From the NCBI GenBank assembly GCA_948567375.1, contig OX419761.1, positions 43,269 through 107,268 on the forward strand: DNA of 64,000 nucleotides. The letters are read 5' to 3'. The translations under genes and the position numbers were made by a program. The notes under the pieces were generated by a model, which was not told the origin of the DNA, did not search any database, and saw only the letters and a list, made by a program, of their open reading frames with translations. Within the stretch, counting starts at the first letter, position 1. Each line of letters starts with the position of its first letter. This document shows, in pieces, positions 1 through 64,000 of the stretch. The stretch comes from Lunularia cruciata (lineage: Eukaryota; Streptophyta; Marchantiopsida; Lunulariales; Lunulariaceae).

Positions 1-84
1 CAAACAAGAAGCAGAGAATGGAGGGGATCCAATCACAAGAAATCTAAACGAAAACCCTCCATCTCATAACACAACACGGGACTG

Positions 85-96
85 ACTCTGCCACCA
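85..96 (-). promoter_or_regulatory. Primer-binding site of M0
   Basis: The minus strand reads TGGTGGCAGAGT immediately after the LTR-like region. It resembles the plant initiator-Met PBS (TGGTATCAGAGC) with mismatches at the fifth, sixth and last positions. The same site lies at 33784-33795 (M1) and 45538-45549 (M2, with a further change). Confidence 0.6.
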
Positions 97-1441
97 TTTG
101 GCATTTGACATAAGAGTAGTTCGTATCTAAGTCCTAAGCTACTAGGATCACCAAGAATGGGATCAAACTGCCTCTCCTAGCCAAAGCTACATGTGTATAG
201 ATAACAGTGGCACAGTCACTATGACAACAAGTGAGGGTGGACCAGTTGGCTAGAGCACCAGTCTAGGAACAATAGATCTAGGGGTCAAACCCTGTTGCGC
301 ACAATCTAGCAAGAAAGGCAGATTTTGCCAACCAATGACCAAGATCTACACTAAACTAGCTAGCCTCACGCCAGCAAGCTGGCTTGTTGGCCCTTCTGGC
401 CCTTCTAGGCCTTTGTAGCCTCTCATAGCCCACAGCCCTATGCCTCAAAGCCTCAAAACGCCAAAATTCAGCCAAATGAGGCCTTTCTTGTTGCCACTTC
501 GAACCTCCTCCAAAATTGGCAAAACTCCTCCAAACTAGCGAAACTTCTCCAAATCTGGCCAAACAGCGAAACTCCTCCAATTCTGGCCCAAAAATCTGAT
601 GTTAATCTGACGTAAACCCTAAAGATGGATGTCTGCCAAATCCCCCGCTAACTTTCCACTCGAGCCAAATTGACAAAACGGGTTTTTCCAAATCACAATT
701 TCATGAGAAGAGCTTTCCGACTCCACCTTCAATTTCACTTTCTGAGCCCAACTCGCAGCAAATTGGTCCTGCCTTCACCTCCTGAGCTCAAAATCACAAC
801 ACTGCTCGAAATTTGGCCAGCGCTTCCGCACACCGTCCGCCTAACTGCCAAATTTGCATCAACTACACGAGCTTCTGCACACTAGGGAAACACAGAACCT
901 GAATCGAGCTACCACGATCCACCGAGCTTGGAGATACCACCAACACTCAACGTTCCTGCACCCGATTTCCCCCTGACTTCACTTCTCTGATGTAATCAGA
1001 TTGCTTAACACTTTCAACTCAACTCAACTCAGATCAGTACTTGATCTGTCACTCTATAAACTGCCAACAACTGGGCACTGATTACAGTCAAGCCACACCC
1101 ACTCAAGCATAGAGAATCTAGGTGACGCTCGCCGGCCTCTGTCCACCATAGCCAGGAACTCGAAGGCTCAACATCAGAGAAGTGAGCTCTTTGGAGCTCA
1201 CTTCGAAACTATACCCCCTAGACTCAAGCTAGCCCTGAAACCCTAACGGTCCCGCTGACGGCACACTCGACGGTGCAAACGGTGCAAAGTGACGGTGGGC
1301 CCCACCGTGAAGTCAGTACCCCGAACACAAAATCTAACCGTCGGAAAGTAGTCCCTGAGAAACAGCTAGAATAACTCTAACTACCATCACTGGAACTCTA
1401 GTGTCCGAGCATCTAGATGCGGAACTACAAATGGCGTGACA
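97..1441 (-). repeat. 5' LTR-like region of M0
   Basis: About 1.35 kb, with termini TGTCACGCC...(TGTCA/TGCCA) on the minus strand. The first about 445 bp (plus 997-1441) is the block shared with 3' LTRs. It carries a TATA-like TTTATAG (plus 1056-1062), a GATCA...TGATC inverted repeat just downstream, and an ACGGT cluster with a hairpin near 1290. The remaining about 900 bp occurs only at 5' ends. A tRNA-like A-box/B-box pair lies on the plus strand at 246-292. Confidence 0.8.
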
Positions 1442-1866
1442 ACCACTCAACTCAACTCCACTTAGATCAGTACTTGATCTGTCACTCTATAAACTACCAA
1501 CAATTGGGCACTAATTATAGTCAAGTCACACCTACTCAAGCATAGAGAATCTACGTGACGCTCACCGGCCTCTGTCCACCATAGCCATCAACTCAAAGGG
1601 TTAACATCATAGAAGTGAGCTCTCTAGAGCTGCACTTCAAAAGTATACCCCCTAGACTTGAGCTAGGTCTGAACCCTTATGGTCCCACTGATGGCATACA
1701 TGATGGTGCAAAGTGACGGTAGGCCCCACCGTGAAGTCAGTACCCCAAACACAAAATCTGACCGTCGGAAAGTAGTCTCTGAGAAACTGCTAAAATAACT
1801 CTAACTACTATCACTGTAACTCCAATGTCCGAGCAATCTAGATGCAACACTACAAATGGCGTGACA
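1442..1866 (-). repeat. Truncated family M LTR next to M0
   Basis: A second copy of the shared about 425-bp LTR block follows directly after the M0 LTR. It ends in the same terminus (...GCGTGACA on plus, 1866) and then abuts the coding remnant of M3. It is more diverged than the M0 LTR. The simplest reading is that M0 inserted into, or recombined with, the LTR of an older family M element that had already inserted into M3. Confidence 0.7.
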
Positions 1867-3189
1867 CGTACCAATATACTTTAGTAATAATAGTCTTAGC
1901 TCATTACATGTAGGGACCATGACATAAGTTTTAGCTTTTAGTGGTTTTGTTACTTGGCCTGGTGACTTATTAGAGGAGAACATACATGCAAAGAATACTC
2001 TAATACTAGAGGAGATCACTATGATTTGGAGTACAAGTAGGATCATTCCATTCACCTTGGATGTTGCATTGTGGATATCTAAGGAGGCATTATAGTAGCA
2101 TGCGGATCAGCAGATGAAATAGGCTTAGACTAGAGCCTTTGTATCACTAAGAGACTAGTGTGAGGATGAGTCTCCAAATTTTATGACCTTGTCACTTTAG
2201 GATACCACACTCATTGCATAACAATATCTAGTAGAGGGAGTATGTTTATTAAAGTTGTTTGGTGGGATGAGCACCGGACCAACTATGGTACTACAAGCAT
2301 GTATACAAATGTAGAGGTACTTGTAGGTAGAGAGATATGAGATTCCTAAGCAAGTCTCTCTATATCATGTGGCACACTTGGCCTATTGGTATCTTGAGTT
2401 ATTACCAATGTTAGTAGTCAAGGGTTACTAAAAGACCCTAACAATAAACATTTCCTTGTTAGGGATGTAAGATTTGGAGAGATATGGCCCTATTCATTGA
2501 TGATTTTTAGATGGCCATGATAGGGACATACCTGTGCTAGCCAAGGTCAAGGTCTCCAAGATCCCCATTTTGGTGTGTTTTGAGAGATGTTACATATACT
2601 ATGACATCTCTAGGTTGATCATTCTATTTCTCCAACCTACATTTTGGCAAGCATCCCTTTGATAGGTGATTCTTGTACTTGGGTGGCAAGTACACATCAA
2701 GCTTATTCTTAGATAGGACCTACCATGTTGTTGGATGCAACCTGAGTGAGATCATGGGCTCATTGTCTTTGTCTTTGGTGGATAAACCTCTTACTTAAAG
2801 AGGTTCTACAATGTGTTTATGATGGGATTCAATGATAAGACCACCTTATTGTTGAAGACATTTTGGGTGTTGGGCACTAGTCTCAAATGGTGGTAGTGGT
2901 CAATAGGTCACCTATAGCAATGGTGAACCTTGTTGGATAGCTCAAAGCTTCTTTACCCGCACTTATAAGTTTCTCAGGCTCCCATGCTTTTTGAGAGAAA
3001 GGTCTCGGACTTGTTTGGGACTCACAATTATAGCAATTAGAGGAGCCCAATGCCAATGAAAGTGAGCAAGTGATGGATTTTCATGTTGGTATTACCGTTG
3101 GTACAATAATGTTAGAGGCATCCAAGCATTAGTTGTTAGGTTGGGCTATGGACTTGAATTGTTTGACCCAGATTATGAGCCTTAGCTTG
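1867..3189 (+). pseudogene. M3 remnant: post-protease region and DNMT domain
   Basis: Degenerate plus-strand copy of the family M polyprotein, collinear with 29520-30840 of M1 in reverse. It begins between protease and methyltransferase and runs through recognisable methyltransferase motifs: the PCQ region near 2505-2530 (now broken by stops), the ENV region near 2630, and the C-terminal motif IX/X region up to 3189. At 2557-2559 it has CAA where M1 and M2 have TAG, so the stop in those copies is probably derived. Many CpGs are replaced by TpG or CpA. CC1 interrupts it; the frame resumes at 6977. Confidence 0.8.
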
Positions 3190-6100
3190 TGTGACAACCC
3201 GGAAAATATCACTTTTGCGGTAATTGGGTAAGTAAAGTTTATTCCCATGGAGATACTAGTCAGAAATTTCCAAATACAAAGTCAAAAGTCACAATGTAGT
3301 TCTTCTTGGTTGCATCTTTAATCGCTCAAGTAGAAACCACACCCAAAAGAGAGTAACAAGCACTGATTCACAGTCTTGTCACAAATTAACACTCCTTAAT
3401 CACAACTCTATCAAATATTTCCAAACAATCTTGATTGTGATGATTTAGGCTCTCTCAAAAATGGCACTTCACTGCAAAATGACTTCGCCTCAAAATTGTG
3501 TTCCACCCCTCCACTAAAGGCATAACTTTCTTGATTGAAATTTTTTCACATCAACTTTGCACTGCACTCACAAATGCAGAATACTACCAACACTACAATT
3601 CCTCTCAGATCTGTCAAGGCATTGCTCCAATTGCATCTCACTCAAGATCAAACACACGGAATGAAGATCAAGGCTATGGAATCCAACATCCAACAAGCAC
3701 AATGACTTGCACTTCAAATTTCTCCACACACTCACAAACATAAACACAAAGTTGATACTCAGAATCAAGCTCAAGCGACGAGCACTGCTTCAAAGCACTT
3801 TGCTTTATCTATTCTCAGAAATAATGAGCACTGCTTCAAAGCACTTTGCTTTATCTATTCTCAGAAATAATGAGCACTTAACAACAATTCCCTACCAATG
3901 CCACTCTTAAATAGTGAAGCAATCAACAGTTATCTTCCTAATGCACCTCTACAAACCTGCAGATCCAAAATGACAATGCACCTCTTCATATCTGCCTATT
4001 CAAATCTCAAATCGGTTACTAATCTGATCCGATGTCTACTTCTTCCTTGGCTTTCAAACCTAATACCAAAGTAACTATACTTCCTACTACTCTGTCCTCA
4101 GGTTTCATATCTCCTACATCTTCTACCAGATCCAACAATTCTCTTTCCTGATCTGAAATTTCACTAGTGGGTAATCTATCTAACTCCTTATCTGCTGACC
4201 CACTCTTCTCTAATGTCTCCAATGGTAACTCCGAAGACATCTACACTCCTACTTCATCGACTTCGAGTTTGGCTCTAACATCTTTCCAAAGTTTATCTAT
4301 CTCTAATTTCACTAATTATAGTCTAATTGCGATATTATCTTCTACTTCTAATATTTTCCTATCTACACGAGTCCTGAGACTTATTAACAGCGTGTTCAAA
4401 TCTGTCTTTTGCCTGTCTCCTCCTCGTCTCCTACACCAACAACTTCAACTCGTGCAGCCTCATCTCTTCAATCCAAATGTAGGCCTCTGTACTTAGCATT
4501 GCGTTCATCCTGACAACAACCTCCTTCAATGGCTCCAATCTCATCTTCCTTTCACGTTCTCGATCTACAAGCCAATCCTCTCTGTACATTGCCAATTCTG
4601 CCTCAAACTCGGCTTTCACCGTTTCTTTCTCCTTCTCTTTCTGCTCAATCTTCTCCTCCTGATTACGAAGTAACTCTCGTAACCTCTCCTCTTCTCTATA
4701 TTTTATTGCCAACTCCCTTTGCCAGAGTTGCTTCTTCTCTTCTACACTCTCCATCACTCTATCAAGTTCTTGTTCCTTTGCTGCTACCCTCGCCATAGCA
4801 TGGATAATTTCTAATCTAGAATCAGCAAACTGTTGCTTCAAGATTTCATACTCTGCTACTTGTCTTTCCCTCGTTATGTCACTCTTCTTAACAAGTTCCT
4901 TGCGATACATCACTTCTCTCTTCAAGTCTTCAATTACTTGATTCTGCACTACTACCTCCCCTCGCAGTACTTCCTTTTCCTCCTCACCTCGGGTTATACT
5001 TTTCTTCAACTCCAAGTTCTCTTCTTCTAATCGTGCTAATACCTGCAAGACAGTCTTCACCTCTGGACATGTTGACTGCATCTCTTTCTTCCTGTGCTCC
5101 AACTTCACCAACAACGGACACACAATCTCCCACAGGTACTCTACTCCATTGTTCACAACTACTTCCTTCTGAGTAGCAATCTCCTTCCTTACTTCTTGTT
5201 CACCCGATACTTGGCTCCTCCTCTGCAATCTTTGTATCGGAATCGACACCTCACTTCGCGAGCTAGCATTTGCTTCTTCCTTTGCCTTACTTGGACCCAC
5301 TTTACACTTTGCCTTGCGTCTTGAATGAACTCGCCTTTGAATTGCAAACTTCGTCTCCTCGGGCTCAGGTATCTCATCCTCCAACTTTGCATTATCTTCT
5401 GGCTCGAGCTCCACCCAAACTTCTTCTTCTTCTTCCGCAGTAGCTGGTACCGACGTCATCTCTCCACCTTCATCAGTGATGCTACTCGTATCTCCACTTT
5501 GCAGCATTAGCTCCGGTTCTTCTTCACATTCCGAGTCTTTGGACTTGCACTCGGCTTCACCTTCCAAGTCTTTGTCTTTTGACACAATCACTACCATGCC
5601 TCTCCTGGTCTTCCGAGGTCTTGTCTTGTCTTCGGCTTCTCCTTGCCAACTTCGCTTCTTCAACTTTGGAGTACTTGCTTCTATCTCTATGCTCTTACCC
5701 ATCTTCGCATAGTACTCATCCGTGCTCTGGATTTGAAGAATGTATTATTGCTCCTCCACATCGACTTCTCTTCTTAAGTTGAGATGGAAATGAGACACCA
5801 TTTGATTTCGCTCCGCCAAGTTGAGCAAATTCAACTTGAGGTAGAAGTGTGTTGCAAATGGCACGATGTAGTGTGGAGGCAACTTATCCTGCAAATTCCA
5901 CACCATCTGTCTCATCCTTCCATGGAAGCACCTCGCCTAGTTAATCGGTTCTCCTACAAACAGCTTATGGAAGAACACCGCTTGGTGTTTCATCACACAA
6001 GTTGTTCTCTCCGGCTTCAAGATTGCCATGAGAGCACTCATGATCCCTCTCTTCACTAGATCCTTGTAACTCTTAACCTTATACCCACTCTTTGTTCTCT

Positions 6101-6976
6101 TCAAAGAGAAAGCATCTCTCACTTCTTGAGTCTCTTTTGCTATTTCTCCCTTACCCAAGAATGTGGCACCCTGCTCCGTGCCTGCTTCTCTCCAAAGCAC
6201 TAATTTCTAATCTGACTCTGTCCAGCAAGCCGGATTTCCTCTCTTCCCCTCTTCCTTGAGGCCATCAAGACACTTACTCTCGATAATCTCAGTCATGAAA
6301 CCTGGAAAATTGACATTCCAGTTCCATGCCAAGAATGTAATCCAAAGTCAGCTCAAGACTTTGATTCTTGCGATCACGTCTAGCCTCAGAATCGCATGAT
6401 TCCTTACTGTGAATTTGGAGTTCTTCTTTTCTCCTCCCATCTCTCATGCTTTCTCAATGTCTCTTGGTTTCACTCTCTTGACTTCTCCTCTACACACTAG
6501 CGCGTCTTCAACTCTATTTCCCTTCCCACGATCACCTGCATGACAACTTCTCAACGGTGAAGGAAAATTGCTCGACATTGTTTTGTCATTAGCCCGATTT
6601 TTATAGAGTCTCACTTTCTTTGTCTCTCTTCAATTCAAGTTTCTACCAAGAAATCACACCTCGTGCATGCATCTGTCACTGTCAATCGTACTTCACGCGT
6701 ATGGGTTACCGGTTTTGAACGGTCCCTTCTTGAATTTCTCGCCCCGATGAAAGGTTGTTAGACTGTCTTCACCTCGGGTTGAGCTCCCCCAATACAAAGA
6801 TTCCTTACTTCAGGTTGTATGCTAACAGGACATTTCCGAGTACTTTGCCTTATGACCCAAAGTCACTTTACTTCGGGTTTCATCCCAAAGACTCTTTTCT
6901 TTGCCTTCTTTGGCCATACAAGCGCAATCTGACTTCTTCTCTATTTTGAAAAAAACAAAAAAATATGGGCACCACA
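3190..6976 (-). mobile_element. CC1, long-form coiled-coil element
   Basis: A 3.79-kb unit with ends TGTGACAACCC...GGGCACCACA on plus, i.e. TG...CA. The flanks GCTTG (3185-3189) and ACTTG (6977-6981) are a 5-bp target duplication with one mismatch. It interrupts M3: the sequences either side join into the order seen near 29540 of M1. It has no LTR pair, RT, integrase or transposase; the only gene is the coiled-coil gene on the minus strand. Confidence 0.85.
4019..6578 (-). pseudogene. Coiled-coil protein gene of CC1 (broken)
   Basis: Minus-strand gene of about 850 codons, the same as in CC4 and CC5. The start is the ATG at 6576-6578, matching the CC5 start and short downstream sequence. Order: basic N-terminus, globular domain (to about 5850), acidic Ser/Glu-rich linker, then long charged heptad-rich coiled coil (about 5150-4431), and a short acidic tail ending in DIGSD. 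The longest open stretch is 4431-5702 (423 codons). Stops include TAG at 4431-4433, where CC5 has CAG in a QETRRR motif, and one just upstream of 5702. Function unknown; not an enzyme I recognise. Confidence 0.75.
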
Positions 6977-8816
6977 ACTTGGTAGAGCAACATAGGATGC
7001 ACTTGATAGACATCACCACTTGGACATTTTTGTTTAGTGTTTAGGATAGACATCACCACTTGGACATTTGTGTTTAGCTTTGTGCTTATCAAGATGATTC
7101 AAGCATTTGCTAGGGGTAATGGATCAAGTGGGCATGGGTATTCTTGGGACACAAGCAGTAGCTACTAGTGAGAGTGGTCTACTTGGGATCCATTCAAGTG
7201 AGTGTGGTCTACTTGGGTTACACCCTTAGTCTACTTGGGATGCAACAAGAAGACATATGGATCTTGCAGCCAGAGCAAAGGGAGTTTTCTACATTGATAT
7301 TGGGAACTCTAATGGTTGGAGGCTTAAACATTACTCCTCTCAATGGCCTAGTGTAGCAGGCTGTCAATATGTCTTCCACTTCTATATCAGTTATAGAGGA
7401 TACTTGGGACCCAAATATTGGACCCAAGCTTACAAGAAGGGAAAGACCAAGAGTTTGGAGATCTTGGGGAGCTACATGAGTTGTTTGCCTTCAATATGAA
7501 GAATTTGGGTGCTCTAAAAGGACACAGTATTCAAAATAAGCTTACTACTGATACACCAATTTTTTAACAACCCTATAGATATAGTGACATGAGGAGAATA
7601 GTAACTCAAAGTTGGAGTAGAGACCATTTTGAGGTTGGTTTGGTGGAGATTTCACATGGAAAGTATGTTTTAGCTACAATGATACCAACAAAGAAGGATA
7701 TTCATAGCAACTACATAGATAGGTGGATGTGTGGAGATTGTTGTCCTATCAACCAACAAACTATGATTGATTGATAAACTATGCCTACACCAAAGGAGAT
7801 CTTTGATGCAATTGGGCATGCAAAGGTCTTCAATACTTTGGATCTTTAAGTAAGATATCATCAATTGTCTATCAAGTAGGAGGATAAATCCAAGATAGCA
7901 TTTTAGGCTATTGATCCTTATGTCAAGGAAGCATTATATCAATGGAGTTTCTTACCATTTGGGTTAAAGAACACTCCTACCAAGTTGTAGAGGGTCATGG
8001 ATAGGATCCTAGCAAGATTGGATTTTGTTTAGTGTTAAATTGATGACATTTTGGTCTATATCATTATTGTGGAGTAGCATGAGAGACATTTGTGTTGTAG
8101 GTGTGTGAGAGATTGAGATCTCATGGGCCCAAATTACATCTTGGGAGTGTAGATTCTTCCATGAGTAGGTGAGTATTCAAGTTACATTATCTATCTTGGA
8201 GGACTTGGTGTTTAGCAAACCAAAGTGGAGGCTATTGCACACAATCTTTGGTGTATGGATGTGAGTAAAGTGCAAGCATTCCTTGGATTGGCAAACTTCT
8301 TTTACCAATATTTTAGAGTTTTAGGGTTTAGGGTTAGGGTTTGAAGCTAACAAAGCTTATACATGAGTGGTGTGGGAGAGATGAGTACTAGAGAGTTTTT
8401 ATAGAGCTCAAGGATAGGTTAACATTTGCTCCTATTCTTAAGAGATCAATTAGAAGATGACCATTCCAGGTTCACAATAATTGAGTACCTTAGGGCTTGA
8501 GGAGCTGTTCACCCAACATGATGATAAGGAGAAGGAATTTATGGTGGCCTATGCTAGTCACTCCAAAAATTTGATGGAGGTAAATTATAGTTCATATGAG
8601 GGAGAATGCTTGGTAGCAATATGGGCAATAGAAAATTTATGATGTTACCTTTTTGTAAACCCTTCACTCTCATCATTGATCATCAACCATTAAAGTGGTT
8701 GATGAACTCCGACTAGCTTTCAAGGAAGCTTGCATGATGGGCTCTGATTTTACATGAGTATGATTTCATGGTTATTTATAAACTTGGAGTGGTGAACCAT
8801 GATGCAAATGGGTTGA
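6977..8816 (+). pseudogene. M3 remnant: linker, RT and RNase H
   Basis: M3 continues in plus orientation from the end of the methyltransferase through the linker, RT and start of RNase H, collinear with M1 29540-27740. The linker carries TAG at 7354-7356, in the same place as TAG in M1 (29209-29211) and M2 (21689-21691). RT carries TAA at the codon after Asp-Leu near 7845, where M1 and M2 have TGA. The RT region between about 8316 and 8360 is replaced by a telomere-like tract. CC2 splits it at 8816; the uninterrupted text occurs near 27735 in M1. Confidence 0.8.
8321..8346 (+). repeat. Telomere-like tract inside the M3 RT
   Basis: Two TTTAGGG units plus a TTAGGG variant and flanking partial units lie where M1 has ordinary RT codons (about 28210-28250). 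TTTAGGG is the usual plant telomere unit. The tract is short and imperfect. Confidence 0.6.
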
Positions 8817-10706
8817 TGTGACAACCCGGCAAATATCACTTTTGCGGTAATCGGGTAAGTAAAGTTCATTCCCACAGAGATACAAGTCAGAAATGTCCAA
8901 ATATGAAGCAAATAGTAACAATGTAGTTCTTCTTGGTTGCGTCTTTAATCTCTCAGGTAGAAACCACACCCAGAAGAGAGTAACAAGCACTAATTTGCAG
9001 TCTTGTCACAAATTAACACTCCTTAATCACAACTCCATCAAATTTTTCCAAACAATCTTGATTGTGATGATTCAGGCTCTTCCAAAAACGACACTTCACT
9101 GCAAAACGACTTTGCCTCTGAATTGTGTTCCACTCCTCCACTGAAGGCACAACTTCCTCAATTGCAATTGCTTCACATCAACCTCGCACTGCACTCACAA
9201 ATGCAGAATACTACCAACACTACAATTCCTCTCAGAACTGTCAAGGCATTGCTTTGATTGCACTTCACTTAGATCAAACACACAAAATGAAGATCAAGGC
9301 TGTGGAATCCAACATCCAACAAGCACTCTGATTTGCACTTCAAATTTCTCCACACACTCACAAACACAATCACAAAGTTGATACTCAGAATCAAGCTCAA
9401 GCGACGAGCACTGCTTCACAACACTTTGCTTTATCTATTCTCAGAAATAATGAGCACTGAACAACATGATATTGCGAATGCCACTCTTAAGTAGTGAAGC
9501 AATAGCCAGTTCTAACAACTATACCGTTCTACAACAACCCTTCTAACCTGTAGATCCGAAATGACAATGCAACCCTTCATATTTGTATATTCAAATCTCA
9601 AATCGGTTTCTACTCCAATCCAATGTCTACTTCGTCCTCGGCTTTCAAACCCAAACCCGAAGTAACTTTACTTCCTAATATTTTGTCCTCGTGTTTCACA
9701 GCTCACAATTCCTCCACTAATTCTAACACTTCTCCTTCCTGATCTGCAATTACTATCATAATGAAGCCCTCTAAATCTCTATCTCCCAACCCACTCTTCT
9801 CTAAGGTGTCAAATGTCAAATCCAAAGACACTTGCACTCCTATCTCTCTTACTTCGGGTCTAACTACTATTAATTCCTTTACTTATTCTACCGTGTCATT
9901 GTCAAGAATTATAATTGAAAGCATGAATACACTATCTACACCTTCAATTTGTAACCCACTTTCCCCTAATCACTCATGTAATTGACCCGAAGACACTTAT
10001 AGTCTGATCCTGCACTTTGGGTTTATTCACTACTGCTACTTCTCCTTCAATTCATGTTCCATCTTTAATCAGAATTGAAATTGAAGTCATGAGTATCCTA
10101 ATTATCTTCTTTCCCTACTTTAATTTCCTCTGATGCTTCTTGCAAGATTCTCAAAGTCACCTTCACTGCACTCCGAGGTCCGACTTCCTTGGATTTAATT
10201 GGTCATCTTAGTCTTGAGGCAAAGTCTTTAGACCCGAAGTCCGAAGTATGAAGTCAAATTGACCCGAAGACACTTTGACCCGAAGTACATCTACTCTAGA
10301 AACTTCAAATGCTTGTAACTTCTTCTATAGACCTTTGAACTTTGCGATTTTGGTGGCAATGGAAAGCCCTAGACGAGACGCTTCCAACGAGATATAGCAC
10401 GCTTGATTTAGACTTGTCATCACTCAGATATGGCCCCCGCAAGAATCCTGACCTGCAACTTCTATTTCTTTTTCGGGTTTGCACTCCTTCAACGTCTAAT
10501 CCGAGTTTTTTTCCCCTCTGACACAAAGTAAATTTCTTCGGGTTTGATCCAGTCCAAGTCCTTCTTCCTCTTACACAAAGTCAACTCCCTTGAGCTTGAT
10601 CAAAACACACATTTCCACTCATTTCTTCTCCATTTGGTTTCAATTTGGTTTTAGCAAGGCACTTTTTCTTCAAAACTCGTCCAAAATGAAAAATGTGGGT
10701 ACCACA
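8817..10706 (-). mobile_element. CC2, short-form CC element
   Basis: A 1,890-bp unit with the same ends as CC1 (TGTGACAACCC...GGTACCACA on plus) and a perfect 5-bp duplication GTTGA (8812-8816 and 10707-10711). It shares the end regions and the acidic C-terminal tail of the CC gene (about 9600-9830) with the long form, but lacks the globular domain and the coiled coil. The middle holds partial duplications of the tail and a cluster of GACCCGAAG motifs (9984, 10231, 10261, 10277). It resembles CC6 in content and length. No convincing open frame. Confidence 0.85.
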
Positions 10707-12498
10707 GTTGAGTAGAAACCCATGTCCTAGCCAATAGGATTAGACTGAGCATGTTAGCATGATAAGATAGGTGAAGAGATGCATGTTGGCATGCATCTAC
10801 CTTTACATGTATGCTCTCTAAGGCTTTGGTGGTATCCCTCTCAATGCATATAAGGGTAGTTAGTGAGGTTATAGATCCAAAGAAGATATTGGTATAATTC
10901 AGCAAGACATTCATGATGATGTCTTAGTGATGGATTATCTTTACATTGGTTTTATGAGTGGCATAGTTGGTGCCAAGGAGAGAGATCATGTTCTTTAGCA
11001 AGCCATGCAGTTTAGATTGGAGGACAAACACCTTCTTTGTGTATGGGAGGATAGTAGAGTGCAAGTAATACCACTTCCATCTTAGAGATCATAGTTGGTT
11101 CATGATGCTCATGAGGAGCTAGGACATTTTGGAGTAAAGCACACATATAGTTTACTCTAAAGTCATTATTGGTGGTGTGGTATGTAGATTGATGTATAAT
11201 AGTTTGCTGCCAAATTTGTGCTTTGTGATCAAGTTAAAGCATCATTTAATGCTCATATGCCACAATTACATCCATTATCTCTCATTGGATTGGGTTACTA
11301 TTGAAGTTTGGACTTTATTGGACCTTTATTGTTGATTTTGAGACATCATTGGTATATTTTGGTTATGGTGGAGCACTCTCCAAGTGGATTGAGTTGGTGG
11401 TACTTCTTGACAAGTCTTGTGAAGGGATGGCTTACTTTTTGCTGGATCAGATTCTTAGTCATTTTGGTGCACCAGATGAGGTTTTGATTGATCAAGGTAC
11501 AAAGCTCTTGGAAGAGTTTCAAGTCTTGTGAGACAAGGCCTTGATTGATCATCATACTATCTACCAAGATCATCTTGAGAAAATGGCTTAGCAAAGAGAG
11601 TGGTTTAGACGGTGAAGGGGATTGCATAAGTATGGTTGCAAAGAGACCACTGAGAGATTGGGATCTCCAATTACCTTGGTTGGCTATGGGCTATTGATTC
11701 AGTTGGCAAGCCTCCTTAGTATCCTTTTCTCCTTACTTTCTACTCTATAGATGAGATCCAAATTTACCTATAGCCATTTGTCTAGATGTTATCATAGGTT
11801 TGGACTTGGATGATCAAAATGTATGGGTGAGCACATGTTCTCAATGGGTATAGATCTTTCAGAGAGTGATGCGCATAGCCTAAGAACTTGGTGATTGCTC
11901 AACACAAGGATACCTTATGCTATGCTAATATTCAGGGAGGAGGTTATAAACCCTCAATCATCCAAGTAACTATGTATATCTACAATAGATTACACCAATA
12001 ACACTTGATGATATTATAGGCTACACTATCTTGAGAGTGTGTGAGGTTTTGCCTTCTAGAGGCCTTGTGTTGGAAGGACAAGATGGTGTTTTTTGGAAGA
12101 TCATGTATCCACTTGTATGCCATGTCACCTCCCAAACATTGATGGCACTATGAACCCAAGCTTTGCACTAATATGTGCAAAGCTTGTAGTGTATGTTATG
12201 TGGCTCTCCTTGTGAAGTTGCTACTATGTTTGTGTGTGATCGTTGTTTGAGAGGATAGCATATGGTATGTTTGACTCCTCCCCTCACGGTGACTCTTCAA
12301 GGATAGTAGTTATGTCCTTGATGTACTTGATTTATAGCTATTTCACCCTTTATGTGGTAGAGATTATAGACATTTGACTAACAATGGGGCTCAATAGCAC
12401 CAAACCTCTTGATTTTTGCCCACCATAGGGTATCCACATACTTGGAGTAGATGGCTATATGGAGTTAGAGGGACCTAACCACCAATTAAAGGTGCAAT
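10707..12498 (+). pseudogene. M3 remnant: RNase H end, integrase and PHD finger
   Basis: M3 resumes after CC2 and runs through the RNase H to integrase spacer, the zinc-binding HHCC region (about 11100-11240), the integrase core (about 11300-11640) and the PHD finger (about 12187-12330), collinear with M1 27730-25935. All frames are broken. The PHD cysteine/histidine pattern is still visible although some flanking codons are stops. The integrase core has GLAK where a catalytic Glu is expected, as in M1. It ends just before the 109-bp repeat at 12499. Confidence 0.8.
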
Positions 12499-12812
12499 TG
12501 TGGCACTTTAGACTTCATGTATGACTTATGTGTGAGTTGTGCTTTTAAAGTGTATGATTTTGATAGCAATGTAAATTATGTAGTGATATATATATATATG
12601 CATGACAACTAACACAACATTTGTAGCACCAAAGCTAGATATCTCAAATAGTGGAGTGGTAGTATTGGTAGTCATAGATGTTTTGGTAGTTACTCATGAA
12701 CTACTTGATAGAGGTCTAATTTTATGTTAGGACTATTGATCACATGGTGGGACCCACCATCACTTGCACCATTTGCATCATTGGATGTACCATTGTCGTG
12801 GGGATTATTTGG
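12499..12812 (+). repeat. M3 3' end: 109-bp repeat plus first part of the 3' LTR
   Basis: 12499-12607 (TGTGGCAC...CATGACA) is the repeat called A, which in M1 and M2 lies between the coding region and the 3' LTR. From about 12609 follows the first about 200 bp of the LTR block. It stops near GGATTATTT; the rest of the LTR is at 51565-51957. A short TA tract lies at 12585-12600. Confidence 0.7.
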
Positions 12813-13169
12813 TCTCAAAAGTGCCCCGGGCACTTGGCTGCTTGTGCTCAAATTGCTTTGATTGTCAATGCCTCAAAGCTTCACGTAGTTTGACACTCTC
12901 TCTAGTCCTATATGGTTGGAAATCTTTTCCTTGTTAGAGCATATTGTTTTCAATTGCTCTCGGGGTAGGCTCTCCCTGAGGGTTTTATGTTTAACCTTGA
13001 TCTTCATGAAACTAATCGTGTTCTACTAAGTTTGGGTTTGTTGGTTTCTACTCTTGCTTGGTCTTATATTCCAGTTCTCTTGTTAAGTTCAAGTTGTGGT
13101 TTTGGATCTGGCGGGTTCATAGAGTTGGGTTTGGTGGTCTTTTAATAAAAAATTAACAAGTGATCTAGC
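12813..13169 (+). other. Unassigned left end of the block inserted in the M3 LTR
   Basis: Begins with a near-palindrome (AAGTGCCC C GGGCACTT) and ends near TTTTAATAAAAAATTAAC, which could be an A-rich tail of a non-LTR element. No frame or known family recognised. GGATTATTT lies just before it and again at 51565-51573. Confidence 0.3.
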
Positions 13170-14907
13170 TAGACTGAAACCCGAGCATCCAGATCATTGA
13201 GTTGCGCCATTCACATAGACTAAACTGAGAGCTCCTAAAATGGAGTCCTTCCCTTGATGCTAGTCACAGATCAGAACACACATTTGCTTTTGAGGACTCA
13301 TCATTCATCAAAATACCAAACTGTGGAGTTTACAAGTTTTGGACAAGCCAAACAGCTCTAGTCTATATAGTGCATGCACTTAAACTCTTCAACGGATCAA
13401 GCAACCCAATCAGAGCACTTCATGTCTACTCTGTTTGGCAATAGTCAAGGCAACCTCACCCTCCAAATTTCTTTGTTTCTCATATGTCCTTGTTCTGCAG
13501 TTCAGACTTACTCTATTCAGCCAGATCAAACCAACTTCAAAAATTTTCTCTTCCCTTGCTTCTGATGAGCTGAGCCACTTCTAAAATTCTTGTCCTCTCA
13601 TGTCAAGAGTGTTTAAACCCTTCTTTCAAATTTGTTACTTCTTACACAGTCAATCCTTCAGATGTCGCTTCCTTCTTTCTCTCCTTCAGTCCAGACCTTC
13701 CCCTTGAGGGTTCCTTTGTCCGGGCTTCACTTGTCTATTTGATGCTTCACTTCAGATTTATCTTGCTAAAACTCCTCACTCTTCAAAAGTTCTTCTATCC
13801 AGCCCTTCCTTGCTCCTTCTTTGTTTGTTCAGGTTTTCCTCTCAAAGCAAACCCTTCTCCTTCTCTGTCCAGCTCTTTTCTCTTGAAACTCCTCTCCTCT
13901 CTTATCCTTCCCTCAAAAATTTTTGTCCTTCAAGTCAACCTTTGAGAGTTACCTTGTCACAAACATACACTCTCTCCCTTCAAGATTTTCTTGTCGCATC
14001 TTTCACAGCCTTTTCCAAACCCATTGTTCTCTTGAAAGTTTCTTCTCCTTCAGGAAGATATGTCAGCCCTTTATCGAATTCAAACCTCAACCTTCATGAC
14101 TTTCTTCTCTGGCCATGTCACAGCCCTCACTAAATCAATGCCCTCTCAAAGAATCTCTTGCATAGGTCAGGTCTTCCCTTCCATTGCTTCTTTCCCTACA
14201 GCCAGACTCTCAAAATCCCAACATTGTCAACTTTTTCTCAAAGATTCCTTCCCCTACATCAAACTCTCAGAAATCCCAACACTATCAACTTCTCTTGAAG
14301 ATTTCTTCCGTATAGCAGACTCTCAAAATCCTAGCATGCAAACTTCTCCCAAAAATCCCTTCTTGCAGCCAGTATGATGCCACACTCTTTCTTATGAAGG
14401 TTTCCTATTAGCCCTTGTCCCATGATCATTCCATTTTCTCCCTTGTGCCCACACTCTATTCCTTTTGGGAAAATTCTTTTCTATCAACTCCTCCACAAGC
14501 ATGTTCCTTTGAAGGACCTCTCCTTTCCCTTTCTCCAACTCAAACCCTAGCAATTGCATTTTTTGAGGCCTCTCTCCTCCTTCGCAGGCACACTCTTTCC
14601 CTTCAAGAGCTTCTTGCTCTACAGACCAGCCTTTGAGAGTTTTTTCTTGACGTGCTCCATTCTCAATCTTTTTGCACAGGCTAGTCTTTCCTTTGATTGG
14701 TCTCCCTTGCTACACTTTATTTCCCTTCTTGCCCAAATTCTCTCTATTTGGTACCCAATTCTTTTCCCTTTAAATCCTCTCTTCCTACAACCTTTGATGG
14801 TCTTCTTCCTCTTGCCCTGCAACTCCCTTCTTTGAGTGATCCTTCTTCTCTGTCAAGCCAGGCAAGCACTTCTCCTCTCAAATCCCTAATTCTCTAGATA
14901 GCCAAAC
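13170..14907 (+). repeat. CT-rich degenerate minisatellite, segment 1
   Basis: Pyrimidine-rich sequence with recurring phrases such as ACTCTCAAAATCCCA and CTTCTCTTGAAG. Around 14190-14390 units of about 54-58 bp follow each other directly. Open frames across it are low-complexity Ser/Leu/Phe stretches produced by the repeat and are not genes. The same kind of sequence resumes at 18607-19170, 46880-47545 and 51345-51564, so the array was one block before CC3, M2 and CC4 inserted. Confidence 0.6.
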
Positions 14908-17900
14908 TATGACAACCCAACAAATATCACTTTTGCGGTAATTGGGTAAGTAAAGTTTGTTCCTGTAGAGATACAATTCAGAAATGTCCAAATACGAAGT
15001 CAAAAGTCACAATGTAGTTCTTCTTGATTTCTTCTTTAATCTCTCAGGTAGAAACTACACCCAAAAGAGAGTAACAAGCTCACAATCTTGACCACTTGTC
15101 ACAAATACACACACACATAATCACAACATAGCAAATTCTGTCCAAACAACTCTTGATTGTGATGATTCAAATTCTCCCAAAGATGGCACTTCACTGCAAA
15201 GAATGATTTTGCCTCAGAATTGTGTTCCACCCCTCCACTGAAGGCACAACTTCCTCGATTGAAATTGCTTCACATCAACTTTGTGTTGCAGTCACAAATG
15301 CAGAATACTACCAACACTACAATTCCTCTCAAATCTGTCAAGGCATTGCTCCAATGCACTTCACTCAGGATCAAACACATAGAATGAAGATCAAGGCTGC
15401 AGAATCCAACATCCACAGACACACTAACTTGCACTTTGGAATTCTCCACACTCACAAACACAAACATGGAATTGACAATCAGAATTAAGCTCAAGCGATG
15501 AGCACTGAGAACAGCACTTCGCTTTATCTATCTAAGAAATATGAATACTGAACAACATGATACTGCGAATGCTCCTCTTAAATACTGAAGCAAATGGCAG
15601 TTCTTCCTACCTATGCACCACTTCCTAACATCTCTTCCTACCTGCAGATCCCAATTGGCAATCTATCTATTCATATTTGCTGCTCCCTATCTCAAAATTA
15701 GTACTTATCCCGATCCGATGTCTACCTCATCATCGGCTTGCAAACCCGATAATCTTCCTACTATTTCTCCTTCTTCAGGTATAGCTAATTCTACCAATTC
15801 CCTCACTTATTCTATCACTTCCACACTAGGAACCACAATTGAGCTCAGGGTTACTCCATCTACTTCTTTATCTCCTGACCCACTCTTCTCTAATGTGTCA
15901 AATACCAAGTCCGATGACACCTATATTCTTACTTCTACAACATTGGGTTTCTTCTCCGTTGTCACACTATTCCAAATCTTCTCTAACTCCAATTTAACTA
16001 AATCTAATCTAAGACTAACATTGTTTTCTACTTCTAACATCTTCTGATCTACACGCTCTCTCAATCGAATCAACAATGTGTTCATGTCCACATCCTTGGC
16101 TTTTCTCTTCCGGGTTTTGTGCACAAGCAACTTCAACTCATGTAGGCGGGCTTCTTCCAATCTCCCTTTAGCCTCCGTGCTTAGAATTGCTCTCAACTTC
16201 CCTGCAACTTCTCCCACTGATTCCGATGCATATCCTCGAGAGCACTCTACCTTCAATTCTTCACGATACATCTTCAGCTCGTCTTTGTACTCCGCAGCGA
16301 GCACTTTCTTCTCTTCTGTATACTGCGTGCTCTGCAATTCTGCACTTTTGATGAGCTCTTGTAATCGTTCCTCTTCTTCCTGCATGGCTGCTAACTCGCT
16401 CTGCCATGCTTGATCCTTCCCCGCTGCACTCTTCTTCAAGCTATCCAACTCCTGCTCCATTACGATGGTCATCGCCTTCAAATGAACATTTTCAATGTGC
16501 ACATCACTCACTTCCTTCTTCATCATACTCAGCCACATTGCCTGTTCCGTCAATTCTCCGGCTTGCCTCTGCAGTTCTTTTTCTTTAACCTCGCAGCGTT
16601 CTTGTAACATTGTGAAAGTCTTCTTCTTCAAGACTTCCTCCCTCCAAAGTTGTTCCATTTCTTCACTTCTTTGGACTTGTTGCTCCTGCAACCTCTTCAC
16701 TTCACTCAGCAAATGCATTACCACCTGTAACTTGTTCATTCCCTTCCTACAATCTTGTGGAATTACTTTCCGATGCTCCTTCAGTAGTTCCAGCAATGGT
16801 GTGACCACTTTTGTCAAATACAATATCCCACCAAAGGTTTCTTCATCTTCATCGCCATCTTCGTCTTGAGTCTTTACCTCCTTCATTGGCTCTTTCATCC
16901 AAAGTCGCAATCTTTGTATCTTTAGAGACATCGTTTCTATACTTTTTTCGTCTTGACCTATTGAACTTAGCCCCGTTGGATACTCCTCCTTCTCCTCTGG
17001 TCTCAACTTGTTCACCACCATTGCCTGACAAGCTTCACTGACCGCCACCGATTGCTGAACTTCTGGCTCCACCTCACTATCGCTTCCGGACTCCTCACTT
17101 TTTAAGGTGAACTCCTCTTCTTTGGATTCCTCTTCTTGCGACTCGGTTTCTTCCTCAGACTCTGATCCCAATGATGCTTCTCTCACTATCTTTGTATTCT
17201 TCATAACCAGCCTTTGAGTCTTTCTTTGAGTGGGAGGTGACTTTGCTTCTTCAGGTTTGCCGCGTTTCTTCGTCTTCGGACTGGGGACTTCTTTGACCTT
17301 CCATTGTCCGGTCTTCAAGAAATATGCATTGTTGGCTTGCAGATGTAGCATATACTACTCTTCCTCATCCGCTTCCCGTTGTAAGTTAGGATGAACATGA
17401 GACACCATGCGATGACGCTCCTCTACTGTCAGCATGTTCAACCCAAAGTAGAAGTGTGTTGTGAAAGGTGCAAAATAATGCGGCGGAGAACCTGTTCACC
17501 AATTGATCACCATTTGCCTCGTTTGGTAGTGAAAGCACTTCGCCCAATTCACCGGAACTCCTTCAAACATTTGGTGGAAGAAGATGGCTTGCTGCATGTT
17601 CACATATGTGGTTTATTTTGGCTTGAACATGGCCATCATTGCCCCCAATATGCTTCTCTAAATCAGGTCCCAATAGGACTCCACCTTGTATCCATTCGTC
17701 GTTCTTGGAGCAAAGAACAAATTGCAAATTTCCATTGTCTCCTCTGCAGCATCACGCTTCCGATAGAAGGTGATCCTCGTCGGCTCTCCTGCTTCTCTCC
17801 CCAATACTAACCCCCAATCTGACTCAGTCCATCAAGCCAGATTTCCTCTCTTCCCTTCCACCTTGGGACCCTCCTCACAATTACTGGCAGCTATCTCTAC

Positions 17901-18606
17901 CATCACCCTTGGGAAACTGAAATTCCAGTTCCATGCTAAGAAAGTAATACAAAGTCTAGTCAAGATTTCAATTCTAGCTACTACATCTAATCTTTGAATT
18001 GTGAAACTTTGCACCGCCAGCGCATTGGCCACCTTCTTTGCCATACTCTGCTCTCTCATTCTACGATGCTGAAAGATGATGCCCTCTTCTAGACGAGACA
18101 CTCTAACTCTCTCGGGATTGTGGAAAATTTCACTCTTGATGGGCTTCTGGACACGCATTACTGCAAGAAGACTACTCAAAGGGATTGGAAATTTACTTGG
18201 AAGATTCAACTTGTCCCTGCATGGTCGCAATCTTATATAACCCCGAATTGTAGTCATTCTTCAATCGATTTCAAATTCAACCTTCTCTCTTCTGCATGTT
18301 GATCCCTATCACTATCAAGACATGCTTCTTCTGCCTCCGCCGTTTCTTGAAATGTACTTTCTTGCCATGTACCAAGGTTGTTAAACGGTCTTTGTACCTT
18401 TTGTGCCTTCTGACCCAAAGACGGTGCTCTTCAAACTTTTTCTGTCGTACTCTTTTTCTGAGTTCCTCCATCATTGGATCCAATGTCGTCTTCTTTGGAT
18501 GTCCTCTGAAGTTACTTCCATCCATTCTTTGTCCGCAATTCAACTTCCCGTGCTTACTTCTTCTCTTAAACACTAATAAACAGAGAAAAAAAATGTGGGT
18601 ACCACA
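14908..18606 (-). mobile_element. CC3, long-form CC element (divergent)
   Basis: A 3.70-kb unit ending TATGACAACCC (TG changed to TA) ... GGTACCACA on plus. The perfect duplication CAAAC is at 14903-14907 and 18607-18611. Inserted in the CT-rich array. Its gene is clearly homologous to but distinct from CC1/CC4/CC5, so it belongs to a different subfamily. Confidence 0.85.
15705..18270 (-). pseudogene. Coiled-coil protein gene of CC3
   Basis: The longest open part, 15921-17351, is 476 codons: a Lys/Glu-rich linker, acidic patches (about residues 60-110), then a long charged coiled coil from about residue 165 to 450. Upstream (17391-18257) another frame segment carries the globular domain, recognisable by FLAWNWN, GNLA*WTESDW and NGYKVESY, shared with CC1/CC4/CC5; stops at several sites break it. 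The tail ends at TAA 15705-15707 in the usual DIGS context. The start is unclear; I place it near 18270. The product is unknown. Confidence 0.7.
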
Positions 18607-19170
18607 CAAACATAGTCTCTTGAGAATTTCCTCCTCCATGCCTCTCACTCTTGCAGATCTTCTCCTTTGATTCCTTTCTGCCCTGCAGCCAACCTCTCTC
18701 AAAACCCAACATAGCTAGATTTTCTCTTAAAAATTTCATTCCCTATAGCTACTTCAATCTTAATACCTTTACACAACCAGGTCTTCTCTTTAAAATTTTC
18801 CCTTGTCTCTCTCTTGTCACCTTCTCTACATGCCCTTCCTAAATCCCTCTTTCTCTTGAAAGTTTATTCCCTTGCCAAAATCCCATGTCCTTAGCTATTC
18901 TCTTCTTCTTCTCAAGCAAGCCCATGTCACTCAAGTCACCACTCACTTTGATTTCCCAATCACTTTTGCACAAGCAGGCTAGTCATTTTTTTCCCCTCAA
19001 CCCTTCCTCTCAATGCACTAGCCTTCCATGTTCTTGCACAGCCAAAGATTCTCTTACCCCTTTCTTTCCTCTCATATCTCAGCCAGAGCTCCTCTCAAAC
19101 CTTTATTTCTTCTCCTTTCTCATCCAGAGCTCCTCTTGGACCTTTCTTTCTTCTTCTTTGTCCAGTGCTC
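18607..19170 (+). repeat. CT-rich degenerate minisatellite, segment 2
   Basis: Continuation of the array at 13170-14907 after CC3, with the same Ser/Leu-type repeat phrases. It ends at the M2 insertion; the flank GCTC(T) matches GCTCT at 46880-46884. Confidence 0.6.
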
Positions 19171-19720
19171 TATTGTGCATATATACATTGCTACACAACA
19201 TACATCGTTGTCAATATCATACACTATAGAAGCACAACTCACACATAAGTCATACATAAATTCTAAAGTGTCACAATAATCAGATTGTTTACCACTCTCA
19301 ACTCAACTCAACTCAGATCAGTACTTGATCTGTCACTCTATAAACTGCCAACAACTGGGCACTGATTACAATCAAACCACACCCACTCAAGCAAAGAGAA
19401 TCCAGGTGACGCTCACCGGCCTCTGTCCACCATAGCCAAGAACTCCAAGGCTCAACATCAGAGAAGTGAGCTCTCTAGAGATGCACTTCAAAAGTATACC
19501 CTTGGACTCAAGCTAGGTCTGAAACCTAACGGTCTTGTTGATAGCACACTCAACAGTGCAAATGGTGCAAAGTGGTGGTGGGCTCCACCGTGAAGTCAAT
19601 ACCCCAAACACAAAATCTGACCGTCGAAGTCTCTAAGAAACTGCTGAAATAACTCTAACTACTATCATTGCAACTCCAGTGTCCAAGCAATCTAGATGCG
19701 ACACTACAAATAGCGTGACA
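19171..19720 (-). repeat. M2 3' LTR
   Basis: 550 bp: the A repeat (about 19171-19275) plus the about 445-bp shared block ending ...GCGTGACA. Equivalent to 25260-25814 in M1. Immediately to the right, 19723-19828 is another copy of A, as in M1. Confidence 0.8.
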
Positions 19721-19722
19721 AT

Positions 19723-21062
19723 TGTCGTTTGTATACACATCACTACACAACATACATCATTGTCAACATCATACACTATAGAAGCACAACTCACACATAA
19801 GTCATACATAGACTCTAAAGTGCCACAATTGCCCACCTAATTGGTGGTCAGGTCCCTCTAACCCAGATAGCCATCTACTCCAAGTATATGGTATACCTTA
19901 TAATGGGCAAAGATCAAGAGGTCGGGTGCTATGGAGCCCTATCATTAGTCGCCTATTTGCAATCTATACCATATAAAGAATGAACTAGCTGTAGGTCAAG
20001 TACATCTAGGACATAACTACTGTCCTTGAGGAACCACCATGAGGAGAAGAGTCATACATGCCATATGCCATCCTCTCAAACAGTTATCACACACTAACAT
20101 AATAGTAGCTCCACCAAAAGAGCCACATAACATACAACTCAAGCCTACACGTACAAGTGCCAAGCTTGAGTCCATACCATCAATGTTTGGGAGGTGGCAT
20201 GGTGCACAATTGTGCACATGATCCTTCCAAACAACACCATCATGTCTTTCTAACACAAGGACTCCAAATAGCAAAACCTTATGCACTTTCAAGATAGTGC
20301 GGCCTATCGAAACATCAAGTGTTGTTGGTGTTGTTTGCTATAGATATACATAGTCTTCTAGAAAAAATCGACGGATTGAGGGTCTATAACCTTCTCCTCA
20401 AATGGTAACATAGCATAAAGTATCTCTATGTTGAGCAATTGTCAAGTTCTCAAAGGCCATTAACATCACTCTCTAAAAGATCTCTGCCCGCTAAGAACAT
20501 GCACTCATCCATACATTGGGGTCATCCAAGTCCAAAACTATAGTAGCATCTTGACAAATGGCTGCAAGTTAGTTTGGATCTCATCCATAGAGTAGAAAGT
20601 ACGGAGAGAAGGATGCTAAGGAAGCTTGCCGGCTGAACCAATAGCCCATGGCCAACCAAGGTAACTAGAGATCCCAATCTCCTAAGTGGCCTCTTTGCAA
20701 ACCATACTTTTGCAATCCTCTCTTCACTGTTTGAACCACTCTCTGCTAAACCATTTGCCTCAAGGTGATCTTGGGATGTAGTACAATGATCAATCAAAGC
20801 CTTGTCACACAAGACCTGAAACTCCCCCAAGAACTCTGTACCCTGATCAGTCAAAACCTCAACTAGTGCACCAAAATGACTAAGAACTTGATCCAGGAAC
20901 AAGTAAGTTGTCCCTCCACTAGACTTGTCAGGAAGTGCCACCAACTTAATCCACTTGGAGAAGTGCTCCACCATCACCAAAACATACCGATGATGTCTCA
21001 CAATCAGCAATAAAGGTCTAGCAAAGTCCAAACTCCAACCGTAACCCAATCCCATCCCAATT
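19723..21062 (-). pseudogene. M2 remnant: A repeat, PHD finger and integrase core
   Basis: After the internal A repeat (19723-19828) the minus strand carries the PHD finger (about 19998-20135, one stop before the last Cys pair) and the integrase core (20522-21055), with the DFARP and TDQGTEF motifs. Unlike M1, the frame is intact across the first catalytic Asp and the following RHHRYV stretch. A small deletion after GLA throws the end of the core out of frame. The sequence jumps directly into the RT region at about 21062. Confidence 0.75.
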
Positions 21063-22636
21063 AGTAGGAGAATTCTTTAACCTAAATGGTAAGAACCTCC
21101 ACTAATATAACACATCCTTGCCATGAGGATCAATAGTCCAAAATGTTGTCTTGGACTTATCCTCCTCCCTGATTGGCAATTGATGATATCCTGCTCAAAG
21201 ATCCAAAGTGTTGAAGACCTTTGTATGCCCAATTGCATCAAAAATCTCCTTTGGTGTAGGCATGGCATACCAATCAGCCCTGGTCTATTGATTGATAGGA
21301 TGGTAATCTCCACACATCTGCCTATCTATGTAGTTGCCATGCATATCCTTCTTGTCTAGCATCACTCTCGCTGATGCATACTCTCCATGTGAAATCTCCA
21401 CCAAACAAGCCTCAAAAAGGTCACTACTCCGGCTCTAAATCAATGTCCTCTCCATATCACTATATTGATAAGGACATCGGAAAACCAGCGTATCATAGTC
21501 AACTCAATCCATATACCAGGTCCCTTCAGAGCACCCAAATCCTTTGAACTGAAGGCAAAACAACTCGTGTGGCTCCTCAAGAACCTCCAAACCCTCCGTC
21601 TTTCCTCTCTAGTAAGCTTGGGTCCAAGATCTGGCTTCCAAGTATCCTCTGTAATTGTAGTAGGAGTGAAAGACGTACTGAATGGCTGCTACACTGGGCC
21701 CTTGGGAGCAATAGTGTCATGCACCCAACCACTAGAGGTCCCAACCTCTAGTGGGACCTGAGAAAACCTCCTGAAAAACTCCCTCTACTCTGGCTGCAAG
21801 CTCCACATGTCCTCTAGCTGCATCCCATGTGGACCAAGGGTGGAATCCAAGTAGCCCATGCTCACTTGGATGAACTCCAAGTAGACCACTCTCCCTAGTA
21901 GCTACTGGCTATGTCCCAAGAATACCATGCCCACTTGGTCCATCACTCCCAGCATGTGCGTGAATCAAATCGATAGGCACAGGGCTCACAAGTGTCCGAG
22001 TGGTGATGCCTATCAAGCGCATCTTATGCTGCTCTGCCAAGCCAAGGCTCACAATCCATGTCAAAAAATTCAGGTCCATAGCCTGACCTAACACCTAACG
22101 CCTGGATGCCTTTGACACTACTAGAACAGCGGTAATACTGGTGCAAAAACCTATTGCTTGCTCTCTCTCATCAGCATTGGGCTCCACCAATTGCTATAAT
22201 TGTGAGTCCCAAACAAGTCCCGGTACTCCCTCTTGAAAAGCATGAGAGCGTGGGAAACTCATGAGTGTGGTAAATGCGGCTCTAGGCTGTCCAGCTAGGT
22301 TCACCACTACCATAGGTGACCTATCAACCACTACCACTGTCTGAGACTGACGCCCAACATCCAAGATATCATCAACAAGGATGTGGTCAAGTCGCTGAAT
22401 CCATCATAAGCACATTGTATGACCTCTTTGGGTAAGAGGTTTGTCCACTAAAGATGAAGACAATGAGCCTGTGATCCCACTCTGGCTACATCTAAAAACA
22501 CATTAGGTCCCATCCAAGAATGGACCTGATGTGTACTCGCTACCACTCTAGTGTGAGAATCACCCATCAAAGGAATGTTCTCCAAAAGGTAAGTTGGAGA
22601 AACAGATTGATGAACCTAGAGATGTCATAGTATCTG
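21063..22636 (-). pseudogene. M2 remnant: RT N-terminus, linker, DNMT C-terminus
   Basis: Minus strand, collinear with M1 28570-30120: RT up to the LPFG region, the linker with TAG at 21689-21691 followed by CAG CCA (identical context to M1), and the methyltransferase C-terminal motifs up to 22636. RT carries TGA after Asp-Leu, as in M1. A 1-nt deletion lies just upstream of RT, near 21495. It continues at 38128 after element G. Confidence 0.75.
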
Positions 22637-23025
22637 TGTAAAAGACCGAGACCGAGGAGAGAAATAGGAGAATGGAAACTCACATTGGGACACTTGAATG
22701 AAGGAAAACTCCAAATGGCTAGCATGAGCTTTGGCTTTGATATTTATAGGTTGCATACAAGGCCATCTCAAACCGCTTTCTTAGAGTGCAAGCCAAGTTA
22801 AGTAGGAAGCTTCTCAAGAAGCTTCCTTCTAGAAGCCGTCTACTTGGCATGCAAGCTAAGCTAGTTGGAAGCTTTTAGAAGCTACTTACTTGAGGTGCAA
22901 GCTAAGCTAGCCGGGAAGCTTCCCAAGAAGCTTCCTAGATACTTCTAGAATATCCTAGGCTAATTTGTCTTATGTGCTACTTTGTAAGCCCAACTAATTT
23001 CATCGCTAAACTCCATATTGTTACA
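22637..23025 (-). repeat. G 3' LTR
   Basis: 389 bp, TGTAAAAGACC...ATTGTTACA on plus. It contains several AAGCTTC(T/C) motifs arranged as short inverted repeats. It aligns with 37752-38127. Confidence 0.9.
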
Positions 23026-25259
23026 TATTCTCCCACTGCTAGTTGGTGACGTCCTTGTTGCTAGTGAAGCTTCAAATTTGTGGATGGTTGTTTGTGCATT
23101 CTGGAGGTGAGAAAGAGGTTCCCATGTGGCATCATGAAGAAGATACCCTTTCTAGAGGACCTTGTACTCCATATGTTGGCGACGGCCTTGTTGAATATGG
23201 CAACGCGCAAGGATACGATCAACTTTTTTCTCCTCATGATCATTGATAGGGACAAGAAGAGGGGGAGGTTGGACTCAAGAGGAAAAGGAAGAGGGGTTAG
23301 GAACAAAGGGTCTCAACTTGGAAACATGAAAGACATGATGGATACGCATGTGACAAGGCAAGGCAAGTCGATAAGCAACAAGAGAGACAATTTGGGTGAT
23401 ATCAAAGTGTCATATCCAATTAGGAGCAAGTTTACAAACTTGGGTATCAAGTGGGAGAGGGAGGTTACTAAAGGATAGCATGACTTTATCACCAGCTTCA
23501 AAGGTGAGATCATGACGGTAGTGGTCCGCATATTGTTTTTGGCAATCTTGAGCAACAAGGAGGTGAGACTTGGCTTGTTGGAGAGTTTGTGATATAGTGG
23601 TCAAGAATGTGGAAGTATGAGGAACCTGAGATTGAAGTGGAGCAAGAAGAGAATTTGGAACAAGCGGATCTTGGCCAAAATTGTGAAAGAAAGGAGAAAA
23701 TCCGGTGCTTGTCTGTTTGGAATTGTTGTAGGCAAATTCTACATCTCCAAGACATTCATCCCAATTGGTATAGTGAACATTGACAAAGGCATGCAACATA
23801 TCCTCCAATGTTCAATTTTCACATTTGGTTTGTCCATCAGTTTGAGGATGATAGGCCATGGACAAAGCAAGCTTGGTGCCAAGTATCTGGAAGAGTGCTT
23901 GCAAAAACTTCTTGGTAAATTGAGGATCACGGTTGGAGATGAGTACATGTGGCATCCCATGATGCTTGAAGACATTGTCAAAGTAGATTTATGCTAAGGT
24001 TGGAGTATTGACGGTATCATAGGTTGGTACCAAGTGGATTTTCTTACTAAGCTTATCTACAAACACCATGATTACGGTGTGTCCTAGTTTTGTCTTTGGC
24101 AAGGATGTGATGAGATCTAAGCTCACATGCTCCCAGTGAGCAGATGGAACAGCGAGTGGTTGAAGGAGTCCACTCGGCTTCTGAGTGTTGGCCTTGTTAC
24201 GTTGGCAACTCTGACACAATCGGACAAATTCTCAAACATCTTGTGTCATGTTGGGCCACCACTATTGACGTTAGAAGGTACCCAAGGTCTTGTCCACATC
24301 CATGTGACTAGTGATGGGTAAATCATGGGCTTCTTGAAGGCACACAAGTCGAAGATCACCTTTAGCTGGAATATAGATCTGGTCCTCATGGAATAAAAGG
24401 CCTTCCTTGATGGAGAAGGTGTTGTACTCCTTATTGCATGCTATAAGGCAACCATGTACCATTTGGAAGAAAGGATCTTGGTGTAGAGCTGATTGAAACT
24501 CGTTTTGGACCTTGGAGTCAACTGACACCGTTGAAATTGCCGTTGTGATGAGAGGAAGAGACTTCAAATCAGGTTGTCATCATAAAGCATTAGGGATGAC
24601 ATGGAACCGACCTGGTTTGTACTCAAGTTTGATGTCATACAGTTGGAGTTGTTCGTCCCATCAAGGATGTCGACTCTTCATGTGTTCCAAGTGTAAGGTC
24701 TGCAACAATGGTTTGTGATCAATTCGCATGATCACTTGTTTCTCTAAGAGATAATGCCTCCATACCTTGGTGGAGTATACCATTTCAAGTTGTTCTCAAT
24801 CTCAAGTAGAGTAGTTTCATTCAGCCATATTGAGTCGGCGAGCCATAAAGGCAATGAGATGGAGTTCATCTGGGAATTCTTGTTGCAGCACGGCTCCAAT
24901 TGCAAAGTGAGAAGCATCAAAATCAACCACACAAGGTAGTTGAGGATCATATAGTTGAAGAATGGGTCTTGAAGACACCATTATGCTTTAACTTCTAGAA
25001 TGCTTCTTCATGCTTCTTCATGCTTGGTGGTCCACTAGAAGCTCAAGTTCTTTCCCAAGAGGTCAATCAATGGTGCAACCACATGAGCATAATAATGGAT
25101 AAATCGTCAATAAAAACTGGCCAATCCATTGAATGCTATACTTTTGTAGCATCCTTTGGGGTAGGCAAATCAATAGTGGCCTTGATTTTCTCTTCTTCCA
25201 TCTTGATCCCCTCAGATGAGATCTTATGACCCAAGAAGGTAACCTCCTTCTGCCAAAAG
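23026..25259 (-). pseudogene. G pol 3' part: RNase H, integrase, chromodomain
   Basis: Minus strand from 25259: end of RT (FLGH), RNase H (about 24950-24600, FDAS and DHKPL-like), integrase zinc region (about 24400-24190, H...H...CxxC), integrase core with the LDLI, NRDPQF and GQTKCEN motifs carrying D, D and E (about 24150-23810), then a C-terminal chromodomain (about 23250-23085, VDRILARR-like start and ATWEPL near its end). Stops occur between segments. The chromodomain places G among chromoviruses, and it contrasts with the PHD finger at the same position in family M. Confidence 0.8.
25255..25259. other. M1 target-site duplication, left copy
   Basis: AAAAG, repeated at 35184-35188. If the element is taken to end in CA at 35184, the duplication is AAAG (4 bp), because one A is shared. 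Before insertion the site read ...GCCAAAAGGCAC... within the G RT gene. Confidence 0.85.
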
Positions 25260-25814
25260 TGTCGTGCGTATATACATCGCTACACAACATACATTGCTGT
25301 CAACATCATACACTATAAAAGCACAACTCACACATAAGTCATACATAGACTCTAAAGTGCCACAATAATCAGATTGCTTAACACTCTCAACTCAACTCAA
25401 CTCAGATCAGTACTTGATCTGTCACTCTATAAACTGCCAACAACTGGGCACTGATTATAGTCAAGCCACATCCACTCAAGCATAGAGAATCCAGGTGATG
25501 CTCGCCGGCCTCTATCCACCATAGCCAGGAACTCGAAGGCTCAACATCAGAGAAGTGAGCTCTCTGGAGCTCATTTCGAAACTATACCCACTGGACTCAA
25601 GCTAGCCCTGAAACCCTAACGGTCCTGCTGACAGCACACTCGACGGTGCAAACGGTGCAAAGTGACGGTGGGCCCCACCGTGAAGTCAGCACCCCGAACA
25701 CAAAATCTAACCGTCGGAAAGTAGTCCCTGAGAAACTGCTAGAATAACTCTAACTACCATCACTGGAACTCCAGTGTCCGAGCATCTAGATGCGGAACTA
25801 CAAATGGTGTGACA
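25260..25814 (-). repeat. M1 3' LTR
   Basis: 555 bp, TG...CA. On minus: the shared block (25814-25366) with TATA-like TTTATAG (plus 25426-25432), the GATCA...TGATC repeat, the ACGGT cluster and ACGGTGGG C CCCACCGT hairpin (about 25663-25680), then the A repeat (25365-25260) ending GCACGACA. The probable solo LTR at 60343-60875 has this same block-plus-A structure. Confidence 0.85.
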
Positions 25815-25816
25815 GC

Positions 25817-25921
25817 TGTCGTGCGTATATACATTGCTACACAACATACATCGCTGTCAACATCATACACTATAAAAGCACAACTCACACATAAGTCATA
25901 CATAGACTCTAAAGTGCCACA
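25817..25921 (-). repeat. Extra A repeat upstream of the M1 3' LTR
   Basis: About 105 bp, nearly identical to 25260-25365, lying between the coding region and the 3' LTR and separated from the LTR by GC. The same arrangement exists in M2 (19723-19828) and M3 (12499-12607). Confidence 0.85.
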
Positions 25922-25922
25922 A

Positions 25923-25933
25923 TCGCCCCCCTA
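25923..25933 (-). promoter_or_regulatory. Polypurine-tract candidate of M1
   Basis: Minus strand TAGGGGGGCGA, immediately followed by TTGTGGCAC at the start of the extra A repeat. This is where a PPT is expected if the LTR began with A. No purine tract precedes the TGTCAC terminus at 25814. Confidence 0.5.
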
Positions 25934-26090
25934 GCTGGCGGTTAGGTCCCTCTAACTCCAGATAGCCATCTACTCTAAGTATATGGTATACCCTCTAATG
26001 GGCAAAGATCAGGAGGCCGGGTGCTATGGAGCCCCATCGTTAGTCGCCGGTCTGCAATCTATACCATATAAAGAATGAACTAGCTATAGG

Positions 26091-27101
26091 TCAAGTACAT
26101 CTAGGACATAACCACTGTCCCTGAGGAACCACTGTGAGGGGAGGAGTCATACATGCCATATGCCATCCTCTCGAACAGCTATCACACACTAACATAGTAG
26201 CAGCTCCACCAGAAGAGCCACATAACATACACCTCAAGCCTGCACGTACAAGTGCCAAGCTTGGGTCCATAGTACCATCAATGTTTGGAAGGTGGCATGG
26301 CGCACAATTGCGCACATGATCCTTCCAAACAACACCATCACGTCCTTCTAACACAAGGACTCCAGATGGCAAAACCTCACGCACTCTCAAGATAGTGCGG
26401 CCCGTAGAAACATCAAGTGTCGTCGGTGCTGTCTGCTGTAGATATACATAGTCGCCTGGATAAAATTGACGGATCGAGGGTCTATAACCTCCTCCTTGAA
26501 TGGTAGCATAGCGTAAAGTATCTCTATGCTGAGCAATCGCCAAGTTCTCAAAGGCCATCGGCATCACTCTCCGAAAGATCTCTGCCCGCTGAGAACATGC
26601 GCTCATCCATACATCAGGGTCATCCAAGTCCAAAACTATAGTAGCATCTCGACGAATGGCTGCAGGTAAATCTGGATCTTGTCCATAGAGTAGGAAGTAT
26701 GGAGAGAAGGATGCTAAGGAGGCTTGCCGGCTGAACCGATAGCCCATGGCCAACCAAGGTAACTGGAGATCCCAATCTCCCAAGTGGCCTCTCTGCAAAC
26801 CATACTTTTGCAATCCTCTCTTCACCGTCTGAACCACTCTCTTTGCTAAGCCATCTGCCTCAGGGTGATCTCGGGATGTAGTACGATGATCAATCAAAGC
26901 CTTGTCACACAAGACCTGAAACTCTCCCAAGAACTCTGTACCCTGATCAGTCAAAACCTCAGCTGGTGCACCAAAATGACTAAGAACTCGATCCAGGAAC
27001 GAGTAAGCTATCCCTTCACTAGACTTGTCAGGAAGTGCCACCAACTCAATCCACTTGGAGAAGTGCTCCACCATCACCAAAACATACCGATGATGTCTCA
27101 C
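26091..27101 (-). CDS. M1 integrase catalytic core with C-terminal PHD finger
   Basis: Open for 336 codons. It starts inside the integrase core (RHHRYVLVMVEHFSKW) because a 1-nt change near 27100 separates it from the upstream pol frame; M2 and M3 are in frame here. The second catalytic Asp lies in TDQGTEF (about 26931-26950). The third acidic position reads GLAK (Lys codon 26841-26843) instead of the usual Glu. A C-terminal integrase region follows (GDYVYLQQT; then VWKDHVRNC). The last 46 residues (26094-26231) form a canonical PHD finger: C-x2-C-x11-C-x2-C-x4-H-x2-C-x14-C-x2-C with a Trp two residues before the last Cys pair. PHD fingers usually read histone H3 tails, so a role in target-site choice is likely but inferred. 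Confidence 0.85.
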   Translation of the reverse strand: MRHHRYVLVMVEHFSKWIELVALPDKSSEGIAYSFLDRVLSHFGAPAEVLTDQGTEFLGEFQVLCDKALIDHRTTSRDHPEADGLAKRVVQTVKRGLQKYGLQRGHLGDWDLQLPWLAMGYRFSRQASLASFSPYFLLYGQDPDLPAAIRRDATIVLDLDDPDVWMSACSQRAEIFRRVMPMAFENLAIAQHRDTLRYATIQGGGYRPSIRQFYPGDYVYLQQTAPTTLDVSTGRTILRVREVLPSGVLVLEGRDGVVWKDHVRNCAPCHLPNIDGTMDPSLALVRAGLRCMLCGSSGGAATMLVCDSCSRGWHMACMTPPLTVVPQGQWLCPRCT

Positions 27102-29208
27102 AGTCTCTCAGCGGTAAAGGTCCGGCAAAGTCCAAACTCCAACGGTAACCCAATCCCATGATAGGTAATGGGTGTAACTGTGGCGTAGGAGCATTGAATG
27201 ATGCTCTAACTTGGTCACAAACCATACATCTGGCAACAAACTGCTGTACCTCGGTCTGCATACCGCGCCACCAATAATGACTCTGAAGTAAGCTATATGT
27301 ACGCTTTACTCCAAAATGTCCTAGCTCCTCATGAGCATGACGGACCAACTGTGGTCTCTGTGATGGAAGTGGTACTACTTGCACTCTACCATCCTCCCAT
27401 ACACGCAAAAGGTGTCTACCCTCCAATCTGAACCGTCTGGCTCGTTGAAGAACACGGTCTCTCTCCTTGGCCCCAACTGTCCCACCCACAACACCAGTGC
27501 GAAGATAGTCTATCACTAAGACATCATCATGAATGTCTCGCTGAACTGTATCAATATCTTCACTCTTTGGATCTGTGACCTCAATAACTCCTCCTGTATG
27601 CGCTGAGAGAGATACCACCAAAGTCTCTGCAAATATACACAGAAAGGCCGATGCATGCCAACCTGGCACCATCTCCTCATCTGTCTCACCATGCCAACGT
27701 GCTCCGGTCTGATCCTGCTGGCTGGGACATGGGTTTCTACTCAACCCATCTGCATCACGGTTCACCACTCCAGGTCTGTGAACAACCGTGAAATCATACT
27801 CCTGTAAAATCAGAGCCCATCGTGCAAGCTTCCCTGAAAGCTTGTCGGACTCCATCAACCACTTCAGCGGCTGATGATCAGTGATGAGAGTGAAGGGGTT
27901 ACCAAATAGGTAACATCGGAAATGTGCTACTGCCCAAACTGCTGCCAAGCACTCTCCCTCATATGAACTATACTTCGCCTCCGCTGAATTGTTGGAGCGA
28001 CTAGCATAGGCCACCACAAACTCCTTCTCCTCATCATCATGTTGGGTGAGCACCGCTCCAAGCCCCAACATACTCCAATTAGTGTGAACCTGAAATGGTC
28101 GTCCCTTGATCGGTCTCCTCAAAATAGGAGCCGATGTCAACCTCTCCTTGAGCTCTACAAAAGCTCTCTCCTGCTCATCTCCCCAACACCACTCCTGTGT
28201 AAGCTTGGTCAGCTTCGTCAAGGCCTTGGCAATGGCACTAAATCCTCTAACATAGCGGCAATAGAAGTTCGCCAACCCAAGGAATGCTCGCACTCTGCTC
28301 ACATCCGTAGGCCGAGGAATACGTGCAATAGCCTCCACCTTGGTCTGCTGGACACCAAGTCCTCCAGGGTAGATAGTGTGACCCAAATACTCAACCTGCT
28401 CGTGGAAGAACCTACACTTCCCAGGATGTAGTTTGAGTCCATGAGATCTCAACCTCTCAAACACTTCCAACAACTGTCTCTCATGCTTGTCCACAGTAGT
28501 GCTATAAACCAAAATGTCATCAATATAGCACCGAGCAAAATCCAATCCAGCTAGGATCCTATCCATGACCCTCTGGAACTCAGCAGGAGCGTTCTTTAAC
28601 CCAAATGGTAAGAACTTCCACTGATATAACACATCCTTGCCGTGAGGATCAAAAGCCCAAAAGGTTGTCTTGGACTTATCCTCCTCCCTGATCGGCAACT
28701 AATGATATCCCGCTCAAAGATCCAAAGTACTGAAGACCTTTGCATGCCCAATCGCATCAAAAATCTCCCCCGGTGTAGGCATGGCATACCGATCAGCCCT
28801 GGTCTGTCGGTTGATAGGACGGTAATCTCCACACATCCGCCTATCTGTATAGTTGCCATGCATATCCTTCTTGGCTGGCATCACTGTCGCTGATGCATAC
28901 TCTCCATGTGAAATCTCCACCAAACCAGCCTCAAAAAGGTCACTACTCCGGCTCTGAATCAATGTCCTCTCCATATCACTATATTGATAAGGACGTCAGA
29001 AAACAGGTGTGTCGCTAGTCAGCTCAATCCGTATACCAGGTCCCTTCAGAGCACCCAAATCCTTCATACTGAAGGCAAAACAACTCGTGTGACTCCTCAA
29101 GAACCTCCAAACCCTCCGTCTTTCTTCTCCAGTAAGCTTGGGTCCAAGATCTGGCTCCCAAGTATCCTCTGTAACCGTAGTAGGAGTAGAAGACGTACTG
29201 ACTGGCTG
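27046..29208 (-). CDS. M1 RT, RNase H and integrase zinc-binding region
   Basis: One frame downstream of the UAG at 29209. It includes a linker, the RT N-terminal fingers (28974-28717) and RT palm with YIDD at about 28513-28526, RNase H (about 28110-27730, DHQPLKWL and ADGLSR), and the integrase zinc region (27340-27200, H...H...CxxC). Breaks: TGA 28996-28998 (M2 has CGA), TGA 28714-28716 (stop also in M2 and M3), TAG just after it in a YHQ motif (M2 has CAA), and the shift near 27100. The first RNase H acidic residue reads Asn (AAT 28078-28080) in an HTNWS motif; M3 also has Asn. The longest open stretch is 27046-28698. Confidence 0.85.
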
Positions 29209-29211
29209 CTA
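29203..29211 (-). promoter_or_regulatory. Candidate readthrough stop UAG-CAG-CCA between DNMT and RT
   Basis: The minus strand reads TAG CAG CCA in frame with both the upstream gag-protease-methyltransferase frame and the downstream RT frame. This fits the CAR-YYA 3' context of tobamovirus-type UAG readthrough. M2 has the same nine bases (21683-21691) and M3 keeps TAG CAG (7354-7359). Unlike the other stops in M1, it is present in all three copies. Confidence 0.55.
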
Positions 29212-29529
29212 CACTGGGCCCTTGGGAGCAATAGTGTCATGCTCTTGACCACTAGAGGTCCCAACCTCCGTGTGAAAAACTCCCTCCACTCTGGCTGCAA
29301 GCTCCACACGTCCTCTAGCTGCATCCCATGTGGACCAAGGGTGTAGCCCACGCTCACCTGGATGGACTCCAAGTAGACCACTCTCCCTAGTAGCTACTGG
29401 ATGTGTCCCAAGAATACCATGTCCACTCGGTCCATCGCCCCCAGCATGTGCCTGAATTGTCTCGATAGGCACAGGGCTCACAAGTGTCCGAGTGGTGATG
29501 CCTATCAAGCGCATCCTATGCTGCTCTGC

Positions 29530-30520
29530 CAAACCAAGGCTCACAATCCAGGTCAAACAGTTCATGTCCATAGCCTGACCTAACACCTGACGCCTGGATG
29601 CCTCTGACACTACTGGAACAGCGGTAATACCGGTGCAAAAACCCATCGCCCGCTCTCTCTCATCAGCATTGGGCTCCACCAACTACTGTAATTGTGAGTC
29701 CCAAACAAGTCCAGGTCCTCCCTCTCGAAAAGCATGAGAGCCTAGGAAACTCATGTGTGTGGGAAATGCAGCTCTAGGCTGTCCAACTAGGTTCACCACT
29801 GCCATAGATGACCTATCAGCCACTACCATTGTCTGAGATTGACGTCCAGCATCCAAGATATCATCAATAAGAATGTGGTCTAGTCGCTGAATCCCATCAT
29901 AACTATGCTGTAGAACCTCTTTGGGTAAGAGGTTCGTCCACCAAAGACGAAGACGATGAGCCCGTGATCCCACTCTGGCTGCATCTAACAATACAGCAGG
30001 TCCCATCCAAGAATGGACCTGATGTGTACTCACCACCACTCTAGTGCGAGAATCACCCATCAAAGGAACGTTCTCCAAAAGGTAAGCTGGAGAAACAGAC
30101 TGATGAACCTGGAGATGTCGTAATATCCATAACATCTCCCAAAACACACCAGAACGAGGATCCTAAAGACCCAAACCACGGCCCGCACGTGTATGTCCCT
30201 GACATGGCCATCCAGAAATCACCAAGTGAATACGCCCATGTCTCTCTAGGTCATGCGTCCCCAGTAAGGAAATGTCTCCTGGTAAGGCCTTCTGGTAACC
30301 TTTGACTGCTGACATTGGTAATAACTCCGGATACCGATAGGCCAAGTGTGCCACATGATGTAGAAAGACTCGCCTAGCAGTCTCATCTCTCTCTACATAC
30401 AAGTACCTCTGTACTCGGATACCCGCCTGTAACACCACAGCTAGTCCGGTGCTGATCCCACCAAACAACTCCAATAGACATATCCCCTCTACTGGATACT
30501 GCCAAGCAATGAGTGTGGTA
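29530..30520 (-). CDS. DNMT3-like C5-cytosine DNA methyltransferase domain of M1
   Basis: A complete methyltransferase domain of about 325 residues inside the polyprotein, between protease and RT. Motif I is LELFGGISTGL (near 30460-30490). Motif IV has SGWPCQGH with the catalytic Cys at 30202-30204. Motif VI is LLENVP (near 30065-30080). Motif VIII has AHRLRLWW (near 29955). Motif IX/X has ERERAMGF and RRQVLGQAM (29661-29560). Order and spacing follow DNMT3, not the permuted plant DRM order; the phrase around ENVPLMG and the AHR-R-WW-N motif are especially DNMT3-like. TAG codons interrupt it at 30163-30165 (also in M2; CAA in M3) and 29683-29685 (M1 only). It would transfer methyl groups to cytosine in DNA; acting on its own cDNA or on host chromatin is inference. 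Confidence 0.88.
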
Positions 30521-32691
30521 TCCAAAGGTGTCAAAGCAATTGCCTTTGGAGGCTCATCCTCACACTCATCCCCTGATGGTACGAAGGCTCCACTCCAAGC
30601 CTGCTGCACCAACTGATCTGCATGCTGCTGCAATGCCTCCTCTGAACTCCACAATGGAACATCCAAGGTGGATGGAACAATCCCACTCGTACTCCATAGC
30701 CGAGTGATCTCCTCTGGTACTCGAGTATCCTCTGCATGGGCGTTCCCCTCCAACAAGTGACCAGGCCAAGTAACTGCACCGCTGAAAGCCAAAACTGATG
30801 CTGCCATGGTCCCGGACTGTAGTGAGCCAAGACTGCCACTACTGAAACGTATTGGTAGGCGACATACCCGTCCCTCACCAGACTGCCAACCAGGTCTATA
30901 AGAGGTTGTCTCCTCCCAATAGTCAATACTGAAACCCATGGGGTATAACACTGCTCCCCCAACTAGCACATCATATGACTCAGCTATCGTCGCAAAAGCC
31001 TGAGCTCTCACCACCGAGCTATCAGTCGGATGACCAGGCTGAACCTGGACAACAAGCTCCCCACGTGTGATGTACTGTGTCGAACCACCACCTAGAGATG
31101 TCTGGATCTGAAATAGACACCTCTCCACATTGGTCTTCCGTAACTCCAGACCAACAACTGCAGCCTTCCCCAACATAAGGGGCTGCGCACCAGAGTCTAA
31201 CAAGACTCTCTGTGGTGTATAGACCTTCCCTAAAGGTCCCACTAAACGAAAGATCCCCCTTTGGTTATCCAATAGGACAACACCAAGTGTAAACCGTGCT
31301 CTCTCAAAGGCCGGTCTAGCTAGCAACTCCTCCAGTCTAGCCGCTGCTGCCTGCCATAAACCACTGGTCGCTGAACGGATCCCATGCTCCTCAATCAAGT
31401 CAGATCCACTACCAACCACCTCTGCTCTAGTAGTAGGAACTGCACCATCCCTACTCTCACACAACGTGGCAGCCAATCGGAACACTGGGGCTGGGTCAAC
31501 TCCCAATGTAAACATGTCACTGGCTGAAAATAAAGGATGCCGCATAATCAGCTGAGCCGCCCCCAACATCATGCTAGACTCAGTCTGTGTAGTAGCAGGT
31601 GGCTGACTAGTAGGTACTCCATCAGGTACTCCATCACCACCTACCACACCTGCACTCGGATGTCTAGGAACCATGGATGTCGTCTGCAATGCCTCAGATA
31701 GCGTGAAAGACTGGGGAAGTCTGACCTGTCTCCCAACCTCTCCTCTCTGTGGGTCCAACTCCACTGATGCTCCTCTAGGCTCTGGAGCACGTACTGCACT
31801 CCTAGTCACTACTGCAGATGCATCCACCTGTGCTGCTCCGCACATGAAATCCAAAGCATCTCTATCACCAGCATATGAGGTGGAAGCCTCAGCACCCGAA
31901 TCTGATCTCCTCTGAGCAATAGCCATACTAGCCAATATCTGCTCCAACTGCTCAATCCGAGTAGCCATAGCTGTGTCAGAAGTAAGGGCAGGTACTGCAC
32001 CCCTACTAGGTGTAGATCCTCTACCACCACCTCTACCACCTCGTCCTCCATGAACTGGAGCTCCTCTACTACCTGCCATAGCAGCCCTACCACTCCATAA
32101 CTCCGGGTGTAGGTCAAAACACCGGTCACTAGTGTGACCAAATCTGTGGCAATGCTCACACTGCCTCTGTGCTGGCTGTGATGCACCAGAGGTATCAGGT
32201 CCGCTGCCCTGAGTACACTCTCTCCTATGGTGAGGTCCACCACAAGTCCAACAAGCAACACCACCACTCACTGGCTGCTGCTGACCCAAAAATGAGGGTA
32301 AGGGTCTAACTCCACTAGGCCCTCCACTCGCTCCATAGGATCTGGGCGGTCCACCCTGTCCTCGAAAACCAACTGGGCGTGGTGCACTCTGCTGCACTCT
32401 AGAAGAAGTCACAACCGTGGATGAGGTCTCTCTACCAAATCCAGCTGTCACCACTCTCTCCTCCACCATGTTGAGCTCAATACGCTCAGCCAAACCAAAG
32501 ACTACTGCCAAAGTGGGCGAAGTAGCCTGCAACAACGTAGCATCACGAACTCTATGTCGCAACTCCTTGTCCAGTATCCCATACCAAAACTGGACTGCCT
32601 GGGCCTCAGTTACTCCCTGAGTAAAACTGATCAGCCGCCTCATGCGAGTATATGCCTCGCGTAGGCTCTCTCCAGCCTTCCACTGGAACTC
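30521..32691 (-). CDS. M1 gag C-terminus (zinc knuckles) and aspartic protease
   Basis: The frame is open from 32691 to the stop at 30163. It begins in the gag capsid region (RMRRLISFTQGVTEAQ), followed by two zinc knuckles: a near-canonical C-x2-C-x3-H-x4-C (about 32218-32256, CWTCGG) and a canonical C-x2-C-x4-H-x4-C (32119-32160, CEHCHRFGH). A Ser/Gly-rich linker follows, then a retropepsin-type protease with LLDSGAQPLML (Asp codon 31195-31197), where DSGA stands for the usual DTGA/DSGA. After the protease come about 200 residues without recognised motifs before the methyltransferase. Gag packages element RNA; the protease cuts the polyprotein. Confidence 0.85.
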
Positions 32692-33432
32692 CTACAAGCT
32701 CCTCAGCTTGTCAATCCGCATTACCTGGTAGTTCTGCCTCAAACATAGGAAGAACTCAACCATGGGGTTAAACCCCGGTACCACACCACCTCTTGCAGCG
32801 GTACCTCCACTCGTAGTAGCACTATCTCCAGCTAGTGCACCTCCACTAGCTCCACCAACACTACTCGAGCTAGAACTCGTAGGTACAGCCGATCTACTCC
32901 TGGCCACCGAGCTTGAAGTGATGGAGATATAGTGTGGAGACCAATATTGTCTCCATAACTCAATCTCCTCCAAATGAGCTCTCCTGAACTCATGGTAGTC
33001 GTCCATTGGTGTACCCTCCAAGTGCTGAAACAACCCCTTCCATGCCATGAAGGGTGTGAACAAAGTCGAGTTCCGCATCTGCTGTAGATCATACCAACTA
33101 TCGAACTCCTGGATGAAGTCATCCAACTCAATGGTACCCACTGTACCAGAGTAACGCTTAGGGCCTTTGGAGGCCCCATAAATCTCGTCCATGTCCCACA
33201 ATAACGGTGCGGACACACCAAGTGCACTCTCAACTAAATCAGCTCCTGTGTCGAACTTCAACTCAGAGTCAATCTCCTCCCTCACTGGGACCTGAGATAC
33301 AGGCTGATACCAAGCACCACTCCGAGTAAACCCACTGCGTACTGCAGGGCTAACTCCTTTGGAATCTCCAAAGAACTCCGTCGTGACCACATAACTGCAA
33401 CAGCAAACCCGAACCACCAACTGCAACCACAA
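32692..33432 (-). CDS. M1 gag N-terminal part
   Basis: Same frame as the downstream part, separated by TAG 32692-32694 where M2 has CAA (an M1-specific nonsense change). The start is uncertain: the frame begins at 33432 with TTG, and no ATG precedes the conserved EFFGDS motif. At 33379-33384 M1 has ACG ACG where M2 has ATG ATG and M4 has ATG ATA. Because M2 and M4 are CpG-decayed, ACG may be ancestral. The sequence includes a Trp-rich capsid-like segment (DDFIQEFDSWYDL; WKGLFQHLEG) and a Ser-rich stretch. Confidence 0.75.
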   Translation of the reverse strand: MWLQLVVRVCCCSYVVTTEFFGDSKGVSPAVRSGFTRSGAWYQPVSQVPVREEIDSELKFDTGADLVESALGVSAPLLWDMDEIYGASKGPKRYSGTVGTIELDDFIQEFDSWYDLQQMRNSTLFTPFMAWKGLFQHLEGTPMDDYHEFRRAHLEEIELWRQYWSPHYISITSSSVARSRSAVPTSSSSSSVGGASGGALAGDSATTSGGTAARGGVVPGFNPMVEFFLCLRQNYQVMRIDKLRSL

Positions 33433-33783
33433 GTCGCAACCGCAAGTGCCCCACCAAGTGCCAACACCAACTAGACACCACCCACTAATGTAACTCTAAC
33501 CAAGATAACTATACTAGGGGAAAAGCAACCTGTAACCTGCCATCATAACACGCACTCTCACGGTCTACAGGTCATCACTTCCTGCCTCACCGGAGAGAAA
33601 CAAAGGTAGTCTGACTGGTCATCACTCCAGCCTCACCACCGAGAGCACACCAGAGCACCAACGCTCAAAAGTCAGGGCACCTCACACAAACGTGGTGCAC
33701 AAACAGGAAGCAGAGAATGGAGGGGATCCAATCACAAGAAATCTAAACGAAAACCCTCCATCTCATAACACAACACGGGACTG

Positions 33784-33795
33784 ACTCTGCCACCA
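33784..33795 (-). promoter_or_regulatory. Primer-binding site of M1
   Basis: Minus TGGTGGCAGAGT, one to eleven bases after the end of the 5' LTR-like region, depending on whether the LTR ends at TGCCA or TGTCA. It is similar to the initiator-Met PBS used intact by element G at 37739-37750. Confidence 0.65.
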
Positions 33796-35184
33796 TTTGG
33801 CATTTGACATAAGAGTAGTTCGTATCTAAGTCCTAAGCTACCAGGATCACCAAGAATAGGATCAAACTGCCTCTCCTAGCCAAAGCTACATGTGTATAGA
33901 TAATAGTGGCACAGTCACTATGACAACAGGTGAGGGTGGACCAGTTGGCTAGGGCATCAGTCTAGGAACAAGAGATCTAGGAGTCAAACCCTGTTGCGCA
34001 CAATCTAGCAAGAAAGGCAGATTTTGCCAACCAATGACCAACATCTACACTAAACTAGCTAGCCTCACGCCAGCAAGCTGGCTTGCTGGCTCTTTTGGCC
34101 CTTCTAGGCCTTCGTAGCCTCTCATAGCCCACAGCCCTATGCCTCGAAACGCCGAAATTCAGCCAAATGAGGCCTTTCTTGTTGCCACTTCGAACCTCCT
34201 CCAAAATTGGCAAAACTTCTCCAAATCTGCGAAACTCCTCCAAACTAGCAAAACTTCTCCAAATCTGGCCAAACAGTGAAACTCCTCCAATTCTGGCCCA
34301 AAATCTGACATAAATCTGACGTAAAATCTGACATAAACCCTAAAGATTGATGTCCGCCAAATCCCCCGCTAACTTTCCACTCGAGCCAAATTGACAAAAC
34401 GGGTTTTTCCAAATCACAATTTCATGAGAAGAGCTTTCCAACTCCACCTTCAATTTCACTTTCTGAACCCAACTCGTAGCAAATTGGTCCTGCCTTCACC
34501 TCCTGAGCTCAAAATCACAACACTGCTCAAAAATTGCTCCTTCTTTGCTCAAAATTTGGCCAGCGCTTCCGCACACCGTCCGCCTAACTGCCAAATTTGC
34601 ATCAACTACATGAGCTTCTGCACACTAGGGAAACACAGAACCTGAATCGAGCTACCACGATCCACCGAGCTTGGAGATACCACCAACACTCAACGTTCTT
34701 GCACCCGATTTCCCCCTGACTTCACTTCTCTGATGTAATCAGATTGCTTAACACTCTCAACTCAAATCAACTCAGATCAGTACTTGATCTGTCACTCTAT
34801 AAACTGCCAACAACTGGGCACTGATTACAGTCAAGCAACACCCACTCAAGCATAGAGAATCCAGGTGACGCTCGTCGGCCTCTGTCCACCATAGCCAGGA
34901 ACTCGAAGGCTCAACATCAGAGAAGTGAGCTCTCTGGAGCTCACTTCGAAACTATACCCCCTGGACTCAAGCTAGCCCTGAAACCCTTATGGTCCCGCTG
35001 ACAGCACACTCGATGGTGCAAACGGTGCAACGTGACGGTGGGCCACACCGTGAAGTCAGCACCCCGAACACGAAATCTAACCGTCGGAAAGTAGTCCCTG
35101 AGAAACTGCTAGAATAACTCTAACTACCATCACTGGAACTCTAGTGTCCGAGCATCTAGATGCGGAACTACAAATGGCGTGACA
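33796..35184 (-). repeat. M1 5' LTR-like region
   Basis: About 1.39 kb. On minus it starts TGTCACGCC with the shared block (35184-34736) carrying TATA-like TTTATAG (plus 34796-34802), GATCA...TGATC and the ACGGT cluster. It then continues for about 940 bp not found in the 3' LTR. That part contains a plus-strand tRNA-like A box (about 33943-33957) and B box (about 33980-33992), and an inverted repeat around GCCAGCAAGCTGGC (34070-34084). Confidence 0.8.
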
Positions 35185-36060
35185 AAAGGCACACTTCAAC
35201 TTCTTGCAGTAAAATTTCCATTGTCGTAGTTGTCTTAGGACATCTTGCACATGATTCATGTGTTCTGCCTCTATCTTACTATAAATTAAGATATCATCCA
35301 AGAACACCACCACAGACCAATCCAATATTCCATCCGACACTCAATGCATATGATCCATGAAGACAGCCATAGCATTAGTGAGTGTGAAAGGTAGAACTCT
35401 CCACTCAAAATGCCCATACCTTGTACAAAAGGTAGTATTTTGCACATCCTCTCTATCAATAGGAATTTGCCAAAAGCCAATGCAAAGATCCAACTTGGAA
35501 AAGTAGCATGATCCACTTAGTTGATCAAGCAAGTCATCGATCCGAGGCAAGGGATATGCATTCTTCACGGTTTGCTTATTAAGCCCATGGTAATCAATAC
35601 AAAAACAAAGTCCTCCATCCTTCTTTGGAACAAATAGTACCGGTGCTCCCCAAGGAGAGGTACTATGTTGTATGAAGTCCTTCTCCAACAACTCTGTAAG
35701 TGTTGTTCGCAAGTCCTCCAACTCCTTTGGTGAGAGCCAATAGATCTGTCTGCTCACTGAAGTACTCCCTGGCAATAACTTGATCTTGAAGGGCATACCT
35801 TGATCAAAGGGTAATCTCTTTGGCAGATCATCCAGAAACACGTCTGCAAACTCCTGAACTATCCCATCAACCATTGCTTGAGGCTCTTGACCCTCCTCCA
35901 ATTGCTCTTGTGCAATCAGCTTGATCCACACAGCAAATATAGACTTATCTTCCTCCAAAGCTTGCTCTATGGTTGCTTTACTAACCAACTTCCCTTTTAA
36001 GGACTCATCTCTCTTCCAAGCTTGCTCCATGGTTGCCTTCTTGGCAAACTTCCCATCTTG
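35185..36060 (-). pseudogene. G reverse transcriptase, N-terminal part
   Basis: Open from 36030 to 35341 (229 codons), then TGA and a further open piece to the M1 insertion at 35184. It carries the protease-RT linker, the RT entry region ([15 protein letters not shown]), [13 protein letters not shown], the thumb-side FWQIPI, and the catalytic FLDDILIYS (about 35280). It ends in KCAF; the next residues WQKEVTFLGH lie at 25259 and below. Reverse transcribes element RNA in the particle when intact. Confidence 0.85.
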
Positions 36061-37736
36061 GGACTCTACTCCCTACAAGGTTTGCTCTATGGCTACCTTC
36101 TTGAAAAACATCCCATCTTAGGACTGACCATTCTTAAGTGTCTTGCTCAGAGGTGCCAGACAACCTAATTGGAAATTCCTACCTTGGTCTTGTACTTGAA
36201 TTTGGTGTTGGGTCCAATCAAATTGAACCTTATGACATTCAAGCCAAGGTAGACCCAGAATGATATCATAGTGTAGAGGCGCCACTACAAACCTCATACA
36301 CTCCAAATACTCCTTCTCAATCTTGAAGGTAACAAGATGCAAGGTGTGGAATGCAGAACCCTTTCTACCATCCACCATCATCAAACTACTTCCAATCACT
36401 AGCTTGATAAAAATACCCAATCCTTTGCTACTTGCATAGACATGCAATTCTTTGAACTTCCAGAATCAACCAAAATCCTTCAACCCCAATAAGATATCTT
36501 ACCTTGCAAGTGAAGCAAACTTGCATAGGTCGAGCCTTCAATCCCATTGGAACTAATCAAGCTCCTAGTAGGCGGCTTGAACTCTCCTACATGGATTCTT
36601 TGTTTCCCTGATCATTTGGTTCCACAAACTCCATCTAGGCAACTTGTTGAGGTCATTTATTCTTAAGTGGACATTCAACAATGAGATGTCCAACTTGGTG
36701 ACACTAAAAACAACCTCCATTTTGTCGCAATCTTTCTCTATCTGTTGCACCAAGTGGCCTCTGCTGGATAGCATCAATCTTCATTGGTGTTGGTTCTTCC
36801 ACCCGTGCATATTGTACTGGTAAGCTTGGTGTAAGTCGAGGTCAAGACCAAGTTGTTGCAACCAAGGAATCAAAGCGCTCAGCCAATTGCATGGCTTATT
36901 CTACATTTTATGGTCACCTCCAATTTGGTTCATGACTTCCATCCCCGCACAAATCAATCCAGAACTTCTCCTTCTTGTATATCTAGAATTTGCATGATGA
37001 TGTTTTGAAATTGTGTGATGTACCCTCTTACTGAGCCAATCTACTTCAACTCCGCCAATTTATCTTGTGCGGCTTGGGTGGCATTTACAATTTGAAATTG
37101 ACTAAGTATTGCATCCTTGAATTCTGCCCATGTCAAGATTGGTGCAACAATCTATCATTCAGCTCGCTCCACTCATAATTGCCACCAAAGTTTTGCTACA
37201 CCATTAAATTGGCTGGAAGCCAAGAGTATCTATTTTTGTTCATCTTGAAGATTGGGGGCTTTGAAGTAATGTTTGCAATCAAACACAAAATTCTCCATTG
37301 TGCCCAAAAGTTTCTTGCCTTCAAACACCTTGGGTTTTGGAAATCAAATACAATCTTCTCTATCTCAGACTGGCGCTCTCTCTATATTTTTTTTTTGGTG
37401 TTGGTCTTGTTCATCCAACAATCAAGTAAGGTGCTTGATTTGTTGCTGCATCGCAAGGATAACATCCGGTATTGCCACCATAGCTACTACTCTATCCTAT
37501 TACTCCCAATTTATCTAATTGATTTACACATAGATATAGCATGTCCACCTTTCTCCATAAGTGACAACCGGAAGTATCAAGGTTCCTTAGACACGATGAT
37601 TATATGTAGAAAATCCTGCCCAAAGCGTGAGGTGATTAATTATATGAAGCGGTGCTTGGGTAATATTTGGACATGAAAATCCCAATGGTTTGGCGGAACT
37701 GGATTTGGTGGTCCATAAATTCCATCTGTCCCATTC
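36061..37736 (-). pseudogene. G gag and protease remnant
   Basis: Minus strand. The protease region (36118-36470) has LDSGSSK-like and ILGLPWLE motifs (about 36205-36225). A CCHC zinc knuckle lies near 36670-36715 with a TAG just after its first Cys. The capsid region runs upstream to about 37300 in broken frames. 37300-37736 is leader without a clear frame. Confidence 0.7.
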
Positions 37737-37738
37737 CT

Positions 37739-37750
37739 GCTCTGATACCA
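37739..37750 (-). promoter_or_regulatory. Primer-binding site of G
   Basis: Minus TGGTATCAGAGC, one base from the LTR end. It is a perfect match to the standard plant initiator-Met tRNA primer site. Confidence 0.95.
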
Positions 37751-37751
37751 A

Positions 37752-38127
37752 TGTAAAAGACCAAGACCAAGGAGAGAAATAAGAGCATTGAAACTCACAT
37801 TGGGACACTTGAATGAGGGAAAACTCCAAATGCCTAGCATGAGCTTTGGCTTTGGTATTTATAGGTAGCATACAAGGCCCTTGAGAAACTTCTCAAGAAG
37901 CTTCCTTCTAGAAGCCGCCTACTTGGCATGTAAGCTAAGCTAGTTAGAAGCTTCTAGAAGCTTCTTTCTAGAAGCTACTTACTTGAGGTGCTAAGCTAGC
38001 TAGCCAAGAAGCTTCCCAAGAAGCTTCCTAGATACTTCTGGAATATTCTAGGCTAATTTGTCTTATGGCTAATTATGGCTACTTTGTAAGCCTGACTAAC
38101 TTCACCGCTAAACTCCATATTGTTACA
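37752..38127 (-). repeat. G 5' LTR
   Basis: 376 bp, TGTAAAAGACC...ATTGTTACA on plus, matching 22637-23025. Confidence 0.9.
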
Positions 38128-38277
38128 ATCCGTAACATCTCTCAAAACACACCAGAACAAGGATCCTAGAGACCCAAACCTCTACCAGCTTGTGTATGTC
38201 CCTAACATGGCCATCCAAAAATCACCAAGTGAATAGGCCTATGTCTTTCCAGATCATGCACCCCCAGTAAGGAAATA
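38128..38277 (-). pseudogene. M2 remnant: DNMT motif IV segment
   Basis: 150 bp between G and CC5, collinear with M1 30120-30273. It contains the methyltransferase GWPC motif followed by TAG for Gln (about 38199), and TAG at 38166-38168 in the same place as TAG 30163-30165 of M1. Confidence 0.8.
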
Positions 38278-38662
38278 TGTGGTGCCCACAAATTTTGTTT
38301 TTCTCAAAGTAAAGAAGAAGAAGTGTATAGAGAAGTCGGATTGTGCCTGTATGGCCGAAGAAGGCGAAGAAAAAAGTCTTCGGGATGAAACCCAAAGTAA
38401 AGTGACTTCGGGTCATAAGGCAAAGTACTCGGAAATGCCCTGTCAGCATACAATACAAAGTAAACTGTCTTCGGATTGGGGGGAGCTCAACCCAAGGCAA
38501 AGACAGTCAAACAACCTTTTGTCGGGGCAAGAAATTCAAGAAGGGGCCGTTTCAAAACTGGCGGCTCATACGCGCGAAGGTTGATTGATAGTGACAGGTG
38601 CATGCCGGAGGTGTGATTTCTTGGTAGAAACTTGAAGTAATGGAAGACAAAGAAGTGCAACT

Positions 38663-38670
38663 CTATAAAA
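38663..38670 (+). promoter_or_regulatory. TATA-like box before the CC5 gene
   Basis: CTATAAAA is 20 bp upstream of the ATG at 38691; the same box and distance occur in CC4 (about 47932-47939). If it is a core promoter, transcription would begin at or just past that ATG, so the next in-frame ATG (about 38829) could be the real start. Confidence 0.45.
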
Positions 38671-38690
38671 ATCAAAACTGCAACGACAAA

Positions 38691-41264
38691 ATGTCGAGCA
38701 ATTTTCCTTTGCCATTGAGGAGTCGTCTTGCAGGTGATCGGGGAAAGGGAAATAGAGTTGGACTCGTGTTAGTGCGCAAGGGAGAAGTCGCAAGAGAGAA
38801 ATCGAGAGACAATGAGAAAGCCAAAGAGATGGGAAGAGGGAAGAAGAACTCCAAATTTGCAGTGAGAAATCATGTAATTCGGAGATTAGATGTAGTAGCA
38901 AGGATCAAAGTCTTGAGCCGACTTCGGATCACCTTTCTGGCATGGAACTGGAACGTAAGTTTTCTAGGATTCATGACAGAAATCATCGAGAGTAAGTGTC
39001 TTGATGGTCCCGAGGAAGAAGGGAAGAGAGGAAATCCGGCTTGCTGGACAGAGTCGGATTGGAGACTTGTACTCGGGAAGGAGGCGGGCTCAGAGCAGGG
39101 AGCCACGTTCTTGGGGAAGGGAGAGATAGCCCAAGAAACGCAGGAGGTGAGAGATGCCTTCTCGTCAAACAGAACGAAGAATGGGTACAAGGTAGAAAGT
39201 TACAAAGACCCTGTCAAGAGAGGAATTGTGATTGCTTTGATGGCAATCCTAAAGCCGGAGAGAACAACATATGTGATGAAACACCAAGCGGTGTTCTTTC
39301 ACAAATTGTTTGCAGGAGAACCAATTAATTGGGCGAGGTGTTTTCATGGGAGAACGAGGTAGATGGTGTGGAATTTGTGGGATAAGTCACCTCCACATTA
39401 CATTGTGTCGTTTGCGGCGCATTTCTACCTCGGGCTCAATTTGCTGACCTTGGCAGAGCGAAATCGGATGGTGTTGCACTTCCATCCGGATGTGCAAAAG
39501 GAAGTCGATATCGAGGAGCAGCAATACATTCTCCAAATCCGGAGCATGGACGACTACTACGCAAAGACAGGGAAAAACATGGAGGTCGTAGTAAGTACCC
39601 CGACGAAGAAGAGAACTTGGCAAGCAGAAGCCGAAGAAAACAAGAAACCTTGGAAGATGCAGAAAAATAACCCAAGGCGAGGAATGGTGGTGATTGAGTC
39701 AGAAGATGAAGACTCAGAAGGCGAGGCCGAGCTCAAGACGGAGGACTTGGAACATGAGGAGGAACCTGAACTGACACTACAAAGTGGAGATACGAGCAGT
39801 GACAGTGAAGATGGTGGAGAAATGACCTCGGCGCCAGCGGCTGAAGAATACGAAAAAGAAGTGCAAGCCGAAGTAGAAGCCAAAGACAATGCGGCGCTGG
39901 AAGACAAAGTACCGGTGCCCGAGGAGAAGAAGATCGCAATACAGCAAGGAGTTCGCTCGAGAGGTAAGGTGAAGTGTGAGGCGGGGCTGAGTAGAGTGAA
40001 GGAAGAGGTCAAAGGAAGCTCAGGCAGTGAGGCATCAATCCCGATACAAAGACTTCAGAGAAGAAGGCGTGTATCAGGAGAACACGAGGAGAAGAGAGAG
40101 ACCACTCCGTAGGAGGAAGAAGTTGCCAGTGATGGAGTGGAGTACCTACGAGAGGTAGTGTGCCCGCTGTTGGTGAAGTTGGAGCAAAAGAAGAAGGAGA
40201 TGCAGTCGACTTGTCCAAAGGTAAAGACTGTATTGCAGGTAGTAGCAAGATTAGAAGAGGAGAACTCGGAGTTGAAGAGGAGTATAACCCGAGGTGAGGA
40301 GGAGAGAGAAGTACTGCGAGCAAAAGTAGTAGAGAGAAGTCAGGTAATCAAAGACCTGAAGAGAGAAGTGAGCTATCAAGAGGATCTTGCAAGGAAGAGT
40401 GACATCGCAAGGGAGAGACAGGTAGCAGAGCACAAAATCTTGAAGCAGCAGTTTGTTGATTCAAGAGTAGAGCTTATCCATGCTATGGCGAGGGTAGCAT
40501 CAAAGGATCAAGAGCTCGATCAAGTGATGGAGAGTATGGAGGAGAAGAAGCAACTCTGGCAAAGAGAGTTGGCTGCGCGATCTAGAGAAGAAGAGAGATT
40601 ACGAGAGTTACTTTGTAATCAGGAAGAGAAAGTTGTACAAAAGGAGAAAGAGAAGGAAGCCGTGAAAGCCGAGTTCGAAGAAGAGCTAGCGATGTACCAA
40701 GAGGAATGGTTTGCAGATTGTGAACAAGAATGGAAGACAAGATTGGAGCCATTGAAGGAGATAGTCCTCAAGGTGAACGCAATGTTAAGTACAGAAGCCA
40801 ACGTTCAAATTGAAGAAGCGCGACTGCACGAGTTGAAGTTGTTGGTGCAGGAGACGAGGCGAAGACAAGCAAAGGACACGGAGATGAATGCCTTGTTAAT
40901 AAAATTAAGAACTCGTGTAGATAGGAAGGTTTTGGAGGTAGAGGATAACATTTCAATTAGATTAGACTTAGTGAAAGTAGAGCTAGAAAAGCTTTGGAAA
41001 GCTGTTAAAGCAAAACCCGAAGTAGATAATATAGGAGTCCAAATGTCTTCAGAGTTACCATCAGAGACCTTAGAGAAAAGTGGGTTGGGAGATAAGGAGT
41101 TAGATAGATTACCCACTAGTGAAATTTTAGATCAGGAAAGAGAATTGCTGGATCTGGTAGAAGAAGTAGAAGATCTGAAACCCGAGGACAAAGTAGTAGA
41201 AAGTAAGATTACTTTGGGTTTGGGTTTGAAAGCCAAAGAAGAAGTAGACATCGGATCGGAGTAA
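38691..41264 (+). CDS. CC5 coiled-coil protein, about 857 codons
   Basis: One frame with two TAG stops: 39360-39362 (CC4 has CAG) and about 40110-40112 (CC1 has CAG). Residues 1-60 are basic. Residues about 60-290 form a globular domain with FLAWNWN, WTESDWRLVLG, GYKVESYKDP, TTYVMKHQAVFFHKLFAG and PPHYIV motifs. Its layout recalls the 'putative plant transposon protein' domain of uncharacterised plant ORFs, but I cannot confirm this. Residues about 300-470 are acidic (EDEDSEGE). Residues about 480-770 are a long coiled coil with regular heptads. The tail ends in DIGSE. Possible roles such as oligomer or particle formation are guesses. Confidence 0.75.
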
Positions 41265-41379
41265 TAACCAATTTGAGATTTGAAGAGGCAAATATGAAGA
41301 AGTGCATTGTCATTTTGGATCTGCAGGTTAGAACAGTTGTTGTAGAACGGTATAGTTGTTAGAATTCTTGATTGATTCA

Positions 41380-42058
41380 CTATTTAAGAGTGGCATTTGC
41401 AGGAAATTGTTGTTCAATGCTCATAATTTCTAAGAATAGATAAAGCAAAGTGTTGTGAAGCAGTGCTCGTCGCTTGAGCTTGATTCCGAGTATCAACTTT
41501 GTGTCTATGTTTGTGAGTGTGTGAAAAAATTTGAAGTGCAAGTTAGAGTGTTTGTTGGATGTTGGATTCCACAGCCTTGATCTTCATTCTGTGTGTTTGA
41601 TCCTAAGTGAAATGCAATCTAAGCAATGCCTTGACAGATCTAAGAGGAATTGTAGTGTTGGTAGTATTCTGTATTTGTGAGTGTAGTGCAAAGTTGATGT
41701 GAAGCAATTTTGATCGAGGAAGTTGTACCTTTAGTGGAGGGGTGGAACACAATTCTGAGGCAAAGTCATTTTGCAGTGAAGTGCCATTTTTGGGAGAGCC
41801 TGAATCATCACAATCAAGATTGTTTGGAAAGAATTGAAGGATTTGTGATTAAGGAGTGTTAATGTGTGACAAGACTGCGAGTCAGTGCTTGTTACTCTCT
41901 TCTAGGTGTGGTTTCTACCTGAGAGATTAAAGACGCAACCAAGAAGAACTACATGTTACTATTTGACTTCGTATTTGGACATTTCTGACGCGTATCTCAG
42001 CGGGAACAAACTTTACTTACCTGATTACCACAAAAGTGATATTTGCCGGGTTGTCACA
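41380..42058 (+). promoter_or_regulatory. LTR-like promoter and leader at the right end of CC5
   Basis: TATTTAAG followed by about 670 bp ending in ...TTGTCACA. The block is present in CC1-CC6 and is the best conserved non-coding part. The TATA-like box lies 3' of the gene and points outward, as in a U3-R-U5 arrangement where the gene would sit inside U3. Confidence 0.45.
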
Positions 42059-45000
42059 AAATATCTGCTGGTAGGGCCTTCTGATAACCTCTGACTACTG
42101 ACATCGGTAATAACTCCGGATATCAAGAGGCTAAGTGTGCCTCATGATGTCAAGAGACTCACCTAGCAGTCTCATCTCTCTCTACATACAAGTACCTTTG
42201 TACTTGTATACCCGCCTATAATACCACAGCTAGTCCGGTGTTAATCCCACCAAACAACTCCAATAGACATATCTCCTCTATTGGATACTGCCAAGCAATG
42301 AGTGTGGTATCTAGAGGTGTCGAAGTAATCAACTCTTGAGGCTCATCCTCACACTCATCTCCTGATGGTATGAAGGCTCCACTCCAAGCCTATTGCACCA
42401 ATTGATTTGCATGTTGCTGCAATGCCTCCTCCAAACTCCACAATGGAACATCCAAGGTAGATGGAACAATCCCACTTGTACTCCAAATCTGAGTGATCTC
42501 CTTTGGTACAAGAGAATCCTCTACATGGGCGTTCCCCTCCAACAAGTCACCAGGCCAAGTAACTGCACCATTGAAAGCTAAAACTGATGTTGCCATAGTC
42601 CCGGACTGTAGTGAGCCAAGATTGCCACTACTAAAGCGTACTAGTATGCGACATACCCGTCCCTCACCAGACTGCAAACCTGGTCTATAGGAGGCTGTCA
42701 CCTCCCAATAGTCAATACTAAAACCCATGAGGTATAACACTACTCCCCCAACTAGCACATCATATGACTCAGCTATTGTCGCAATAACCTGAGCTCTCAC
42801 CACCAAGCTATCAATCATATGACCAGGCTGAACCTGGACAACAAGCTCCCACGTGTGATGTATTGTGTCAAACTAACACCTAGAGATATTTGGATCTGAA
42901 ATGGATACCTCTCTACATTTGTCTTTTGTAACTCTAGACCGACAACTGCAACCTTCTCCAACATAAGAGGCTGCGCACTAGAGTCTAACAAGACTCTTTG
43001 TGTTGTAGACCTTCCCTAAAGGTCCCACCAAACAGAAAATCCCCCTTTGGTTATCCAATAGGACAACACTAGGTGTGAACCGTGCTCTCTTAAAGGCCGG
43101 TCTAGCTTGCAACTCCTCCAGTCTAGCCGCTATTGCCTACCATAAACCATTGGTTGTTGAATGGATCCCATGCTCCTCAACCAAGTCAGTCCACTACCAG
43201 CCACCTCTGCTCTAGTAGAAGGAACCGCATCATCCCTACTCTCACACAGCATGGCAGCCAACTGGAACACTGGGGTTGGGTCAACTCCCAATGTAAACAT
43301 ATCACTGGCCAAAAATAAAGGATGCAACATAATCAGCTAAGCCACTCCCAACATCATGCTAGACTCAATCTGTGTAGTTGTAGGTGGCTGACTAGCAAGT
43401 AGTCCATCATGCACTCCATCACCACCTACCACACTTGCACTGGGATGTCTAGGAACCATGGATGTCATCTGCAATGCCTTAGATAGTGTGAAAGATTGGG
43501 GAAGTTTGACCTGTCTCCCAACCTCTCCTCTTTGTAGGTCCAACTCCAGTGATGCTCCTCTAGGCTTTGGAGCACGTATTGTACTCCTAGTCACTACTAC
43601 AGATGCATCCACCTGTGCTACTCCGCACATGAAGTTTAAAGCATCTCTATCACCAGCATATGAGGTGGAAGCCTCAGCACCCAAATCTGATCTCCTTTGA
43701 GCAATAGCCATACTAGCCAATCTCTGCTCCAATTGCTCAATCTGAGTAGCCATAGTTGTATCTGAAGTAAGGGCAGGTACTGCACCCCTACTTGGTGTAG
43801 ATCCTCTACCACCACCTTGTCTTCCATGAACAAGAGCTCCTCTACTACCTTCCATAGCAGCCCTACCACTCCGTAATTCTAGGTGTAGGTCAAAACACCA
43901 ATCACAAGTGTGAACAAATCTATGGTAATGCTCACATTGCCTTTGTGTTGGCTATGATGCACCCAAGGTATCAGGTCCACTGCCCTAAGTACACTCTCTC
44001 CAATGGTGAGGTCCACCACAAGTCCAACAAGCAACACCACCACTCATTGGCTGCTGCTGACCCAAAAATGAAGGTAAGTGTCTAACTCCACTAGGCCCTC
44101 CACTTGCTCCATAGGATCTAGGCTATCCACCCTGTCCTCAAAAGCCAACTGGGCATGGTGCACTTTGTTGTACTCTAGAAGAAGTCACAGCCATGGATAA
44201 GGTCTCCTTACCAAATCCAGATATCACCACTCTCCTCCACCATGTTGACCTCAATACACTCAGCCAAATCAAAGACCACTACCAAAGTAGGCAAAGTAGC
44301 CTGTAACAACATAGCATCATGAACTCTACATCACAACTCCCTGTCCAGTATCCCATCCCAAAACTGGACTGCCTAAGCCTCAATAACTCCCTGAATGAAA
44401 CTGATCAACCGCCTCATGTGAGTGTATGCCTTGCGTAAGCTCTCTCCAGCCTTCCGTTGGAACTCTTGCAAGCACCTCAACTTATCAGTCTGCACTCCTT
44501 GGTAGTTTTGCCTCAAACACTGGAAGAACTCCACCATGGGGTTAAACCTTGGTACCACACCACCTCCTGTAGTCATACCTCCACTCATAGTAGCATTATC
44601 TCTGGCTAGTGCACCTCCACAAGCTCCACTAACACTACTCAAGCTAGAACCTGTAGGTACAGCCAATCTACTCCTGGCCACCAAACTTGAAGTGATAGAG
44701 ACATAGTTTGGAGACCAATATTAACTCCATAACTCAATCTCCTCCAAATCCTCAATCTCCTCCTCTCCTAAACTCATGGTAGTCATCCATCGACAGACCC
44801 TCTAGATGCTAAAAGAACCCTTTCCATGCCATGAAGAGTGTAAACAAAGTCGGGTTCCGCATCCGCTACAGATCACACCAACTATTGAACTCCTGGATGA
44901 AGTCATCCAACTCAATGGTATCCACTGTACCAAAGTAATGCTTAGGGCCTTTGGAGGCCCCATAAATCTTGTCCATGTCCCACTACAACGGTGCAGACAC

Positions 45001-45537
45001 ACCAAGTGCACTCTCAACTGAATCAGCTCTTATGTCAAACTCCAACTCATAGCCAATCTCCTCCCTCACTAGGACTTGAGATATAGGCTGATACCAAGTA
45101 CCACTTTCTGTAAACCCACAGCGTATTGTAAGGCTATCTCCTCTAGAATCCCCAAAGAACTCCATCATGACAAAGTAACCGCAACAGCAAACTACAACGC
45201 AAGTACCCCACCAAGTGCCAATACCAACTAAGCACCACCCACTAATGTAATTCTAACTGACATAACTACACTAGGGGAAAGGCAACATGTAACCTGTTAT
45301 CACAACATGCACTCTCACAATCTGTAGGTCATCACTTCTTGCCTCACCGGAGAAGCAAAGATAGTCTGACTGCTCATCACTCCAACCTCACTATCAAGAG
45401 CACACTAGAGCACCAACGCTCAAAAGTCAGGGCACCTTACACAAACATGGTGCACAAATAGGAAGTAGAGAATGGAGGGGTCCAATCACAAGAAATCTAA
45501 ACAAAAACCCTCCATCTCATAAAACAACACGAGATTG
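42059..45537 (-). pseudogene. M2 remnant: DNMT N-terminus, protease and gag
   Basis: Minus strand, collinear with M1 30274-33783. It holds methyltransferase motif I (about 42250), the protease region (about 42990), both zinc knuckles (about 43880-44040, one Cys position altered) and the gag N-terminus with ATG ATG GAG at 45166-45168. It has several frameshifts and stops (e.g. near 42850 and 43190) and a short local duplication near 44745-44770. Confidence 0.8.
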
Positions 45538-46879
45538 ACTCTGTCACCATTTGGCATTTGACATAAGAAGTTTGTATCTAAGTCCTAAGCTACTAGCATC
45601 ACCAAGAATGGGATCAAACTGCCTCTCCTAGCCAAAGCTACAAGTGGATAGATAACATTGGCACAGTCATTATGACAACAAGTGAGGGTGGACCAGTTGG
45701 CAAGGGCACTAGTCTAGGAACAAGAGATCTAAGGGTCAAACCCTGTGGCGCACAATCTAGCAAGATGGGCAGATTTTGCCAACCAATGACCAAGATCTAC
45801 TCTAAACTAGCTAGCCTCACGCCAGCAAGCTGGCTTGTTGGCCCTTCTAGGCCTTCATAGCCTCTAAATGTCAAAATGAGGCCTTTCTTCTTGCCCCTTT
45901 GAACCTACTCCAAAATTTGGCAAAACTCTTCCAAACTTGCAAAACTCCTCCAAATCTGGCCAAATAGAAAAATGCCTCCAAAATCTGGCCAAAATTTGAT
46001 GTAAAATCCAGCCAAAATCTAACATAAAATCTGACATAAACCCTAAAGTTGGCTAACCATCAAATCCCCCGCTAACTCTTCACTCAAGCTAAATTGAAAA
46101 CACAAGTTTCTCCAAATCACAAATTCACAAGAATAGCTTCCCAATTCTTCCTTCAATTTTACTTTCTGAGCCCAACTTGCAACAAATTGGTCCTACCTTC
46201 ACCTCTTGAGCTCAAAATCACAACCATTGCTCAAAATTTGCTCCTTCTATGCTCAAAAATTGGCCAGTGCTTCCACACATCATCTGCCTTATTTCCAAAT
46301 CTCCATCAAGCAACAAGTTTTTGCATACCAAGGAAAATTGAACTTCAATCAAGCTACCAACGATCCATTGAGCTTGGAGATACCACCAACACTCAAAGTT
46401 CCTACACCCAGTTTCCCCTTTGATTTCACTTCTCTGATATAATCTGATTGTTTACCACTCTCAACTCAAATCAGTACTTGATCTATCACTCTATAAATTG
46501 CCAAGAACTGGGCATTGATTACAGTCAAGCCACACCCACTCTAGCTAAGAGAATCTAAGTGATGCTCACCGGCCTTTGTCCACCATAGCCAGGAATGCAA
46601 AGGTTCAACATCAAAGAAGTGAGCTCTCTAGAGCTGCACTTCAAAAGTATACCCTTGGACTCGAGTTAGGTCTAAAACCCTTACGGTCCTGTTGACGGCA
46701 CACTCATTGGTGCAAATGGTGCAAAGTGATGGTGGGCTCCACCATGAAGTCAGTACCCCAAACACAAAATCTGACCGTCGGAAAGTAGTCTCTAAGAAAC
46801 TGCTGAAATAACTCTAACTACTATCACTACAACTCTAGTGTCTGAGCAATCTAGATGCGACACTACAAATGGCATGATA
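45538..46879 (-). repeat. M2 primer-binding site and 5' LTR-like region
   Basis: PBS 45538-45549 (TGGTGACAGAGT on minus), then about 1.33 kb matching the M0 and M1 5' regions, including the tRNA-like boxes (about 45695-45743) and the TATA-like box (plus about 46492-46498). It ends ...GGCATGATA (decayed GACA) at 46879, followed by GCTCT. Confidence 0.8.
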
Positions 46880-47545
46880 GCTCTTCCTCCCAAAAATCTT
46901 CTCTCCTTCGATTCACTCCCTTGTCATTTGTTCTACAACTCATGCACACCTTCCATTCAAAAATCTTATCTCTTGGCAACTAGCCCCTTCCCTTCAAAAT
47001 TTGCATACTCTCCTCTTCTTGTCATAGTCCTCCAGAGCTCATTATCCTCCAAACCCCTCATCTCCCTCTCCTCTCTTCTCCTCTATCCAATGCAAAACCT
47101 TATCCTCTCGAACCTCCTTCCTTTGTATCACTCCCTTATCATTGGTTCTCTTTCTTTTTTAAACATGCCTTTTTTCCTTATTTTTTGTTCCCTTTCCTCT
47201 TGAAGCCCAAAACCCTCTCGACTCCTTTCCACATGAACTTCCTTTGGGAATTTTCCTTGCCAGCCCTTTTGTCCTACCTTGCTCCTTCAAAAAAAAAAGA
47301 ACTCCCTCTATTTCTGCTAGGCCTCTTCCACTTATCTCCTCAAAAAATTCCCCTTTCAAGGAGACCCTAATCCTTTAAATCCTTAACCCTCTTTTCTCAT
47401 AGTCCTCTTCAGACTTTTCCTTGAAGACCCCAAACTTCTCTTGTTCAACCTTCAGCTCATGTATCACATAAACTCTTGAGTTTTTGAACATCCCAAAGAA
47501 CTCTTGAGCTTATGTCACATAAGAGAAACATTCAAGCTTATCTAC
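46880..47545 (+). repeat. CT-rich degenerate minisatellite, segment 3
   Basis: Resumes the array of 13170-19170 after M2. It changes near 47420-47545 into repeats of CTTGAGCTTATGT(C/A)ACAT. Open frames here are repeat-derived. It contains a poly-A run at 47288-47299. Confidence 0.55.
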
Positions 47546-50500
47546 TGTGGTGCCCACATTTTATTTTATTTTCCAAAATAAAGGAGAAGAAGTGTATAGA
47601 GAAGTTGGATTGCGCCTGTATGGCCGAAGAAGGTGAAGAAAAGAGTCTTTGGGATGAAACCCAAAGTAAAGTGACTTTCGGTCATAAGGTGAAGTACTCA
47701 AGAATGCCCTGTCAACATACAACCCAAAGTAAATGGTCTTCGTATCGGGGGAGCTCAACCCCAAGGCGAAGACATTCTAACAACCTTTTGTCGAGGTGAG
47801 AAATTCGAGAAGGGACCGTTTAAAAACTGGTGGCCCATATGCATGAAGGTTGATTGACAGTGATAGGTGCATGCCGGAGGTGTGATTTCCCGATAGAAAC
47901 TCAAAGTGACGAAAGACAAAGAAGCGCAACTCTATAAAAATCAAACTTGCAACAACAAAATGTCGAGTAATTTTCCTTCGCCGTTGAGAAGTCATCTTGC
48001 AAGTGATTGGGGGAAGGGAAATAGAGTTGGAATCGTGTTATTGCACAAGGGGAGAAGTTGCAAGAGTGAAATCAAGAGAGAGTGATAAAGTAGAAGAGAT
48101 GGGAGGAGGAAAGAAGAACTCTGAATTCACAGTGAGAAATCATGTGATTCGGAGGTTAGACGTAATAGCAAGGATCGAAGTCTTGAGCCAACTTTGGATC
48201 ACATTTCTGGCATGGAACTGGAATGTAAGCTTTCCAGGATTCATGACAGAAATCATCAAGAGTTAGTGTCTCAATGGACCCGTGGAAGAAAGGAAGAGAG
48301 GAAATCCGGCTCACTGGACAAAGTCGGATTGGAGACTTGTACTCGGGAAGGAGGCAGGCTTGGAGCAGGGAGCCACGTTCTTGGGGAAGGGAGAGATAGC
48401 GCAGGAGACTCAGGAGGTGAGAGATGCTTTCTCTTTGAAGAGAACGAAGAATGGGTATAAGGTTGAGAGTTACAAGGATCCAATGAAGAGAAGGATCGTG
48501 AGTGCTCTCATGGCAATCTTGAAGCTGGAGAGAACAACTTATGTGATGAAACACCAAGCGGTGTTCTTCCATAAGTTGTTTGCAGGAGAACCTATTAATT
48601 GGGCGAGGTGCTTCAATGGGAGGACGAGACAGATGGTGTGGAATTTGCGGGATAAGTCACCTCCACACTACATCGTGCCATTTGCAGCACATTTCTACTT
48701 CGGGTTGAATTTGCTCAATTCGGCAGAGCGAAACAGAATGGTGTCTCACTTCCATCCTGACTTGAGAAGAGAAGTTGATGTGGAGGAATGTCAGTACATT
48801 CTTCAAATCCGGAGCACGGATGAGTACTACACGAAGATAGGTAAGAGCATGGAGATAGAAGCGAGTACTCCAAAGTCAAAGAAGAGGGGTCGGCAAGGTG
48901 AAGCCAAAGACATCAAGAAACCTTGGAAGATGCGGAGAGGCAACCCGAGGTGAGGTATGGTGGTAATTGAGTCAGAGGATGAAGACTCAGAAGGAGATGC
49001 CGAGCTCAAAACTGAAGACTCGGAACATAAGGAGGAGCCTGAGCTAACGCTGCAGAGCAGAGATACAAGCAGCGAAGTGATGAAGGGGGAGAGATGACAT
49101 TGGTACCGGCGGCTGATGAATACAAAGAAGAAGAAGTGCAAGCCGAGATGGAGGCCGAAGACAACGCACAGTTGGAAGACAAAGTAACTGTACCCAAAGA
49201 AAAGAAGATTGTAGTACAGTGAGGAGTTCGCTCAAGACGTAAGGCAAAGTGTGAAGCGGGGCCGAGTAAAGCGAAGGAAGAGGTAGGAGAAAGCTCGGGA
49301 AGTGAGGCGTCAATTCCGATACAAAGATTGCAGAGGAGAAGGCGAGTATTGGGTGAAGAAGAGGTAAGGAAGGAGATTTCTATGCAAGAAGAAGTAGTTG
49401 CAAGAAATGGAGTGGAGTACCTGCAAGAAATTGTGTGCCCATTGTTGGTGAAGTTGGAGCACAAGAAGAGGGAGATGCAATCAACATGTCCGGAGGTGAA
49501 GATTGTGTTGCAAGTATTAGCGCGATTAGAAGAAGAGAACTCGGAGTTGAAGAAGAGTATAACCCGAGGTGAGGAGGAAAGGGAAGTACTACAAGCGGAG
49601 GCAGTAGAGAGAAGTCAGGTAATTGAAGACCTGAAGAGAGAAGTGAGTTATCAAGAAGATCTTGTTAAGAAGAGTGACATAGCAAGGGAGAGACAAGTAG
49701 CGGAATACAAGATCTTGAAGCAGCAATTTGCTGATTCACGACTAGAAATTATCCATGCTATGGCGAGGGTAGTAGAGAAAGAGCAAGAGCTCGATAGAGT
49801 GATGGAGAGTGTGGAAGAGAAGAAACAACTGTGGCAACGGGAGTTGACAGTGAGATATAGAGAAGAGGAACAATTACGAGAGTTACTTCGTAATCAGGAG
49901 GAGAAGGTTGTACAAAAGGAGAAGGAGAAGGAGACGGTGAAAGTTGAGTTCAAAGTGGATTTGGCGATGTACAGGGAGGACTGGCTTGCAGATTGAGAGC
50001 GAGAAAGGAAGATGAGATTGGAGCCGTTGAAGGAGATTGTCCTCAGGATGAACGCACAGAGGCCAGCATTTGAATTGAGGAGACGAGGCTACATGAGTTG
50101 AAGTTGTTGGTGCAGGAGACGAGGCGAAGAGAGGCAAAAGACACAGATATGAATGCCTTGTTGATTAGTCTTAGAACTCATGTAGACAGGAAGATCTTAG
50201 AAGAAGAAGACAATATTGCAATTAGATTAGACTTAGTGAAAATAGAGATAGAAAAGCCTTGGAAGGATGTTAGAGCAAAACCCAAAGTAGATAACATAGG
50301 AGTACAATGTCTTCGGAGTTACCATTGGAGACATTAGAGAAGAGTGGGTCAGGAGATAAAGAGTTAGATAGAGTACCCACTAGTGGAATTTCAGATCAAG
50401 AAAGAGAATTGTTGGATCTGGTAGAAGAAGTAGAAGATATGAAACCCAAGGATAGAGTAGTAGGAAGTAAAGTTACTTCGGGTTTGGGTTTGAAAGCCAA

Positions 50501-51339
50501 GAAAGAAGTAGACATCGGATCGGAGTAGTAACAGTTTTGAGTTTTGAAGAGGCAGATATGAAGAGGTGCATTGTCATTTTGGATCTGCAGGTTAGAAGAG
50601 TTGTTGTAGAACGGTATAGTTGTAGAACTATCAATTTGTTCACTATTTAAGAGTGGCATTCGCAGTCAGATGTTGTTTAGTGCTCATTATTTCTGAGAAT
50701 AGATAAGCGAAGTGCTGTGAAGCAGTGCTCGTCGCTTGAGCTTGATTCCGAGTATCAGCTTTGCAATTGTGTTTGTGAGTGTGTGAAGAAATTTGAAGTG
50801 CAAGTTAGTGTGTGAAGAAATTTGAAGTGCAAGTCAGTGTGTTTGTTGGATGTTGGATTCCACAGCCTTGATCTTCATTTTTTGTGTTTGATCCTGAGTG
50901 AAGTGCAATCAAAGCAATGCCTTGATAGATCTGAGAATTGTAGTGTTGGTAGTATTCTGGATTTGTGAGTGCAGTGTGAGGTTGATGTGAAGCAATTTTG
51001 ATCAAGGAAGTTGTGCCTTTAGTGGAGGGGTGGAACACAATTTTGAGGCAAAGTCATTTTGCAGTGAAGTGCCATTTTTGGGAGAGCTTGAATCATCACA
51101 ATCAAGATTGTTTGGAAAGATTTGATGTTGTGATTGAGTGTGAATTTGTGACAAGACTATGAATCAGTGCTTGTTACTCTCTTCTGGGTGTGGTTTCTAC
51201 CTGAGAGATTAAAGACGCAACCAAGAAGAACTAAAATTGTTACTCTGCTTTATATTTGACCAATTCTGACTCGTATCTCTGCGGGAATGAACTTTACTTA
51301 CCCAACTACCGCAAAAGTTATATTTGCCGGGTTGTCACA
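47546..51339 (+). mobile_element. CC4, long-form CC element
   Basis: A 3,794-bp unit, TGTGGTGCCC...GGGTTGTCACA, with perfect duplication TCTAC (47541-47545 and 51340-51344). Same layout as CC5. A short tandem duplication lies near 50785-50840 in the right-end region. Confidence 0.9.
47960..50528 (+). pseudogene. CC4 coiled-coil protein gene (broken)
   Basis: Homologue of the CC5 gene with the same start (ATG 47960) and end (DIGSE-TAG at 50528). The globular domain is open from 48282 to 48953 (223 codons), ending in TGA where CC5 has CGA. The coiled coil is open 49328-49996 (222 codons). Further breaks: a 1-nt insertion near 48052, a stop near 48264, a small deletion near 49075, TGA near 49220, TGA 49994-49996 and a small deletion near 50060. 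Most differences from CC5 between the breaks keep residue type, especially in the coiled coil. Confidence 0.75.
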
Positions 51340-51344
51340 TCTAC

Positions 51345-51564
51345 CATAAGAGAAACACCTTGAGCTTATGTAACACTCAAAACTCTCCTAAGCTTATGTA
51401 ACACTCAAAGTAAGTCCCAAGTGTACAACAACACAAAACAACCTTTGACTTACCAATGACATAAACAATACTCCCGACACGCAACAATATAAAATGCCAA
51501 GTCATTGTAGCATAAGAAGAGAAAAAAAATCTTTTGCACCAAACGGCACCAATGATATGTGTGG
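51345..51564 (+). repeat. Right end of the CT-rich block
   Basis: Continues the CTTGAGCTTATGTAACACT repeats after CC4, then unique sequence with GGCACCAATGATATGTGT before GGATTATTT at 51565. Confidence 0.45.
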
Positions 51565-51957
51565 ATTATTTTCTTGACAACATGATCAATGGTACCATTA
51601 GGGCTAGAGACTTAGGTAGAGTGGAGGGGTATACCTTTGAAGTGCATCTCTAAAGAGCTCACTTCTTTGACGTTGAGCCTTCAAGTTCTTGGTTATGGTG
51701 GACACAGGCCAAAGAGCATCACCTAGAGTCTCTTAGCTAAAGTGGATGTGACTTGATGGTAATCAATGCCTGGTTGTTGGTAGATTGTAGAGTGAAGGAT
51801 CGATTATATATTTAATTTGAGTGTGATTCAAGTGGAAGAGTGAATCAATTATTGTGGCACTTTAGAGTTCATGTATGACTTAGGGGTGAGTTGTGCTTCT
51901 ATAGTGGATGATGTTGATAGTAATGTATGTTGTGTAGCAATGCATATATGCATGACA
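51565..51957 (+). repeat. M3 3' LTR, distal part
   Basis: Second half of the shared LTR block (recognisable from about 51590: CCATTAGGG, GAGCTCACTTC, TATGGTGGAC) followed by the A repeat (51842-51957, TGTGGCAC...CATGACA). Together with 12609-12812 it makes one LTR, split by the block described above. Confidence 0.7.
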
Positions 51958-54065
51958 ATAGCTTTGTGTAACATGCAACTCCCTTTGATAGTGTTTGATC
52001 TTATTACTCATATAAGGATGATATATTAAAAAGACATTTTCAACAAAGTTGGTGGGGAGCAAATACCCAAGTTACCAATGATGTCTTCTATTACCTTGTT
52101 GGCAATGCACAATATATGGTATTTTGTTTAGTTTTGCTTTAGTAATTCCATAGTTCTTAACATGCATTTGTACACCTAACCACCTGAAAATTTTCCATCT
52201 AGAACATGGATAAGGATTTTCTTTAAAGAGTTGAGAGGCACATGAAGCACAAGCAAATGAATCTAGAAGATAGAAATAATTCTCTGTTCCATTTTCTTTC
52301 ATTGCATTGAATGCCAACACACTTCAATGCCATATGTGCAATTGAAGGCTAATTTTATATTATTTTCAAACTACTTGAACCAACTTGAAGCAAAAGATGG
52401 TAATGTAAGATAACTCACATGCTAGCAAGCAAAAGCTAAATAGCACAAACACCAAAATAGACTAAGTAGTGTATTTAACTATAACTAAACTAAGTGAAAA
52501 CCATACCAAACATCTAATTTGGCCAATCTCAATTTGGCCTAAATAATTGAATCTAAAAGAAATGCAAAATTATTCCCTATTCAATTCTCATCATTTCTTA
52601 TTTAATGAAAATATAATTAATAAGCTCATCACAAGCTCTAAATCAATTTGGGGACTTTGTATCTTGATGATATCAATATTACCTTTACATCAAAGTTCAA
52701 AACCTTGACTAACTCTAGTCTCTAGCTCAAGTCCAACAATTCTTCTCCTGCTCTTGATGATAAGATAATCAATGTGTGGTATTTACAACAATGTCTTTAT
52801 TTTTTCAATTCAACTACCTTTTGAATGTATTGCTATCCAAGAGAAAAAAATGTGTAAAATTGGAATATTGAGTTCTTTCATCTTGCCAATTTCATGTGAT
52901 GTTAGATTCAGCCAACCGTAGTCTTTGCTTTACTTTCATATGCTTTGACCTTGATTTCTAAAGGGTAGCTCAACTGGCAAATCCCAGGCTAGACACCCAT
53001 ATTTCAACATTAGGTAGGAAAGCATGTCACCACAATGTAGTGCGAAAATCCTACCACAAAGACCATCAAGCACTCAAATTATCCAACTTTTGCTTTGAGG
53101 CCTTACCTCATAACAAATTGTTTATTCTAGGAATGAGAGAACTACCTTTAAATAAAGATGTACTTCTCTTGCACTTGCCATTGAGTTAAGCTTTTGCATG
53201 TCCAAGAAAATGTCAAAAACACATCTAATTGATAGTTAGATAGGAAGGAACAACATCATCCATTGCACCATCTTTTCTTTTCTTGCGTTAGTTCCTCAAC
53301 TAAACCACCTTCAGGAATAGAATCTTCATCATTCTTTTGCCTTTTGGCAGCTTGCAAGTGTATTCTTTTATGAATTCCTTTCTCCTCTCTAATGCTACAT
53401 CTTTCAAAGTAAATAATGGTGCATCTAGAGCAATCTCACCAATAACAAGTGTTAAGGTAGTCAATGACACTTTCACATCTAGAACGTCATTTCCCTAATG
53501 AAGACAACAATTTTGGCTTGTCCTTTTGGTCCCACAATAGCAAGCATGTCCCCACAATTTAGAGTGAAAGGCCTACCACAAAGGACATAGCACTAAATTT
53601 TAAAGGCATTGAAACTATCAAACTCTAAATGCTTTAGAACTCTTATGTGTTGAAGAAAATTTTCATATATCAATATCCAATACTTGATGGGAAGGAGAGT
53701 AAAAAAGAAATATTTTTTCCTATATAACTTGCCTTCAATCCTTCCATCATTCATGGTACACAAGTGAACCTTCACAAATATTTACATTATTCACTAAACA
53801 TCTCTAAAAGCTAGAGCTCCAACATTTTTTTGACTTCTACTTGAGTGACAAAGTCCATGATGTAATTGAGTGTCACTCATCACTCAAATTTGCTACTTGC
53901 TTACACCTTTCAAAGATCATAAATTTCATATCAAGTCTGCCTAAACTCCAAGCACCTCAAGAAGACCTCCTCCTTGCAATAGACTATTTTACTTGTTACA
54001 TATTAAGTTTACAAGGAGGTACAAAAAATTTCAAGCAGCCTATAAGACCACAAATTTTGCAAAGA
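51958..54065 (-). pseudogene. AT-rich region with an unidentified decayed coding remnant
   Basis: No intact gene. On the minus strand, 53600-53290 and 53080-52840 read as protein-like stretches with few stops if small shifts are allowed. Both contain a similar CGR-F-L-CGDML module, suggesting a duplicated segment. I do not recognise the family. The rest (51958-52840, 53600-54065) is low-complexity AT-rich DNA in which I see nothing. Confidence 0.3.
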
Positions 54066-56532
54066 TAGCATATGTTGTCACCAACATGACAAAATATAGG
54101 CATGTTAGGATGTCTAAACAACAAAAAGCACAAATGGGAAGTGAAGTGCCTTGCTGAAACCAAATGGAGAAGAAATGAGAGGAAATTTGTATTTTGATCA
54201 AGCTCGAGGAAGTCAATTTTGTATCAGATGAAGACGGACTCAGCCAGGATTGAAAGAGGACAAACCTGAAGGAGGAATGGAAGCTACATGTCGGGATTCT
54301 TGCTGGGGCTATATCTCAATGTCCACAAGTCCAAATCAAGCGTGTTATATCTCGTTGGAAGTGTCTCGTTTAGGGCTTTCCGTTGCCACCAAAATGTAAT
54401 ACCACGAGCTAGCCATATGATATAGATGTGAAATTTGGTTTGGTAACATTTGGAAGGATGTTACACATGATGGACTAAACAGATCAGAAAGAGGTATCAC
54501 CAAAAAGAGACTTCTACTAATAGAGTAGGAACCAAAATATGCGTGAAATCTTTGAAGGCAATTTTGGAGGCCTAAACAGATGAATTAGGCCTCAAAAATG
54601 TGCAGATTCCCCCTCCCCCCAACTGACAAGAGGCTGGCCTTCCTTTCCCCCTTGTTTGTCTTGTCGAGAGCTTTCCAATGGTACCTTACTCATGTGATTC
54701 TAAGACTCCTACAAGAAGATTCCCTAAAAGATTCCCTCTGGTCAAAGCTTGTTTGACCAGCCAGATAGGACCTAGACCAACTTGTCACCCATCCAAGTAA
54801 GTAATCCAAGGGTGGAGCTTGATGACATGTCACCTATCTGTGTGTCTAATCCTATGGTGGAGCTTCCTTGGAGGAGATCCTCTTTGTCTATATAATAAAG
54901 AGAAGGTGCTCCTTTGGGACATTGAATGTTGAGTGTGTAATCTGTGTTTTCTCTCTTCTCTTGTCCTCGGAGTATTACACAAAATCGCAAAGTTTGGATG
55001 TCTGTAGAAGAAGTTATAAGTATTTGAAGTCTCGGGAGTAGATGTACATAATAAGTTAGTGTCTTTGGGTTGATGTCTTCGGACTTGAGACTTTGGACTT
55101 TGGAGTTCAAGTTTACACAACTTTGGGTTAGAAGCTTCTTTGCCTCAAGACAAAGATGACTAGATCTGAGATAGTCGGACCTCGGAGTGCAATGAAGATG
55201 GCTTCAGGAATCTTGCTAGAGGCATTACAGAGAGTTAGGATAGAGAAAGAATAGATAATTAGGATACTCATGACTTCAATTTCAGTTCTGATTGAAGATG
55301 GAACAGGAATTGAAGGAGAAGTAGCAGTAGTGAATAAACCCAAAGTGCAAGATCAGACAATAAGTGTCTTTGGGTCAGTTACATGAGAGATTATAGGAAA
55401 GTGGGTTACAAATTGAAGGCATAGATAGTGTACCCATGCTTTCAATTACAATTCTTGATTAGGACATAATAGAATTAGCCAAGGAATTGATAGTAGCTAG
55501 GTCTGATGTTGCAGAAGTAGGAATTCGGGTGTCTTTGGACTTGTTATTGACACATTATAGAAGAGTGGGTAAGGAGATAAAGAAGTAGATGGAGTAACCC
55601 TGAGCTTAATTGTAGTTCCTAGTGAAGAAGTAGTGAAGGAATTGGTAGAATCAGATATACCCGAAGAAGGAGAAGTAATAGGAAGATCATCGGGTTTGGA
55701 AGCCGATGACTAAGTAGACATCGGATCGAGGTAGTAACAATTTTGAGATAGGAAGAGGCAGATATGAAGAGATGCATTGTCAATTTGGATCTGCAAGTAG
55801 GAAGAGATGTTAGGAAGTAGTACATTAGGAAGAGAACTTCCATTTGCTTCAGTATTTAAGGAGACCATTTGTAGTCTAATGTTATTCAGTATTCATATTT
55901 TTGAAGATAGATAAAGCAAAGTGTTGGTTTTCAGTGTTCGTCGCTTGAGCTTAATTCCGATTGTCAATTCTGTGTTTGTGTTTGTGCATGTGTGGAGAAA
56001 TTCAAAGTGCAATTCAGTGTGTCTATGGATGTTGGATTCCGCAGTCTTGATCTTCATTCTATGTGTTTGATCTTGAGTGAAGTGCAATCTGAGCAATCCC
56101 TTGATAGATCTAAGAGGAATTGTAGTGTTGGTAGTATTCTACATTTGTGAGTGCAGCACGAAGTTGATGTGAAGCAATTTTGATCAAGGAAGTTGAGCCT
56201 TTAGTAGAGGAGTGGAACACAATTCTGAGGTGAAGTTGTCTTGCAGTGAAGTGCCGTCTTCAGGAGAATCTGAATCATCACAATCAAGATTTTTTTGGAC
56301 AGAATTTGCTATGTTGTGATTATGGGTGTGTCTATTTGTGACAAGTTGTCAAGATTGTGAGCTTGTTACTCTCTTTTGGGTGTAGTTGCTACCTAAGAGA
56401 TTAAAGAAGAAACCAAGAAGAACTACATGTTACTATTTGACTTTGTATTTGACCAATTCTGAATTGTATCTCTACGGGAACAAACTTTACTTACCTGATT
56501 ACTGCAAAAGTGACATTTGTTGGGTTGTCACA
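54066..56532 (+). mobile_element. CC6, short-form CC element with nested solo LTR
   Basis: The right end ...GGGTTGTCACA (56532) is followed by AAAGA; AAAGA also precedes 54066, giving a probable duplication, although the left terminus is too decayed to read with certainty. Internal sequence follows the short form CC2 in reverse. Without the nested LTR (54395-54979, plus 5-bp duplication) it is about 1.88 kb, like CC2. The CC tail region (about 55560-55740, DIGS-like end) and the right-end promoter block are present; no long coding frame. Confidence 0.7.
54395..54979. mobile_element. Solo LTR inside CC6
   Basis: 585 bp, TGTAATACC...GGTATTACA-type inverted ends (TGTAATACCAC / GAGTATTACA), with perfect duplication CAAAA (54390-54394 and 54980-54984). 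It carries a TATA-like CTATATAATAAAG at about 54887. Its parent family is not otherwise in the window. Confidence 0.85.
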
Positions 56533-59500
56533 AAAGACAATCTGATCACACCATCTATGACCTCCACTCCTGTTTCTATGAGAAAAAAATGCATGAAGTA
56601 TGCTCAAGGCCATGCTTGTACCATCAATGCTTTGTTCAATTGCAATATACACAAAGATTTGCAAATGTAAAAGATGAGAAGATACCAACACTTGCAAACT
56701 TTCAAGGAGAACAAGATAGCAAAGCATGCACGGAGGAGTAAATAGCTTTGTACTTAAAAGCCTTGAAATTGTTGCATTCTTATTGCTATCTCTTCCTTTT
56801 GGTACAAAATTACATACACTCTCTTATCTACATTTGCAATTCCTCATTATTTTTAAAGAGCTTACTTATACTAACTAAACTTGACTATATGCATTTCACT
56901 TACCTACTCAAGTATAGTTATGTACTCATATGAAAACAATGCTACTATTAATGTGGCTTTACTTTCATCACAACTTCACTTTCATCTTCACCGTCTTGGA
57001 TTGCTTCCTCTAAATCTTGTGTAGCCAATGCACTTTCACTTTTGCTTGTAGCAAGTGGGTGTACCAATTTAGGTTCTTAAGAAAATCATAAGCTTGTCAA
57101 TCATTGTCTATCCCCCAAACATATAACATAGACACAAACAATAGCATCAAATAACAAACAAATCAAGAGACTCACCAACTTTGCCTAGGTACTTTTTTCC
57201 ACCTCAAGGTACTTCTTATAATCACTGTTGTTGGGCTTATTTGAAATAAATAGATGATACACTTCATGCTCACTCTTCTCCATTGTTATGTTCCCTTGTA
57301 CGTTGCTTGATCTTGCATATCAAAGAGCTTCTATGCACTCTATCAAACTTGGTTGTTGAGTAAACCTTCATATCTTCAAGGCATAGAGGCAAAGCTCCCA
57401 TTCTTTCTATAACCCTAAAACTCTTTGTCTATTTTGTTCTTTTGTTCTTCTAATTCCTTTCAAGAATTAATTTTTGGCACAAATTCCTCTTGAAAATGAA
57501 TATATGGCAATAAGCTGGATTTAGTCAACCACTAAGGAGAAAAACCATTGGAAACCAAGAGAATTCTGCCAAAAACCAAGGACAAAGCCAAAAAGTTAGC
57601 AAGTGGTAAGTTACCACAAGATGAGAAACAATCTGGAGGACTATGAATCAATTCTAAACATAAAAGAAGATAACACTTGAATGCACATCTACACTTTCCA
57701 GTCAGAAGTCAGATTTGGGTGCAGCTAAAGACAAAGCCATGAAAGACAAAGCTAGAAACAAAGTCTATTATATAAACATGTAACATAGTGAAGGAGACAA
57801 CTCAAAATGATATTGTATTCTATATGGAATTTTGGGTACTAAACAATCAGTTTTTACATTAGTATATGCTAAATATGTATATTGGTGCAATGCAACATAG
57901 TACTAGTAAGCCACAAATTTATACACAAAGCTTAAACATATATAATTATAATTATAATAAGTAAATATCATGTGAAAAATGAAAGGTAACAATAAAACCT
58001 TCTATTGCTTCATGAATAGAATACAAGTATTTAAGTATTATATCAAAAATATTAAAATTATAAATTATAAGGATTAAATGGAATGAAAATTAACAATAAG
58101 GAAATATAAAAAGGAACTCTTCTTATTGCTTAATTCAATATTCAACATTTATCATTTTTATGAGAATGAAAACTTCTAAGTGAATTGTTTAGTCATTTGT
58201 AGCATCTTGTTTAGTTTGCTATAATGTTAGGTCATTTATCTTAGAAATTGCAAAATTGTTAGCAAGCAGTGGTAGACTCTTAAGTATTGACCGGCTATAT
58301 CGTTAGAGTTTCCTTTAGCACCATTAGAGTAACCATTTGCACCATCATTGTAATTTTTGTTGTTGTTTGGATTAGGCTTCTTGGTCTCTCTAAGAAGTAC
58401 TACACCTCATGTTGGAGCTTCAAAGTGTTTAGTTTTGGTGGGTTTAGCTTAATTAAGTGCTAATGTGCATGTGATATTGGTTTTTATTATAAAAAACAAC
58501 CTCTAAAAATAACAATGTAAATTTTTTTTTGATCTTTATGCATTTCATTGCTCATCATCTTTGCAATAACTACATATATCTAAGACTTGCACATTGTGGA
58601 TCTTTTACTTTGAATGTTTTGTAAGTGATGACATGAACTAGGGCATAGAATTTAGAGTTTTAAAAAGTAGGATTGGTAGAATCTACAAGCCTGATTATGT
58701 TTTAGTGTGTATTTGAATTTTTTGGTAGTTATTATTGGTAAATATTTGAAAGTAAGTAAAATTCATCTCAAAAGTTGTAGCATACACTTGGAATCAAGGT
58801 CCAAAGGTGAAATTGAATTTGTTCTGAATGTTTGAAGATAGTGTGCAAAGGTGAGGCTAAAATTTTGGAGTTGATCTAGAGTTTGATTCCAAGGTAGAAG
58901 ATTGGGCAAAAGTGCTACCATATTTTACATAAGAGTTGATTGATTGTGTAATCAGGGTGAAAGTGCTACCTCATTTTCATGAAAACATCATAGAAGGTGT
59001 AGAATTAAATATCTGAGTGGGAAATTAGAATTCAGTTGCCAAATTCTTTGGAATAAATAGTAGAATTTAGTCAAAAAAGTGTACATTCTGGAAATTTTAG
59101 GTCAAACTTGGCACAAGATGCAAAATAGAGGTCAAATTTACCTAATTAAGGATTTGGAGCCAGTGCTAACTTGATTTGGTGATCAAGGACTAAGTTTAAA
59201 AGAAGATAAACTTGGGTATTATAAGTTGGCTCAAGCAAAGAGTTTGAAGAAAAATTTGCAAAGATATCTTGAATTTGCAAGGGTTTGGCAAGGCATAAAA
59301 GTATGCAATATTTGGCTTATCTTTGCATCTAGGAACTTTGAGGCATAATAGCTATAGGCTTAAGAGGTTACAAATACCTAGAGTGCCAATTTGTCCAGCT
59401 TGATAGTATGATATTTACCAGTTTAGCTATTTTCTTAAACCCTAAACCCATCAAGATGATGTATAATAGACTTGGAATCCTAGACCTTTGATTCCCAATT

Positions 59501-59879
59501 AGACTTCTTAGCAAATCGGCCTACACTTAATTACTGTCCTAGATGAAGTGATACTCATATCTTTGTAGGTATCTCCCAACTAGGAGAGGAAATTTGATTA
59601 TATCATTTGTTAGCAATATGATATGAATAGATAAATGTTCACATTCTTCCAAAATGCAAAATTGTGGGAGAGTCAATCTTGTTGGATAATTGTGAGTTGG
59701 AGTGTGGTATTTTTCCTTCTTGTGGTTGGAGGCTCGTAATTTTATGCTTTGCGTTTGCACAATATGGTTATTTATCTTGGCACTTAATATTTAGAGTGTG
59801 AGTATTTTATTTGGGTTATTGGTAAGAAGATTGGAGTAATGACTAGTTAGACTACTTGTATTTCTCTCTAGTGAAGTAG
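56533..59879. other. AT-rich unassigned region
   Basis: Decayed, AT-rich sequence. Stretches near 56540-57480 look weakly coding-like on either strand but are too broken to assign. 58300-58410 has an Asn-rich reading on minus. Nothing else recognised. Confidence 0.3.
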
Positions 59880-60290
59880 AAGGTGATGACCTACAAACCA
59901 TGAGGTTTTGATGATAGGCCATAGACTGTCTATTCTCCTTGTAAAGTTGTTGTATTACAGGTACTTAGGGAGGACAAGGTGGTAAAGGTGATGGTAGAAG
60001 ACCCATACTTGTTAGGGCACAATATTTGCTCTTACTTTTCACCTAACCATGGTTATTTAGATTGAGCAACTTGAGCAAAGATTGGCTAGTCTAGCTAAAT
60101 CTCAAAGGAGATAAAATTTAGGCATTAGACCCTCTACATCTTATGTGGTGATAAGGATCTACTTGACTTCATATACAGATCAGTATAAGTGGATGCACTC
60201 ACTATAATGACTAAGTGCAATATGTATTCTTGGCTTTGGGAGAGACATATCAAGCTTTCCAAGTCTTTCACAATTTTTGATGTACCAAGA
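59880..60290 (+). pseudogene. M5: fragment of family M gag
   Basis: Plus-strand, heavily decayed, collinear with M1 32110-31680 in reverse: the region after the second zinc knuckle, the Gly-rich stretch, and the IEQLEQ...LAS segment, up to a TMVPRHP-like sequence. Confidence 0.6.
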
Positions 60291-60342
60291 CCTCAAAACA
60301 TATGTAGATATCTACGTACTAAATTTCACATGGTAAAAAATG

Positions 60343-60875
60343 TGTCATAATATTTGTAGCACCAAACCTAGTTTGATTGGATGTTGGATTATTAGTCTTG
60401 GCAGTCATAGTTATATCAGTAATTGCTAAAGGATTACTTTATGATAGCTAAATTTTGTGTTAGGGCTACTAATCATACCATTGGAGCTGCCATTTGCACT
60501 ATTAGGTAGGCAGTCAAAGGTACCATTAGGGTTGGAGTTCCAAGTCTTTTCAAGGGGTACACCTTTGAAGTGCATCTCAAAGAGCTTGCTTTTGGATATT
60601 GAGGCTTTGAGCTCTTGGATATGGTGGATAAAACATAGACAGCATCACTTGGAGTCTCTTATTTAGAGTGGGTGTGGCTTGACAATATAATCAAAGTCTA
60701 TTATTGGTAGTATATTGACATGAGTGTTGAGTTTTTGATCCGGGTTGAGTTTGGACCAACTTATTATTGTGGTACTTTAGAGTTCATGTGGGACTTTTTG
60801 TATGAGTAATGCTTCTATAGCATATGATGTTGACAACAATGTAAGTTGGGTAGAAATATATACATGCATAAGAAG
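60343..60875 (+). repeat. Family M LTR, probably solo
   Basis: TGTCATAATATTTGTAG start, the full shared block including the promoter region, then the A repeat (from about 60767). It shows the block-plus-A structure of the 3' LTRs at 25260-25814 and 19171-19720. No clear flanking duplication. Confidence 0.65.
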
Positions 60876-60884
60876 TGTTATGGT

Positions 60885-61545
60885 AGATGGTAAAGTTGGC
60901 ATCCAACTTACAAGTCTATTAACCAATATAAAGATTTGTGGAGGACCTTTTCTCATCCATATCTCTTGTAAAATCAACATCAAAGAGCCTTTGATCCTCA
61001 TCTCTTATGCTTTGAATATAATATAATACTAAAATTTAAAATACTCTAAGTATTAGATAATCCATTTTACAACTTCCTTATGTTCCATTTTTAATATGAG
61101 ATGTATTTGCTTACCACACTAACTTCAAAAGAAATATCTCTATTCTAAACCATATCATACATAAGGATACCAAATTAATTGCATATGGAATCACAAAATT
61201 AGACTTCCTTTCATGGTCAATCTTGGAACATTATGCTATAAATTATCTGAAATATTTTGCAGGTAATGTGTACAAACTCTTTGAAACATAAAAGCTCATT
61301 GTATTTTCATTTGCATGCAAAATGCATTAGTACTTTTCCATTGTACTTTCTTTGTGATATCCACTATTTTCACATCTTAGCCTTCTAGCTATTATTACAT
61401 AGTATCCTCTTGGCAAGTCCTAAGTCTTCTATATCAAACTCTTTATTTAGTTGATCCTTTAGCCTATCAATGTGAAATCTACTCTAAGTTGCAATCAACA
61501 TACAATCTAGATAAAGTAACAACATGATATAACTATATATGCATT
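60885..61545 (-). pseudogene. Ty1/copia RT and RNase H remnant
   Basis: Minus strand: YLDCMLIA (decayed YVDDMLIA) near 61500-61525, then IDRLKDQL and EFDIEDLGLAKRIL, a VPYA-like motif near 61180, and a DVDFTRDMDEKRSST segment near 60950 typical of copia RNase H (DSDFAGD...RSTTG). Fully inactivated by stops. The only Ty1/copia sequence recognised in the window. Confidence 0.7.
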
Positions 61546-64000
61546 GAAGTCTAATAAGACTCTCTATCGTGTATACTTCTTCCTTGGAGGTCTTAAAAAT
61601 TTGAAAATCTCACTCTAGTTGTCCAATAAACAACCCAGCTCATTCAAATGTAGGTCTAGCAAGTAACTCCTCCAATCTAGTAGTTTTTGCTTGCTACAAG
61701 CCACTTGTGGTCAAAAAAATTCTATGCTCCTTACCACAATCTGATCCACCATCAACTACCTCTGCTCTAGAAGCAAAAACCACACCATCCTTACTCTCAC
61801 AAGGTATGGTAGCTAACTAAAACACTAGAGTAAGGTCAATTCTTAGTGTACACATGACATTGGTTGAGAACAAAGAGGAGGACATAATCAATTGAGCCAT
61901 GCCCAACATTGTACTTGACCTAGTTCCTATAAAAGAAGGTGATTAATATCTAGTCCATCATACACTACATCACCACCTACCACACCAACACCATGATGAC
62001 TAGGAGCCATGGATGTTGTCTATAGTACCTCAAAAAGTGTAAAAGATTGAGGAAGTTTAACATGTTTACCACCTTCTCCTCTTTATAGGTCCAACTCCAT
62101 TGATGTTCCTAGGCTCAAGAGCACGTTCTACACTCCCAGTCAATACAATTGATGCATCTATGTGTGTTGATCTGCACATGAAGTTGAGGACATCTATATC
62201 ACCAACATAAGAAGTGGAAGCCTTGATATCTAAATTTTTTCTCCTTTAAGCTATAGCCATGCTAGCCAATCTTTGCTCCAACTACTCAATTTGGGTAGCC
62301 ATGGCTATATCAAAAGCAAGAGCAAGTACTAAGCTTGTACTATATGGAGGTCCTCTACCACCATGTCCTCCTTGATATGTGCCTCCTTTACCTCCTACCA
62401 TAACAACCCTACCACTCTATAACTCCAGGCATAAGACAAAGCATTGGTCAATAGTATGACCAAATTTGTGACAATAGTCACACTATCTCTAGGCTGGCTA
62501 AGATGCTCCAAAGGTTCCATGCCCACTACCTTGGGTGCACTCTCTCTTGTGGTGAAGTCCACCACAATTCTAACAAGCTACACCACCACTCATTAGGTGT
62601 TAAAAATATTGCTTAAAATAAAGGCAATAGACCTATGAGCAATAGGTCCTCCACTCATTCCATAAGATTGGGCTTGTCTACTCTACTCTCAAAAGCCAAC
62701 ACAAAAATTCTTCTAGAGTGCATTCTATTGCACTCTAGAAGAAGTAATAGTTGTGAATGAGGTATCCTTACCATATCCAAAAGTCACCACTCTTTCCTCT
62801 ACCATATTGAGCTCAATGCACTTTGCCAAACCAAAGACCATTACCAAAGTTGGTCAGGTAGATTGTAATAGCACAACATCGCTTACTCTATGTCACAACT
62901 CCATACAAGAACTAGACTACTTGGACATCAAGAACTCCTTGATTGAAACTTATCAACCATCTAATAGGAGTGTATGCCTCAAATAAGCTCTGTTTAACCT
63001 TCTCCTGGAACTCATGCAAGCTCTTCAGCTTGTGGGTCTGCACTCCTTTGGTAGTTCTATCTCAAGCTTTGAAATAACTCTACCATGGTATTAATACAAC
63101 ACCACCTCTTGCAATGGTACCTCCACTTTTAGTAACACCATCTCCAATTAATGCAACTCCACTAGATAAATTAATGCTAATAGAGCTAAAACTTGTGGGT
63201 TTTACTGATCCACCTTTATAAAAAAGACTTGAAGTGATAGAGATGAAGTTTAGATACCAATATTGTCTCCGTAGCTTAACTCCTAAAAATGTGCTCTCAT
63301 GAAATTGTAGTATCCATCCATTGGTGGATCCTCCAAGTGGTAGAACAAATCCTTCCATGCCATGAATGGTATGAACAAATTTGTGTTATGCATCTCTTGT
63401 AGATCACACCAACTATCAAACTCTTAGAACAAGTACCCCTTATACTATAATAACACCTTCAGCCTTTGAAGCCCCCATAAATCTTATCCATCTCCTACAA
63501 CAATCATGTCAATACACAATGTGCACTCTTAATTGAAACAGCTCCTATGTCAAACTCTAAACTAGAATTAATCTCTCTCTCATTAGGCTTGAAAAACAAG
63601 TTGATACCAAGCACCATTTTATGTAAACTGAGTATATACTATAGCAAATCTCCTTTGGAATCCTCATAGAACTTTATCATGACAATGCACTCCAAATCAT
63701 AACCATAACCACCAAGTACCACTAACAACCAAACATTACACACTAATATAAATGTAATCATGGGAACTATACTAAAATAAGGTGACCTTTAACATACTAT
63801 CACAACATGAACTCTCAGAATGTGTAGATCATCACTTCTTGCCTCACAAAAGAGAAACATAGGTAGTTTGAATGGTCATCACTCTAGCCTCATTACCAAG
63901 AGCACACTATAGCACCAACGCTTCAAATATCAAGGCACCTCACACAAATATGTTATAAAAATATGAAGTAGAAAATGAAGGAATTCCAATCACAAGAATT
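61546..64000 (-). pseudogene. M4: decayed family M protease, gag and leader
   Basis: Minus strand, collinear with M1 31210-33735: protease end, Ser/Gly-rich linker, zinc-knuckle region (about 62440-62590), capsid and gag N-terminus, then the untranslated leader reaching the window edge just before the expected PBS. CpGs are almost absent and frames are broken throughout. Its 5' LTR would lie right of the window; the methyltransferase part is missing on the left, where the copia remnant begins. Confidence 0.7.

Follow-up and report, generated by a model that had tools for sequence, protein, structure and literature searches.

A Ty3/gypsy retroelement of the liverwort Lunularia cruciata with a predicted DNMT3-type DNA methyltransferase

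Described methyltransferase-bearing retrotransposons and the Lunularia element

The closest described system, KnitGypsy-Dnmt3, comes from Klebsormidium nitens, an alga (de Mendoza et al. 2018, PMC5890265), and an earlier note on the DNA treated here was right to name a charophyte precedent. In the accessible text of that paper the enzyme is described as an intronless, non-rearranged Dnmt3 within a Gypsy polyprotein, with DIRS-like repeats according to the legend of Fig. 4 and with purifying selection acting on the DNMT. The same text reports a yeast assay in which de novo CG methylation was seen with two SymbioDIRS-Dnmt3 enzymes but not with SymbioLINE-Dnmt or KnitGypsy-Dnmt3; its authors call the negative result for KnitGypsy-Dnmt3 inconclusive, because human DNMT3B failed in the assay too. 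SymbioDIRS-Dnmt3 and SymbioLINE-Dnmt are likewise retrotransposon-borne, but they belong to DIRS or LINE machinery of dinoflagellate hosts, and the accessible text states no relationship between them and Gypsy elements (PMC5890265).

For land plants, the view expressed in the available part of Morozov et al. 2019 (PMC6338049) is that transposon methylases are absent. A 2025 survey, in the part accessible to us, speaks of retrotransposon DNMT3s and cites the 2018 paper for them (PMC12344493). Our literature search, with most subscription journals outside its coverage, returned no recognised report of DNMT-bearing elements in bryophytes or other land plants and nothing relevant on PHD integrases, and neither methyltransferase nor DNMT occurs as a word in the main text of two liverwort genome papers, PMC9985172 and PMC12885004. 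The bryophyte copies described below contradict the statement of PMC6338049 on land plants.

The window is a stretch of 64,000 nucleotides of Lunularia cruciata (assembly GCA_948567375.1, contig OX419761.1, positions 43,269 to 107,268 of the forward strand). It holds an integrated retroelement, element C, with the domain order gag-PR-MTase-UAG-RT-RNaseH-integrase-PHD, where MTase stands for the methyltransferase and PR for the protease (Table 1). The protease, RT, RNase H and integrase are of Ty3/gypsy order and type. Element C was inserted inside the RT of another gypsy element, and excising it together with one target-site copy restores an uninterrupted RT frame of that host element. Pfam, applied to 27049-28698, gives RVT_1 (E 2e-23), RT_RNaseH (E 7.8e-36) and Integrase_H2C2 (E 3.9e-18); the protease of the relatives gives a weak Asp_protease_2 match, and the gag region of element C no Pfam match. 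Frame breaks occur in gag, RT and integrase as well as in the MTase. Neither element C nor the scanned relatives gave a tyrosine recombinase match, an rve integrase being present, and Rfam and tRNA scans returned nothing informative.

At the integrase C-terminus there is no Pfam match to a chromodomain; a PHD finger stands there instead, and its matches among solved structures include CHD4, KMT2, KDM5, PHF21A and plant ATXR5. Many of these PHD proteins read unmodified H3 tails. Chromoviruses are Ty3/gypsy elements with an integrase chromodomain, and a module of histone-reading type at the integrase C-terminus is thus common to both, although it is a PHD finger in the window element and not a chromodomain.

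Table 1. Features of element C and of its relatives within the window (positions are those of the window)
Feature	Position	Strand	Remarks
Element C, integrated Ty3/gypsy-type retroelement bearing the MTase	25260..35184	-	split repeats; empty-site reconstruction
Target-site duplication, left copy	25256..25259	.	AAAG (5-bp reading AAAAG possible)
Target-site duplication, right copy	35185..35188	.	
Repeat A1	34736..35184	-	449 nt; 5' end of element C, starts TGTCAC; 96% identical to A2
Gag region	31900..33432	-	one in-frame stop in element C; CCHC-like knuckles 32253-32215 and 32160-32119
Aspartic protease region	30643..31299	-	motif DSGAQPL at 31203-31177
DNMT3-type C5 methyltransferase domain, predicted	29530..30520	-	non-permuted, motifs I/IV/VI/VIII/IX/X; motif reading and relatives
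MTase motif I	30477-30442	-	LLELFGGISTGL; all motifs in one frame
MTase motif IV	inside 30222-30181	-	GWPCQG
MTase motif VI	inside 30084-30061	-	ENV
MTase motif VIII	inside 29973-29938	-	AHRLRLWW
MTase motifs IX/X	29667-29566	-	
UAG ending the gag-PR-MTase ORF	29209..29211	-	followed by CAG CCA (readthrough-type context)
RT, RNase H and integrase zinc-binding region	27049..29208	-	YIDD at 28530-28504; further stops in element C
Integrase core (rve) and C-terminal part	26240..27101	-	frame differs from that of element C's RT; rve E 5.7e-11
PHD finger, integrase C-terminus	26094..26231	-	PF00628 E 2.3e-11
Repeat B1	25817..25923	-	107 nt; purine tract AGGGGGGCG before B1 is a candidate polypurine tract
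Palindromic joint between B1 and A2	25811..25820	.	GACA-GC-TGTC
Repeat A2	25366..25814	-	
Repeat B2	25260..25366	-	3' end of element C, ends CACGACA; 98% identical to B1
Copy A	1865..12777	+	PR-MTase 1865-3189; insert 3190-7045; RT and integrase 7046-12327, with insert ~8817-10707; end in A2
Copy B	19175..22633	-	MTase (starting shortly before motif VI) through integrase-PHD, then B1-A2-B2; spacer AT
Copy D	38169..46882	-	A1, gag, PR, MTase part 1; insert 38277-42059
Copy E	61643..63587	-	gag fragment, diverged further

Over their preserved parts, copies A, B, D and E keep the order of element C; this collinearity, like the dN/dS values given below, is based on query pieces other than RT0 and INT1, which had been cut out of frame (10 and 7 X). 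The earlier note had placed the MTase within the polyprotein and collinear in several copies, and indeed the order is PR-MTase-RT-integrase in copy A, MTase-RT-integrase in copy B and gag-PR-MTase in copy D. The reconstructed empty site fits with the same view of the MTase as a part of the gypsy element. A separate host gene fragment inserted in one copy is ruled out, because the MTase is collinear in A, B, C and D and the Pol start comes next in 17 of 20 genomic stretches. Judged by its sequence, element C belongs to a Ty3/gypsy family with a DNMT3-type methyltransferase of its own, and is a copy in partial decay.

In kind, the element is precedented by KnitGypsy-Dnmt3, with which it shares a Dnmt3 without introns in a polyprotein ORF, purifying selection, and DIRS-like repeats in combination with Gypsy domains. 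What is new here is its occurrence in a land plant, with the MTase ahead of a stop of readthrough type, a PHD finger on the integrase, and permuted ends flanked by a 4-bp target-site duplication. By description, the Klebsormidium enzyme lies in a Pol polyprotein ORF, whereas the window enzyme ends the gag-PR ORF before the UAG (PMC5890265). The integrase PHD, the 4-bp duplication and the palindromic joint set the two apart as compared by text, the term PHD being absent from the main text of PMC5890265.

The methyltransferase, its class and its relatives

The motifs of a C5 methyltransferase follow each other from I to X in linear order, unlike those of the permuted DRM, and lie in one frame between the DSGA protease and the YIDD RT, in agreement with the earlier reading of them. 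That reading also called the enzyme complete. This holds for the motifs, all of which are present, but not for the frame, which in element C is not open: it contains two in-frame TAG codons, at 30163-30165 and 29683-29685. MTase stops are absent in nine of the 18 other measured genomic copies, and the other nine have at least one.

The Pfam comparison that the earlier note proposed gave a divided answer. Element C's own MTase pieces have no match at E<=1, while PF00145 is found in the relatives. In a PDB search one of the two pieces gave a weak match to DNMT3A (E 0.007) and the other no methyltransferase match. With the window MTase domain as query (X at the two stops), a protein search returned 183 matches at E<=0.01, the best 120 of which are listed; the best relative has an E of 7.9e-164, and PF00145 is present in 70 of the best 120 of 183 (by our count). 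One relative, P0001, gave E 6e-11 against PF00145 and E 6e-12 against DNMT3A. Its AlphaFold2 model, made from a 34-sequence alignment, has a mean pLDDT of 88.9 and a pTM of 0.88, and when it is compared with the PDB by Foldseek, DNMT3 structures are all 50 of the matches listed (best E 4.9e-18). A profile of 34 relatives gives 83 bits to DNMT3A, 43 to DRM, 30 to M.HhaI and 24 to DNMT2, and finds neither a DNMT1 nor a CMT chain at E<=0.01; an origin of the MTase from DRM, CMT, MET1 or DNMT2 is ruled out by these scores. By homology, then, the window MTase is DNMT3-type, with DRM, DNMT1/CMT, DNMT2 and the bacterial enzymes all more distant, and the earlier identification as DNMT3-like stands. 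Land-plant and animal DNMT3s, as far as the available part of PMC6453930 describes them, resemble the element enzymes in predicted fold and motif order, but the scanned relatives of the window family show no match to an ADD or PWWP domain.

Could the enzyme have been taken from the present host? The host locus L026 matches DNMT3 (E 3e-16) and has PCQ as in the element MTase; a DRM is encoded at L027 (E 2e-103), and the matches of L028 are to plant chains of CMT type, 4fsx/4ft2 (E 3e-36), which we take to be maize chromomethylase. By eye L029 is similar to L026, with which it also groups (98/92), its own PDB matches being weak and bacterial only. However similar in type, the L026 exon is only about 30% identical to the element MTase, and the DNMT3-like exons of the host group with its DRM, away from the element MTases (95/87, 141 columns). 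Hence, a recent capture from this host is ruled out.

The relatives of the window domain with plant names come from Calypogeia, Sphagnum, Marchantia and Riccia and are 48-69% identical to it (best 120 of 183). A further search gave Calypogeia, Marchantia and Closterium as plant and algal names, and a search whose query included the PHD finger gave Haematococcus and Volvox as named algae (best 120 of 386). No vascular plant is among the named matches listed (best 120 of 183 and best 120 of 386), nor is Klebsormidium among those listed in three protein searches, though most matches bear no species name at all. In the MTase tree (63 rows: 84 near-full domains, less 22 fragmentary or redundant ones, plus one bacterial row) the window enzyme shares a clade of 11 rows with Marchantia and Calypogeia (100/100). 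The earlier note assumed a land-plant family and suggested conifers, cycads, ferns and mosses as places to look; the land-plant affinity is borne out and a bryophyte host fits, while the vascular part of the suggestion found nothing among the named matches.

Matches that carry the names of bacterial MAGs we take to be misbinned eukaryote DNA. One of them, the 9285-nt contig L001 from a cyanobacterial MAG bin, holds a whole element of the MTase-gypsy kind with an MTase about 50% identical to that of the window. A cyanobacterial origin of L001 (Synechococcales bin) is ruled out by its whole gypsy coding region.

Among the best 120 of 386 proteins of the search with the PHD finger in its query, 117 have a PHD finger and 45 have an MTase on the same chain. 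The MTase stands directly before the integrase in 43 of those 45 (type II; RNase H ahead of it in 20) and before the RT in the other two (type Ib). In the MTase tree the type II rows fall into a single clade, together with P0081 and P0095 (100/96), and in the integrase tree, which covers 73 of 133 usable rows, 32 randomly drawn type II rows and four unlabelled rows also form one clade (89/99). This suggests that MTase and integrase have stayed associated ever since both positions arose, which fits one capture followed by relocation as well as two captures of related enzymes.

Permuted ends and a possible route of insertion

Element C does not end in two identical LTRs; its ends are A1 and B2. 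The repeats are arranged as A1...B1-GC-A2-B2, and the A2-B2 junction lacks the GC found between B1 and A2, which is what closure of a circle would give. The start TGTCAC and the end CACGACA recur with few substitutions between copies. Copy B has the same 3' arrangement B1-A2-B2 as element C, with different flanks. Nine of ten further genomic copies have it too (the GC spacer was read in eight of those nine), and one of the ten has a single B in its fetched 3' stretch; A1 lies within the fetched 5' stretch in seven. In one of the nine, copy 64/65, the identity of A2 to A falls to 86%. A 4-bp target-site duplication flanks six of seven end pairs (ACTC, CATA, GAGG, ACTT, AACC, TCTT) and is lacking in the seventh, and none of 42 mismatched end pairings shows one. 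A purine-rich tract lies directly 5' of B1 in the seven copies inspected. No convincing tRNA primer binding site was found; the sequence after A1 partly matches, without TGG, what we take to be the primer-site sequence of initiator-Met tRNA.

The 15-mer CACGACAGCTGTCAC around the B1/A2 joint also occurs in L001, which is otherwise far diverged, with a purine tract some 110 nt ahead of the 15-mer. The same 15-mer is found in 24 IMG/VR viral contigs. We do not regard these as relatives and take the matches as chance, because neither the MTase nor the Pol scan of IMG/VR found a viral relative of the family.

A1 and A2 differ at 18/449 positions in element C, and in five other copies at 9/449, 3/449 (copy 60/61), 12/449, 3/440 (copy 68/69) and 11/449. 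This low divergence suggests that the family was active until recently. In the assembly of 565,766,749 bases there are 2161 first-look PF00145 candidates, 123 of which were scored and matched; these 123 include host genes.

Our best explanation, which we hold with about as much belief as doubt, is that in a recently active family a gag-level MTase would methylate the element's own cDNA, the PHD finger would steer the integrase, and the permuted insertion would derive from a circle. As to the insertion, reverse transcription would use the B-GC-A unit as LTR, the purine tract standing before B1. Two such LTRs would meet in a circle or concatemer, where the DDE integrase would cut the internal palindrome CA/GC/TG, after CA on both strands, and not the LTR ends, so that the GC would be lost. 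Cutting in this way would give the permuted form A-int-B-GC-A-B exactly. A circle-junction route of integration was once proposed for retroviruses and later abandoned.

It is possible, though in our opinion somewhat unlikely, that the split repeats are instead made by DIRS-like reverse transcription, which would yield permuted linear DNA directly, or that a helper recombinase inserts circles. The repeat order A1...B1 A2 B2 is indeed that of Ngaro, PAT and VIPER, but those elements use a tyrosine recombinase, as described in the accessible part of PMC6681497, whereas the window element has an rve integrase with a PHD finger and 4-bp target duplications. The purine tract before B1 also speaks against such a scheme, being placed as before a U3. 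DIRS and Ngaro elements are not known to make a target-site duplication, and insertion by a recombinase would leave none.

The UAG codon and the possible role of the enzyme

The MTase closes the gag-protease ORF upstream of a conserved UAG, a detail beyond the earlier note. This UAG stands 3' of the METHYLTRANSFERASE. It is followed by CAG CCA in copy B as in element C, and copy A reads UAG CAG GCU. In 17 of 20 stretches from the same genome UAG is found at the equivalent codon, followed by CAGCCA in 16 and by CAGUCA in one, and the frame after the MTase has the same Pol start as element C; in two of the remaining stretches a stop comes earlier, and in the last one the rule used gave none. These 20 stretches are picks from the 123 scored genome matches, all without a stop in the matched stretch and of recent common ancestry, and the sample therefore favours well-kept copies. 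In L001 the first ORF (gag-PR-MTase) ends with UAG CAA UCA and the RT-RH-INT-PHD frame is open after it. An equivalent stop is absent in type II relatives and in type Ib proteins such as P0149, P0170 and P0183.

UAG-CAR-YYA is given as a readthrough consensus of plant viruses in the available part of PMC3542737. No RNA fold 3' of the UAG is common to L001 (z -3.4) and the window (z +1.1), and it is thus the hexamer that suggests readthrough. If the UAG is read through as in plant viruses, the MTase would be present in every gag product and Pol in a fraction.

From its place before a leaky stop, we infer that the MTase would be produced at gag level and enter the particle. There, while reverse transcription is under way or once it is over, the enzyme would methylate the new cDNA, probably at CG, by analogy with the dinoflagellate DIRS-element enzymes in yeast, and the cDNA would arrive with the host's mark already on it. 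The PHD finger of the integrase would then steer it to chromatin with unmethylated H3K4.

An action in trans seems to us unlikely, that is, methylation of host chromatin or older copies, damping the family or shielding the host, and not of the cDNA. The PHD finger resembles readers of unmodified H3 tails and would be analogous to the ADD domain of DNMT3, but it belongs to the integrase part and does not adjoin the MTase. G>A and C>T make up 198 of the 285 differences between copies, as expected of methylated DNA, but ordinary host methylation also accounts for these transitions. A benefit to the host was raised as an option by the Symbiodinium authors in the accessible text of PMC5890265.

If the enzyme did nothing for the element, its codons should have drifted, and this is not what we see: the MTase codons are under purifying selection. 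The pN/pS of the MTase among 17 equal-length genomic copies is 0.36 (mean over pairs, 0.40), against 0.79 (0.62-1.01) for random mutations of the same kind. Between the window copies, dN/dS of the MTase is 0.54 (0.39-0.72) for C vs A, 0.56 (0.33-0.97) for C vs B and 0.31 (0.17-0.57) for C vs D; since the neutral mark is about 0.79 and not 1, the C-B interval includes neutrality. For the other parts the values are 0.55 (C vs A) and 0.79 with a very wide interval (C vs B) in RT-RH, 0.49 (C vs D) and 0.47 (C vs E) in gag, and 0.82 (C vs A) and 0.63 (C vs B) in integrase-PHD. Stops inside the MTase are at the neutral level (15 observed, 16.4 expected), which, together with their presence in nine of 18 copies, suggests that single copies decay freely after insertion and that selection is visible only in their common history.

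It is hence improbable, in our opinion, that the MTase is a passenger, captured long ago and expressed together with gag at no benefit to the element. The neutral rate of stops in the sampled copies would agree with this, as would the Volvox relative P0214, whose motif IV region has no cysteine, and the inactivity, inconclusive as it is, of the Klebsormidium enzyme in yeast (accessible text of PMC5890265). On the contrary, the values of pN/pS and dN/dS given above argue against a passenger, the MTase has been kept in two different polyprotein positions, and among 104 near-full MTase domains from all sources, of deeply diverged lineages, the catalytic Cys is present in 101, the motif VI Glu in 102 and the motif VIII Arg in 100.

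That the MTase methylates RNA, or shields the particle's nucleic acid from a host nuclease or deaminase, is very improbable: both ideas were raised for the dinoflagellate elements (accessible text of PMC5890265), but the nearest relatives are DNA-methylating DNMT3s, with the profile score of DNMT2 far below that of DNMT3A.

Returning to methylation of the element's own cDNA, a wider reading may be stated, which as a whole we consider doubtful. An old and largely unrecognised green-plant gypsy lineage, from volvocine algae to bryophytes, would consist of self-contained epigenetic agents, with a gag-level DNMT3 acting on their own cDNA, a PHD finger placing them in H3K4-unmethylated chromatin, and a permuted insertion by a DDE integrase from the palindrome of the circle junction. 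If this is true, bryophyte genomes receive many pre-methylated insertions from an enzyme outside their control.

In any case, the present family places transposon-borne DNA methyltransferases in land plants, with relatives in many sequence sources and not in one alga, and the permuted ends together with target duplications raise a question about the substrate recognition of DDE integrases. Marchantia polymorpha, a tractable laboratory plant, has copies annotated as genes, e.g. Mp_4g09160, so that the question whether an element can write its own epigenetic state is open to a direct test there. The numbers of DNMTs given for bryophyte and algal genomes should be checked for element copies.

Landing site, inserts and a further copy

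Element C, the Ty3/gypsy element carrying the DNMT3-type methyltransferase (MTase), landed in the RT of a second, diverged gypsy element; once the two flanks are joined, the RT of that second element reads in frame again. Other copies of the element C family in the window were themselves interrupted: copies A and D each hold an insert, and both inserts come from one family, other than that of element C. The long ORFs scanned in these inserts gave no Pfam family above its cut-off. Between the A repeats of copy F, a further copy, there is no B.

Features accompanying the element C family in the window
Feature	Position	Strand	Remark
Second, diverged gypsy element	23647-25259 + 35185-36030	-	RT frame regained on joining the flanks
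Palindromic joint of copy B	19717-19726		reads GACA-AT-TGTC
Two inserts, one other family	3190-7045 (in copy A); 38277-42059 (in copy D)		~3.8 kb each; end TGTGACAACCCGG...
Copy F, 5' end	993-1866		direct tandem pair of A repeats

Base composition and the joint of copy B

The observed/expected ratio of CpG is 0.35 for the whole window and 0.47 for element C, and the differences among family copies are mainly G>A and C>T, as is expected of heavily methylated repeats. The central AT in the joint of copy B looks as if both cytosines in the CHG sites of CAGCTG had been deaminated.

Relatives of the methyltransferase

A complete gypsy coding region of the element C lineage (L001, 1-9285) lies inside a genome bin named Synechococcales cyanobacterium, and the related proteins P0030 and P0158 also bear bacterial MAG names; in our opinion, all three are probably misbinned eukaryote DNA. 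In P0214, a relative from Volvox reticuliferus, the MTase stands ahead of the integrase and the motif IV region has no cysteine, hence some lineages may have retained the MTase domain without catalysis. Finally, P0161, P0164 and P0165 form a separate group of the gag-PR-MTase type in the MTase tree, on a long stem with support of 100/100.
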